IMG/VR virus record: IMGVR_UViG_3300050821_004022
Location: 1 to 36,548 of that record
Source of the DNA: a virus
DNA: 36,548 bases
Strand: one strand, 5' to 3'
This document shows, in pieces, positions 1 to 36,548 of this stretch (positions are counted from its first letter, which is position 1; each line of letters opens with the position of its first letter). Made by a program: the position numbers and the translations under genes. The notes beneath the pieces are model-generated. The model worked only from the letters and a program-made list of their open reading frames with translations, ran no database searches and had not been told where the DNA came from.

Positions 1-7
1 GGTTGGA

Positions 8-205
8 ATGATCCAGTGGCTTGTCCGCAAGATCAACGCTCGTCGGCGCAGGATCGACTTGGAGGTCCTGTGGCCGGCGTGTCGTGACAATGCACCGAAC
101 ATTGATCGTGCCAGAGAAGTATTCTACCTTCATGCGGTGAGTGACGAGGCGTGGACAGAGTTGGGATTAATTGAGATAGGCAGGGTAATTGGGGAACTGA
201 AATGA
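8..205 (+). CDS. small phage protein of unknown function
   Basis: A 65-aa protein rich in Arg/Lys at its N-terminus (INARRRRIDLEVLWPAC) with no membrane segment or signal. I do not recognise a domain; small proteins with a similar ARRRxIDLxVLWPAC start occur in phages of alphaproteobacteria, as far as I recall. Its TGA overlaps the ATG of the next gene (ATGA), so it is the visible first gene of an operon that continues to the terminase. The start lies 8 bases into the window, so the upstream context is missing. Confidence 0.6.
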   Translation: MIQWLVRKINARRRRIDLEVLWPACRDNAPNIDRAREVFYLHAVSDEAWTELGLIEIGRVIGELK

Positions 206-765
206 CAGCCGTCACCGTTGATCTTGCCGACCTCGAACGCCTCGTGATGACGACTGGCGCCATCAAGGCCATCGAGCAAGCCATGCACCAGCGGCGCAAT
301 GATCCTTTCGTGCGTGAGCATCTGAACTTCACAGAGGCCCACGATCGCCTCGCAACCGCGATGCGTAATGCGCAGCGCTCGAAGAGTAGCAACAACACTC
401 TGGTTGAGTTCGATGGTCAACTTGAGGATGATGAGGTGAAAGTGCTACTGCGGTTGAAGGATGCCGATCGTCAGGGCTGGTTCTACAAGATCGGCACAAA
501 GGAAAAGCTCGGAAGCTACCTCAAGGATAACAAGCTGTCTGTCTTTGATCGTCTTTCTGCCAAAGGCATGTGCGTCATCGGCCAACTCTGTGAAGGTGCA
601 GTCTTTGCCGGCGAGCCTGGGCCGCAGATACGTCCAACGCTCGGCTTTGCTGTGAAGGTCACAGATCGCGGCCGTGCCAAGGTGGCAGAGATGGAGGCTG
701 CGGAGCGTAAGAATGATCTCGCTGCGCTTAGCGAACTTGCCATTCAGGAGGAACTGTCCAAATGA
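202..765 (+). CDS. hypothetical phage protein
   Basis: A 187-aa soluble protein with no recognised domain. The first 75 residues look helical. The second half (about residues 90-170) contains alternating strands and helices with the text VKVTDRGRAKVAEME, which resembles the wing and last helix of winged-helix folds, so DNA binding is possible but unproven. It overlaps both neighbours by 4 bases (ATGA junctions), which implies translational coupling within the pre-terminase operon. Confidence 0.65.
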   Translation: MTAVTVDLADLERLVMTTGAIKAIEQAMHQRRNDPFVREHLNFTEAHDRLATAMRNAQRSKSSNNTLVEFDGQLEDDEVKVLLRLKDADRQGWFYKIGTKEKLGSYLKDNKLSVFDRLSAKGMCVIGQLCEGAVFAGEPGPQIRPTLGFAVKVTDRGRAKVAEMEAAERKNDLAALSELAIQEELSK

Positions 766-968
766 TGGATTTAATTGCACGATTGCGTAATCCGCGCTGG
801 CTCGTCACCAAAACGCCTGATGGTGAGGATCGGCGCCTTGATCAAACCGAGACTCTTGCTGCCATGCGCGAGGCTGCGGATGAGATCGAGCATTTGCGTG
901 CTCTGGCCGGTTCTGTGTCGCGCGGCGAATCGTTCCAGGGCATCAAGAAGCAAGCCAAGGGCGTGTAA
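762..968 (+). CDS. small phage protein with EAADEIEHLR helix
   Basis: A 68-aa protein. The segment LAAMREAADEIEHLRAL (about residues 31-47) is a helix type seen repeatedly in short phage accessory proteins of unknown role. Two consecutive ATG codons (762 and 765) could both start it; the first gives the usual 4-base overlap with the upstream gene. Its TAA overlaps the next ATG. No function can be assigned. Confidence 0.6.
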   Translation: MMDLIARLRNPRWLVTKTPDGEDRRLDQTETLAAMREAADEIEHLRALAGSVSRGESFQGIKKQAKGV

Positions 969-1240
969 TGCCCATTGCTATTGAGAACATCCGGGATCAT
1001 CTTATGCCCGGCCTGTATCAGGTGGGTTATGGCGGATGGCAAGATGTGCCAAGGCAATGGGAGTCACTGTTTTCTGGGGTATTCGTGCCATCTAAGCCGC
1101 ACATCTGGGTGCCAAAAATGCCGTTGTCTGTAGCGGTTGCTGCTGGTGTGGCGGCTGCGGTGATTGAGAATCCGATCATTACGCGGCGTTTCTGGAGTGG
1201 GTGGGGTCGCAAGCTTGATTTCAATGATGTAAATCAGTAG
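968..1240 (+). CDS. hypothetical protein, N-terminus resembling the capsid protein arm
   Basis: A 90-aa protein. The first about 38 residues (IENIRDHLMPGL...W..LF.G) resemble the N-terminus of the putative major capsid protein at 24147 (IRDLLLPGL...W..LF.G), with IRD, PGL, a Trp and LF in the same order. The second half has an Ala/Val-rich hydrophobic stretch (about residues 50-70), possibly a membrane helix. It lies directly before the small terminase gene. Whether the resemblance reflects homology or a shared short motif is open. Confidence 0.6.
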   Translation: MPIAIENIRDHLMPGLYQVGYGGWQDVPRQWESLFSGVFVPSKPHIWVPKMPLSVAVAAGVAAAVIENPIITRRFWSGWGRKLDFNDVNQ

Positions 1241-1250
1241 CTTCCATGCC

Positions 1251-1862
1251 ATGGCCAAGACAGTTCAAAAGAAGAAAGGCGGCGCCCCCAAAGGCAACAA
1301 GTTCGCTGTAGGCAACAAGGGCGGGCGCCCAACGTCTTATCGTCCAGAGTACATAGAACAAGCACGCAAACTATGCCAAATAGGTGCCACTGACGTAGAA
1401 ATGGCACAGTTCTTTGGTGTTCACATCGACACTTTTTATTTGTGGCGTTCCCTCTACCAAGAGTTTTCCGAGGCGATCACAGCAGGCAAGGCATTCGCCG
1501 ATGAACGAATGAAGCGTTCTCTCTACCAAAGAGGCATCGGATACAACCTGCCCGTAGTGAAGATAGAAGAACGGCTACTCGGTAAAGGCAAGAATGCCAA
1601 GCTCGCCATCGTCAAGCGGACCACATCAGCCGAGCACATCCCAGGCGATGTTGGTGCCCAGAAGATGTGGCTCTGCAATCGCCTTCCTAAAGAATGGCGC
1701 GACAAGATCGAGCACACCCATGAGGCCGTCCGAGAGATTACCCCTGCCGAGGCGCTTGAGAACTTGGTTTCCATCCTCGTGCGTAACGGCGTCCAGATCG
1801 CACTGCCGTCGCCTACGATAGAGGGCGATAGCGAGGAACAGGAAACGGAGACGCAGACATGA
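1251..1862 (+). CDS. terminase small subunit
   Basis: A 203-aa protein that recognises phage DNA and starts packaging together with the large subunit. After a basic, Gly-rich N-terminus, residues about 27-75 read GRPTSYRPEYIEQARKLC followed by GATDVEMAQFFGV and a Trp, the helix-turn-helix typical of small terminases that begin with GRPTxYxPEY. The middle contains the conserved W-L-x-NRLP-x-EWRD text of this family, and the C-terminus is acidic. The large subunit follows 0.8 kb downstream, with three small genes inserted between. Confidence 0.88.
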   Translation: MAKTVQKKKGGAPKGNKFAVGNKGGRPTSYRPEYIEQARKLCQIGATDVEMAQFFGVHIDTFYLWRSLYQEFSEAITAGKAFADERMKRSLYQRGIGYNLPVVKIEERLLGKGKNAKLAIVKRTTSAEHIPGDVGAQKMWLCNRLPKEWRDKIEHTHEAVREITPAEALENLVSILVRNGVQIALPSPTIEGDSEEQETETQT

Positions 1863-2089
1863 GCGGTGCAACGTTCGATCGCGCTCAGCATGAATGGAAA
1901 CAGGCCGCTTCGGTTGAGGCTGAGCTCCTGAAGCGCGTCGAGGCGGCTGAGGCCGAGCGCAACCGCCTCCGCGCTGAGTTGGCTATGGCCACGGAGGGCG
2001 CTGATCTCGGTCACGGCCGCAAATCGCATGATCTGGCCATCGTGCGCGCAATGAAGGCGCAGAAGGAAAGCAACAAGGGTTCAGCATGA
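1859..2089 (+). CDS. small coiled-coil protein
   Basis: A 76-aa, Ala/Glu/Arg-rich protein. Residues about 15-45 (VEAELLKRVEAAEAERNRL and onward) form an almost uninterrupted amphipathic helix, most likely a coiled coil. It overlaps the small terminase stop by 4 bases and lies between the two terminase genes. A packaging accessory role is possible from position only. Confidence 0.62.
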   Translation: MSGATFDRAQHEWKQAASVEAELLKRVEAAEAERNRLRAELAMATEGADLGHGRKSHDLAIVRAMKAQKESNKGSA

Positions 2090-2382
2090 ACCGCCGTGGC
2101 ATACTCCAGGCGCTTGCCGCGCTGCCGTTCCTAGGATGGCTCGGGAAAGCTGAGGCGATCGGTGTCGTTGATACGGCGATCCAGTCAGAAGGCGAGGTGG
2201 TGGTTAAGTGTGTCGAATGGCACTTTACCATAGGGTCAAATGTGGCGACTTGTTCGGATGGCAGTTTGCGGGTCTTCGATGCTCAGCAATCGTTGACACT
2301 GCCGGCACCAGCCGCAGAGATATGGAAAGGTGTGATTGTGAGGAAAGCCATCCGCGCACAGCAAATGAAGGCCATCGCATGA
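2086..2382 (+). CDS. exported protein with Tat-like leader
   Basis: A 98-aa protein starting MNRRGILQALAALPFLGWLG followed by an AEA cleavage-like site. This is a twin-arginine motif, a hydrophobic core and an Ala-x-Ala end, suggesting export through the Tat route. The mature part (about 74 residues) is strand-rich and unrecognised. It is unusual inside a packaging operon. It overlaps both neighbours by 4 bases. Confidence 0.6.
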   Translation: MNRRGILQALAALPFLGWLGKAEAIGVVDTAIQSEGEVVVKCVEWHFTIGSNVATCSDGSLRVFDAQQSLTLPAPAAEIWKGVIVRKAIRAQQMKAIA

Positions 2383-2615
2383 GCACGGAACCTGACGTTC
2401 TCGACATATCCGTTGAAGGCTATGTGTCCGAGAAGGAATGTGGTCATTTCAGCTTCGGCATTGAGATTGACTTGTGCCTCACAGAGCAAGAAGCGGATCG
2501 CGCCTGTTGCATGTTGCAGCAATTGCTAGCGGCCAACATGGGCTTTGTGCTAGGCAAAGACCTAACCATGGAGTCGGCTGAGGTAGTGCCGCCGGCTGGT
2601 TCTATGATGAACTGA
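2379..2615 (+). CDS. small hypothetical protein
   Basis: A 78-aa acidic protein beginning MSTEPDVLDISVEGYVSEKE. The frame is open upstream to 2208, but the ATG at 2379 overlaps the previous stop (ATGA) like the neighbouring genes and is the likely start. The central text CLTEQEADRACCMLQQLLAA looks like a short helical module. No domain is recognised. Confidence 0.6.
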   Translation: MSTEPDVLDISVEGYVSEKECGHFSFGIEIDLCLTEQEADRACCMLQQLLAANMGFVLGKDLTMESAEVVPPAGSMMN

Positions 2616-2619
2616 CGCC

Positions 2620-4392
2620 GTGGACATTAGCGCCATTCTCACCTCTGTCATTGCTACTCTCCCGCCAGCAAGCAGGGTGGAGGCTGAGCTTGCACAGGAC
2701 ATATACGAGCTAGCAGATGAACGTGTGCGCTGCGAAGCATCGCTGTACGAGTTTGTGAGAAGCGCGTGGTCATCCATCGACAGTTCCGAGTTCCAAGACA
2801 ATTGGGCCGTCGAGGCGTACTGCCAGCATCTCGAAGCGGTGACATATGGTGACATCAAGAGGCTTTTGAGCAATTTTCCGCCTCGCTGTTCTAAGACTCT
2901 CGTAACGTCTGTGTGTTGGCCGGCGTGGGTGTGGGCACAGTCAGATGTGACATATCTAAGCGGTCCGCAAGTGCGCTTTCTGTGTGGCAGCTATGGCGAG
3001 CGTCTATCGTTCGAAGGCTCTAATATGTGCCGCCGGCTGCTCTTGAGTCCTTGGTATCAACGACTATGGGGCCATCGATTCTCGCTACGAGATGATCAAA
3101 ATTCCAAGTCGAAGTTCGACAACACACAGAATGGCTCACGCTGTGCGACTTCGGTCGGCGGTTCTCTGCTTGGTCTCGGTGGTGACATAATTATTGTGGA
3201 TGATCCCCACCAAACTGAAGAGGTGGAATCTGACGATGTGCGCGCCAAAACCATAGCGTGGTGGAATGAAATTCACACAACACGCTTGAACGATCCGAAA
3301 GACAGCGCCGTTGTTGTGGTGATGCAGAGGTTGCACAATAGTGACGTATCTGGGGTAATTCTGGATAGCGATGAAGAGTGGTGTCATTTTGTGATTCCAA
3401 TGATCTTCGACGAGAAGCAAGTGCGCCGTTGTGTCACCGTTCCACTGCCGCAATATGACGCCGATGAGCCCTGGCAAGACGAACGCGAAGACGGCGACTT
3501 GATGTGGCCCGAGCGCTTCGGCCTCAAAGAGATCGAGGGCCTACGCAGGCTTGGGGATTGGTTCTGGTCTGGCCGCTATCAGCAATCCCCTGTGCCGGCC
3601 GGCGGCGGCATCATCAAGCGCGAGTTCTGGCAACCATGGGACAACGTCGAGGCGCAGCGGTACGGCTTAGAATGGACTGGCGCGCGTCGCGAGTTCCCTG
3701 ACATTGAGTTGGTGGTTGCAAGCTTGGACACAGCTTATGGCGAGAAGGAGGAGAACGATTACAACGCGCTCACGGTCTGGGGCATATGGGTTCATACGAT
3801 CCAAGTGCCTGGGGAGGATGGCGTCCCAGCTCGTAACTTAGTCGTAAACAGGCGGGCGATGCTAATGTTCGCTTGGGCAAAGCGGTTGCCACTACACACC
3901 CGTGAGGTGTTCGCTTACCCAAACGAGTCCAAGGCTGATTACGAGGCGCGCAAGAAGGAGAGCTGGGGGCTCGTAGAGTTGGTCGCCGATACATGTAAGC
4001 GTTACAAGGTGCGCCGGCTTCTGATCGAGGACAAGACGCGCGGTCGCGATGTGGCCAATGAGTTGAAGCGGCTGTACGCTCGTGACAACTGGGGCATCGA
4101 GCTAATAGTGCCGACGAAGGATAAAGTGACACGCGTTCACTCAATTGTGCCAATGTTCACCGATAACGCTGTGTGGGCGCCTGACACTAAATGGTCTGAC
4201 GAGGTGATTACGCAGGCGTCGTTGTTCCCGAAGGCGGAGCACGACGACTATGTTGACACAATTTCGATGTTCCTGCTATGGGCGAGGGAGAAGGAGTTAC
4301 TCGTTCGCGCTGACGAGATGTCGGCCGCGCTGGAAGACGAGGCAATGTGGAAGCCGCACGAGGAAACGGTGGCCGAGGGATATGGGGTGTGA
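2620..4392 (+). CDS. terminase large subunit
   Basis: A 590-aa ATPase/nuclease motor that packages DNA into the prohead through the portal. The Walker A-like NFPPRCSKT is at about residues 85-93 and Walker B IIIVDDP at about 190-196. The C-terminal RNase H-fold nuclease shows ASLDTAYG (Asp about 370), a middle acidic site in LLIEDKTRGRD, and the last acidic cluster HDDYVDT at about 541. The length is normal for the family. The start is a GTG 5 bases after the previous stop, with no strong ribosome site. The portal, often nearby, is 10 kb away. Confidence 0.95.
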   Translation: MDISAILTSVIATLPPASRVEAELAQDIYELADERVRCEASLYEFVRSAWSSIDSSEFQDNWAVEAYCQHLEAVTYGDIKRLLSNFPPRCSKTLVTSVCWPAWVWAQSDVTYLSGPQVRFLCGSYGERLSFEGSNMCRRLLLSPWYQRLWGHRFSLRDDQNSKSKFDNTQNGSRCATSVGGSLLGLGGDIIIVDDPHQTEEVESDDVRAKTIAWWNEIHTTRLNDPKDSAVVVVMQRLHNSDVSGVILDSDEEWCHFVIPMIFDEKQVRRCVTVPLPQYDADEPWQDEREDGDLMWPERFGLKEIEGLRRLGDWFWSGRYQQSPVPAGGGIIKREFWQPWDNVEAQRYGLEWTGARREFPDIELVVASLDTAYGEKEENDYNALTVWGIWVHTIQVPGEDGVPARNLVVNRRAMLMFAWAKRLPLHTREVFAYPNESKADYEARKKESWGLVELVADTCKRYKVRRLLIEDKTRGRDVANELKRLYARDNWGIELIVPTKDKVTRVHSIVPMFTDNAVWAPDTKWSDEVITQASLFPKAEHDDYVDTISMFLLWAREKELLVRADEMSAALEDEAMWKPHEETVAEGYGV

Positions 4393-4398
4393 TGCGCT

Positions 4399-4599
4399 AT
4401 GACTAGATTTCAGTTCCGGCTTATGGAAATGGTGTCTTGCTCTGTTGGGCTAATAATCGTTGATGGGCTGCTCCATCTTAGCGAAGGTAGGCCTTTTATG
4501 AGCGAGTTTCTGATAGGCGGGGCAAGTGCAGCATTTCTTCTCCGGGGTCTTGATGCGGTACGAGCGGCTACAGGTCAGTGGCCTGAAAATGGGCGGTGA
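4399..4599 (+). CDS. small membrane protein
   Basis: A 66-aa protein with two hydrophobic stretches (about residues 10-25 and 38-50), predicted to span the membrane. It begins 6 bases after the large terminase stop and its TGA overlaps the next gene's GTG start. A lysis or membrane role is possible; nothing specific identifies it. Confidence 0.55.
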   Translation: MTRFQFRLMEMVSCSVGLIIVDGLLHLSEGRPFMSEFLIGGASAAFLLRGLDAVRAATGQWPENGR

Positions 4600-5273
4600 G
4601 TGTGATGATAGATCTGACTAGGCGCTGGTTTCTGATCGGCACGGCGGCGGCGCTGGTTGCGCCGGCTTTGCCACCGATTGTGAGAAGCGATGCGGCACTG
4701 ATACGGCTATCGCCGCGGTTCGATTTCCGTGCCATCAACGACTTCATGTTTAGCACGAAATATGTTCCGGGCGCTGGGCCGTCCATTTGCCGCGTATTCC
4801 GGCCTGGGTCTGACTTCGATGTGCACAAGATGATGATTGGTTCTGGCGGCATGTATCGCTATGTAGCGTTTCCTGGCGAAGAGTGGACATCTACTTCGGC
4901 GGCGCCGCTGGTCATGGAAGTAGATCCGGCGATCGGCTGCGACAGCATTCACATCATCTACAACGCTGACCGCCCTTCCGCTGAGGCGATTAGACGAGAG
5001 CACGAGCGCGTCGAGGCGTGTCCCGCATGTAAGGGGACAGGGTATAGGCAGAGGAAGGTGGTGGTTGTCCCAACAAACGGCATGGATGAGTGGGAGGCCG
5101 AGGAAGCGGCGGATGATCCGTGCCAGACGTGCGGCGGGTTGGACTACCGCATTACGCGAGGGCGGCTGTTCTGCGAGTCGTTTCAGTTCGGCCCGAACGG
5201 TGAGTCTCCTGTGGTGGAAGGCTATCCGTCCGCTCTTGATCCGCGTGACTCCGATTGGAGGCAAGCGGCGTGA
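4596..5273 (+). CDS. Tat-leader protein with CxxCxGxG zinc motifs
   Basis: A 225-aa protein. The N-terminus has LTRRWFLIGTAAALVAPALP, a twin-arginine signal with a hydrophobic core. Near residues 143-150 it has CPACKGTG and about 35 residues later CQTCGG, a DnaJ-like cysteine pair that should bind one zinc. The GTG at 4596 overlaps the previous stop; the in-frame ATG at 4605 is an equally good start. The combination of an export signal and an intracellular-type zinc knuckle is odd. Function unknown. Confidence 0.65.
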   Translation: MSVMIDLTRRWFLIGTAAALVAPALPPIVRSDAALIRLSPRFDFRAINDFMFSTKYVPGAGPSICRVFRPGSDFDVHKMMIGSGGMYRYVAFPGEEWTSTSAAPLVMEVDPAIGCDSIHIIYNADRPSAEAIRREHERVEACPACKGTGYRQRKVVVVPTNGMDEWEAEEAADDPCQTCGGLDYRITRGRLFCESFQFGPNGESPVVEGYPSALDPRDSDWRQAA

Positions 5274-5359
5274 TGGACATCTGGGCGGCCGGCGCCATTG
5301 GCTTTGCGATCGGTGTATTCTTCACAGGTGCAATGATCGTTGGGCTGATTGATGGATGA
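5273..5359 (+). CDS. 28-aa single-span membrane peptide
   Basis: A very short gene, MDIWAAGAIGFAIGVFFTGA and onward, that is almost entirely one transmembrane helix with a GxxxG-like pattern and ends LIDG. Its ATG overlaps the upstream TGA (TGATG), as in the surrounding operon, which supports expression. Comparable mini-membrane proteins occur in many phages, with roles in lysis or superinfection exclusion in some; no role can be assigned here. Confidence 0.45.
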   Translation: MDIWAAGAIGFAIGVFFTGAMIVGLIDG

Positions 5360-5377
5360 CGCCGGGAGCACACGACA

Positions 5378-5980
5378 ATGAGCAAGAAGGCATTCGACAA
5401 GATCGCGGAGGGTCTGCGCGAAGCGCTTTCCGTCGCACGGGGAGAGGCGAAGCCTGCTAGGCTTCACATTCTGCCGGACAACGCTCCGCTCCACGTCATA
5501 GGTGTGATCCGCGACAGAAACCTAGACAAGTCCAGTGCGATCACGGTGTTGTTCTCTGGGCCAATTGGTGACGCTGATCTGCGCGAGTTCCACGAATACG
5601 TCAGCAAGTGGCGTATCGAGATGCCGATAGGGGGGGCGATGACTGTATTGAATGCATTAGCACCTGGACCATGGACCGCCGACGAAGATTCGGTCGGCAT
5701 GCATTGGACGCACTCAGTGTCCGTGAAGGATGCGGACGGTTCAGAGGTTTGCGTTCTGACCAGAGGCTATGAAGGCGATCAAAATGGTGAGACTTGTCCA
5801 TCTTGGCAGAACGCCAAGCTGATCGCCGCCGCGCCGGACCTGCTTGCAGCGCTAGAATGGGCGCTCGACAGGCTGTTGGATGCAAAAAACGTCTGTTACG
5901 GCGGCGTGACGATTGAGGAAATCAACGAACGTCGCGTCGCCGTTGCCAAAGCCACTGAAAAAACCACAAAGCCGGCTTGA
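5378..5980 (+). CDS. phage accessory protein with Ea22-like C-terminal motif
   Basis: A 200-aa protein that reads like joined modules. Residues 1-30 (MSKKAFDKIAEGLREALSVA) resemble the short helical start of many phage and antitoxin-like proteins. Residues about 40-85 form a mixed strand/helix segment. The C-terminal part contains GPWTADE and NAKLIAAAPDLLAALEWAL, a motif very common in Ead/Ea22-type early phage proteins. It is the last protein gene before the Y RNA pair. A TTGACA hexamer spans its stop codon but no matching -10 follows. Confidence 0.68.
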   Translation: MSKKAFDKIAEGLREALSVARGEAKPARLHILPDNAPLHVIGVIRDRNLDKSSAITVLFSGPIGDADLREFHEYVSKWRIEMPIGGAMTVLNALAPGPWTADEDSVGMHWTHSVSVKDADGSEVCVLTRGYEGDQNGETCPSWQNAKLIAAAPDLLAALEWALDRLLDAKNVCYGGVTIEEINERRVAVAKATEKTTKPA

Positions 5981-6015
5981 CACAGATATAGGGGTTGTGC
6001 GACACGTCTGTCTGT

Positions 6016-6080
6016 GGGCGAGCCCCGCCGCAGTCGGTTATCAGTGGATGACAGTCCGATTGCACATCTTGTGTTCGCCC
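6016..6080 (+). ncRNA. Y RNA-like element 1 (compact)
   Basis: A 65-nt element closed by GGGCGA (6016-6021) pairing with TCGCCC (6075-6080). Inside, GAGCCCC is followed by TCGGTTA; TCGG pairs with CCGA (about 6056-6059), and the 3' side has CTTGTGTTCG. The same stem, GCCCC, TCGGTTA, CCGAT and TGTGTTC blocks recur in three other elements, with compensating changes in the closing stem. It lies in tandem with the larger YrlA-type RNA and upstream of the Ro60 gene, so it is best read as a minimal Ro-binding Y RNA without a tRNA-like module. Confidence 0.72.
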
Positions 6081-6085
6081 TCGGG

Positions 6086-6216
6086 AAACTGTGAGCCCCA
6101 GGAAGTTCGGTTATCTAGCGGTCGTTGGTTCGAGTCCAACCGTGGAGTAATCTGCGTAGCTCAGTTGGTAGAGCATTAGACTACAACCCCGATCTTCGCT
6201 CATGTGTTCACAGCTT
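6086..6216 (+). ncRNA. yrlA: YrlA-type Y RNA with permuted tRNA-like module
   Basis: A 131-nt RNA. Closing stem CTGTGA (6089-6094) / TCACAG (6208-6213), then GAAG-T-TCGG / CCGA-T-CTTC (6102-6110 / 6189-6197). The inner module is a tRNA in permuted order: anticodon-like stem TCTAG (6114-6118) with TTAGA (6176-6180), 5-nt variable loop, T arm GTTGG-TTCGAGT-CCAAC (6124-6140), acceptor stem CGTGGA / TCTGCG (6141-6146 / 6151-6156) closed by GTAA, then TA, and D arm GCTC-AGTTGGTA-GAGC (6159-6174). Every arm has canonical length. Bacterial YrlA RNAs are known to combine a Ro-binding stem with such a tRNA mimic. Confidence 0.9.
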
Positions 6217-6222
6217 CTTGAG

Positions 6223-6238
6223 GGCCTTGTTGAAGGCC
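6223..6238 (+). promoter_or_regulatory. hairpin covering the Ro60 ribosome site
   Basis: GGCCTT-GTTG-AAGGCC is a perfect 6-bp hairpin between the YrlA-type RNA and the Ro60 start. The only Shine-Dalgarno-like text for the ATG at 6245 (GAAGG, 6232-6236) lies in its loop edge and 3' arm. It could end or stabilise the Y RNA transcript (there is no T-run) and could limit Ro60 translation. Confidence 0.45.
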
Positions 6239-6244
6239 ACTAAA

Positions 6245-7918
6245 ATGGAAATATGGCGATCTATTCCAAGGTGGCCTGCTTATGAGGCCAGTTCACTTGG
6301 CAACATTACCAAGCCAATTCCGCAGTCAGAGCCACTTGACGAGCGGCAGGTTCCCAACAATGCCGGCGGGCACGTCTACCAGATTGATGACTGGAAGCGT
6401 TTAGATCGCTTTCTGGTTCTGGGCAGCGATTCCAGCACGTACTACCAGAAGGCCGCCGATCTCACCCGAGAGAACGCCAAGTGCGTTGAACGCTGCTATG
6501 CGCTGGATTCCGCGCGCACCGTAGCGCGTATTGTGGAAATCTCGGATGGCGGTCGTGCACCGAAGAACGATCCTGCCATCTTCGCTCTGGCGCTCGGCGC
6601 AGCCTCGCCTGACGTGCGAACGCGCCAGCTTGCTCTGGGGGCCTTGCCGCAGGTTTGCCGCATCGGCACGCATCTATTCCAGTTCGTGACGGCAGTCCGT
6701 GCCCTTGGTCGCGGCTGGGGCCGGACGCTGAAGCGCGCCGTGGCTCGGTGGTACGATGAGAAGCCGGTCGATGCTGTAGCGTATCAGGCGATCAAGTACC
6801 GATCGCGTGAGGGCTATAGCCACAAGCGGCTGTTGCAGACAGCGCATCCGTCAGGGGGCGTCGTCAACGAAGGTCGCAACTTTGTAATACCTCTCGTAAG
6901 TCCAAAGAGGGCTGACGAGATGATCTCTAGGGTGGCGCTGTACCGTTGGCTCTGCGAGAAGGAATTTAACGAGAACAACCTTCCTGTCATTGTTCAGGCG
7001 CATCGTGCCGCGATGGCATCGACGGATGTCAAGACTTGGGTGCAGGGTGTCGAGTGGCACAATCTTCCGTGGGAGGCGCTACCGACTGAGGCCAACGCCA
7101 AGCCTGAGGTCTGGCAGGCAATGCTGCCCAAGATGGGCTTGACTGCCCTCATCCGCAATCTCGGCAACATGACACGCATCGGTGCCATCACACCGCTGTC
7201 CGATCACGAGCGCATTGCGGTTGAGCGCATCAAGGATCGTGATGCCTTGAAGAAGGCGCGCGTGCATCCATTCACGGTGCTCCAGGCGAAGGCGGTCTAT
7301 GCGACGGGGCGGGGCGTCAAGGGCAGTGGAACATGGTCGCCATCGGCGCCGATTATCGCAGCGCTTGAGGACGCATTCTATGCGGCGTTCGACAACGTGG
7401 TGCCGACCAACAAGCGCACGCTCATTGGGCTTGATGTGTCCGGCAGCATGAGTGCGCCATTCGGCGGCACTAGCATGAGTGTTGCAGAAGCCGCTGCTGC
7501 TATGTGCATGGTCACCGTTCGCACCGAGCCGTGGACGATGATTCGTGGCTTTGCTACGGACTTCCGTGATCTCGGCATCACGGCAAAGGATAGCCTCGAA
7601 ACGGTGTTGGCGAAGACGACTAGGCAGAACTTTGGTAACACTGACTGTGCTCTGCCGATGGTCTACGCGTGGCAGCACGACTTGAAGGTTGACGTGTTCT
7701 ACGTTTTCACGGATATGGAGACATGGGCCGGCTCAGTGCATCCCATGCAGGCGTTGCGTGACTATCGCTGGAAGAGTGGCATTAATGCCAAGCTGATCAC
7801 CGTGGCTATGACCAGCACAGGCTTCAGTATCGCGGACCCGAAAGACGGATGTGCATTAGATGTTGTAGGGTTCGACTCTGCGGCGCCGGCTGTGATGGCG
7901 GACTTTGCGAGGGGATGA
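6245..7918 (+). CDS. rsr: Ro60/Rsr-family TROVE protein
   Basis: A 557-aa orthologue of the Ro60 autoantigen (bacterial Rsr), a ring-shaped protein that binds Y RNAs and misfolded RNA ends and can recruit exoribonucleases. Residues about 1-385 are the helical TROVE ring. The rest is a vWA domain with MIDAS DVSGS at 397-401, Thr466 in the NTDCALPM motif and FTDMETWAG around Asp490, all typical. The length matches the family (about 540). The frame is open back to 6125 through the Y RNA, but the ATG at 6245 begins the conserved protein. Two Y RNAs precede it, as in bacterial rsr loci. Confidence 0.95.
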   Translation: MEIWRSIPRWPAYEASSLGNITKPIPQSEPLDERQVPNNAGGHVYQIDDWKRLDRFLVLGSDSSTYYQKAADLTRENAKCVERCYALDSARTVARIVEISDGGRAPKNDPAIFALALGAASPDVRTRQLALGALPQVCRIGTHLFQFVTAVRALGRGWGRTLKRAVARWYDEKPVDAVAYQAIKYRSREGYSHKRLLQTAHPSGGVVNEGRNFVIPLVSPKRADEMISRVALYRWLCEKEFNENNLPVIVQAHRAAMASTDVKTWVQGVEWHNLPWEALPTEANAKPEVWQAMLPKMGLTALIRNLGNMTRIGAITPLSDHERIAVERIKDRDALKKARVHPFTVLQAKAVYATGRGVKGSGTWSPSAPIIAALEDAFYAAFDNVVPTNKRTLIGLDVSGSMSAPFGGTSMSVAEAAAAMCMVTVRTEPWTMIRGFATDFRDLGITAKDSLETVLAKTTRQNFGNTDCALPMVYAWQHDLKVDVFYVFTDMETWAGSVHPMQALRDYRWKSGINAKLITVAMTSTGFSIADPKDGCALDVVGFDSAAPAVMADFARG

Positions 7919-8088
7919 TGTGGCTTTTCCTTTCCTGGGTCGGAATGGTCGGCTCGCTCTGTGTGGGTGCGGTGGTGATAGCGACTCAAGATGAGACCGC
8001 TGCACTTGTTATGTTGGCCCTAATGCTGATGTGGATTGGTGCTGGCATTATTGTTATACGTCAACGACGACAAGGAGAACTTAAATGA
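7915..8088 (+). CDS. small two-span membrane protein
   Basis: A 57-aa protein (MMWLFLSWVGMVG and onward) with two hydrophobic helices separated by about 6 polar residues (ATQDETA) and a basic tail RQRRQGELK. The ATGATG at 7915/7918 overlaps the Ro60 stop, so it is translationally coupled to Ro60. Function unknown. Confidence 0.6.
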   Translation: MMWLFLSWVGMVGSLCVGAVVIATQDETAALVMLALMLMWIGAGIIVIRQRRQGELK

Positions 8089-8480
8089 TCAAGAGCTTGA
8101 TTGGGCGGCCTATCGTGTTTGTTTATGTGGTGCTGGCGCTGGCGGCGGGTGGTCTGCTGTGCTTTAGTCACTTTTCCAGTCTGGCTGAAGCGCCTGGGGA
8201 GCTGGCGGCGTGGGACATCCCGCCGACAGGGAGTACAAAAACACTGCACATGTACGGGATGGATGGGCCGATGAATTACAGGTTCTGGCCCTACCAGTTT
8301 AGTCCAGCAACTTACCGTCCCGGTCAGCTTGCAACGAAAGTTCAGCGACCTCGTCCGGTGCGGGAGGCGCAGATCCATAAGCCTGCTCCGAGTCTTGGAA
8401 CTCTGACGCTGGGCAAGATCGCGATGACTGTCATGTGCTACGTGCGCGGAGATGATATCCGTTGCCGGAGGAGTGCCTAG
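8085..8480 (+). CDS. exported or membrane-anchored hypothetical protein
   Basis: A 131-aa protein with an N-terminal hydrophobic helix (about residues 9-27, IVFVYVVLALAAGGLLCF) that may be a signal anchor or signal peptide, followed by a Pro/Arg-rich region and a C-terminal TVMCYVRGDDIRCRRSA with two Cys that could form a disulfide outside the cytoplasm. It overlaps the preceding gene by 4 bases. Confidence 0.55.
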   Translation: MIKSLIGRPIVFVYVVLALAAGGLLCFSHFSSLAEAPGELAAWDIPPTGSTKTLHMYGMDGPMNYRFWPYQFSPATYRPGQLATKVQRPRPVREAQIHKPAPSLGTLTLGKIAMTVMCYVRGDDIRCRRSA

Positions 8481-8517
8481 GACTTTGTGAGGATGAGGAG
8501 CAGCGGGAGATGAACAT

Positions 8518-8739
8518 ATGGCAGACTTAGAGGTCGCAGAAGGCATCTCTGGAACGTTTTACTATCATCTTGCGCACTCCAGGAATCTCTTTAGCCTGTG
8601 TGGTGCTCGCGTGATGCACACAAGTATTCCGGTGTCCGCGTGGGGTGCGTGCACTCACGTTGGTGAACGATGGTGTTCACGATGCAGGACACTTGCGCAT
8701 GACACACCGCTTGGCGGTTCACCGGATGAAGTGCTGTGA
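8518..8739 (+). CDS. small Cys/Trp-rich phage protein
   Basis: A 73-aa protein of a type met in rhizobial and other phages: FSLCGARVMHTSIPVSAWG, then a Cys, then RWCSRCRTLAH. Four Cys in C-x-C spacing suggest one bound zinc. A good ribosome site (GGGAG) precedes the ATG. Role unknown, perhaps DNA or protein contact. Confidence 0.65.
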   Translation: MADLEVAEGISGTFYYHLAHSRNLFSLCGARVMHTSIPVSAWGACTHVGERWCSRCRTLAHDTPLGGSPDEVL

Positions 8740-8748
8740 GGAAGGACA

Positions 8749-9183
8749 ATGCGCTGTTACGTGTTTGACATTGATGGAACGCTCGCCGACATCACGCATC
8801 GCCTGCCGTTCATCCAGAAAGAGCCCAAAGACTGGGACGCGTTCTTTGACGCATGTTCAGAGGACAAGCCGATCCAGCACATGATCGAGGTGGCAAGGAC
8901 GCTTTATAGGTGTGATGCGGTCGTATTCGTGTCAGGCCGCGCCGAACGGTGTCGCAAAAAAACAGAGGTGTGGCTGATGGAGCATTTGTGGTTCTCCAAT
9001 CGGCTCTACATGCGTGGGAATGGCGATCATCGCCCTGACAATGAGGTCAAGAGCGAGTTGCTGGATCAGCTTCTGGCGGATGGCTACGAGCCGCAACTTG
9101 TGTTTGATGATAGAAAGGTTTGTGTTGACTTTTGGCGCAGCAGAGGGATTCCTTGCGCTCAAGTCGCCCCAGGTGATTTTTGA
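8749..9183 (+). CDS. HAD-family phosphatase, polynucleotide 3'-phosphatase-like
   Basis: A 144-aa HAD hydrolase. Motif I is FDIDGTLAD (residues about 6-14), motif II VSGR, motif III a Lys in EVKSELLDQ, and motif IV VFDDR. This size and motif text match the phosphatase half of phage polynucleotide kinase/phosphatase, which removes 3'-phosphates from nucleic acid ends, but a nucleotide phosphatase cannot be excluded; no kinase domain is present. It is encoded 0.8 kb after Ro60, in a block rich in RNA genes. Confidence 0.82.
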   Translation: MRCYVFDIDGTLADITHRLPFIQKEPKDWDAFFDACSEDKPIQHMIEVARTLYRCDAVVFVSGRAERCRKKTEVWLMEHLWFSNRLYMRGNGDHRPDNEVKSELLDQLLADGYEPQLVFDDRKVCVDFWRSRGIPCAQVAPGDF

Positions 9184-9416
9184 TGACAGCCATTGCAAGT
9201 GAGGTGGTTTCTCGTCTTCTGGACCTTTGGTCTGGCGAACACACTGACCGTTCGATTGCAGCGCAGCTCGGGATCACTCATAAGACAGTTGCCACATATC
9301 GGCAGAAGCATGGTCTGCCTCACTTGCAAAGCCTTCCGACCTGTAGTACATGCCTTCCTAGGCCCAGAAGCTGCTGTCTGCTGAGTTCCCCGCTTCCGCG
9401 TATCGCCACCGGTTAA
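9180..9416 (+). CDS. small helix-turn-helix protein
   Basis: A 78-aa protein overlapping the HAD gene by 4 bases. Residues about 13-45 (RSIAAQLGITHKTVATYRQK) form a clear helix-turn-helix of the type used by sigma-like and phage regulators. The C-terminal about 30 residues are Cys/Pro/Ser-rich and low in sense, so the end may be frameshifted or decayed. The TAA lies in the loop of the strong hairpin at 9403-9431. Confidence 0.6.
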   Translation: MMTAIASEVVSRLLDLWSGEHTDRSIAAQLGITHKTVATYRQKHGLPHLQSLPTCSTCLPRPRSCCLLSSPLPRIATG

Positions 9417-9618
9417 ATCGACCGGTGGCGAATTGGCGCGAACGTTTCTGTATCTCGGGGAGTCAACCAACAACAAGGTCACAGAGTTAAACGGCAGAAC
9501 GCCTCTGCCGATCAGGGCAGAGAAGACCGGGCTTCGCCTCTACCTTCCACACTATCCTGCGAATCCACGATCAGAACTGCCCTACGGCGCCGGATGTAAG
9601 CGCGTCGGGTTGTAGTTC
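9403..9618 (+). ncRNA. hairpin-dense stretch, candidate structured RNA
   Basis: About 215 bases with three strong hairpins and no convincing protein: an 11-bp perfect stem TCGCCACCGGT / ACCGGTGGCGA (9403-9413 / 9421-9431); CTCTGCC / GGCAGAG with a 6-nt loop (9503-9522); and a long imperfect stem (9574-9618, GAACT / AGTTC with inner GCGC / GCGC). TCCCCG before the first hairpin can pair with CGGGGA after it, making a closed domain. It ends 7 bases before a tRNA-Thr gene. No T-run marks a simple terminator. It lacks the Y RNA blocks. Confidence 0.35.
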
Positions 9619-9624
9619 ATTTAC

Positions 9625-9696
9625 GCCCTCGAAGCATTGACGGTGATGCGCTGCTCTCGTAAGGCAGATAACCGGCTTCAAGCTCCGGCGAGGGCT
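9625..9696 (+). tRNA. tRNA-Thr (anticodon CGT)
   Basis: Complete cloverleaf. Acceptor GCCCTCG / CGAGGGC (7 of 7 pairs), D stem GCAT / ATGC, anticodon stem CTGCT / GGCAG with loop CTCGTAA (anticodon CGT, reads ACG), 4-nt variable loop, T loop TTCAAGC. The T stem CCGGC / TCCGG has a C-T mismatch at the normally invariant 53-61 pair. CCA is not encoded (CCG follows). Confidence 0.82.
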
Positions 9697-9741
9697 CCGA
9701 TGGGTTCATTGCTCGGCTACGCCAAGGGCGAAGGTCCGTTC

Positions 9742-9972
9742 ATGGATCGCATCCGTAATCACAATCGGTGCCACTATTATGCGTTAAGCGAGATTCGCCG
9801 GCACGTTCCAGTCTGGCGCAGACTCGCGCGAGCGTTAGGCTGGCGTCGTCCGTGGGATCAGAAGTTCATGGAACTGACGTACTCGGCCGACCGCGGCCTG
9901 TACCAGTTGTTCTATCATTACGCGAAGTCGGACCATTCTCGTCGTGGCGAGGATGGGAAAGAATGCCCCTGA
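9742..9972 (+). CDS. small basic hypothetical protein between two tRNA genes
   Basis: A 76-aa Arg/His/Trp/Tyr-rich protein starting MDRIRNHNRCHYYALSEIRR. The ATG at 9742 has a GAAGG ribosome site about 6 bases upstream; an in-frame ATG at 9700 directly after the tRNA-Thr would add 14 residues. The frame runs back to 9637 inside the tRNA, which cannot be the real start. Its TGA lies inside the acceptor stem of the following tRNA. No domain recognised. Confidence 0.5.
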   Translation: MDRIRNHNRCHYYALSEIRRHVPVWRRLARALGWRRPWDQKFMELTYSADRGLYQLFYHYAKSDHSRRGEDGKECP

Positions 9973-10040
9973 AGCATTGGTGATGATGCGCGCCCCTTGT
10001 AAGGGCGATAACCGGGTTTGACTCCTCGGCAAGGGCTCCA
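9965..10040 (+). tRNA. tRNA-Thr (anticodon TGT)
   Basis: Acceptor GCCCCTG / CAAGGGC (6 of 7 pairs), D stem GCAT / ATGC, anticodon stem CGCCC / GGGCG, loop CTTGTAA (anticodon TGT, reads ACA), 4-nt variable loop, encoded CCA at 10038-10040. The T arm is irregular: CCGGG pairs with CTCGG only if the loop has 8 bases or one base is bulged. Its D arm and spacing closely match the tRNA-Thr(CGT) gene, suggesting an old duplication. Confidence 0.8.
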
Positions 10041-10121
10041 TAATAGCACATTGGAAGATCGGCCGTGCTAGCTGCGTCCTACTCGGGCAAAAGTGCCCAC
10101 GACTCAATGCGTCACCAATAC

Positions 10122-10184
10122 GGGCGAGCCCCAGGCATTCGGTTATCCCATGATAATGAACCGATCGCCGCTTTGTGTTCGCCC
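10122..10184 (+). ncRNA. Y RNA-like element 3 (compact)
   Basis: A 63-nt element closed by GGGCGA / TCGCCC (10122-10127 / 10179-10184). It has GAGCCCC, then TCGGTT (10139-10144) pairing perfectly with AACCGA (10159-10164), and ends CTTTGTGTTCG. Block order and spacing match the element at 6016-6080. It lacks a tRNA-like module. It lies just downstream of tRNA-Thr(TGT) and in tandem with the next element. Confidence 0.68.
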
Positions 10185-10192
10185 TCTTCGAT

Positions 10193-10282
10193 AGAACGAG
10201 CCCCTTGTGTTCGGTTACCGAATGTAGCCTCGACAGAGGTGGGGTGTCGAAACCCCGATCCGACGCAGCTTGTGTTCGTTCT
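10193..10282 (+). ncRNA. Y RNA-like element 4
   Basis: A 90-nt element. Closing stem AGAACGA / TCGTTCT (10193-10199 / 10276-10282) differs from the other elements but keeps pairing. It has GAGCCCC, TCGG (10211-10214), CCGA (10255-10258) and CTTGTGTTCG. The apical module holds CCTC-GACA-GAGG (10228-10239) and GGGG-TGTCGAAA-CCCC (10241-10256), possibly a reduced version of the tRNA-like module with a T-arm-like second hairpin. TTCGG can alternatively pair with the adjacent CCGAA. Confidence 0.62.
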
Positions 10283-10330
10283 TATGCCCTTTTCGGGCCA
10301 GTGGCGCCCGCCTACGCAAACAGGCAAAGC

Positions 10331-10666
10331 ATGAAAGTGATAGCCCAGAAAGTCGAGCAATCTGGCCCACCACTCTTCCGCCTCTACATCCACAGCGCCC
10401 CTCACAGGAGGATGCATCGTGTGGTGATCCAGCAATACCGGGAGAAGCTACGTCCGGCGTTCATGAAGCTGGGCGAGCCATTGCCGATCGACTACCCGAT
10501 AGAGTTGTCGGTGGTGTTTGTGAATCCATCCAGCCCGGACCTCGGGAACTTGTACCTTGCCCTTGAGCAAGCGCTGGATGGCAAGACACTCAAGAAGCCC
10601 GGCATTCTGGCTGACGACAGTCTTATCCAGGTAGTGCGTCATCTATCGAAGATGTATGTCACTTGA
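10331..10666 (+). CDS. rusA: RusA-family Holliday junction resolvase
   Basis: A 111-aa endonuclease expected to cut four-way DNA junctions as a dimer. The family signature is near the C-terminus: PDLGNLYLALEQALDG (first acidic site plus Asn) followed by GILADDSLIQV (paired Asp). The length fits RusA (about 120). The frame extends upstream to 10175, but that would translate through the Y RNA element; the ATG at 10331 starts the conserved MKV...GPP...Y region. Phages use such enzymes to resolve recombination and replication branches. Confidence 0.85.
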   Translation: MKVIAQKVEQSGPPLFRLYIHSAPHRRMHRVVIQQYREKLRPAFMKLGEPLPIDYPIELSVVFVNPSSPDLGNLYLALEQALDGKTLKKPGILADDSLIQVVRHLSKMYVT

Positions 10667-10691
10667 CACTATTTGTCACGTAGCTTAGCAT
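10663..10691 (+). promoter_or_regulatory. possible sigma70-type promoter
   Basis: TTGACA (10663-10668), a 17-base spacer and TAGCAT (10686-10691, 4 of 6 matches to the -10 consensus), 33 bases before the next gene. The -35 overlaps the rusA stop codon. Weak but well placed to transcribe the 10725 gene and the Met, Tyr and Phe tRNAs. Confidence 0.35.
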
Positions 10692-10724
10692 TGTCCCAAT
10701 GCCAGTTTAACAGGGATGTGTCAG

Positions 10725-11087
10725 ATGAGCGGTAGGCAAGATCAGGGTGTTCGGCAAATTCATCCCAAGTCCCTTGCCCTAATAGGCGATGAGGCGTGTC
10801 TGGAAATGTTGGCTCTTGCACGAGACTTGCGCAGCGGCGCTGTGCCGCCGGAAGACTATAATCAGACTCGGTTAGGTTACCGGTGCGGAGCGTCATGCTG
10901 CATTGCAGGGCATTTGAGACGACGGCTGTCTTGGGAAACATACGCGAAGATAAGAGGTGGTTGGGTTGCATGCGACAACGGGATTGTGGATTTGTTTGCG
11001 TCATACCATCCGTCTGATCCACACTTAGCCGCCGATGCGATCGAGCGGTTTGTGTTCGATTGTTCTGATGAACCTTGGAAAGTTTGA
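10725..11087 (+). CDS. hypothetical phage protein with Cys motif
   Basis: A 120-aa protein. A central GYRCGASCCIAGHLRRRL text (about residues 48-65) and a C-terminal AADAIERF helix recur in uncharacterised phage proteins. An ATG three codons earlier (10716) is too close to the ribosome site, so 10725 is chosen. Its stop touches the tRNA-Met gene. The string TTTGTGTTCGAT near its end resembles the Y RNA 3' block but is coding. Confidence 0.65.
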   Translation: MSGRQDQGVRQIHPKSLALIGDEACLEMLALARDLRSGAVPPEDYNQTRLGYRCGASCCIAGHLRRRLSWETYAKIRGGWVACDNGIVDLFASYHPSDPHLAADAIERFVFDCSDEPWKV

Positions 11088-11162
11088 TGCGGGGTGGAGC
11101 AGCGGCAGCTCGTTCGGCTCATAACCGAAAGGTCGGCGGTTCGAGTCCGCCTCCCGCTTCCA
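11088..11162 (+). tRNA. tRNA-Met (CAT), initiator-like
   Basis: Acceptor TGCGGGG / TCCCGCT with an unpaired T1-T72, D stem GAGC / GCTC giving an A11-T24 pair, anticodon stem TTCGG / CCGAA, loop CTCATAA (anticodon CAT), T arm GGCGG-TTCGAGT-CCGCC, encoded CCA. The 1-72 mismatch and A11-T24 are hallmarks of bacterial initiator tRNA; the full three G-C pairs in the anticodon stem are not present. It could carry formyl-Met in phage translation. Confidence 0.88.
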
Positions 11163-11168
11163 AGTCTA

Positions 11169-11255
11169 GGGCGAGTATGCAAGCGGCCAAAGCAGCTTGA
11201 CTGTAAATCAAGTCCCTTCGGGGTTCGGAGGTTCGAATCCATCCCTCGCCCACCA
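11169..11255 (+). tRNA. tRNA-Tyr (GTA)
   Basis: Type II tRNA with acceptor GGGCGAG / CTCGCCC, D stem TGC / GCA with AAGCGGCCAAA loop, anticodon stem CTTGA / TCAAG, loop CTGTAAA (anticodon GTA), a long variable arm CCC-TTCG-GGG, T loop TTCGAAT and encoded CCA. The T stem GGAGG pairs with CCTCC only if A11241 bulges out, which is unusual. It is 6 bases after the tRNA-Met. Confidence 0.9.
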
Positions 11256-11272
11256 ATTCTGAGGAAGCCAAA

Positions 11273-11491
11273 ATGGCGAAGATTGCCAAGTTCACAAGAT
11301 GGGGCATTACGCTTGAGCCCGGCGAGTCACCGTTCATGGTAGATATCGTGGCATCGCATGTCTTTGCGATGACGTTCTACCCTAAGTCTTCCTACGGCCC
11401 GAGAACCGAGATCATGTCTCCCCAAGGCTCGTGCATCTCTGTCTGTGAGACGCCGGGGCAGGTCACGGCAGCGCTGGGGCTTGATAAATAA
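11273..11491 (+). CDS. small hypothetical protein
   Basis: A 72-aa protein (MAKIAKFTRWGITLEPGESP) with a good GAGGAAG ribosome site, lying between tRNA-Tyr and tRNA-Phe. It looks like a single small beta-rich domain ending in a helix. No family recognised. Its TAA is 3 bases before the tRNA-Phe gene. Confidence 0.6.
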   Translation: MAKIAKFTRWGITLEPGESPFMVDIVASHVFAMTFYPKSSYGPRTEIMSPQGSCISVCETPGQVTAALGLDK

Positions 11492-11494
11492 TAC

Positions 11495-11567
11495 GCCTCG
11501 TAAGCTAATCTGGTGAAAGCGCCGCGCTGAAGACGCGGAGAGCATCGATCGAAACGATGACGAGGCC
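11495..11567 (+). tRNA. tRNA-Phe (GAA)
   Basis: Acceptor GCCTCGT / ACGAGGC (7 of 7 pairs), D stem GCT / AGC with an 11-nt loop containing GG, anticodon stem CCGCG / CGCGG, loop CTGAAGA (anticodon GAA), 4-nt variable loop, T stem CATCG / CGATG (5 of 5). The T loop ATCGAAA begins with A rather than T, and CCA is not encoded. It ends 15 bases before the IS target duplication. Confidence 0.78.
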
Positions 11568-11590
11568 TTGCAAGCTGGCACCAATTAATA

Positions 11591-11614
11591 GGGATTTATA
11601 TACTTGACTCCATC
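11591..11614 (+). repeat. left terminal inverted repeat of the IS
   Basis: GGGATTTATATAC, then T-TGA-C-TCCATC. It matches the reverse complement of 13405-13428 at 22 of 24 positions. It is preceded directly by the target duplication AATTAATA (11583-11590). Confidence 0.93.
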
Positions 11615-11660
11615 CTCGTTTCGGGCTAGATTTTCGCCAGAAATTGAGGGAGATCGGGTC

Positions 11661-12587
11661 ATGTCCAAGTCCACCATTTCGACGTTCGAACTGTTCAAGA
11701 GGTTCCCGGACCAAGAAGCCGCGCGAGTCTACATTGAAGGTCGGTTGTGGCCGGCCGGCCCCAAGTGTCCTGTCTGCGGTCTCGGCGAGCGCATTTCGGT
11801 CAGGACAGGCAAGCCGGGCTTTTACCAGTGCGTCCAATGCAAGGAGGATTTCACTGTTCGCACTGGGACGATTTTCGAGCGTAGCCATGTCCCGTTGCAC
11901 AAATGGCTTTACGCCATGTACCTGCTTGTGACGGCCCGCAAGGGCATATCGTCCATGCAACTCGCCAAGGAAATCGGGATCACGCAAAAGTCGGCTTGGT
12001 TCGTTCTGCACCGCCTGCGAGAAGCGTGCGGCGGTGACTTGACTATGCTTCAAGGGCTGATCGAAATTGATGAAACCTATGTCGGCGGGATCGAGGCCAA
12101 CAAGCACGAACACAAGAAGCTGAAAGCTGGGCGCGGCGCGGTAGGCAAGACGGCCGTCCTGGGGATGCGCGAGCGCGGGGGGCGGACCAAGGCGTTCACG
12201 CTCGCCAACACGGACGCACAGACAATCCAAGACGTGATCGTGCAAAACGCCGCAGTCGGCTCGATGCTCCACACCGATGAGCATGGCGCTTACCGGGATA
12301 TCGGCGGACTGTTCTTCAAGCACGAAAGCATCAATCACAGCGCGGGCGAATTTGTTCGCGACGGCGTGACCACCAACTCGATTGAGAGCGTGTTCGCGGT
12401 TCTGAAACGCGGGCTTGTTGGCGTCTATCACCATGTCACGCCGAAGCACCTCGGCCGCTATGTCGATGAATTTGCCTTCCGCTTGAACGAAGGCAATGTG
12501 GCGCGGCATACGTTGGACCGCCTCGACAGTTTCGTTGACGGCGTTGCTGGCAAGCGGCTGACATACAAGGAACCGTCCGGTGGATAA
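11661..12587 (+). CDS. IS1595-family transposase
   Basis: A 308-aa transposase (ISXO2-like DDE domain) that cuts and joins the element ends. An N-terminal zinc ribbon (CPVCG, then CVQCKEDF) is followed by the catalytic core: IEIDETYVGG (first Asp), LHTDEHGAY (second Asp) and TNSIESVFAVLKRGL (last acidic residue in the family N-x-x-E context). The ATG at 11661 has a GGGAG site upstream; the frame is open further but runs into the inverted repeat. The gene appears intact. Confidence 0.95.
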   Translation: MSKSTISTFELFKRFPDQEAARVYIEGRLWPAGPKCPVCGLGERISVRTGKPGFYQCVQCKEDFTVRTGTIFERSHVPLHKWLYAMYLLVTARKGISSMQLAKEIGITQKSAWFVLHRLREACGGDLTMLQGLIEIDETYVGGIEANKHEHKKLKAGRGAVGKTAVLGMRERGGRTKAFTLANTDAQTIQDVIVQNAAVGSMLHTDEHGAYRDIGGLFFKHESINHSAGEFVRDGVTTNSIESVFAVLKRGLVGVYHHVTPKHLGRYVDEFAFRLNEGNVARHTLDRLDSFVDGVAGKRLTYKEPSGG

Positions 12588-13398
12588 TCCGTATTTTCTT
12601 GGCGCGCGCGCGTGTGTGTCTTTTTCGGGAGGACGCACAAGCGGATTCATGCTGCGGAAAATCGTCGATGCCCATGGCGGCACACTGCCGGATTACGTGC
12701 TGCCGCTCTTTGCGAATACTGGCAAAGAGCGCGAGGAAACGCTTCGATTCGTCCATGACTGCGGAACTAATTGGGGGGTGAAAATCCATTGGGTTGAATG
12801 GCGCGATACGGCGGAAGGCTTCGAGGAAGTCGGATACAACTCGGCCAGTAGGCGTGGCGAGCCGTTTGGCGCTCTGATCGCCAAGAAGAAAATGCCGCCC
12901 AATTGGCAGGCTCGTTTCTGTACGGAGTTCTTGAAGGTCCGCGCCATGGATGCGTTCATGACATCGCGCGGCTGGGCTCCATGCACCTATACCGTGGTCA
13001 TAGGGCTTCGTTACGATGAAGGTCTTCGCATCTTCAAGATGCTTGAACGGAACGAGCGGGACGGTCGCCAGTGCATTGCGCCGATGTCTAAAGCGAAGGT
13101 GACGGAACCCGACGTTCTCAGATTTTGGGGCGCGCAGCCTTTCGACCTCGCCTTGGAACCCGGAGAAGGCAATTGCGATCTTTGCTTTCTCAAGTCGCGA
13201 GGCTGTCGGAAAGAATTGATACGGCGACGGCCCGGTGCCGTGCAGTGGTGGAAAGATGCCGAGCAATCCGTCAACGGCTGGTTTGACCGCCGAGACAGCT
13301 ACGCGGATTTGGAGGCCGAGGTTCATCGATCACCCGACCTCTTTGGACCGCTTACGGTTGAGCATGACGCCGAATGTGGCTTGATATGCCAGTCTTGA
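12580..13398 (+). CDS. PAPS reductase-like passenger protein (PP-loop family)
   Basis: A 272-aa member of the adenine nucleotide alpha-hydrolase superfamily. The PP-loop SFSGGRTSGFM is at about residues 14-24, FANTGKEREE follows as in CysH-like enzymes, and Cys residues (RFCTEF, NCDLCFLKSRGC, C-terminal CGLICQ) could hold an iron-sulfur cluster. Proteins of this kind are frequent in phages and in DNA thiolation or defence contexts; the substrate cannot be read from sequence. It starts with GTG inside the transposase end (8-base overlap), so the two are co-translated. The stop is 30 bases from the IS right end. Confidence 0.85.
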   Translation: MDNPYFLGARACVSFSGGRTSGFMLRKIVDAHGGTLPDYVLPLFANTGKEREETLRFVHDCGTNWGVKIHWVEWRDTAEGFEEVGYNSASRRGEPFGALIAKKKMPPNWQARFCTEFLKVRAMDAFMTSRGWAPCTYTVVIGLRYDEGLRIFKMLERNERDGRQCIAPMSKAKVTEPDVLRFWGAQPFDLALEPGEGNCDLCFLKSRGCRKELIRRRPGAVQWWKDAEQSVNGWFDRRDSYADLEAEVHRSPDLFGPLTVEHDAECGLICQS

Positions 13399-13404
13399 CG
13401 AGCC

Positions 13405-13428
13405 GATGGACTCATGTATATAAATCCC
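13405..13428 (-). repeat. right terminal inverted repeat of the IS
   Basis: Reads GATGGACTCATGTATATAAA then TCCC on the + strand. Its reverse complement matches the left repeat at 22 of 24 bases and it is followed directly by AATTAATA (13429-13436). Confidence 0.93.
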
Positions 13429-13449
13429 AATTAATAAGGGAAGCAAACG

Positions 13450-13644
13450 ATGTGTCCAGAACTGGCTTATGGTCCGCTGTCATTGCTAGCGTTTATGCTT
13501 GGCATGGCGATTATTATCGGCGTTCTTGCAAACGCTGAGAGACAAGAGAGGCGTGATGCGCACGTATCCCCCTCGGCTACGAACCGAGACAAAGGTAACA
13601 GGAAGGAAGATGGGGGGGCAACTCCTCCCGTGCGCGCCAACTAG
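13450..13644 (+). CDS. small single-span membrane protein
   Basis: A 64-aa protein with one hydrophobic helix (about residues 9-26, PLSLLAFMLGMAIIIGVLA) and a charged tail. A strong AAGGGAAG ribosome site precedes the ATG just outside the IS. The last about 28 codons overlap a tRNA-like element (13558-13639) and read as low-complexity sequence, so the natural protein may originally have ended elsewhere. Confidence 0.5.
   Translation: MCPELAYGPLSLLAFMLGMAIIIGVLANAERQERRDAHVSPSATNRDKGNRKEDGGATPPVRAN
13558..13639 (+). other. tRNA-like relic, anticodon loop CTACGAA
   Basis: GCGCACG (13558-13564) pairs with CGTGCGC (13629-13635), followed by G and CCA. An anticodon-like arm CTCGG-CTACGAA-CCGAG (anticodon ACG, Arg) is present, as is GGGGG / CCTCC as a possible T stem. 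There is no room for a D arm (7 bases between acceptor and anticodon stem) and there are 23 extra bases after the anticodon arm. Read as a decayed or rearranged tRNA-Arg; chance pairing is possible. Confidence 0.33.
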
Positions 13645-13669
13645 TCGGAGTTCGAAGGGAGATCGCCAT

Positions 13670-13744
13670 ATGAAAACGGTATATGATGGCTCTCATAAGG
13701 CCATGAGCCGGGATCGTCACCCGGACGCGCCACCATGCCATTGA
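13670..13744 (+). CDS. 24-aa ORF overlapping a tRNA-like 3' half
   Basis: A short frame, MKTVYDGSHKAMSRDRHPDA and onward, with a good GAAGGGA ribosome site and an overlap with the next gene's start. The same bases also form a tRNA 3' half: TGGCT-CTCATAA-GGCCA (13687-13703, anticodon CAT), CCGGG-ATCGTCA-CCCGG, ACGCGCC, A, CCA ending 13735. No matching 5' acceptor strand is found, so either a decayed tRNA-Met/Ile or a small coding gene is present. Confidence 0.3.
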   Translation: MKTVYDGSHKAMSRDRHPDAPPCH

Positions 13745-13974
13745 CCTGGCGCGTGAATGGTGCCATCTATTGCGATATGGCAATTCGCCCTAAGCCTTGG
13801 CGCGTAAGGGTCATGCGCAAGATTGAGGCTTTCGTTGATGTTGAGGCCACCGATGTGGCCGATGCCGAGACGAAGGCTTCTCATGTCCCGGGGGTGGTGC
13901 ACGTCTTCCCCAAGTCTGCACATCCCGTTGAGGTGAAGCTGTTCCCAGAGCATCAGGCAGTTGTGGAGGATTAG
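13735..13974 (+). CDS. small hypothetical protein
   Basis: A 79-aa protein; the conserved part is probably MRKIEAFVDVEATDVADAET onward (in-frame ATG codons at 13776 and 13815 are alternative starts, the latter with AAGGG upstream). The pattern F-V-x-V-E-A-x-D-x-A-D-A-E followed by a short strand is common in small phage proteins of unknown function. Its TAG abuts the next ATG. Confidence 0.5.
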   Translation: MPLTWRVNGAIYCDMAIRPKPWRVRVMRKIEAFVDVEATDVADAETKASHVPGVVHVFPKSAHPVEVKLFPEHQAVVED

Positions 13975-14268
13975 ATGAAGCTGTTTGAGGCTTTCGATGG
14001 GTACATTTTTAGCTTTGGGTTCGACATGGTCCAGCGTAAGCCTGATCCGCATCGGATTTGCTGGTGCGATCCGAACGATAGGTCTTGGAGTCCAAGGCCG
14101 ACAAATCTTGCTGGATCTATTTTTTGCGAGATGTTGACATTCCAACCGGAATTTGTCCGTCAGGTTAGTGGTTGCGTCGTTGCATATCAGCCAGGGTTGT
14201 GCTTTGAGTTGTATAACGTTGGTCCGCCGGACGTTTGGCGGTTGCACCCGTTGCGAGCGGAGGATTGA
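13975..14268 (+). CDS. hypothetical protein
   Basis: A 97-aa protein, rich in aromatic residues (MKLFEAFDGYIFSFGFDMVQ), starting immediately after the previous stop. No domain is recognised. Its codon use is somewhat richer in T at third positions than the structural genes. Its TGA is directly followed by the KTSC gene. Confidence 0.6.
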   Translation: MKLFEAFDGYIFSFGFDMVQRKPDPHRICWCDPNDRSWSPRPTNLAGSIFCEMLTFQPEFVRQVSGCVVAYQPGLCFELYNVGPPDVWRLHPLRAED

Positions 14269-14478
14269 ATGGAACGTAAGGATGTGGTGTCAAGCAACAT
14301 CAAAAGCATAGGCTATGACGCCGAGTCTCAGACGGTCGAGGTGGAGTTCAAGAACGGCGGCATCTACCAGCACCACGACGTTCCACAGGAAGCCTACGAC
14401 GGCCTGATGGCGGCGAAGTCGAAGGGTGGACACTACGCCGGCACGATCCGCGGCAAGTTCAAGCATACGAAGGTTTGA
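14269..14478 (+). CDS. KTSC-domain protein
   Basis: A 69-aa protein matching the KTSC domain pattern: V-SSNIKSIGYDAESQTVEVEF at residues about 6-26, then KNGGIYQHHDVP, an alanine-serine turn (AAKSKGGHYAG) and a basic end. KTSC domains are found alone or fused to RNA-associated proteins such as lysyl-tRNA synthetase in bacteria; their molecular role is unclear. Start directly follows the preceding stop. Confidence 0.85.
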   Translation: MERKDVVSSNIKSIGYDAESQTVEVEFKNGGIYQHHDVPQEAYDGLMAAKSKGGHYAGTIRGKFKHTKV

Positions 14479-14482
14479 GGCG

Positions 14483-14650
14483 ATGGCCACGACAACGGTA
14501 CGCGACATAGAGGCTCGCAAGGCTTTCGAGAAGTCGATCAGGGAAATGGCCGAGCAAACAATTGCGCAATTCGGGTCTGGCGAGGTCAGCGTGATCGAGC
14601 GTTGTCTCGGCAGCGATCAGCGTGCGGACTACGGCACCGCCGGAAGGTGA
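14483..14650 (+). CDS. small helical protein
   Basis: A 55-aa protein (MATTTVRDIEARKAFEKSIR and onward). The first 35 residues form an amphipathic helix. The frame is open upstream, but the ATG at 14483 follows the KTSC stop by 4 bases and gives the compact protein. Last gene before the portal promoter region. Function unknown. Confidence 0.5.
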   Translation: MATTTVRDIEARKAFEKSIREMAEQTIAQFGSGEVSVIERCLGSDQRADYGTAGR

Positions 14651-14677
14651 GTGCGGCAACCGCGCAGGGATGATTTG

Positions 14678-14689
14678 CTAAAGTAGTCA
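14678..14689 (+). promoter_or_regulatory. shared intergenic 12-mer, copy 1
   Basis: CTAAAGTAGTCA in the about 100-base gap before the portal gene, preceded by TTG and followed by GATAAT. The identical 12-mer is in the gap before the capsid genes (23311-23322), and TTGCTAAAG recurs at 32422. Position before structural operons suggests a phage-specific promoter or activator site. Confidence 0.5.
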
Positions 14690-14730
14690 GATAATAGCTA
14701 AAGGTAATGATCTTCTAACGGCTTAAGCTG

Positions 14731-14750
14731 TCGGGTATGGTCCTACCCGA
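14731..14750 (+). promoter_or_regulatory. hairpin ending on the portal start codon
   Basis: TCGGGTA-TGGTCC-TACCCGA, a perfect 7-bp stem whose last base is the A of the portal ATG (14750). No Shine-Dalgarno sequence is visible for the portal, so initiation may depend on this structure or on opening it. Confidence 0.4.
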
Positions 14751-17245
14751 TGGCCAATGTGTTCCCGCTTGACCTCCGCGGCAATTACCGGAAGCCCGCG
14801 CCAGCGTCCCCGTTCTCTGCGGGCGGGTCGAATGATGTTGTTGTTGCGCTTGGTGGCGATGAAGACAATGGGTTCGACGCTGACACCGGTACGACGCAAG
14901 TCCCATTGGCGGACGGCTCGCTAGAGGTCAGTCTTGGTCCGCCGCCGCTCAAGTCAGGAAAGGCCGGCGACGCCGATAAGTTCAACGCCAATCTCGCCGA
15001 GCACCTAACCGACGGTACGCTATCGCAGATAGCCGAAAAGCTCCTCCTCGGCATCGAGCAGGACGACCAGAGTCGATCCAAGTGGCTCGACAATCTCTCC
15101 AATGGCATTTCCCTTCTTGGCCTTGAGGTGAAGCAGCCTCGTGGCGCCGCTGCGTCCGGTGGCAATCCGCAAGAGGGAACGTCTACCGTCGATCACCCTC
15201 TGTTGCTTGAGGCCGTGCTTCGCTTCCAGGCCAACGCCCGCGGCGAGTTGTTGCCGAGCGACGGGCCGGTCAAAGTGCGTAATGACGGCGAGGGCAATTC
15301 GCTTGCGGCACAGTTGGCGACAGCGCTCGAAAAAGACCTCAACCACTACCTGACAAAGACGGCCAAGGAGTACGTTCCTGACACCGATCGCATGCTGTTG
15401 ATGCTCGGTTTCTGCGGTATTTCCTTCAAGAAGGGCTACCACGATCCCGTCAAGCGCAGGCCGGTCATCGCCAGCATTGATGCCAAGGATTTGATCGTCA
15501 GTAACGCTGCGACAGACGTTGATGGTTGTGGGCGCGTTACGCATCGCATCATGATGCGGCCGAGCCTGATCAAGCGCATGCAGTTGGTTGGCGCGTATCG
15601 CGACATCTATCTGTCACCGATATCATCGGTGCCAGTGATGGCCAATGCGGTCGATAACAAGATCAATCAGGTTCAGGGCATCGCGCCGGCCAATTACATC
15701 GAACCTGATGACCAAGAGCGCGAGTTCTACGAGTGCTACTGCGAGATCGAGATTCCTGGCTTCGAGCACGAGCTTGATGGCGAGCCAACAGGATTGCCGC
15801 TTCCGTACAAGGTCGTGATCGACAAAGAGTCACGTCAGATTCTCGAAATCCGCCGCAACTGGGATGAGGATGACGAGTTCTGTATGCCGCTCAATCGCAT
15901 TGTGGCGTACATCTTCATCCCCGGATTTGGCTTCTACGGGATCGGCCTTCTCAACATTCTCGGCAATGCAACGAAGGCGGTCACGGCCTCATGGCGATTG
16001 ATGATCGACGCCGGCATGTTCGCCAACTTCCCCGGATTCTTGTATCTCAAGGCGTTTGCGAAGCAGTTGACCAATCAATTCCGCGTTGCGCCCGGTTCTG
16101 GCGTTGCCGTCGATACGACCGGAAACGACATCCGCACCGCGGTTATGCCTCTGCCGTACAAAGACCCCTCCGCCGTTTTCATCCAACTTATTGAGAATAT
16201 TGCGCAAACGGCGCAGCGCGTCGGTGGCACAGCGGAGCTTCAGATCGGTGAGGGCAAGCAGGACGCACCGGTTGGCACTACGCTTGCGATGATCGAGCAG
16301 GCAACCAAGCTCATGTCGGCGGTGCACAAGCGCTTGCATCATAGCCAGGGCGTCGAGTTCGGGATGCTGAAAGAGCTTCTGATGGAAGATCCTGCCGCGC
16401 TCTGGCGTCATAACAAGAAGAGCAAGGTGCTGAAAGCGCTGATGCGGCAGACCGGACAGCAACAGATTGCCGAACAACAGGAACAGGCCGAGGAACGGCA
16501 CCGTTCTATGTTCATTGCGGCACTGAATGACTGTGAATTAGTGCCGCGCGCCGATCCGAACACGTCGAGCCAGACCGAGCGCTACCTGAAGGTCGTGGCT
16601 ATGCGTCAGATGGCGCAGACCAACCCGCAGATCGACATGAACAAGGTCGATCAGTTTGCGTTCCAGGTGATGGGAATTGACGACGGCGACCAGTTCTTCC
16701 GGCCGCCGCCCGCGCCTGGATCGCAGCCGCCGAGCCCAGAGGAAATGACGGCCCAGGCAACGATGCTCGCGGCCCAGGCGCGCATTCAGGAAGCTCAGAC
16801 GAAGGCCGCCGATGCGACGGCTCAAGCGCAGGCAAGTCAGGCCGAACTCGCCTCGAAAGAGCGCATCGCGCAGCTTGGTGTGTCGCGCGAACTCGTCATT
16901 CACCAGTCAGACCAGGATCGCGCTAGCCGTGATATGGCGTTCAACAACCAGCAAAAGTCGGTTGATCGGTTGCACAAGTTGGCGCTTGCCACGCAGCAAA
17001 GTCGCGCTACGGCGGCAGAGGGTGTTGCGGATCGGCGGTTCCAATTGGTAAACGAGGGCTTGCGTCGTCAGCATGAGATGGCACAAGATGGTGTGGCCAA
17101 GCAGCACGAGCACGTCCAGGGCGGCTTAGATCGTCAGCACGAGGCGCTACAGAGCGATGCGCAGCGCCAGCATGATGCCGCGCAGGCCGACATGCAGCGT
17201 CAGCACGATCGTGCGATGCAGCCGAAAGAGGGAGTTGCGCCGTGA
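14750..17245 (+). CDS. portal protein
   Basis: An 831-aa dodecamer-forming portal through which DNA enters the capsid and to which the tail attaches. The N-terminal LLLGIEQDDQSRSKWLDNLS region and the central RVTHRIMM, GFGFYGIGLLNILGN and QRVGGTAELQIGEGKQDAPV text match long P22/podovirus-type portals. Residues about 660-760 are Ala/Gln-rich helix. The tail carries five 11-residue repeats of the form (R/K)QH(E/D)xxQ (from about residue 773). It begins a new transcription unit after the shared 12-mer. Confidence 0.9.
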   Translation: MANVFPLDLRGNYRKPAPASPFSAGGSNDVVVALGGDEDNGFDADTGTTQVPLADGSLEVSLGPPPLKSGKAGDADKFNANLAEHLTDGTLSQIAEKLLLGIEQDDQSRSKWLDNLSNGISLLGLEVKQPRGAAASGGNPQEGTSTVDHPLLLEAVLRFQANARGELLPSDGPVKVRNDGEGNSLAAQLATALEKDLNHYLTKTAKEYVPDTDRMLLMLGFCGISFKKGYHDPVKRRPVIASIDAKDLIVSNAATDVDGCGRVTHRIMMRPSLIKRMQLVGAYRDIYLSPISSVPVMANAVDNKINQVQGIAPANYIEPDDQEREFYECYCEIEIPGFEHELDGEPTGLPLPYKVVIDKESRQILEIRRNWDEDDEFCMPLNRIVAYIFIPGFGFYGIGLLNILGNATKAVTASWRLMIDAGMFANFPGFLYLKAFAKQLTNQFRVAPGSGVAVDTTGNDIRTAVMPLPYKDPSAVFIQLIENIAQTAQRVGGTAELQIGEGKQDAPVGTTLAMIEQATKLMSAVHKRLHHSQGVEFGMLKELLMEDPAALWRHNKKSKVLKALMRQTGQQQIAEQQEQAEERHRSMFIAALNDCELVPRADPNTSSQTERYLKVVAMRQMAQTNPQIDMNKVDQFAFQVMGIDDGDQFFRPPPAPGSQPPSPEEMTAQATMLAAQARIQEAQTKAADATAQAQASQAELASKERIAQLGVSRELVIHQSDQDRASRDMAFNNQQKSVDRLHKLALATQQSRATAAEGVADRRFQLVNEGLRRQHEMAQDGVAKQHEHVQGGLDRQHEALQSDAQRQHDAAQADMQRQHDRAMQPKEGVAP

Positions 17246-17478
17246 GCTATGAGATTTACGGCCTTCCATCGCAGCCTCACAAGTGGCGTTTGGGGTGGGT
17301 GACATTTTTCAGGTTGCTCAGATCCCAGAGACGAAAGAAGCATGGGGCTGGCAAGGCACCTTGGCTTCAGGCCATCTATGTTGCCGCGTGCGGTCAATAT
17401 CTCGTTGATCATCAGCATCGTTGTCCTGGTCGTATACCATGGCATGGCCGGTTGGCCCAATTCATAGGTGGACGATGA
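17242..17478 (+). CDS. small hypothetical protein
   Basis: A 78-aa basic, Trp/His-rich protein (MSYEIYGLPSQPHKWRLGWV). The GTG start overlaps the portal TGA. A Cys/His cluster (CGQYLVDHQHRC) could bind metal. Function unknown. Confidence 0.5.
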   Translation: MSYEIYGLPSQPHKWRLGWVTFFRLLRSQRRKKHGAGKAPWLQAIYVAACGQYLVDHQHRCPGRIPWHGRLAQFIGGR

Positions 17479-17738
17479 TCGAGCCTGCGAAAGAGGTTGA
17501 TGAAGTGACCTTTCAACTGAATTGGCTGAGAGAGCATGAGGACGCGAATCCTCTGGCGATTGTTGCCAATCAACGGAATCGAGCAGAGGAACATGAGTCT
17601 CGTGCGCGCTCTGGTTTGGACCAAAGTGTGGAGCACAAACGGCAAGCAGACCTTTACGGAGTGCTGGCTGACGCGACACAGCGCTACCATGATGAAGCGC
17701 CGTCTGTAGTGCGTGAAAAGTGGAGGCCGTTTCCATGA
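17475..17738 (+). CDS. small helical protein
   Basis: An 87-aa, charged helical protein. The ATG at 17475 overlaps the previous TGA; the frame is open 18 codons further upstream, but that stretch lies inside the preceding gene. The text ANQRNRAEEHESRARSGLDQ looks like a small helical bundle, possibly a Gln/Glu-rich virion assembly accessory. Confidence 0.55.
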   Translation: MIEPAKEVDEVTFQLNWLREHEDANPLAIVANQRNRAEEHESRARSGLDQSVEHKRQADLYGVLADATQRYHDEAPSVVREKWRPFP

Positions 17739-17911
17739 CCTATCCAGTTCCCGAGGCGAGCTACAAGCACGCACCTAAGTTCATCGATCGGATGAAAGAG
17801 GCCGAAGCAAAAGAGCATCGGCCGTATCAGCAAGAGTCGCCGGTCCCTGAGACCGACTTCGCGACGAAGACGCCGGAAGACGTGGCACCGTTGCCCGTTA
17901 GGAGGGAATGA
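17735..17911 (+). CDS. small hypothetical protein
   Basis: A 58-aa protein (MTYPVPEASYKHAPKFIDRM and onward), Pro/Glu/Lys-rich and probably unstructured. It is bounded by 4-base overlaps with both neighbours, fitting the portal operon. No family recognised. Confidence 0.55.
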   Translation: MTYPVPEASYKHAPKFIDRMKEAEAKEHRPYQQESPVPETDFATKTPEDVAPLPVRRE

Positions 17912-18075
17912 TGGCTGTTCAAGCAGCGTTTTTGCCGAAAGCATTGGGGTCTGGTGAAGTCGAGGGTCGATACCGGTATCGTGACGTTCCAAACGGGAAA
18001 GATGTGTCTCCCCAGAACGAGAGTGGCAATAAGGAGAGCGACGATGGCGCATCCGAACAAAAAAGAAGCAAGTGA
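17908..18075 (+). CDS. 55-aa hypothetical protein
   Basis: A short frame beginning MMAVQAAFLPKALGSGEVEG and ending in a charged tail (SEQKRSK). It has a strong GGAGGG ribosome site and an ATGA overlap with the previous gene. Its last 32 bases overlap the start of the next gene in another frame. No domain recognised. Confidence 0.5.
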   Translation: MMAVQAAFLPKALGSGEVEGRYRYRDVPNGKDVSPQNESGNKESDDGASEQKRSK

Positions 18076-18823
18076 CGGCGCTTCTGCCAAGCTTCACCGC
18101 CTCACGCGCAATTATGGTGCTGCATCGAAAGACAATGTGCCCGGCGAGAGCAATCGGCTCAAGATGAACGGGCCGGAGGGTGACATCGGCTTTGGGGCCG
18201 ATGTCAGCAATCCGCGCGTTCGCAATGATCGCATTGCACGCCGTCCGATGAAGTCGAATCCTCCAAAGCATCGCGACGGCGGCTCCGTGCTCGCAAGGGC
18301 CAAGGGTGGCCGTGCCGGCAAGGGCAAGGGCCATACCCACGTCAACGTCATTGTGGCTCCACAGGCGGGTGGTGGCGGGGGTGGTCCGCCGCCTATGCCG
18401 CCGGCTGGTGGACCGCCGATGCCGCCTCCACGGCCTCCTATGGGCGCTGGCGTGCCTCCCGGCTTGCCGCCCGGTATGCCGCCACCCGGCGCGATGCACC
18501 CTGGCATGCCCCCAGGCATGCCGCCTCCTGGCCTACCTCCAGGCGCGATGCCACCGCCCGGTGGAATGCCGCCCGGCTTGCCGGTGCGCAAGCGCGGCGG
18601 TCGCGTCCACGGCGATGCCAAGGAAGATCGCGGCTTGATCAAGAAGGTGCTCAAAGAGGAAGGCTTGAAGCCGGCCGATCATGCCCACCATCGCGCGAGT
18701 GGTGGCGTTCTCCCTGGTGGGAAACACCAGCATTTCGGTGGCCACAGCGGCATGGGCCGGCTGGAGAAGATGGGCAAGAAGGCGCCGCCGCTTCAGAAGC
18801 CGGAGGCGGTTGGCACGATATGA
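18044..18823 (+). CDS. Pro/Gly/Met-rich structural protein with KRGGRVHG motif
   Basis: A 259-aa protein. Start chosen at 18044 because AAGGAG lies 7 bases upstream and MAHPNKKE reads naturally. Residues about 110-180 are a low-complexity Pro/Gly/Met tract built on MPPGMPP-type units. The flanks contain basic GG-x-V motifs (RDGGSVLARAKGG, KRGGRVHG, ASGGVLPGG) that recur in the protein at 28384. Likely intrinsically disordered, perhaps a virion-internal or capsid-associated protein; this is inference from position between portal and scaffold. Confidence 0.6.
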   Translation: MAHPNKKEASDGASAKLHRLTRNYGAASKDNVPGESNRLKMNGPEGDIGFGADVSNPRVRNDRIARRPMKSNPPKHRDGGSVLARAKGGRAGKGKGHTHVNVIVAPQAGGGGGGPPPMPPAGGPPMPPPRPPMGAGVPPGLPPGMPPPGAMHPGMPPGMPPPGLPPGAMPPPGGMPPGLPVRKRGGRVHGDAKEDRGLIKKVLKEEGLKPADHAHHRASGGVLPGGKHQHFGGHSGMGRLEKMGKKAPPLQKPEAVGTI

Positions 18824-19269
18824 GCAAACCGATCCTCTGTTGCGACTTTGATGGTGTAATTCACAGCTACACCAGCAAGTGGACTGATGAAGCTACCATT
18901 TCCGATCCACCTGTGCCTGGAGCTTTGCGTTGGCTGTGGGCAGCGACGGAATGGTGGGACGTGCAGATTTACAGTAGTCGCTCCAAATCATCTGCTGGCG
19001 TTTCTGCCATGCAGTCATGGCTCGAAACTCACGCGGCGCATGAATGGGGCGATCTCGATTTTGCACGTCAATTCGTCGCTGCGTTCAAATTCCCAACACA
19101 GAAACCGGCCGCTTTTTTGACAATTGACGACCGTGCCGTTTGTTTCGAAGGAGATTGGGGAGAACTTGATCCATGCGAGTTACTGAACTTCAGGCCATGG
19201 AATAAGCGAGAGCCGCTTGGCGCTACGGTGCGTCGTCTTGGCATAGCGTTCCCGTTGGTAAAGGTATGA
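18820..19269 (+). CDS. HAD-like phosphatase
   Basis: A 149-aa HAD-superfamily protein. Motif I is CCDFDGVIHSY (residues about 7-17), SSRSK is a motif II-like Ser/Arg turn, a Lys in the KPAAF segment takes the motif III place, and LTIDDRAVCFEGDW is motif IV. Similar small HAD proteins are common in phages and may dephosphorylate nucleotides. It is the second HAD gene in this window (the other is at 8749) and is not closely similar to it. Confidence 0.78.
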   Translation: MSKPILCCDFDGVIHSYTSKWTDEATISDPPVPGALRWLWAATEWWDVQIYSSRSKSSAGVSAMQSWLETHAAHEWGDLDFARQFVAAFKFPTQKPAAFLTIDDRAVCFEGDWGELDPCELLNFRPWNKREPLGATVRRLGIAFPLVKV

Positions 19270-19475
19270 TCGACTCGTTCCACATCGCACTGCATCGGAT
19301 GATCAGCGAGGAGATCGCCAGTCGCATGACGAACTTGGCGGCTGGCGCCGCCGCTGATTACTCGGCTTACCAGAAGCGAGTCGGTGAGATAACGGGATTC
19401 AATGCGGTCCTGGCCATGTGTCAACAAATCGAGGAAACGCGTTACGGTAGTCCGAAAGAGGGAGATGAACTCTAA
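19266..19475 (+). CDS. small helical protein
   Basis: A 69-aa helical protein (FHIALHRMISEEIASRM and onward) with a C-terminal AMCQQIEETRYG helix. It overlaps the HAD gene by 4 bases and the Cpn10-like gene by 1 base. Small proteins of this pattern occur before scaffold genes in podoviruses, but no function is established. Confidence 0.6.
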   Translation: MIDSFHIALHRMISEEIASRMTNLAAGAAADYSAYQKRVGEITGFNAVLAMCQQIEETRYGSPKEGDEL

Positions 19476-19885
19476 TGCCGTTTATGCTGATGGAACACGA
19501 GAACGATCCTCGTCAGGTGATTTACAAGAAGATCGGGATGAAGAAGCTGGGAGAACTTCCTGGTTTCAAGCTCTTGCGCAACGACGTATTGCTCGGCGTG
19601 TACGAGAGGCCGGAGAAGACGAAGAGCGGCATCCATCTACCGGATTCGACGCGTAATGAAGATTCCATGCAAGGCAAAGCAGCGCTGGTCTTGGCTCTTG
19701 GACCAACCGCCTTTGTGTCTGACGAGCATGTCACCTTTCACCCAGAACAGAAGGTCGGAGTTGGCGACTGGGTGTCGATTTGGGTTAGCGATGGTCGCAA
19801 GATCGTAATAAATGGGCAACTGTGCCGGATCATTAGAGACCAAGACGTGGTGCTTTCTATACCATCGCCTGATTCGGTGTGGTAA
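19475..19885 (+). CDS. GroES-like co-chaperonin (Cpn10)
   Basis: A 136-aa protein resembling the GroES fold. The mobile-loop-like region VLLGVYERPEKTKSGIHLP with SGI is followed by GKAALVLALGP, a V-GDWVSIWVSDGRKI barrel segment, and a C-terminal IRDQDVV strand like the IxxxDIL of Cpn10. It is longer than GroES (97 aa), as in phage versions such as T4 gp31, which replaces GroES when host GroEL folds the capsid protein. Position just before scaffold and capsid genes fits this. Confidence 0.82.
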   Translation: MPFMLMEHENDPRQVIYKKIGMKKLGELPGFKLLRNDVLLGVYERPEKTKSGIHLPDSTRNEDSMQGKAALVLALGPTAFVSDEHVTFHPEQKVGVGDWVSIWVSDGRKIVINGQLCRIIRDQDVVLSIPSPDSVW

Positions 19886-19891
19886 ATCTTC

Positions 19892-19926
19892 GGGGCCACA
19901 AGAACGCTGTAACGTTCTGCGGCCCC
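19892..19926 (+). terminator. strong two-part hairpin after the Cpn10 gene
   Basis: GGGGCC / GGCCCC (19892-19897 / 19921-19926) encloses AGAACG / CGTTCT (19901-19906 / 19913-19918). It lies in the 68-base gap between the co-chaperonin and an HNH gene. No T-run follows, so it may be a processing or stabilising structure instead of an intrinsic terminator. Confidence 0.4.
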
Positions 19927-19953
19927 TAACCAAAGCGATCAATGGAGTGATCG

Positions 19954-20541
19954 ATGGCTACAGAGAAGTTATGTGCAGTCGGCGGATGTGGCAAGCCTAC
20001 GATCTGTAAAGGTCTGTGTAATTCTCACTATCTCCGCAAGCGGCGATACGGTGCCCCAAGTTATGTTGCAACTAGGAAAACGAGGAGATTTATTGAGCAG
20101 GCCCTTGCCTATGAGGGTGACAATTGTCTGTTTTGGCCATACAGCAAAAAATACAAGCCATACATTCGTGATGAAGAAGGAAAGCTCATTCCTCTTACGA
20201 GGTTTGTGTGTAGAAAGGCGCATGGTAATGAGCCGACGCCAAAACATGAGGCGGCTCATTCGTGCGGTAATGGTCAGAAGTTGGCTTGTTGCAATACAAA
20301 GCACCTTCGGTGGGCTACGAGAGTTGAAAATCAAGCTGACAGATTGGAGCACGGAACGCACAATCGTGGCGAGAAATGCGGCTCTGCCAAGCTCTCTGAA
20401 AGAGATGTTCGTAACATTCGGGGACTGTTGGCGGCTGGACTCGGCTGTTATGAAATTGCCGAAGATTATTCGATGTCTGCCGGCGCTATCTATCACATTT
20501 TACGTGGCACAACATGGGCATGGTTAGATCAAGGAAGCTAA
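19954..20541 (+). CDS. HNH homing endonuclease
   Basis: A 195-aa free-standing endonuclease. An N-terminal Cys/His knuckle (CGKPTICKGLCNSHYLRK) is followed by an HNH core (HEAAHSCGNGQKLACCNTKH, then LRWAT-x-x-EN), and a C-terminal helix-turn-helix (LSERDVRNIRGLLAAG with EIAEDYSMSAGAIYHIL) for target reading. It sits alone between the Cpn10 and scaffold genes, ends 3 bases before the latter, and is AT-richer than its neighbours, as expected for a mobile intruder. Confidence 0.88.
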   Translation: MATEKLCAVGGCGKPTICKGLCNSHYLRKRRYGAPSYVATRKTRRFIEQALAYEGDNCLFWPYSKKYKPYIRDEEGKLIPLTRFVCRKAHGNEPTPKHEAAHSCGNGQKLACCNTKHLRWATRVENQADRLEHGTHNRGEKCGSAKLSERDVRNIRGLLAAGLGCYEIAEDYSMSAGAIYHILRGTTWAWLDQGS

Positions 20542-20544
20542 GCG

Positions 20545-21639
20545 ATGGCCGAAAACGAAACTGTTGAACTTGAAGACGACGCCGAGGTTGTTATCGACTT
20601 GCCAGATGATGGCGGCGGCGATCAGACCGGGGACAAAGGCGAAGCCGCAGCGGCGCTTGCCGACAGACAGGAAGAGGCCGCCGATGCGCTCAAGGAAGAT
20701 GCCAGCGAAGCTCTCGCACAAGCGATCCGAACTGCGGAAGAAGCTAAGCGAGCTGCTGAGGCTACAGCGGCGTCTGAGCGCTCTCGGCGTGAGGATGCCG
20801 AGAGGCGAGCCGCGCAGCGTGAGGCCGAAGCGCAAGCCGCGGTAGAGCGAGCTGAGACCAGCGAGATAGCTGTCATCACGCACGGCATTGAGGCTGCAAC
20901 GCGAGAAGTCGCGTCTTATGGTTCGGCCTTCCAGAAGGCGATGGAAGACGGCGAGTTCGCCAAGGCAACAGAGGCACAAGTTGCGCTCGGCAAGGCCACG
21001 TCGAAGCTTGACAGGCTGGAAGCGCAGAAGGCCGACTACGAGTCGGGTAAGACGAAACGGGCTATGCCATCGCGCGATACCGGCGGCCCTGTCGAATCCA
21101 CCGCGCCGTCACGTCAGAACGTGGTCGAAGCATATCTGTCTGGCTATGATCTACAGGCGCAGAACTGGCTACGCTCGCATCCCGAGTGTTTGCCGCCGCG
21201 CGTTCGGACGCCAGATGGTGCAGTCCTCGAACTCGGTGGCGACCAGAAGAAACACAACATGATGATGGCTGGTCACCACGATGCGCTGGCCAAGGGCTAT
21301 GCGCTCAACTCGGAAGATTACTTCCGCACGATCGAGGAACACACTGGTCATCGCAAGGCGGCCGAAACTACTGCCGCGACGAACAACAACAAAGGAGGCG
21401 TTGTGCCTGAAAGCAGAGCGGCGCGAACGCGTCCTGCGTCGCCATCGGCGCCGGTCAGTCGCAGCGAGACACCCGGCGAATCGCCGAGGTCGCCAACGCG
21501 AGTTACGCTGAACAGGGATCAGCAAGAGGCCGCGCGCATCAGTTACCCGCACAAGTCAACGAAGGAAGCCTACGCTCTCTACGCCAAGGAACTGATCGAG
21601 GCGCAGAAGGAAGGCAAGATCGGGAGGCTGACACATTGA
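20545..21639 (+). CDS. scaffold protein
   Basis: A 364-aa, Ala/Glu-rich protein expected to guide capsid assembly and then leave the prohead. An acidic N-terminus is followed by a long coiled coil (residues about 35-110, EAAAALADRQEEAADALKED onward), a second helix (EFAKATEAQVALGKATSKL), a middle region with YLSGYDLQAQNWLRSHPEC, and a conserved tail VTLNRDQQEAARISYPHKS followed by YAKELIEAQ. It lies between portal and capsid, the usual position. The tail is shared with the protein at 22707. Confidence 0.75.
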   Translation: MAENETVELEDDAEVVIDLPDDGGGDQTGDKGEAAAALADRQEEAADALKEDASEALAQAIRTAEEAKRAAEATAASERSRREDAERRAAQREAEAQAAVERAETSEIAVITHGIEAATREVASYGSAFQKAMEDGEFAKATEAQVALGKATSKLDRLEAQKADYESGKTKRAMPSRDTGGPVESTAPSRQNVVEAYLSGYDLQAQNWLRSHPECLPPRVRTPDGAVLELGGDQKKHNMMMAGHHDALAKGYALNSEDYFRTIEEHTGHRKAAETTAATNNNKGGVVPESRAARTRPASPSAPVSRSETPGESPRSPTRVTLNRDQQEAARISYPHKSTKEAYALYAKELIEAQKEGKIGRLTH

Positions 21640-21932
21640 GTACGACAGCGGTTACTGAAATAGGCAAGTGCCGTTGGTGCGGCATGATCCATGGGCCGAT
21701 GTGCCCGAGCGTCAAGGCCATTGAGTATCATGCTGACGGCGTGACGGTTAAGCGTGTTGAGTTTGTCCATGCTGGATATGGCACGATTAACTCAGGTAAC
21801 GTCCGGCTACAACCAACAACCCCACCAACGATCGCTGAATTGGAAGCCATCCTCAACAGTGAGGATGATCGCAAGGTTTGGATCAATACAGATGGGAGCG
21901 TGACCGTAAATGAACCAAGCACAGCCAGGTAA
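21636..21932 (+). CDS. small Cys-motif phage protein
   Basis: A 98-aa protein with CRWCGMIHGPMCPSVKAIEY (residues 12-31), a probable zinc knuckle followed by a strand-rich VTVKRVEF segment. The TTG start overlaps the scaffold TGA and has a GGGAGG site 8 bases upstream, which supports it. Similar proteins are frequent in phage structural operons; role unknown. Confidence 0.65.
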   Translation: MSTTAVTEIGKCRWCGMIHGPMCPSVKAIEYHADGVTVKRVEFVHAGYGTINSGNVRLQPTTPPTIAELEAILNSEDDRKVWINTDGSVTVNEPSTAR

Positions 21933-22467
21933 GCGCCCACAGGGAGCGCCAGCGGCGCCGATCGCGCCAAGTCGCGGCACACAGCACGTCCCCGAGCACA
22001 AAGCCGCCGGCCCGGAGCCCCAGCACGATCCTGTGCACGCGCACGTCCAGCGCATCAGGCGCCGCCGCGGTGGTGCTGGCCAGGACAATCCGTTCGAGCT
22101 TCCGATGGATCAAATCCCGGAAGGGTCGAGCTACGAGTGGAAGCGTTGGAGCAACGTCGGCGCGCAGGACCCGTTCTACATCGCCTCGATGCGTGACCAG
22201 GGTTGGGAGCCTGTCGATCCCAAGCGTCACCCCAATTGGGTTCCGCCCGGCTATAACGATCCGTACATCCTCAAAGGCGGCATGATCCTCATGGAAAGGC
22301 CGATGGAGTTGACGGAGGAGGCGAAGCGCGAAGCGCGGCAGGCTGCTCAAGCGCAGATATCCTTCCAGGAACAGCGTCTCGGCATCACCCCCAAAGACAC
22401 TCTCAGCCGCGATCTCGTGAAGCCCAAGATCGTGAAAGAGATTGGCCGGATGGTCGTCGAGGACTGA
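21910..22467 (+). CDS. scaffold-region phage protein (paralogue A)
   Basis: A 185-aa protein. The first 60 residues are a basic, Pro/His-rich disordered region. Residues about 62-150 (IPEGSSYEWKRWS, GWEPVDPKRHP, GGMILMERPMELTEEAKREA) match the N-terminal half of the protein at 22707, so the two are paralogues. The conserved IPEG-SYEWKR-W-GWEPV core is found in uncharacterised phage proteins next to capsid genes. It starts 23 bases inside the previous gene. Confidence 0.7.
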   Translation: MNQAQPGKRPQGAPAAPIAPSRGTQHVPEHKAAGPEPQHDPVHAHVQRIRRRRGGAGQDNPFELPMDQIPEGSSYEWKRWSNVGAQDPFYIASMRDQGWEPVDPKRHPNWVPPGYNDPYILKGGMILMERPMELTEEAKREARQAAQAQISFQEQRLGITPKDTLSRDLVKPKIVKEIGRMVVED

Positions 22468-22495
22468 GCGTTCAGCCGCATCCGAGGACTGGGTC

Positions 22496-22696
22496 ATGTC
22501 CCGTAAGAAGCCTGAACCAAAGCGCCTCAAGCACCCCGTCACCACATGGTTGACGGATGGCGACTACGATGCGCTCAAATACGTTGCGCAGTGCCACGGC
22601 GTAGCCGCATCGTCGTACATGCGTGCCGTGATCATTGACGCCTTGGCGGATGAAAAGCCGATGCGGGATCAGCGGGTGTTGATGGCGACGGCGTGA
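22496..22696 (+). CDS. ribbon-helix-helix DNA-binding protein
   Basis: A 66-aa protein. HPVTTWLTDGDYDALKYVAQ and the following HGVAASSYMRAVIIDAL show one strand and two helices, the pattern of Arc/CopG/MetJ-type ribbon-helix-helix repressors that bind DNA as dimers. The ATG at 22496 is preferred over the open upstream frame, which lies in a spacer. It sits between the two paralogues A and B, so it may have come with the duplication. Confidence 0.75.
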   Translation: MSRKKPEPKRLKHPVTTWLTDGDYDALKYVAQCHGVAASSYMRAVIIDALADEKPMRDQRVLMATA

Positions 22697-22706
22697 GGAA
22701 GACTTT

Positions 22707-23306
22707 ATGACATTTGAGATTCCGTCTGATCGTATTCCTGAAGGTTTGAGTTACGAGTGGAAACGTTGGTCTGTCATGGGTGATCATGACCCATCCGACT
22801 TAGCCTCGCTAAGGCAGAGGGGATGGGAGCCTGTAAGCCCCAAAGACCAACCAAGTTTAGTGTCGCCTGAACATCATGGTCCCCACATCATTAGTGGCGG
22901 CATGATTCTAATGCAGCGGCCCATTGAACTTACCGAGAAGGCCAAAGAAGAATCTAGGAAGCTGTTTCTGGACACGATGGCCACACTGAAACGAATCCTA
23001 GATGGAGAAGGAGAAGGGTTTTCGGATTTTAGATACAAGACGGAGTCTGATCGCCTTTGGCTCGACAAAATTCTTAATGTTGACGACGCAACGGAGGAGG
23101 ATGGCGGTAGTGGGACTGTCATTATTACAGTCCCGGCACGTGTGCACCTTAGTTTTGATCAGCAAGACGCGGCTCAAGTAACCTACCCTGGTGTAAGTAA
23201 AACGAAGGCGCATGTAGCGTATGCTCGGGAACTTGTTCAGATGCAGATGAATCGGTTGGATTTGTATTCAACGCTATTAAAGGCTCTGTTGAGTGTTAGG
23301 AGTTGA
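22707..23306 (+). CDS. chimeric paralogue B: paralogue A core plus scaffold tail
   Basis: A 199-aa protein. Residues about 1-95 match paralogue A (IPEGLSYEWKRWS, GWEPVSPK, GGMILMQRPIELTEKAKEES). The C-terminal about 40 residues (VHLSFDQQDAAQVTYPGVS, then YARELVQMQ) match the end of the scaffold protein at 20545. The middle is unique. The DNA is visibly richer in A/T and uses different synonymous codons from paralogue A, suggesting it came from a related phage and not from fresh duplication. Confidence 0.72.
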   Translation: MTFEIPSDRIPEGLSYEWKRWSVMGDHDPSDLASLRQRGWEPVSPKDQPSLVSPEHHGPHIISGGMILMQRPIELTEKAKEESRKLFLDTMATLKRILDGEGEGFSDFRYKTESDRLWLDKILNVDDATEEDGGSGTVIITVPARVHLSFDQQDAAQVTYPGVSKTKAHVAYARELVQMQMNRLDLYSTLLKALLSVRS

Positions 23307-23528
23307 TTGTCTAAAGTAGTCAAGCCATTGCCCCATTGTATGTTCCTAAAAACATCCTGTAGTATGCCGCAGTTCCTGACGCACCACGAGATGTGTCAGA
23401 GGGGTTGACCGCGCTGGTTGCCCGGATGCCAAGGCCCGCCGCGTCGGGTTCATAAAGCTTCCATCCTAAACCACAGGCTGATTCTGTTTGGTGTCGCGTG
23501 TGCGCGAACCGAGCTGCTGAGGTCAACG
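23307..23528 (+). promoter_or_regulatory. capsid operon leader with shared 12-mer, copy 2
   Basis: A 222-base gap without a convincing gene. It holds TTGTCTAAAGTAGTCA at 23307-23322, whose last 12 bases are identical to the element before the portal gene, and hairpin-forming text CTGAC / GTCAG and CCCG / CGGG further on. No good -35/-10 pair is seen. Likely contains the promoter for the capsid genes. Confidence 0.5.
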
Positions 23529-24143
23529 ATGGCGAACACTGCTGGTTTCTTCGGATTTCGCAGGTGGGGTGTAGCCTCGGGGCCGCCCAACTTTGCGTTC
23601 AACTCTAATCCTCCGTACCGCATCGCGGCAGGGTATGCCACGGCGATCTTCTTCGGCGATGCTGTTCGCATGAACACAACCGGACCATCAGGATTCATAG
23701 AGCAATGGACTCATGGAGATGGCGCCACGGCTGCAAAGATACTGGCCGGCATCTTTGTCGGTTGCCAGTACTTCTCGACCGGTCAGCAAAAGACGGTCTG
23801 GAACCGTTACTGGCCAGGGAGCGATGCGACCGGCGATGTGACGGCGTACGTCGTCGATGATCCGGCAGCCCAGTGGGTTGTTCAGGCCAATGCCGGGCCG
23901 ATCAACTACACGAGCATTGGGGCAACTGCCGACATCCCGTCTGCTGCTCCTACCGGGAACACTACAACTGGAATTTCCGGTATGTCGTTGGACACGCCAA
24001 CGACAACGAACACGTTTCCGTTCAAGGTGATGAATCTGATTACTACGCCGCCCACTGCGAACGGCTCCGACATCACGACAGCGAACAACTACGTGGTCGT
24101 GTCCTTCAACAACTTGCTTGGCAGGTCGCTGTTCGGAGTCTGA
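23529..24143 (+). CDS. putative capsid decoration or minor head protein
   Basis: A 204-aa, Thr/Asn/Gly-rich, strand-rich protein (MANTAGFFGFRRWGVASGPP and onward) with no charged clusters, ending SFNNLLGRSLFGV. It lies 3 bases before the major capsid gene and has a GAGG ribosome site. Composition and position suggest a virion surface or capsid-stabilising protein; no named family is certain. The frame is open to 23418, but the upstream stretch belongs to the leader. Confidence 0.6.
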   Translation: MANTAGFFGFRRWGVASGPPNFAFNSNPPYRIAAGYATAIFFGDAVRMNTTGPSGFIEQWTHGDGATAAKILAGIFVGCQYFSTGQQKTVWNRYWPGSDATGDVTAYVVDDPAAQWVVQANAGPINYTSIGATADIPSAAPTGNTTTGISGMSLDTPTTTNTFPFKVMNLITTPPTANGSDITTANNYVVVSFNNLLGRSLFGV

Positions 24144-24146
24144 TCC

Positions 24147-25073
24147 ATGGCTATCAACGTCGCCGCAATCCGCGATCTTCTCCTTCCTGGCCTTCGTGGC
24201 GTGGTCGGAGAGTACAAGCAATGGCCTGCCATCTGGCCAAAGCTGTTCGACCAGGGCAAGTCGGAACTCAGCCAAGAGCGCACCGCGTCGATGCGCTTCC
24301 TGCCGCTCGCGCAGCTCAAGACTGACGGTGGCCAGACGGCGTTCGACAACAACGCTGGCGAGGCTTTCGTCTACAACCAGCTTCACACCGGCATCGGCCT
24401 TGGTTACGCGATCACCCGCAACACGATCAGCGACAACCTCTACAAGGCGCAATTCCGGCCGTCGAATCTCGGTTTGCAGCGCAGCTTTGCGCAGACCAAG
24501 GAAATCTACGCCGCAGCCGTCTTCAACAACGCAACCACATTCGACACTACGGTCGGTGGCGATGGTGTGTCCCTGTTGAATACCGCGCATCCGCTGCCAG
24601 CCGGCGGGTCTGGTCCCGCGACCTGGGCAAATACGCCAACGACTCAAGTGGACCTCAACGAGACCACCTTGCTCAATGGCATGATCGCCATCCAGACCGG
24701 CCTCTACGACAACGCCGGCCTCCGTATGATGGCCACGGGCAAGGTGCTCGTCATCCACCCGAACAACGAGCCCGTCGCGATTCGCCTCATCCGCGCCGAG
24801 CTTCGCCCAGGCACCGCGGACAACGATCCGAACGTCATTCCGTCCGTTGCCGGCGGTATCAGCGAATATGTGAAGAACGTCTTCTTCACGTCGCCCTTCC
24901 CCTGGTACATCAAGACGGACCAGCCGGGCTTGCTCTACCTCGAACGCGAGCCGTTCGAGATCGACATGCAAGTCGATTTTACGACGGATAACTTACTTGT
25001 CAAGGGCTGGGAACGCTACTCGTACAACTACAACGACCCGCGCAGTTTGTGGGGCTCGACGCCAACATCGTAA
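24147..25073 (+). CDS. major capsid protein
   Basis: A 308-aa protein with features of the HK97-fold capsid subunit of the Mu gpT-like group: N-terminal arm IRDLLLPGL...WPAIWPKLF, then AFVYNQLHTGIGLGYAITRN, LLNTAHPLPAGG, LVIHPNNEPVAIRLI, a VKNVFFTSPFPWYIKTDQPG turn and a C-terminal strand region ending DPRSLWGSTPTS. It follows scaffold and decoration genes, the standard order. Rich in high-GC codons, consistent with high expression. Confidence 0.85.
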   Translation: MAINVAAIRDLLLPGLRGVVGEYKQWPAIWPKLFDQGKSELSQERTASMRFLPLAQLKTDGGQTAFDNNAGEAFVYNQLHTGIGLGYAITRNTISDNLYKAQFRPSNLGLQRSFAQTKEIYAAAVFNNATTFDTTVGGDGVSLLNTAHPLPAGGSGPATWANTPTTQVDLNETTLLNGMIAIQTGLYDNAGLRMMATGKVLVIHPNNEPVAIRLIRAELRPGTADNDPNVIPSVAGGISEYVKNVFFTSPFPWYIKTDQPGLLYLEREPFEIDMQVDFTTDNLLVKGWERYSYNYNDPRSLWGSTPTS

Positions 25074-25241
25074 TGGCATCAATCACTTAACTGTGGCGAA
25101 CGGTGACAAGTGGTGCCACTAAAATAGTGTCGGAAAACTAGGGCGGCAAAGAAAGTCCAAATAGACCATGGTATGTCGGTTGTGGTGCCTCCCAAAAGCG
25201 GTACGTATTTTACTTGACAAAGATGTTTTAATGGCTTAACT

Positions 25242-25264
25242 GGCGTCCATCAATAGATGGAGCC
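25242..25264 (+). promoter_or_regulatory. hairpin over the HNH gene start
   Basis: GGC-g-TCCATC-AATA-GATGGA-GCC (25242-25264): a 9-bp stem with one bulged G. The GGAG that would serve the start at 25272 lies in the 3' arm. T4 homing endonuclease genes are known to be translationally silenced by such structures. The rest of the 25074-25256 gap holds a TTGACA at 25214 without a good -10 and a CACTA-AAA-TAGTG hairpin. Confidence 0.45.
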
Positions 25265-25271
25265 ATTGGAG

Positions 25272-26330
25272 ATGAGAAAGAAACAAGGTCGGCCGACGCG
25301 CGAAAGGCTTAAGGAGCTGTTTGACTATGATCCTCAGACGGGAGCATTTACGCGCAAAGCTCCTGGCAGGACATGGTCTTGGAGTGGCCACAGGAAATAC
25401 GGTGCGGTTGGCGCTGGCAGAGTGACAGAACTTGGCAACGTGATGATTGCTGTTGATGGACATAGCTTTAGCGGCGGACCTCTGGCGTGGTTTTATATCC
25501 ACGGCAAATGGCCTCGGCGCGTTAGGTACGTCAATGCCGACCCTACCGATTTGAGGATTTCGAATATTGAGGAACTTAATCGGAAGGGCAAAGACATCAA
25601 GGCAACAGTGTTGACCTTGGAGAGGTTGAAAGAGTGCTTGGATTATAGTCCTGAGACTGGCTTGTTTAGCTGGAAGTTGTCGTCAGCTTTGCATGACGTT
25701 GGGGATAGGGCTGGTGGTCGTCACGGTGCTGGTTATCGGCACATTGGGTTGGATTACAAGCGCTATCTTGAGCATCACTTGGCGTGGTTTTACATGACCG
25801 GCGAATGGCCGCAGCACGAAATAGATCATGTAAATCGTGTTCGCGATGACAATCGTTGGTCGAATTTGAGGGATGTTAGCAAAAGCGACAACAGCCACAA
25901 CAAGCCGTTGCATTACCGCAGCAGCAGCGGATTCCCTGGCATTTATCCTCATGGCAACAAATTTAGGGCGCGAATAGAGATACACGGTCTTGTCTTCGAT
26001 CTTGGTAGATTTCGAACAGTAGCCGAGGCTCGTGTTGCTAGGCTTCTTGGCGAGATAGAGCACTTTGGCCGCTGCACGACTTTTGATCACCATCGTGATG
26101 GCCAGTTGCCATCCATCGACGGTGGGTCGGTGCGAATTGAACTGTACACGTCTGATATTCGTGGCGGTCGCTATGATAGTCTGACTGTGTATAATCATCA
26201 TGGAGTCCCTTTCCACGTAAAGGGGCCGGATACGATCTCTGGAATTATAGCTGCGTGGACGTTGGACAGAGATGAAGCCGCCCATTCTTCCGATGCCGAC
26301 GCATCGCGAGGTTTGGAGTCTGACCGATGA
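25272..26330 (+). CDS. tandem-domain HNH homing endonuclease
   Basis: A 352-aa protein with two copies of the same module. Module 1 (residues about 13-105: LKELFDYDPQTGAFTRK, LAWFYIHGKWP) has lost the catalytic motif (VRYVNADP). Module 2 (about 117-215: LKECLDYSPETGLFSWK, LAWFYMTGEWP) keeps HEIDHVNRVRDDNRWSNLR. An AP2-like segment (GFPGIYPHGNKFRARIEI) follows. The last about 80 residues are unrecognised. Start 25272 has a GGAG site; ATG 25257 adds 5 residues. It separates the capsid gene from the next structural gene. Confidence 0.88.
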   Translation: MRKKQGRPTRERLKELFDYDPQTGAFTRKAPGRTWSWSGHRKYGAVGAGRVTELGNVMIAVDGHSFSGGPLAWFYIHGKWPRRVRYVNADPTDLRISNIEELNRKGKDIKATVLTLERLKECLDYSPETGLFSWKLSSALHDVGDRAGGRHGAGYRHIGLDYKRYLEHHLAWFYMTGEWPQHEIDHVNRVRDDNRWSNLRDVSKSDNSHNKPLHYRSSSGFPGIYPHGNKFRARIEIHGLVFDLGRFRTVAEARVARLLGEIEHFGRCTTFDHHRDGQLPSIDGGSVRIELYTSDIRGGRYDSLTVYNHHGVPFHVKGPDTISGIIAAWTLDRDEAAHSSDADASRGLESDR

Positions 26331-26371
26331 GTGCAACTCCCGGATCGGAGCCTGACCGATGAGCGCAACTA
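26314..26371 (+). repeat. 32-bp-period direct repeat at the HNH/structural gene junction
   Basis: GGAGTCTGACCGATGAGTGC followed by AACT and, 32 bases later, GGAGCCTGACCGATGAGCGC followed by AACT. Each copy holds a stop (TGA) and a start (ATGAGxGCAACT, coding MSAT). The first copy gives an 11-codon dead end (MSATPGSEPDR); the second starts the real gene at 26359. This looks like a partial copy of the downstream gene's start left at the endonuclease gene's edge. Confidence 0.6.
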
Positions 26372-27645
26372 TCAATTCCGGCCCGTTCGTCAGTGCTGGG
26401 CAACTCTTGGTGCCGTTCACCTCGGGCACCAATACTCCGGTTCCTGTTGGAACCTCGGAGTTCAACACCGATGCGGGGCCGAGTCTGAGCTATCAGGGCG
26501 ATGGCATCCTTGATTGCCGCTACTATGTCCAAAAGGACTATGGCGCCGGTCGCCAAGGTATCGTCTACGCCCACCTCAATAGCCCGTACATTCTTTCGTG
26601 CGATGCGGTTCCGGCAGCGAGTGCGGCTACGCCCGTCAACATCGCTGCGGCCGCTGCCCTTGTGAGCGGCACGCCGATGGTTCTGGCTGCGGCCTCGGCG
26701 GGCATTTCGACGGCGGTGCCGTTCTATCCGTTTCAGTCGAATACGCTTGTGCTCGCGAACATTGCGCTTGATTTCGGGTTCATGGCGGCGGCTACCAATG
26801 CCGCCAATGACACGTTCAGCATCAATGGTACCGTCACCGCGACTGCATCGAGTTTGGCGGCTGCCTCAAACTTCTATCCTGGGCAATGGCTCGTGCTGCC
26901 GAACGCGATTGCGGCCGGCGCGAGCGCGCTGATTTGCTATGTGGTGTCGGTGAGCGGCACGACTATTACGCTGTCGGCGGCCCCGACTCAGACGACAACC
27001 ACGCAGATGGTTGGCACGGCCAACATTCCGAACAGCTCTTGGCTGGGAAATCCCACGCCTACCGGTGCCTTCCCGTATCTTGCCGGCGGCATTGGTGGCT
27101 TCCTCGATCCGAAGCAGTCGATTGCTCGTGGCGTCGGCATCGTGGCCACAGCCGGCGGTACGGCTACCCTGCAAATCCAAGGGTGGGACATTTATAATCA
27201 GCCGCAGACGGAAAACATCGTCGCAAACGGTGCGACCGCTGTGTATGGAAAGAAGACTTGGAAATACATCCAGGCGGTTGTTCCGCAGGCCACTGACGCT
27301 GGCCACACCTACTCTGTCGGCACGTCGGACTTGTTCGGTTTTGTCGTCAGGACAGATCGGTGGGAGTACACGAACGAATTTTGGAACGGCTCGTTCATTA
27401 CTGCAGCCGGACCAGCAACGACTGGCACATGGACCAAGGCCGATCTGACAAATCCGGCTACCAGCACCACAGGCGATGTACGCGGCACGTTCCAACCGAG
27501 CGCTCGTGGCCCATCGGCGACGCCGACCGGGCAGGTTGCGAATGGTACGGCGCGTTTGGCTTTGTTTACCTCGATCCCGCTCTACAACCTGATCTCGGCT
27601 ACGCCGTTCAATCCGACGCCGCTTTATGGCGTGGTGCCACAATGA
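26359..27645 (+). CDS. structural (virion) protein
   Basis: A 428-aa Ala/Thr/Ser/Gly-rich, strand-rich protein (MSATINSGPFVSAGQLLVPF) with few charged residues. The repeated beta-type text (TITLSAAPTQTTTTQMVGT, FGFVVRTDRWEYTNEFWNGS) suggests a virion shell or fibre component. The N-terminus of this type recurs in phage proteins downstream of capsid genes. No confident family. Its end overlaps the convergent HNH gene by 38 bases. Confidence 0.6.
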   Translation: MSATINSGPFVSAGQLLVPFTSGTNTPVPVGTSEFNTDAGPSLSYQGDGILDCRYYVQKDYGAGRQGIVYAHLNSPYILSCDAVPAASAATPVNIAAAAALVSGTPMVLAAASAGISTAVPFYPFQSNTLVLANIALDFGFMAAATNAANDTFSINGTVTATASSLAAASNFYPGQWLVLPNAIAAGASALICYVVSVSGTTITLSAAPTQTTTTQMVGTANIPNSSWLGNPTPTGAFPYLAGGIGGFLDPKQSIARGVGIVATAGGTATLQIQGWDIYNQPQTENIVANGATAVYGKKTWKYIQAVVPQATDAGHTYSVGTSDLFGFVVRTDRWEYTNEFWNGSFITAAGPATTGTWTKADLTNPATSTTGDVRGTFQPSARGPSATPTGQVANGTARLALFTSIPLYNLISATPFNPTPLYGVVPQ

Positions 27646-28282
27646 CGATTGAGCCACGCCGTTTCCCAGGTCCCCATCCACGATGCGGTGTGGTTAGCGT
27701 TTTTTCCACTGACCACTTCATGCGCGAGATTCTGAAGCTAATTATGTCTTGGTTCAGTCCTGTTTCGCGTGCCCATTGTGCGATTGTCATTGATTTTCCA
27801 GAAAAGATAAGAACAGTGTTGTTTCGCTTATTGTTTGCTTGCTCAATGCGAGTAGCCCATCGGCAGTTGTCTTTGCAGTATGGACCATCGTTGTTTCGTC
27901 TGTCGATCTGGTGCTGCGGTGACGGCCGCTTGCCCATGTCAGACAAAAATTGTGGGAAGGAATCCCATGATGGATCGACGGTTATGCCTCGGCCACCGTA
28001 TCTGTCATACGCTTCATGGTTGCGGTTAAAACACCGCTTCCTCATGTCCGTCCACAATTTCCACTCTGTCGTATTGTGTAGACCGTGTTTAGTGGCAGAG
28101 CGGCTTTGTTTTGCTCTGGTAACACAAGTGCAAGATGTACTCTTAAATCGAGTCAGATTGTTCTCAAAGCAAATTACCTTGGCACCGCAAATGCATTGGC
28201 ATAACCATTGTCTTCTGTTGCGTTGCTCTTCGGTACGAGATAGTACCGTAAGAGAACCAAATTTCTGGCCCATCTCAATCAT
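27608..28282 (-). CDS. antisense HNH endonuclease
   Basis: The only convincing - strand gene: 224 aa starting MIEMGQKFGSLTVLSRTEEQ. A Cys cluster (CQCICG, then CTC) is followed by WTDMRKRCFNRNHEAYDRYG and GRGI-V-W, then the HNH-like motif QIDRRNNDGPYCKDNCRWAT, and a C-terminal helix-turn-helix-like region (MTIAQWARETGLNQDIISFR). This layout is common in phage mobile endonucleases. It is AT-richer than its neighbours and runs against the structural operon. The frame is open to 28390, but that part overlaps the next gene. Confidence 0.85.
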   Translation of the reverse strand: MIEMGQKFGSLTVLSRTEEQRNRRQWLCQCICGAKVICFENNLTRFKSTSCTCVTRAKQSRSATKHGLHNTTEWKLWTDMRKRCFNRNHEAYDRYGGRGITVDPSWDSFPQFLSDMGKRPSPQHQIDRRNNDGPYCKDNCRWATRIEQANNKRNNTVLIFSGKSMTIAQWARETGLNQDIISFRISRMKWSVEKTLTTPHRGWGPGKRRGSIVIVAPRHKAASD

Positions 28283-28300
28283 ACGGCATTCTATGCCGTA
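28282..28300 (-). promoter_or_regulatory. hairpin at the antisense HNH start
   Basis: TACGGCAT-TCT-ATGCCGTA, a perfect 8-bp stem with a 3-nt loop, lying immediately 5' of and touching the start codon (28280-28282) of the - strand gene. It should hinder initiation on early read-through transcripts, as in the other endonuclease gene at 25272. Confidence 0.45.
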
Positions 28301-28383
28301 CACGGTTGGGGAAGTCAAGATAGCCTGATCGCGCGCAGGGTAATTCGCGCGGCCGAGCCCACGGAACCGGGTGGAGTAGCGAA

Positions 28384-29001
28384 ATGTCAAGGCTACGTCA
28401 TGGGGCCAAGCACCGGATGGCCGGTGGCCTTACCTCCAAGCCGCAATGGAATGCGGGCGGGTCGCAGAACGCGGCCAAGGAGGCTGAGGAGAAGAAGAAG
28501 GGTGGGCGCGTCCACGGCGAGGGCGAGCACGCCAAGAAGCGGCACGACCGTCCGAAGCGCGAGCGCGGCGGTGTCGTTCAGCGCGCCAAGGGCGGCGTTG
28601 TCGGCCATGCTGGGCATCATCCCTACGGCAAGGACAACGATGGCGGCACTCACGCCGATGGTGTCCATGTCGATGGAACCGGCGGGAAGGCTAGTCACAA
28701 GATGACCAAGCGTGCCCATGGTGGCGTTATCCACCACAAGCACCACCACGCCAAGCATTCCGAGCACCCGCACCACGATCTGCACCCGCACAACTACAAG
28801 AGGGGTGGGGCGGTCCATGATGGTATCGAGCACCCGGATGGCGACGTGCATCACGAGTCGTCTCACCGGGCTCATCGAGCCCGTGGTGGGCGCTTGCGCG
28901 GCGAGGGTGTTGGTGCCGAGAGGACACCTCTGACTGGTGCATCCAAGATTCGTGAGGTCACCCCAGGTGAGCTTCCACCGCACGGAATCAGGAGCGACTG
29001 A
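28384..29001 (+). CDS. His/Lys/Arg/Gly-rich protein with repeated GG-x-V motifs
   Basis: A 205-aa very basic protein with about 15% His. The motif (K/R)-x-GG-(R/V/A)-(V/I/L)-H/R is repeated about seven times (KKGGRVHG, ERGGVVQRAKGGVVGHAGHH, AHGGVIHHKHHH, KRGGAVHDG, ARGGRLRG) between His-rich spacers. It shares KxGGRVHG with the protein at 18044. Likely disordered; metal or DNA binding is plausible. A good GGTGGAG ribosome site precedes the ATG. Confidence 0.62.
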   Translation: MSRLRHGAKHRMAGGLTSKPQWNAGGSQNAAKEAEEKKKGGRVHGEGEHAKKRHDRPKRERGGVVQRAKGGVVGHAGHHPYGKDNDGGTHADGVHVDGTGGKASHKMTKRAHGGVIHHKHHHAKHSEHPHHDLHPHNYKRGGAVHDGIEHPDGDVHHESSHRAHRARGGRLRGEGVGAERTPLTGASKIREVTPGELPPHGIRSD

Positions 29002-29009
29002 GGTGCGGC

Positions 29010-29255
29010 ATGGCCAAGATTACGGCCGCCAAAAGGCACTCACTGCCGCGTAGTGACTTTGTGTTTCCCGAGCGCGAAGGCTATCCAATCGATACGCCGA
29101 ATCGCGCTCGCAACGCTCTTTCGCGAGGAGCTGGTAACGCCTCGCCGGCTGAAATGGCAAAGATCAAAGCCAAGGTGCGCCGCCGCTATCCGAGTATCCA
29201 TGTAGAGGGCGCGCCCTCCAAGCACCGGGCGGATCACCCGGCCCGTAGGGGGTGA
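29010..29255 (+). CDS. DUF6582-like small protein
   Basis: An 81-aa basic protein: KRHSLPRSDFVFPEREGYPI, then ARNALSRGAGNASPAEMAKI and a final VRRRYPSIHVEG. This F-x-x-PE-R-x-YPI-x-x-P-x-x-AR-A-L pattern with a C-terminal K-V-R-R-R-YP is the DUF6582-type module found in phage structural regions; function unknown. Assignment from memory of the pattern. Confidence 0.72.
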   Translation: MAKITAAKRHSLPRSDFVFPEREGYPIDTPNRARNALSRGAGNASPAEMAKIKAKVRRRYPSIHVEGAPSKHRADHPARRG

Positions 29256-29258
29256 TCA

Positions 29259-29321
29259 GTGCGAACGGTCTTCACCAAGAGCCTATCGGCGGCATCGGCT
29301 AATTCGATAGCCAAAGTTTAG
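29259..29321 (+). pseudogene. orphaned 5' end of the 29972 gene
   Basis: GTG-started frame reading MRTVFTKSLSAASANSIA, then KV and a stop. 17 of its first 18 residues equal the start of the intact gene at 29972 (MRTVFTKSLSAASANAIA), yet only about 37 of 54 bases are identical, nearly all differences being synonymous. It looks like the original gene start, cut off by insertion of the endonuclease gene that lies between the two copies. Confidence 0.85.
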
Positions 29322-29357
29322 GGCTGACAAGCCGTTGCGAAGAAAGTAAAATGACGC

Positions 29358-29975
29358 GTGGCTACTATTTCTTCACTTGCTATTGTTCCGCAGGAGCGAC
29401 TTTGTGCCGCTTGCAATAAGATTTTGCCGATTGCGTCATTTAGGCGCCATGCCAGAATAAAAGATGGTTGGTCAACGCAGTGTATAGATTGTGTGGAGCA
29501 GTATAGGCTCAGCTTGCGCTTGGCGCATCCAATAGAGAGGACAGAAAAACGTTGTCGTAAGTGCAATGCCATTAAGCCTATTGCCGACTTTCATACAAAC
29601 AGGAGGAATCGTGACGGCCGTCAGAATTCATGCGCGGATTGCTGCCGTGCAGATACGAAGCGGTTCCGCGACATAAACCGACAGCGTGATAAAAAGTCGA
29701 AAGAAAAATCGAAGAATGAATGGCTATGGTTCAGCTATAGAATAAGGCTTTCTGACTACAGTCGTATGCTGTTGGCGCAAAATGGTACTTGCGCGATATG
29801 TGGATCACCGCCGAAATCAGGAACCGTGTTAGTTGTTGATCACAACCATGAGACAAAGAAAGTTCGCGGTCTTTTATGTGCATCATGTAATTGGGTGTTG
29901 GGAAACGCACGCGAATCATCGTCTATTCTTAGGAAAGCCGCAGATTACCTTGATGGGGATTTGGAAAACAAATGA
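29358..29975 (+). CDS. endonuclease VII-like homing endonuclease
   Basis: A 205-aa protein. Two N-terminal Cys knuckles of the same design (CAACNKILPIASF...CIDC and CRKCNAIKPIADF...CADC) precede a recombination endonuclease VII core: YSRMLLAQNGTCAICGSPP, VVDHNHETKKVRGLLCASCN (residues about 159-178) and a helix NARESSSILRKAADYL. The DHNH carries the catalytic residues; CxxC pairs hold zinc. GTG start. It is AT-rich and inserted in the 5' end of the next gene, which it overlaps by 4 bases. Confidence 0.9.
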   Translation: MATISSLAIVPQERLCAACNKILPIASFRRHARIKDGWSTQCIDCVEQYRLSLRLAHPIERTEKRCRKCNAIKPIADFHTNRRNRDGRQNSCADCCRADTKRFRDINRQRDKKSKEKSKNEWLWFSYRIRLSDYSRMLLAQNGTCAICGSPPKSGTVLVVDHNHETKKVRGLLCASCNWVLGNARESSSILRKAADYLDGDLENK

Positions 29976-30640
29976 GAACTGTCTTCACAAAATCACTATC
30001 TGCGGCGAGCGCCAACGCCATAGCCGCAAGTCAAAGCGGCACGATTGGCACGCCGCTAACGTTGACGGCCGGCGTTGTCACAATTGACACGGCTTCGGCC
30101 ACCAACAGCGCTATTGGCCGGCGCGTTTTGGTCACGACAACCAGCGCCGACGCCACAAACGGTGTCGTTTGGGTGGTTGTTGGCACCAATGCCTCTGGTG
30201 CAACGATTACCGACAGTTTCAACGGTGTCAACGCTGGCACGGTTGGCTCGAACTTGGATTTCGTCACCGTTACCAGTGTCACGCCGACAGCGGGATCGGC
30301 GGGAACGACAGCGACGCAGGTTGGTACGAGCGCAAACGGGTCGAGCCCGTGGCTGGCGCTCAATTGGCGCGGGGCTCCGCCACTTAACGTCGGCATTGCC
30401 GTCGAGCTTGTGTCTGGGTCTGCGACCTATTCCATTGAGTACACTTACGACGATCCAAACCTATTGCAGGCTGGTGTGGCGTTTCCGCTTCCGTTTACTT
30501 CTCTCGTCACGGTAGCGCTGGTTGCCGCTTCGTCAACCAAGGACGGCAATCTTCTATCCCCGGCTGTCGCCATTAGGCTGACGATCAGCGCCGGAACTGG
30601 CGTGTTGCGGTGCCGTATTGTTGAGGCCGGCACGGGATGA
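29972..30640 (+). CDS. structural protein, beta-rich
   Basis: A 222-aa Thr/Ala/Ser-rich protein (MRTVFTKSLSAASANAIAAS) made of repeated strands with Gly/Asn turns, a pattern of virion decoration or fibre-base proteins. Its first 18 codons are a second, recoded copy of the orphaned start at 29259. It overlaps the endonuclease stop by 4 bases, so it now depends on that gene's translation or its own weak site. Confidence 0.62.
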   Translation: MRTVFTKSLSAASANAIAASQSGTIGTPLTLTAGVVTIDTASATNSAIGRRVLVTTTSADATNGVVWVVVGTNASGATITDSFNGVNAGTVGSNLDFVTVTSVTPTAGSAGTTATQVGTSANGSSPWLALNWRGAPPLNVGIAVELVSGSATYSIEYTYDDPNLLQAGVAFPLPFTSLVTVALVAASSTKDGNLLSPAVAIRLTISAGTGVLRCRIVEAGTG

Positions 30641-30652
30641 TAGAGTCCCGTC

Positions 30653-31327
30653 ATGGCGACCTCGGGCCAATATTTGTTCAATCCATCGATCGGTAGTCTC
30701 GCGCTAGCGGCTTACCGGCGCATTGGTATTGCGCGCACCTCTCTATCTGCCGAGCACATGGAGGATGCATATAACGAGACTAATTTGCTTCAATCGGCAT
30801 GGGGCGCTGACGGCATCACGTTTTGGACGGTTATCCAGGTCAGTCAGCCTTTAACCCAAGGACAGGCAACTTGGTTCGTCCCGACGAATGCGATTACGGT
30901 GCTTGATGTTTATATCAACAATGGTTCGTCGAATCGGATAATATTTCCTATCAGCCGAACCGATTACGCAAGCCTTGCGGTTCCGGCGCAACAGGGTTTT
31001 CCAACGTCATTCTGGCACGACCGCACCATCCAATCGACGCTGACGCTGTGGCCTGTGCCTGATGGCAACGCCACATACACAATGAACTACTACATCTACA
31101 CCCAGCTTCAGGATGCGAATCTTCCGCAGGGTGGTAATGCCAACGTGCCGTACTTTTGGCTCGACGCCTATGTGGCTGAGTTGGCGCACCGGCTCTCGCG
31201 CATCCACGCTCCTGCGCTTGAGGCTGTGAGGAAGATGGACCGTGACGAGGCGTACAATCGTGCCAGCAAGCAGGCTGAGATTGTGCCTATCTATCTGACT
31301 CCGGGACTCCAGGGTTATTTTAGGTAA
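30653..31327 (+). CDS. head-completion/tail adaptor protein (P22 gp4-like)
   Basis: A 224-aa protein. The N-terminus YLFNPSIGSLALAAYRRIGI, then NLLQSAWGADGITFWTVIQV, and a middle AITVLDVYINN are the hallmarks of the adaptor group that includes P22 gp4-like tail accessory proteins, which bind under the portal and close the channel after packaging. The C-terminal part has helices (AYVAELAHRLSRIHAPALEA, DEAYNRASKQ). Supports a short-tailed phage. Confidence 0.75.
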   Translation: MATSGQYLFNPSIGSLALAAYRRIGIARTSLSAEHMEDAYNETNLLQSAWGADGITFWTVIQVSQPLTQGQATWFVPTNAITVLDVYINNGSSNRIIFPISRTDYASLAVPAQQGFPTSFWHDRTIQSTLTLWPVPDGNATYTMNYYIYTQLQDANLPQGGNANVPYFWLDAYVAELAHRLSRIHAPALEAVRKMDRDEAYNRASKQAEIVPIYLTPGLQGYFR

Positions 31328-31335
31328 AAACTCCT

Positions 31336-31767
31336 ATGAAAACGTTCATTGCTGCGTTGGTATTGGCGCTATTGGCGGTGCGTCCCGCCTATTCACATAC
31401 GCAATATCCTGGGCAGTGGGCGCAGGTTGACCCTGCCGAGCGGGAGTGGTTCCGTTCTCAAAAATCACCTTCCTCAGGCATTCCGTGCTGTAATACCTCG
31501 GATGGTACATATGCTGAAGAGGAAATTCGCGGCGAACATTATTGGGTGCAGTTCACTTGGCGCAAATGCCTGCATCCGAATGGGTATATCATCGCACCGG
31601 ATACGTCTCCAAATCTGAAATGCGATGACGTTTCTTCTGGTTGGATGCAGGTTCCTGATGAAGTTGTGATTCACGATCCAAATCGGCATGGTGTGCCTGT
31701 TGTGTGGTGGTCCGTTGATGGGAGGAAGATGTGGATCAGATGCTACGCGCCTGGTGCCGGCCTTTAA
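31336..31767 (+). CDS. secreted Cys-rich hypothetical protein
   Basis: A 143-aa protein with a classical signal peptide (MKTFIAALVLALLAVRPAYS, cleavage near residue 20). The mature part has WFRSQKSP, a CC pair before NTSDGTY, and further Cys at about 83, 101 and 142, which suggests periplasmic disulfides. Similar proteins are encoded by rhizobial genomes and phages, as I recall. Possibly a superinfection or envelope-modifying factor. Confidence 0.65.
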   Translation: MKTFIAALVLALLAVRPAYSHTQYPGQWAQVDPAEREWFRSQKSPSSGIPCCNTSDGTYAEEEIRGEHYWVQFTWRKCLHPNGYIIAPDTSPNLKCDDVSSGWMQVPDEVVIHDPNRHGVPVVWWSVDGRKMWIRCYAPGAGL

Positions 31768-31780
31768 CGAGGACAATGAG

Positions 31781-32032
31781 ATGAGCGAGGTCAAGCTTGC
31801 GGTCGATGAAAGCAAGATCGCGGTTGTTAGTAGTGGGTGGCGGCCGATGGAAACGGCGCCGAAGGATGGAAACTCTATTTTGATTCGGCGTGGCGATAGT
31901 TGCCGCGTTGCGTATTGGGAAGACGCTGACGATGAAGCCGATGGGACCCATATGTGGCATGTAGACGATGCCGCAAAAGGGTTCAATCACCACAAGGACT
32001 GGCCAACGCATTGGATGCCGCTGCCACTGTGA
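31781..32032 (+). CDS. DUF551-like small protein
   Basis: An 83-aa protein with GWRPMETAPKDG (residues about 22-33) and a C-terminal THWMPLPL, the two ends of the DUF551 pattern seen in many phage proteins of unknown role. The ATG at 31781 is chosen because the open frame upstream lies inside the preceding gene and a GAGGA site is present. Confidence 0.72.
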   Translation: MSEVKLAVDESKIAVVSSGWRPMETAPKDGNSILIRRGDSCRVAYWEDADDEADGTHMWHVDDAAKGFNHHKDWPTHWMPLPL

Positions 32033-32038
32033 TCGTCA

Positions 32039-32419
32039 ATGGCGAATATAGCGCAGTTCATGCAGACTGGGATGCTCAACTGGGCTCTTCTTACGGGAAG
32101 CCCAAGGCGACCTCTATCAGTGACTTGCGGTCTGACCACTGACGTTCCGACAAACACGACTGGGACAGAGGTTGTTGATTCTGGCTACAGTCGGCAGGTA
32201 CCGGCATTCAGCGCTGCGACGATTGTCGGCGGTCTTGGCACATCAGTGAGTACCGGGTCGATGACATTTGGCCCGTTCAATTCTGGTCATACGATTCGCG
32301 GCATTGTTCTGTTTGACGATCAGAGCAACGTATTATTTTTCGCCACGTTAACGAAAACAGTCAATCCCGGGGATTCGATAGCTATGTCTCCAGGGGCATT
32401 GACGGCAACGCTGGTGTGA
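32039..32419 (+). CDS. virion protein, decoration-like
   Basis: A 126-aa beta-rich protein (MANIAQFMQTGMLNWALLTG) followed by strands with Thr/Gly turns (GYSRQVPAFSAATI, GSMTFGPFNS). Short proteins beginning AQFMQxxMLNWAL are frequent in phage structural operons and often lie near tail or capsid decoration genes. The exact role is unknown. Confidence 0.6.
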   Translation: MANIAQFMQTGMLNWALLTGSPRRPLSVTCGLTTDVPTNTTGTEVVDSGYSRQVPAFSAATIVGGLGTSVSTGSMTFGPFNSGHTIRGIVLFDDQSNVLFFATLTKTVNPGDSIAMSPGALTATLV

Positions 32420-32421
32420 GT

Positions 32422-32430
32422 TGCTAAAGG
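32422..32430 (+). promoter_or_regulatory. partial copy of the shared intergenic motif
   Basis: TTGCTAAAG at the start of the 83-base gap before the 32503 gene, equal to the first 9 bases of the TTGCTAAAGTAGTCA element at 14675. The remainder differs. A TATGATTAGGG string follows at about 32470. Weak support as a third copy. Confidence 0.3.
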
Positions 32431-32502
32431 GCTTGTTTTCGCATTGGTTGTTTAGTCGCTTATCTCTGGCTATGATTAGGGAGTCTTAACGGAGTCCAGC
32501 AC

Positions 32503-32988
32503 ATGGCGAACTATTCGGCACCGTTGCTCTATAACGCGGTCACGACGACCTTCAAGTCTGCCGGGGTGCTTTGGGCTGGCGCGACGGCTCGCCGCCTTAT
32601 GTTCTACGAGGCAGAGTTTGGTCAGGCCGGCGCCCTTTCCAGCACAGACTGCCAAGACCAGTGGGATTTGAGCCGCATAGGCAACACCGTCACGTTGACG
32701 GGCTCGACCATCGTTACAAATCTTCTTGACCCGGCGGATGGGGTGTCGAACGCGCTATTCATGAACGCGGTTACCCTTGAGCCTTGCTATACGACGGCTG
32801 GCAACGGTTTGAACCTCAAGTCGTGGTCTATCAACCAGCGCGGCAGTTATCGCTGGCGCGCGCTCGACGATGGCGACAACATTATCGTGCCGGCGACGGC
32901 CGGTTTTGGTCTTGGTATGCGGACGCTCTCCATCACGGGCGGTTTCGCGGCCTCGGCCGTAGGTAATATTAATTTCGTTGAACGCTGA
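32503..32988 (+). CDS. structural protein
   Basis: A 161-aa beta-rich protein (MANYSAPLLYNAVTTTFKSA) with Thr/Gly/Asn-rich strands and few charges, ending NINFVER. It has a CGGAG ribosome site and follows a short intergenic gap with the partial shared motif. Probably a virion component; no family recognised. Confidence 0.6.
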   Translation: MANYSAPLLYNAVTTTFKSAGVLWAGATARRLMFYEAEFGQAGALSSTDCQDQWDLSRIGNTVTLTGSTIVTNLLDPADGVSNALFMNAVTLEPCYTTAGNGLNLKSWSINQRGSYRWRALDDGDNIIVPATAGFGLGMRTLSITGGFAASAVGNINFVER

Positions 32989-32991
32989 TAC

Positions 32992-33318
32992 GTGCCCAAG
33001 CTACGCAACTTCGAGCCGGGAGGCGTCGGTCAGTCATATTGGGGGCCGATCGGCGATCCCGGCCGCATCCTTATTCGAGAGACGCACGAGTCCACTTGCT
33101 CTCACTGCGGGCACATCACGACGATCCATAATCGCCGCAATATGATGGATTATGTCGAGTGCTGCCGCGGGTGCATGAGGCTGATCTGTCTCGGCTGCTG
33201 GGACCTCATGTGCAAGGGCAAAATGGGCTGCGTCCCGCAGGAGAAGGAATGCGAGCGCATCGAGAGCGAAATACGTCTGCGCGGCAGACTCGCACGCAGT
33301 GCGTGGGGGTGTTACTAG
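32992..33318 (+). CDS. zinc-binding phage protein
   Basis: A 108-aa protein with CSHCG, CCRGCMRLICLGCWDLMC and a later Cys (residues about 36-85), enough for two zinc sites. An N-terminal GGVGQSYWGPIGDPGRI segment may contact the virion. GTG start 3 bases after the previous stop. The family occurs among phage structural genes; function unknown. Confidence 0.65.
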   Translation: MPKLRNFEPGGVGQSYWGPIGDPGRILIRETHESTCSHCGHITTIHNRRNMMDYVECCRGCMRLICLGCWDLMCKGKMGCVPQEKECERIESEIRLRGRLARSAWGCY

Positions 33319-33319
33319 C

Positions 33320-33964
33320 GTGAGATGCGATGCTTGCAAGAGCTGGACCACGTCCCAGGTCACGAGCTATGCCGATGGCTCGGAGATAACGAACTGGGCG
33401 TGCGATCCCGGCAAGGGCAAGTGTGACGCACTTAATCTGGAGACGCCGATCGACTTCGGGTGTGTCAAGTTCGTTGCTGGTGGCGACCACGTTATCCATA
33501 AGTGGAAGAATGGTTCCCCTTGGCAACACTGGGAAGCTATAGACTGCCCTGACTGCCGTGGTATCGGCAGCACGGCGGTGCTTGATACTGCCTCTGGCTT
33601 CCCTCGTGTGACGGGCGGCACTTGTTCGCGATGCGTCGGGATGGGCAAGGTCCAGAAGCACGACGATGGCTATATCAGTGACAATCATACGAAGATTCAT
33701 CCCAAGGAACGGGAGTTGAAGAAGGCCGGTCCTCTCAAGTGCCAGCACTGCGACCGAGAGGTGGATATCCAGTGGATCATTTGTCCGTACTGTGCGCGGC
33801 GACCTAACGAGAGGATGGATGAGCCGGAGGTGGTGGACGCCGTCCTAGGGAATGGCGGTGGGGAATTTAAGAGGCCGAGTTCAGTGGCCGCGAAGAGAGA
33901 AATGCTGCATCAGGGTATTGTTCGGATGAATGAGGATGATGCGCGACTGTGGGACGGAGCGTAA
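33320..33964 (+). CDS. multi-CxxC zinc-ribbon protein
   Basis: A 214-aa protein with CDAC at the N-terminus, CPDCRGIG and CSRCVGMG in the middle (DnaJ-type CxxCxGxG pair) and CQHC...CPYC near residue 155-172 (rubredoxin-like ribbon). At least three zinc sites are likely. The GTG at 33320 follows the previous stop by one base. Possibly an assembly chaperone-like protein; the middle pair resembles that of the protein at 4596. Confidence 0.65.
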   Translation: MRCDACKSWTTSQVTSYADGSEITNWACDPGKGKCDALNLETPIDFGCVKFVAGGDHVIHKWKNGSPWQHWEAIDCPDCRGIGSTAVLDTASGFPRVTGGTCSRCVGMGKVQKHDDGYISDNHTKIHPKERELKKAGPLKCQHCDREVDIQWIICPYCARRPNERMDEPEVVDAVLGNGGGEFKRPSSVAAKREMLHQGIVRMNEDDARLWDGA

Positions 33965-33967
33965 GAA

Positions 33968-36322
33968 ATGGGAGATTTCTGGGGTTGGTTCAACGGGTTT
34001 GCGGCTCCGAAGCTTGGGGTGCGTGAGAAGACTTTCCGCAAGATGTTCGAGTACCTCGATGCGATCGATCGGCCGGCGTGCGTATGGGAGACCGGATGCG
34101 TTCGAGACCCCAATGATTGGGGGCCGGCTGGGTGCTCCACTTACCTGTTTGATCGCTACGTCGTGGATAATGGCGGCGAAGTAACATCGGTCGATCTTAA
34201 TCCGTCAACCGTTGAGCGATGTAGGAGAGAGGTCAGTTCTCAAACAACCATCCATTGCGACGACAGCGTGGAGTTCTTGACGAGGGCGGCAAAGGCTTCG
34301 TGGGTGTCGCCCGTCGATCTGCTGTACCTCGATTCATTTGACATGGAATGGCACGATCCAGTTCCTTCTGCGCACCATCACCTCAAGGAGTTCATGGCGA
34401 TCCTGCCCGTGCTGAGGTCGGATACGCTGGTGGCGGTGGACGACTCCCCTACGGTCTCTGAGGACTTCCAGCCGCGGGTGAAGATCGGAGGGAAAGGCGA
34501 GTTCGTCGCTAGGTACTGCCACTCTGTTGGCGCTGACGTGCAGTTCACTGGCTACCAAGTCGGATTCTCCAACGTCACGCGTCGGCCTGAGCAGACGGGT
34601 GAGTCCGTCGAGGACTTGATCCGGCGGGCGCGATGGAATGTCGAGCACGGTAACGTCGCGGCCGCTTCGCACCTCTATGACCTTGTCCTCATGACAACGC
34701 CGCCGCCGTGGGGTGGGTTGGCCAGGATCGCTCGCGGGGAAGCTTGCGCCTTCTTCGCGCGCATTGCGACTAAACAGAATCTCCGCGGCACGGCCGGAGA
34801 TTGGTATCGCACCGCCATAGAGTGCGATCCTATGGCAGTGGACTATCGACTGGAGTTTGCCAGTCGTGTGTTGCTGAATATGGGATCATACACCGGAGCG
34901 ATAAACGAAACGCGGCGAGCGGCTAGCATAGAGCCCGGCAACTATCGGGCGTGGGCAATGCTGGGCGGCATATTGCACGAGGACAATCAGGCGGCCCAGG
35001 CAGTGATCGCCTATGACAAGGCGATCGAGGTCGTGGACGAGTCCGACCCCGAGGCCGTTGCTGCCGTGAAGATGAACAGGTCCACGATAGCCCTTGATAT
35101 GGCAGACTATGGTTTGGTGGAGAAACTGTGCAACGACGTGATAGCTGGCGGGACCGATCGGGTCGGTGACGCCAAGCACGTCATGGCCCTCGCAGAATTC
35201 AGGCAATCTCTCCACGAGCAGGCGGCTGACACGTTTTTGGAAGCTCTGGAGTTGGGCGCGCGTGATCCTGGTATCGTGCGCTGGCACCGTTCCCACGCGT
35301 TGGAATCAGTTGGGCGCTACCGTGAGGCGTCGGTTGAGCGCGAGCAGCGGGCCAACCAGAACCGCCTCGGTAGCCTTTCCATGCCGATGAAGAGGTTCAG
35401 CAGGCCGGTGCTGCCGGCTCTTTGGGGCGATGACGCACCTCCAGTCATGACAGATGGTCGTCAAACATCCATCCATGTGCATACGGAAGCTGGGTCGGGC
35501 GATAACTTCGTTCTGGCGCGCTACGTCCCGATCTTGGCCGAGATGGGCTACGACGTGCGCTACGAGGTCATGAACGACATGTTCGACCTCATGCGGCACA
35601 GCTTCGAGGGTACCGGGGTGACCGTAGTGCGCGTCGCCCCCGACTATCCAGGATCATTGCGGATCGAGCCGTTCGACTACCATTGCCCGATCGGCAGCCT
35701 TATGCACGCTATGGGGACCGAGGTAGACAAGATTCCGTGGCGCGGGCCGTATTTGAAGGCCGACCCGAAATTGGTCGAGCAGTATCAAAAGCAACTCAGG
35801 TTGCCTTTGAGGAAGGTTGGTGTCTGCTGGTCGTCCGGCATTATCCGTGACAGGGATGTGTGGCTTGAGTCCTATGGCCGGCGCAAGTCGATGCATTTCG
35901 ATGTCATGCGCCCGATCTATGAGACAGAGCGCTCTGGTGTGCAGTTTGTTTCATTACAAGTTGGGCCAGAGCGTAAGCAGAACCCTTGCACATACGTTGA
36001 AGACATTCTCCCCGAGCGCCCCACTTGGGCAGACACGGCCGCCCTCATCGAGTGTCTCGACCTCGTTATTACTGTGGATACGGGCGTGGCTCACCTGGCC
36101 GGTGCCATGGGCAAGCCCACGTGGGTGATGACGCAACGCAATTCTTCGTCATGGCATTTCATGTGCTGGAGGCCAGGGGCTATTTGGAACGAACGGAGTC
36201 CGTGGTATCCCAACACTCGTGTATTTCGACAGCACAAGTTCGATGAGTACCGCTGGGGCGAAGTAGTGAGAGATGTAGCCGAAGAATTGAATTGTGTTGA
36301 ATCTGTCAAGGCGGTGGCGTGA
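33968..36322 (+). CDS. methyltransferase-TPR-glycosyltransferase fusion
   Basis: A 784-aa three-part enzyme. Residues about 1-215: class I SAM methyltransferase-like domain with ETGCVRDPND (motif I region, 41-50), VTSVDLNPS (Asp76) and DLLYLDSFD (Asp122). Residues about 220-470: tetratricopeptide repeats (WYRTAIECDPMAVDYRLEFA, AYDKAIEVVDESDPEAVAAV). Residues about 510-780: GT-B glycosyltransferase with WADTAALIECLDLVITVDTG, VAHLAGAMGKPTWVM and PWYPNTRVFRQ, as in family 9 (heptosyltransferase-like). Likely modifies a glycan or virion protein; the substrate is unknown. Confidence 0.85.
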   Translation: MGDFWGWFNGFAAPKLGVREKTFRKMFEYLDAIDRPACVWETGCVRDPNDWGPAGCSTYLFDRYVVDNGGEVTSVDLNPSTVERCRREVSSQTTIHCDDSVEFLTRAAKASWVSPVDLLYLDSFDMEWHDPVPSAHHHLKEFMAILPVLRSDTLVAVDDSPTVSEDFQPRVKIGGKGEFVARYCHSVGADVQFTGYQVGFSNVTRRPEQTGESVEDLIRRARWNVEHGNVAAASHLYDLVLMTTPPPWGGLARIARGEACAFFARIATKQNLRGTAGDWYRTAIECDPMAVDYRLEFASRVLLNMGSYTGAINETRRAASIEPGNYRAWAMLGGILHEDNQAAQAVIAYDKAIEVVDESDPEAVAAVKMNRSTIALDMADYGLVEKLCNDVIAGGTDRVGDAKHVMALAEFRQSLHEQAADTFLEALELGARDPGIVRWHRSHALESVGRYREASVEREQRANQNRLGSLSMPMKRFSRPVLPALWGDDAPPVMTDGRQTSIHVHTEAGSGDNFVLARYVPILAEMGYDVRYEVMNDMFDLMRHSFEGTGVTVVRVAPDYPGSLRIEPFDYHCPIGSLMHAMGTEVDKIPWRGPYLKADPKLVEQYQKQLRLPLRKVGVCWSSGIIRDRDVWLESYGRRKSMHFDVMRPIYETERSGVQFVSLQVGPERKQNPCTYVEDILPERPTWADTAALIECLDLVITVDTGVAHLAGAMGKPTWVMTQRNSSSWHFMCWRPGAIWNERSPWYPNTRVFRQHKFDEYRWGEVVRDVAEELNCVESVKAVA

Positions 36323-36334
36323 TAGATGGGATGA

Positions 36335-36548
36335 ATGATGAGCGAGGAATTTGTCGGGCCTTTCGCGAGTTGGGCGGACCTCAAGCGCGACTATCTCGCC
36401 AAGGGCGATGGCATATCCGACGATACGGCCGCCTTGCAGGCGGCGGTGAGCGATCTCACGGCGACTGGTAGACCGCGCAACCTGTTCATTCCATCCGGCA
36501 CTTATACCGTCACGCAGACCGTCACGCTGCTCGGTGGTCTCGGGGCGG
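36335..36548 (+). CDS. tail spike, N-terminal part (cut by window end)
   Basis: Partial gene, MMSEEFVGPFASWADLKRDY and onward. GDGISDDTAALQAAVSDL followed by LFIPSGTYTVTQTVTL is the classic start of the pectate-lyase-type right-handed beta-helix found in phage tail spikes that cut host surface polysaccharides. ATG codons at 36335 and 36338 are both possible. No stop before the window ends. Confidence 0.8.
   Translation, partial: MMSEEFVGPFASWADLKRDYLAKGDGISDDTAALQAAVSDLTATGRPRNLFIPSGTYTVTQTVTLLGGLGA

Follow-up and report, generated by a model that had tools for sequence, protein, structure and literature searches.

Results and Discussion

In the window, i.e., the whole stretch of 36,548 nucleotides of the virus record IMGVR_UViG_3300050821_004022, a gene for a free-standing endonuclease VII (E7)-type protein lies in the start of a structural gene. 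It is probable that the encoded protein is a homing endonuclease, that the target gene exchanged its 5' end when the nuclease gene was inserted, and that the new start is a donor allele. The parts of this locus, like the head-protein gene end and the second nuclease gene treated below, lie on the plus strand. A stub of the gene (29259-29321) is followed by the E7 gene, which is intact (29358-29975), and by the restored start of the target gene at 29972.

An interrupted and restored gene start

The stub is the orphan, original start of the structural gene. A GTG at position 29259 opens a 20-codon frame, VRTVFTKSLSAASANSIAKV*, the last stop base of which is 29321, and this frame consists of 18 native codons followed by AAA GTT TAG. 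The native codons share 18/18 residues and 42/54 bases with the uninterrupted gene of a sister phage, L002. On its left, the inserted DNA begins with the leader of the nuclease gene (29313-29357), which contains GACAAGCC, an 8-base match to codons 18-21 of the L002 gene (shuffle p 0.014). This match is a weak hint that homology to the target might once have reached to about codon 21 and that the true junction perhaps lies slightly further to the right. The restored, insertion-borne start (29972-30025) encodes the same protein with other codons, the first ten of which are A+T-rich, and its ATG at 29972 overlaps the TGA stop of the nuclease gene at 29975 in a common ATGA. Stub and restored start agree at 17/18 residues, if the GTG is taken as methionine, and at 37/54 bases; these values and the coordinates of the stub and of the intact gene, as reported in an initial annotation made from the sequence alone, are exact in both sequence and translation. 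Beyond the start codon, 10 of the 16 codons for the same residue are spelled differently. The peptide match across the nuclease gene is not a product of chance, because its score of 74 exceeds the 99.9% value of 67 among mismatched flank pairs, for which the 95% and 99% values are 35 and 40, respectively.

The intact target gene (29972-30640) is situated between head genes and an SU10-type adaptor gene and codes for a beta-rich protein of 222 amino acids, which is 89% identical to its L002 counterpart over the full length. The protein has no match in Pfam or PHROG, a fold search gave no significant match in the PDB, and a search among sequenced phages gave no relatives. The upstream neighbour gene (29010-29255), encoding a DUF6582/phrog_16160-like protein of 81 amino acids, adjoins the target gene directly in relatives.

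The empty site in a sister phage

The sister phage L002 (IMG/VR contig 3300031754_000022, the same contig as L039) has flanking genes that are 86-90% identical to those of the window, arranged in the same order. At its target locus the nuclease is absent, and a single uninterrupted target gene begins with GTG CGG ACG GTG TTT at L002:6001. The alignment of the window with L002 is unbroken from 28319 to 29311, i.e., to codon 18 of the stub, and starts again at 30011, i.e., at codon 14 of the new copy. Since the 12 base differences between stub and L002 alter no residue (10 of 17 codons differ synonymously), the stub seems to have been under coding constraint until recently. The restored start shares 33/54 bases with L002, the lowest value found, and 16/18 residues by the codon table (GTG read as valine) or 17/18 with GTG read as methionine. 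Among 48 distinct loci of the neighbouring gene pair, a nuclease between the 81-amino-acid gene and the target gene occurs in one, the window itself. An uninterrupted, nuclease-free start, for which the initial annotation had suggested to search, is present in L002, and the survey of the 48 loci concurs. Two gene starts in the absence of a nuclease, an arrangement that the initial annotation had considered contrary to its reading, were encountered in none of these relatives.

The E7 nuclease

The nuclease gene extends from a GTG at 29358 to the TGA at 29975, possesses its own start and stop codons and encodes an intact protein of 205 amino acids. Residues 125-199 match PF02945 (E 4.8e-21) and the protein matches phrog_2633 (E 2e-40). 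The catalytic residues D161, H162, H164, R170, and N178 are all present, as are the zinc cysteine pairs CAIC (from 145) and CASC (from 174). The protein conforms to the DHHRN pattern CX2-4C, D-H-x-H, R, CX2C-N, which is invariant in 24 relatives, and the distances of 9 from D to R and of 17 from D to N are those of F-CphI (D101, R110, N118). An AlphaFold model (pLDDT 85) resembles T4 EndoVII (1en7/1e7l) at 3.1-3.2 A and also Hpy99I, and its N-terminal part shows a weak resemblance to the tandem zinc fingers of Stc1. The predicted fold is EndoVII-like, as in the DHHRN family. T4 endonuclease VII (gp49) resolves DNA junctions and is not known to home. The nuclease of the window seems to share the fold of this resolvase; unlike gp49, it has additional N-terminal zinc-finger-like modules and is inserted at a target gene.

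A possible route of insertion

The most economical account of the arrangement is intronless homing with one-sided repair. In a phage that lacks the nuclease, the enzyme would cut the structural gene within its conserved start; the break is placed near codon 18 because the stub ends there. A diverged relative, in which the nuclease directly precedes the relative's own form of the gene, would then serve as the template for repair. The right side would recombine by way of homology within the gene, and the left side would be joined at or close to the cut with no extended homology. As a result, the 18 old codons would be stranded, and the nuclease would be acquired together with the start of the donor gene, leaving the gene product intact. 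The new allele is probably not cut, as the insertion splits the old site and the new start is spelled otherwise; the presumed target in the nuclease-bearing allele differs from L002 to the extent given above. Cutting at the gene start, the identity of the donor, one-sided repair and resistance are the parts of this account that we infer from the sequences. According to excerpts of PMC2988022, breaks made by T4 endonucleases can be repaired in a one-sided, illegitimate manner at microhomologies, and resistance through a donor allele that replaces the cut site is a standing assumption for free-standing nucleases in intronless homing (PMC12724721). The initial annotation had proposed that the nuclease targets this gene start and restores the gene, and the insertion within the start, the working replacement start and the homing-type active site all argue for such a role, as do the nuclease-free allele of L002 and the similar arrangements in other phages. 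The stranded start would place the probable site of cutting with a precision of a few codons, while the uninterrupted sister gene offers the matching substrate.

Origin of the new spelling

Codons 1-10 of the restored start have a G+C content of 33%, compared with 57% for the same codons of both the stub and L002, 46% for the nuclease gene and 56% for the window. The A+T-richness common to these codons and the nuclease gene points to a shared foreign source for both. In comparison with L002, the restored start is the most diverged stretch of the target gene, and among 1,655 comparable windows from five further shared genes one tract is equally extreme, namely the 3' end of the head-protein gene. 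The divergence between the two starts of the window is mostly synonymous, as the initial annotation held, but this is not peculiar to the restored copy, for the stub and L002 also encode identical residues with many different bases. Stub, restored start and L002 start behave like alleles of three lineages. Because all three are strongly diverged at synonymous codons, a diverged donor allele would be sufficient and seems to explain the spelling at least as well as recoding selected for resistance. It is for the same reason that the earlier proposal of a start recoded for cleavage resistance is not borne out, and to speak of direct sequence evidence for target site and protection was too strong, as a diverged donor allele might account for the spelling equally well. 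Intronless homing would lead one to expect resistance, but as a result of the donor origin. A scan with a degenerate VFTK motif, an alignment scan and the genome contigs yielded no donor of the new start.

Similar arrangements in other phages

In phage T2S1, the old start of tubular protein A, MATLLDVVQK, opens the E7 gene. Tubular protein A itself restarts with MTLLEVVQRYLN in an ATGA overlap, and nuclease-free Vibrio relatives read MAQ(I/V)TLLDVVQRYLNAT. In L045, a relative of the window phage that surfaced within the intended control set, a NUMOD4/HNH nuclease opens with MAKSNIVPLDLGQN and the portal gene restarts with MAKSNVLPLDLGQN; old and new portal starts agree at 12/14 residues and 31/42 bases, and nuclease-free relatives have uninterrupted portal starts. 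The Klebsiella phages KN4-1 and TUN1 carry E7 between gp11 and gp12. They deviate from five nuclease-free relatives in the final 20 codons of gp11 and in gp12 codons 2-12, and ahead of gp12 there is an additional ribosome-binding site with a second start. These cases of T2S1, L045, and KN4-1/TUN1 are backed by nuclease-free relatives, the remaining ones by their individual anatomy. By anatomy, L336 and L360 are further 5'-end cases; L336 has a free stub, MKLLDQVEN..., with 9/9 residues and 22/27 bases in agreement, and its target gene has a match in the family of terminase large subunits. Likewise by anatomy, the 3' end of the portal gene is replaced in L227, with the old end as a separate frame downstream, and in L229, L280, and L305 the old 3' end is fused to the tail of the nuclease.

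A raw score for flank duplication was rejected as proof of enrichment, since controls score as often (8/134 E7 genes versus 15/363 control genes, p 0.47); E7 genes are not enriched by this score because it also picks up tandem paralogues. The narrower pattern, a short stub start that stands free, was seen with 3/134 E7 genes and with 0/363 controls (p ~0.02, by hand, for a class assigned post hoc). Several candidates were discarded, i.e., L230, L281, L241, L263, and L324, which are low-complexity or zinc-motif matches, and L063 and L170, where neighbouring paralogous genes resemble each other. The EndoVII-type genes of the latter two (L063:13616-14302 and L170:7151-7663) overlap at their 3' ends with the beginning of the gene homologous to window gene 29010-29255; they have no visible stub, and the target site is a neighbouring one. 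In L042, the start peptide MSKDAVSEVRGYFS of a 151-amino-acid frame (776-1231) recurs identically just downstream, at 1430, a possible further start duplication.

Whether these arrangements represent a recurrent phage class of gene-end-swapping homing elements seems to us evenly balanced. Its members, from the EndoVII and NUMOD4/HNH families at least, would insert at the 5' or the 3' end of essential genes for head, tail and packaging functions. They would supply a new gene end, and the displaced one would persist either as a free stub or as a tail fused to the nuclease. If so, exchanged gene ends in phage genomes would serve as footprints from which nuclease targets can be read, and stubs would reveal the targets of many phage nucleases from sequence alone. 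Such a class would also illustrate how a selfish gene gets into an essential one with the help of neither intron nor intein and leaves it unbroken. As comparable insertions exist in cultured Klebsiella phages, the idea can be tested in the laboratory.

The junction behind the head-protein gene

The equally extreme tract of synonymous divergence between window and L002 lies in the major head protein gene, at its 3' end (24984-25073), where codons 290-307 agree at 33/54 bases and 17/18 residues. In both phages alike the tract adjoins nuclease genes. In the window this is a second homing-type nuclease gene (25257-26330) with a double HNH_3 domain, behind the head-protein gene, and at the same site L002 has a fusion of HNH_3 and EndoVII. 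A nuclease directly behind the head-protein gene is found with 14 of 27 related genes, in the forms double HNH_3, single HNH, HNH plus E7, and AP2 plus E7. L064 has a nuclease-free junction at which the last part of an E7-like gene remains, and this remnant appears to be the footprint of a nuclease loss. At codon 290 of the head-protein gene, AGR instead of CGN is used in 12/14 genes with a nuclease versus 3/13 without (Fisher p 0.0018, uncorrected for ancestry), and the excess of synonymous divergence in the tail of the gene is weakly associated with a downstream nuclease (label permutation p 0.04). Because of this weakness the recoding was rejected as a clean nuclease marker, and the association lends weak support to the homing account.

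Some further observations concern this region. The junction behind the head-protein gene, in the window (24147-26330) and in L038-L070, is a hotspot for unrelated nuclease genes. A 24-bp imperfect repeat in the window (26318-26380; CTGACCGATGAGTGCAACT... / CTGACCGATGAGCGCAACT...) yields a second short start (MSATPGSEPDR*) of the 428-amino-acid gene directly behind the HNH nuclease. In L039, L040, and L052, nucleases of differing families have a common C-terminal tail, LGFGA/LGLGA, before the stop and directly precede the gene following the head-protein gene. This common tail looks as if nucleases had been exchanged upstream of a retained end.

Alternative explanations

Conservation of 17/18 residues in spite of changes at 31% of the bases is also what one might expect if the element had first copied the start of the gene from the phage in which it resided and the copy had then drifted synonymously, as cleavable spellings were cut and removed. 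The gp12 gene of KN4-1 and TUN1, altered in codons 2-12 and nearly identical to its relatives thereafter, can be read in the same manner. However, stub and L002 are nearly as diverged synonymously (10/17 codons) although no nuclease is present between them, the gp11 end of KN4-1 and TUN1 differs in residues too, as a foreign allele would, and the A+T shift of the new start matches that of the nuclease gene. Selection for recoding is thus rather unlikely as the source of the new spelling. That the stub is a functional leader peptide, coupling or regulating the translation of the nuclease, we consider improbable. It is true that the stub retains upstream sequence and start codon, and that the nucleases of T2S1 and L045 take their start codon from the old gene start, to which they are joined in frame. 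In the window, however, 36 bases separate the end of the stub from the start of the nuclease, and the stub looks like the start of a gene that was interrupted. Any function as a leader would be secondary and leave the duplication unexplained.

It is very unlikely that ordinary mosaic recombination brought a second gene start next to the nuclease gene without involvement of the nuclease. Phage genomes are mosaic, and tandem paralogues give similar duplication scores, yet the breaks lie exactly at the nuclease gene, the target gene is intact, all active-site residues are retained, and nucleases of two families show this anatomy at targets that are unrelated to each other. Group I introns and inteins carry homing endonucleases and interrupt genes as well, but such an element was rejected here and has a negligible probability, for an Rfam search finds no intron, the left frame is closed by a stop and the right one reopened by a start codon, and splicing would duplicate exon sequence. 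Replacement of the gene start from a donor allele during homing remains the reading that we prefer.

Comparison with known systems

Endonuclease ORFs that replace the end of a gene are known from mitochondria, i.e., from atp6 of Allomyces macrogynus and from atp6, atp9, cox2, and nad3 of Glomus sp. (PMC3630166). There, the native end is 91-98% identical to that of a relative and the inserted end 64-81%, the proteins being 94-100% identical (PMC3630166). The window resembles these cases in that an endonuclease ORF lies in a gene that remains functional, the displaced native end matches a close relative, and the inserted end encodes the same protein with diverged DNA (in Glomus 64-81% of bases and 94-100% of residues). 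As in Allomyces and Glomus, the stub of the window is nearest to the sister allele (42/54 bases), compared with 33/54 for the restored start. In contrast to the 3' ends replaced in those mitochondria, the 5' end of a phage gene is concerned in the window, along with an EndoVII-type nuclease; 3' versions occur in L227, L229, L280, and L305.

According to excerpts of PMC6083498, F-CphI of cyanophage S-PM2 is the founder of the DHHRN (EndoVII-motif) homing endonuclease family and cleaves psbA. The nuclease of the window likewise belongs to a phage and has the EndoVII catalytic motif with all required residues at the same spacing; unlike in the window, a swapped gene end does not form part of the excerpted description of F-CphI. 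SegF, SegG, and MobE of T4 are, according to excerpts, free-standing nucleases in a gene junction with a nearby essential-gene target and resistance through the donor allele (PMC2988022, PMC12724721), and the window nuclease would resemble them in this. They differ from the window nuclease in being GIY-YIG or HNH enzymes, and a stranded copy of the target end is not described for them in the excerpts of PMC2988022. In the open-licence literature, no description of a gene-end-swapping arrangement in a phage was found. Gene-end-replacing endonuclease ORFs are thus known from fungal mitochondria, and the novelty of the window would consist in the phage 5'-end form and the EndoVII-type nuclease.

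Other features of the window

Two adjacent paralogous genes (21910-22467 and 22707-23306) have a common GGMILM.RP.ELT motif, and for the segment ~22698-23347 no match to L039 was reported. A PAPS-reductase-like gene (12580-13398; phrog_424, E 8e-46) is a possible auxiliary metabolic gene. The gene at 33968-36322 encodes a 784-amino-acid protein consisting of a methyltransferase-like domain, TPR repeats and a glycosyltransferase-9-like segment. Between 9625 and 11567, ARAGORN predicts four tRNA genes (Thr, Met, Tyr, and Phe), three of which are confirmed by Rfam.

What the first reader, a model, noticed from the sequence alone, without database searches (positions are those of the whole stretch)
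33968..36322. Methyltransferase-TPR-glycosyltransferase fusion before the tail spike
A single 784-aa chain combines an SAM-methyltransferase-like fold, tetratricopeptide repeats and a family 9-like glycosyltransferase. Its position just before the tail spike suggests modification of virion proteins or of host surface sugars. Such a three-part fusion is uncommon in phages.
Basis: partly seen in the sequence, partly recalled or inferred. Interest (0 to 1): 0.6.

Follow-up and report, generated by a model that had tools for sequence, protein, structure and literature searches.

The report
Phage methyltransferase–TPR–glycosyltransferase fusion enzyme
A phage carries, just before its tail spike gene, one protein that joins a methyl-adding enzyme, a protein-gripping repeat arm and a sugar-adding enzyme; related phages keep the same pairing in several different forms, which suggests that they decorate a protein, probably of their own particle, with a methylated sugar.

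Summary
A 784-aa ORF at 33968-36322 (+) folds confidently (pLDDT 88) into a COMT-like methyltransferase (residues 1-205), a TPR superhelix (214-475) and a GT9-type GT-B glycosyltransferase (498-784). Residues matching known active sites are invariant in all phage relatives examined. A pectate-lyase-like tail-spike ORF starts 13 bases downstream.

The claim that such a fusion is uncommon does not hold. Seventeen other IMG/VR contigs carry the same order, and the window sits in an all-viral clade of 24 TPR-glycosyltransferases. Every one of the 24 has a methyltransferase, in exchangeable form: 18 with this domain fused, 4 with a separate FkbM gene directly upstream, 2 with a different fused methyltransferase-like domain (at least four changes on the tree). 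More distant phages carry the same methyltransferase as a separate downstream gene. No match to the full fusion was found in the annotated phage collection.

Best reading: a cytoplasmic protein O-glycosyltransferase of the FlmG/OGT/SPINDLY working type. The TPR arm selects the target, the GT9-type domain adds a sugar, and the methyltransferase O-methylates that sugar. The likely target is a virion protein (spike, fibre or neighbour). Target, sugar and activity are untested. I call it a new variant of a known kind.

The parts
33968..36322 (+). Whole gene: methyltransferase-TPR-glycosyltransferase fusion, 784 aa
   Evidence: Single ORF; full-length relatives in 17 other viral contigs; AlphaFold2 pLDDT 88.3
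33968..34582 (+). N-terminal COMT-like, probably metal-dependent O-methyltransferase domain (residues 1-205); E41-T-G SAM motif, D122, D158-D159
   Evidence: Methyltransf_24 above Pfam cut-off; fold match to COMT Z 16.4 over 170 residues; residues invariant in 20 of 20
34607..35392 (+). TPR superhelix, about eight helical pairs (residues 214-475), proposed substrate-recognition arm
   Evidence: TPR families; helices in the model; OGT TPR domain 6eou Z 15.2 over 248 residues; least conserved domain, mean 41% identity
35459..36319 (+). C-terminal GT-B glycosyltransferase domain, GT9/heptosyltransferase type (residues 498-784); G511-D512, K640, D704-T-x-x-A-H709
   Evidence: Glyco_transf_9 above cut-off; 3tov Z 18.1, WaaF 17.4, TibC 16.3, WaaC 16.1; residues invariant in 22 of 22
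33299..33964 (+). Conserved upstream neighbour c1, cysteine-rich zinc-ribbon/DnaJ-CxxCxGxG-like protein
   Evidence: Weak PF00684 match; cluster c1 present in 19 of 24 loci, at or close to the gene before the fusion
32992..33318 (+). Conserved upstream neighbour c4, small CxxC protein
   Evidence: Cluster c4 in 15 loci; the window copy is recognised by eye from its sequence, because the simple ORF caller chose an antisense ORF here
32503..32988 (+). Conserved upstream neighbour c3, 161 aa, probably a virion protein
   Evidence: Cluster c3 in 15 loci; follows a PHROG head-protein match at 32039-32419
36335..36548 (+). Start of a pectate-lyase-like tail-spike ORF, cut by the end of the record
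   Evidence: PF12708, 3.8e-11 on 71 aa

Best explanation
The gene encodes a cytoplasmic two-step protein glycan-modifying enzyme, probably made with the late virion genes. The TPR superhelix binds a specific protein, most likely a virion protein made nearby (tail spike or fibre, or conserved neighbour c3). The GT9-type GT-B domain transfers a sugar from a host nucleotide-sugar to Ser/Thr of that protein. The N-terminal metal- and SAM-dependent methyltransferase O-methylates that sugar, either on the protein or before transfer. Shown: the domain anatomy, conservation of residues at known active-site positions, purifying selection, invariable pairing of this glycosyltransferase clade with an exchangeable methyltransferase, and position in the virion gene block. 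Inferred: enzymatic activity, the sugar as methyl acceptor, a protein as glycosyl acceptor, and the virion as target.
For: Structure: GT9/heptosyltransferase and COMT folds at Z 16-18; whole-chain Foldseek top hits are TPR + GT-B protein glycosyltransferases SPINDLY and OGT. Residues: MTase E41, G43, D122, D158, D159 invariant in 20 of 20; GT E507, G511, D512, K640, D704, H709 invariant in 22 of 22. D122/D158/D159 sit at the spacing of COMT Mg ligands D141/D169/N170 (PMC5001633), and the sugar O-methyltransferase MycE uses two aspartates in a similar way (PMC9275233). Coupling: all 24 members of the phage clade (support 0.999) have a fused or adjacent MTase in three forms, with at least 4 changes on the tree. 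More distant phages carry the same MTase as a separate gene downstream (L034 overlapping, L032/L033 at 748 bp) or an FkbM MTase adjacent or fused (L037, L060, L065, L077). An annotated podovirus has major capsid protein, then (two small ORFs later) a TPR-GT, then after one further gene an FkbM MTase. Selection: dN/dS 0.10/0.05/0.17 for MTase/TPR/GT in L018-L022. Position: downstream genes match tail and virion families, Laminin_G_3, beta-helix and BNR. Precedents: FlmG, where the TPR half binds flagellins and the GT-B half glycosylates them (PMC7591256); phage-encoded glycosyltransferases glycosylate capsid and tail tube proteins of mycobacteriophages (PMC12363180).
Against: No activity, glycan or target has been observed. 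GT9 members usually act on lipopolysaccharide. Fold similarity does not show function. The residue equivalences to COMT and GT9 were read from sequence motifs and overall fold matches, not from superposed coordinates. Methyl acceptor and order of the two steps are unknown. Fusion and adjacency fit coupled action but do not prove a common substrate.
Confidence: 0.5

Rival explanations
1. The fusion modifies a host surface glycan (lipopolysaccharide or capsule) during infection, for example to block superinfection or adsorption of progeny to debris; the TPR arm docks on a host protein.
For: GT9 relatives WaaC and WaaF build LPS core; a surface-binding spike gene lies next door.
Against: A long TPR arm on a GT-B domain is the layout of protein glycosyltransferases (PMC7591256). 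The gene sits inside the virion block with conserved neighbours c3-c4-c1 rather than among lysogeny or early genes.
Confidence: 0.22
2. The enzyme modifies a host protein such as flagellin or another regulator or adhesin, as FlmG does, to alter host behaviour during infection.
For: The working analogue FlmG glycosylates flagellins (PMC7591256); the closest non-phage relatives are bacterial TPR-glycosyltransferases at about 30% identity.
Against: The late virion-gene position is an odd place for a host-takeover enzyme.
Confidence: 0.15
3. The methyltransferase domain methylates the protein target (or is only a structural module) and does not touch the sugar; the coupling is co-targeting of one protein by two independent modifications.
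For: Methyltransf_24 is a broad family with many acceptors; weak sequence matches of the profile in PDB are O-methyltransferase family 3 and a tRNA methyltransferase.
Against: Replacement by FkbM, a family known mainly for O-methylation of sugars and polyketides (established knowledge), and the conserved metal-ligand positions favour a hydroxyl acceptor.
Confidence: 0.25
4. A bacterial surface-polysaccharide gene recently picked up by the phage with no phage role.
For: TPR-GT proteins are common in bacteria.
Against: The window's GT lies in an all-viral clade of 24 (support 0.999), itself in a wider all-viral group of 33; it is syntenic in many phages, and relatives are under purifying selection.
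Confidence: 0.03

Closest known systems
FlmG of Caulobacter crescentus (flagellin O-glycosyltransferase, PMC7591256)
   Same: N-terminal TPR half and C-terminal GT-B half in one cytoplasmic chain; suggests how target choice works
   Different: No methyltransferase; target is flagellin; 596 aa. Direct sequence relatedness was not tested, as the FlmG sequence was not retrieved
O-GlcNAc transferase / SPINDLY (GT41)
   Same: TPR superhelix followed by GT-B; top whole-chain Foldseek matches
   Different: Catalytic half is GT9-type by Pfam and fold; no GT41 match in the window protein; no methyltransferase
GT9 heptosyltransferases WaaC/WaaF and protein heptosyltransferase TibC
   Same: GT-B fold Z 16-18, Glyco_transf_9 match over cut-off, conserved GD, K and DTxxAH-GKP residues
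   Different: No TPR arm or methyltransferase; TibC is a dodecamer containing iron
Metal-dependent O-methyltransferases: COMT, MycE
   Same: COMT fold Z 16.4 and matching aspartates (PMC5001633, PMC9275233)
   Different: Sequence similarity is very weak (best PDB profile match E 0.0097); acceptor unknown; the COMT Lys144 position is D, H, N or S
Phage virion glycosyltransferases of mycobacteriophages Che8, Corndog and Myrna (PMC12363180)
   Same: Phage-encoded enzymes that glycosylate the phage's own capsid and tail proteins
   Different: The passages read do not describe a TPR arm or a fused methyltransferase for them; no relationship was tested
TPR-GT plus FkbM methyltransferase in podovirus MW202512.1
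   Same: TPR-GT and FkbM methyltransferase genes close to the major capsid gene
   Different: Separate genes, with an endonuclease gene between; only about 25% identity to the window protein

Membership tests
GT9 (Glyco_transf_9) glycosyltransferases | Pfam PF01075 match over the curated cut-off | tested here: met
   26.4 bits against 22, but over a short stretch, 690-718; also met in P0002, P0003, P0004
GT9 (Glyco_transf_9) glycosyltransferases | GT-B fold of the heptosyltransferase type | tested here: met
   3tov Z 18.1, 259 residues, 3.3 A; 1psw Z 17.4, 253 residues, 3.3 A
GT9 (Glyco_transf_9) glycosyltransferases | Use of an ADP-heptose-like donor and sugar transfer activity | not testable with these tools
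   Needs biochemistry
GT41 (OGT/SPINDLY) | TPR superhelix N-terminal to a GT-B domain | tested here: met
   Model and Foldseek top hits
GT41 (OGT/SPINDLY) | Glyco_transf_41 catalytic domain (PF13844) | tested here: not met
   No PF13844 match at E up to 1 in P0001, while the Pfam copy detects it elsewhere
FlmG-type modular flagellin glycosyltransferase | TPR half plus GT-B half in one chain | tested here: met
   PMC7591256
FlmG-type modular flagellin glycosyltransferase | TPR half binds flagellin, and flagellin glycosylation depends on it | not testable with these tools
   Needs binding and mass spectrometry experiments
FlmG-type modular flagellin glycosyltransferase | Direct sequence homology to FlmG | not tested
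   FlmG sequence not available as a named record here; Caulobacter vibrioides does carry a PF01075 match
Class I SAM methyltransferase, Methyltransf_24 / COMT-like metal-dependent O-methyltransferases | Rossmann MTase fold with SAM motif | tested here: met
   PF13578 30.2 bits against 26.3; COMT Z 16.4; E41-T-G invariant
Class I SAM methyltransferase, Methyltransf_24 / COMT-like metal-dependent O-methyltransferases | Asp ... Asp-Asp/Asn metal ligands | tested here: met
   D122, D158, D159 in 20 of 20 sequences; the equivalence to COMT D141, D169, N170 rests on motif position, not superposed coordinates
Class I SAM methyltransferase, Methyltransf_24 / COMT-like metal-dependent O-methyltransferases | Methylates a sugar hydroxyl | not testable with these tools
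   Needs biochemistry

The most novel reading that the evidence does not exclude
A phage-encoded, TPR-programmed protein glycosylation system that puts O-methylated sugars on its own tail spike or fibre, in which the methyl-capping enzyme is never absent but freely exchangeable (three methyltransferase types, fused or separate) and the TPR arm diverges fastest to follow the variable adhesin next to it.
Probability: 0.35. Interest if true: 0.72.

Novelty: new variant of a known kind. Interest (0 to 1): 0.52.

Why it matters
If true, phages carry a compact self-contained module that chooses a virion protein, glycosylates it and caps the sugar with methyl, a parallel to the bacterial FlmG and eukaryotic OGT logic. 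Virion glycosylation has been shown to change antibody recognition of phages, and has so far been tied to other phage enzymes. The rule that this glycosyltransferase clade always has a methyltransferase partner, in changing form, makes a clear prediction testable by mass spectrometry of one purified virion.

Tried and rejected
1) Rarity of the fusion: rejected; 17 further viral contigs carry it. 2) Degenerate enzymes: rejected by invariant residues and low dN/dS. 3) Recent bacterial import: rejected by the GT tree. 4) Same-order fusion in bacterial polysaccharide loci: not found among 77 bacterial loci; bacterial TPR-GTs are often tandem arrays (L116 has 11 GT domains in 5876 aa). The 0 of 70 count uses profiles trained on phage sequences, and other methyltransferase families do occur among bacterial neighbours (5-6 of 105 proteins), so the contrast is one of degree. 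5) Sequence search of solved structures with the methyltransferase profile gave only very weak matches. 6) NCBIfam gave no named family over its cut-off. 7) dN/dS for L018-L020 is hard to read: the GT part is close while MTase and TPR are far apart, which looks like module exchange with saturated dS. 8) No paper describing such phage TPR-GT9 proteins was found in the held library; that library is incomplete. 9) No host could be assigned; the transposase matches are too distant. 10) FlmG itself could not be compared directly.

Full report
WHAT IS THERE. The window is a 36.5-kb linear virus record, probably a fragment. At 33968-36322 (+) lies one ATG ORF of 784 codons. Its start follows the upstream stop by three bases, and 13 bases after its stop an ORF at 36335 begins whose first 71 residues match pectate-lyase-like PF12708, the usual start of a depolymerase-type tail spike. 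Upstream are terminase, portal, head proteins and further small virion-like genes, so the gene sits at the junction of the head/neck block and the tail-spike block.

DOMAINS. Pfam scores Methyltransf_24 and Glyco_transf_9 above their curated cut-offs, with TPR families in between. AlphaFold2 with 24 phage sequences gives mean pLDDT 88.3 and shows an alpha/beta domain (1-205), a long helical superhelix (214-475) and a two-lobed alpha/beta domain (about 498-784). Aligned to solved structures, residues 488-784 match GT9 enzymes (3tov Z 18.1, WaaF 17.4, the protein heptosyltransferase TibC 16.3, WaaC 16.1), residues 5-206 match catechol O-methyltransferase (Z 16.4), and residues 210-476 match the OGT TPR domain (Z 15.2). 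As a whole chain the best Foldseek matches are SPINDLY and OGT, which also put TPRs before a GT-B domain.

ARE THE ENZYMES INTACT? In 20 phage methyltransferase sequences E41-T42-G43, D122, D158 and D159 never vary; in 22 glycosyltransferase sequences E507, G509, G511, D512, K640, D704, H709, K716 and P717 never vary. In COMT the Mg2+ is held by D141, D169 and N170 (PMC5001633); the sugar O-methyltransferase MycE uses two aspartates, and its relative ThnM1 shares a histidine three residues after the first (PMC9275233). The window's L-D122-S-F-D and V-D158-D159-S-P stand at the corresponding places, and five relatives have histidine at position 125. These equivalences were read from motifs and overall fold matches, not superposed atoms. 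Purifying selection acts on each domain in the close pair L018-L022 (dN/dS 0.10, 0.05 and 0.17).

THE FAMILY. Scans of IMG/VR gave 23 distinct contigs closely related in the TPR-GT part, 17 of them with the same three-part fusion. In a tree of 148 viral and bacterial GT domains the window lies in an all-viral clade of 24 with support 0.999. Every member has a methyltransferase: 18 (window included) have this domain fused; four (L011, L024, L025, L027) lack it and have a separate FkbM methyltransferase gene immediately upstream, overlapping the TPR-GT gene in three of them; two (L028, L030) have a different fused N-terminal domain. That third domain has the E-T-G-T-G motif and a moderate-confidence model (pLDDT 65.3) that aligns to COMT and TrmR at Z about 12, so it is very probably a third kind of methyltransferase. 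At least four changes of arrangement are needed on the GT tree, though several inner nodes are weakly supported. L018 carries both the fused domain and an FkbM gene. Outside the clade, L034 and L032/L033 have a TPR-GT without the domain and a separate gene of the window's own methyltransferase family downstream; others have FkbM adjacent or fused at either end (L037, L060, L065, L077). Stand-alone copies of the domain occur in cyanophages and in L006/L007. In all, 33 of 79 viral TPR-GT loci (27 of 57 clusters at 70% identity) had one of these two methyltransferase families within 3 kb, against 0 of 70 bacterial loci. The profiles were made from phage sequences, and bacterial neighbours do include other methyltransferases (5-6 of 105), so the contrast is indicative only. 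In the annotated phage collection no record covers 80% of the protein, but podovirus MW202512.1 has major capsid gene, two small ORFs, TPR-GT, endonuclease, FkbM methyltransferase.

NEIGHBOURHOOD. The order c3 - c4 - c1 - fusion is conserved: c1 (cysteine-rich, window 33299-33964) in 19 of 24 loci, c3 and c4 in 15 each. Downstream genes differ between phages but match tail and virion families, lectin-like Laminin_G_3, beta-helix, BNR and glycine-rich families, and a giant glycine-rich protein often follows (cluster c2). Among the 18 fused proteins the TPR part is the least conserved (mean identity 41%, against 48% for the methyltransferase and 55% for the glycosyltransferase), as expected if it follows a changing partner, though repeats also drift freely.

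MECHANISM. FlmG of Caulobacter shows the logic: its TPR half binds flagellins, its GT-B half alone neither binds them nor suffices (PMC7591256). By analogy the phage TPR arm selects a protein and the GT9-type domain glycosylates it. Constant company of a methyltransferase that can be replaced by other types says that the methyl group matters while the particular enzyme does not; the simplest shared acceptor is the transferred sugar. [quoted passage not shown] Shown: anatomy, conservation, pairing, synteny. Inferred: activity, donor, acceptor, order of steps, target.

CONFIDENCE. About 0.9 that both enzyme domains are active enzymes, about 0.75 that the protein works as a TPR-guided protein glycosyltransferase coupled to methylation, and about 0.5 for the full statement with a virion target. 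These are my own estimates.

NOVELTY. The parts are known; this combination, conserved as a recurrent phage module with an exchangeable methyltransferase, was not found in the papers searched. I rate it a new variant of a known kind.

Noticed in passing
6125-7918 (+): TROVE plus Ro60 vWA protein (PF05731, PF25045), a Ro60-like RNA-binding protein in a phage.
   Followed up: no
11604-12587 (+): IS1595-type transposase beside a tRNA cluster (Met 11088, Tyr 11169, Phe 11495); its closest plasmid matches are only about 37-46% identical.
   Followed up: partly
12580-13398 (+): ORF overlapping the transposase end that looks like a PAPS-reductase/DndC-type protein by eye; no Pfam match.
   Followed up: no
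19475-19885 (+): Cpn10-like co-chaperonin (PF00166) among the head genes.
   Followed up: no
8749-9183 (+): HAD/PNKP-type phosphatase domain protein (PF25109).
   Followed up: no
32992-33318 and 33299-33964 (+): Two conserved cysteine-rich proteins upstream of the fusion in many phages, function unknown; possibly assembly or handling factors for the modified protein.
   Followed up: partly
L116 (Telmatospirillum siberiense), 3-17630: A 5876-aa bacterial reading frame, open across the fetched stretch, with 11 tandem GT domains of this family and TPRs; several other bacteria have similar giant arrays (L094, L096, L136, L158).
   Followed up: partly
L018, L020, L022: The GT part of L020 is close to L018 while the MTase and TPR parts are far apart, whereas L018 and L022 differ mostly in the GT part: signs of module exchange inside the gene.
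   Followed up: partly
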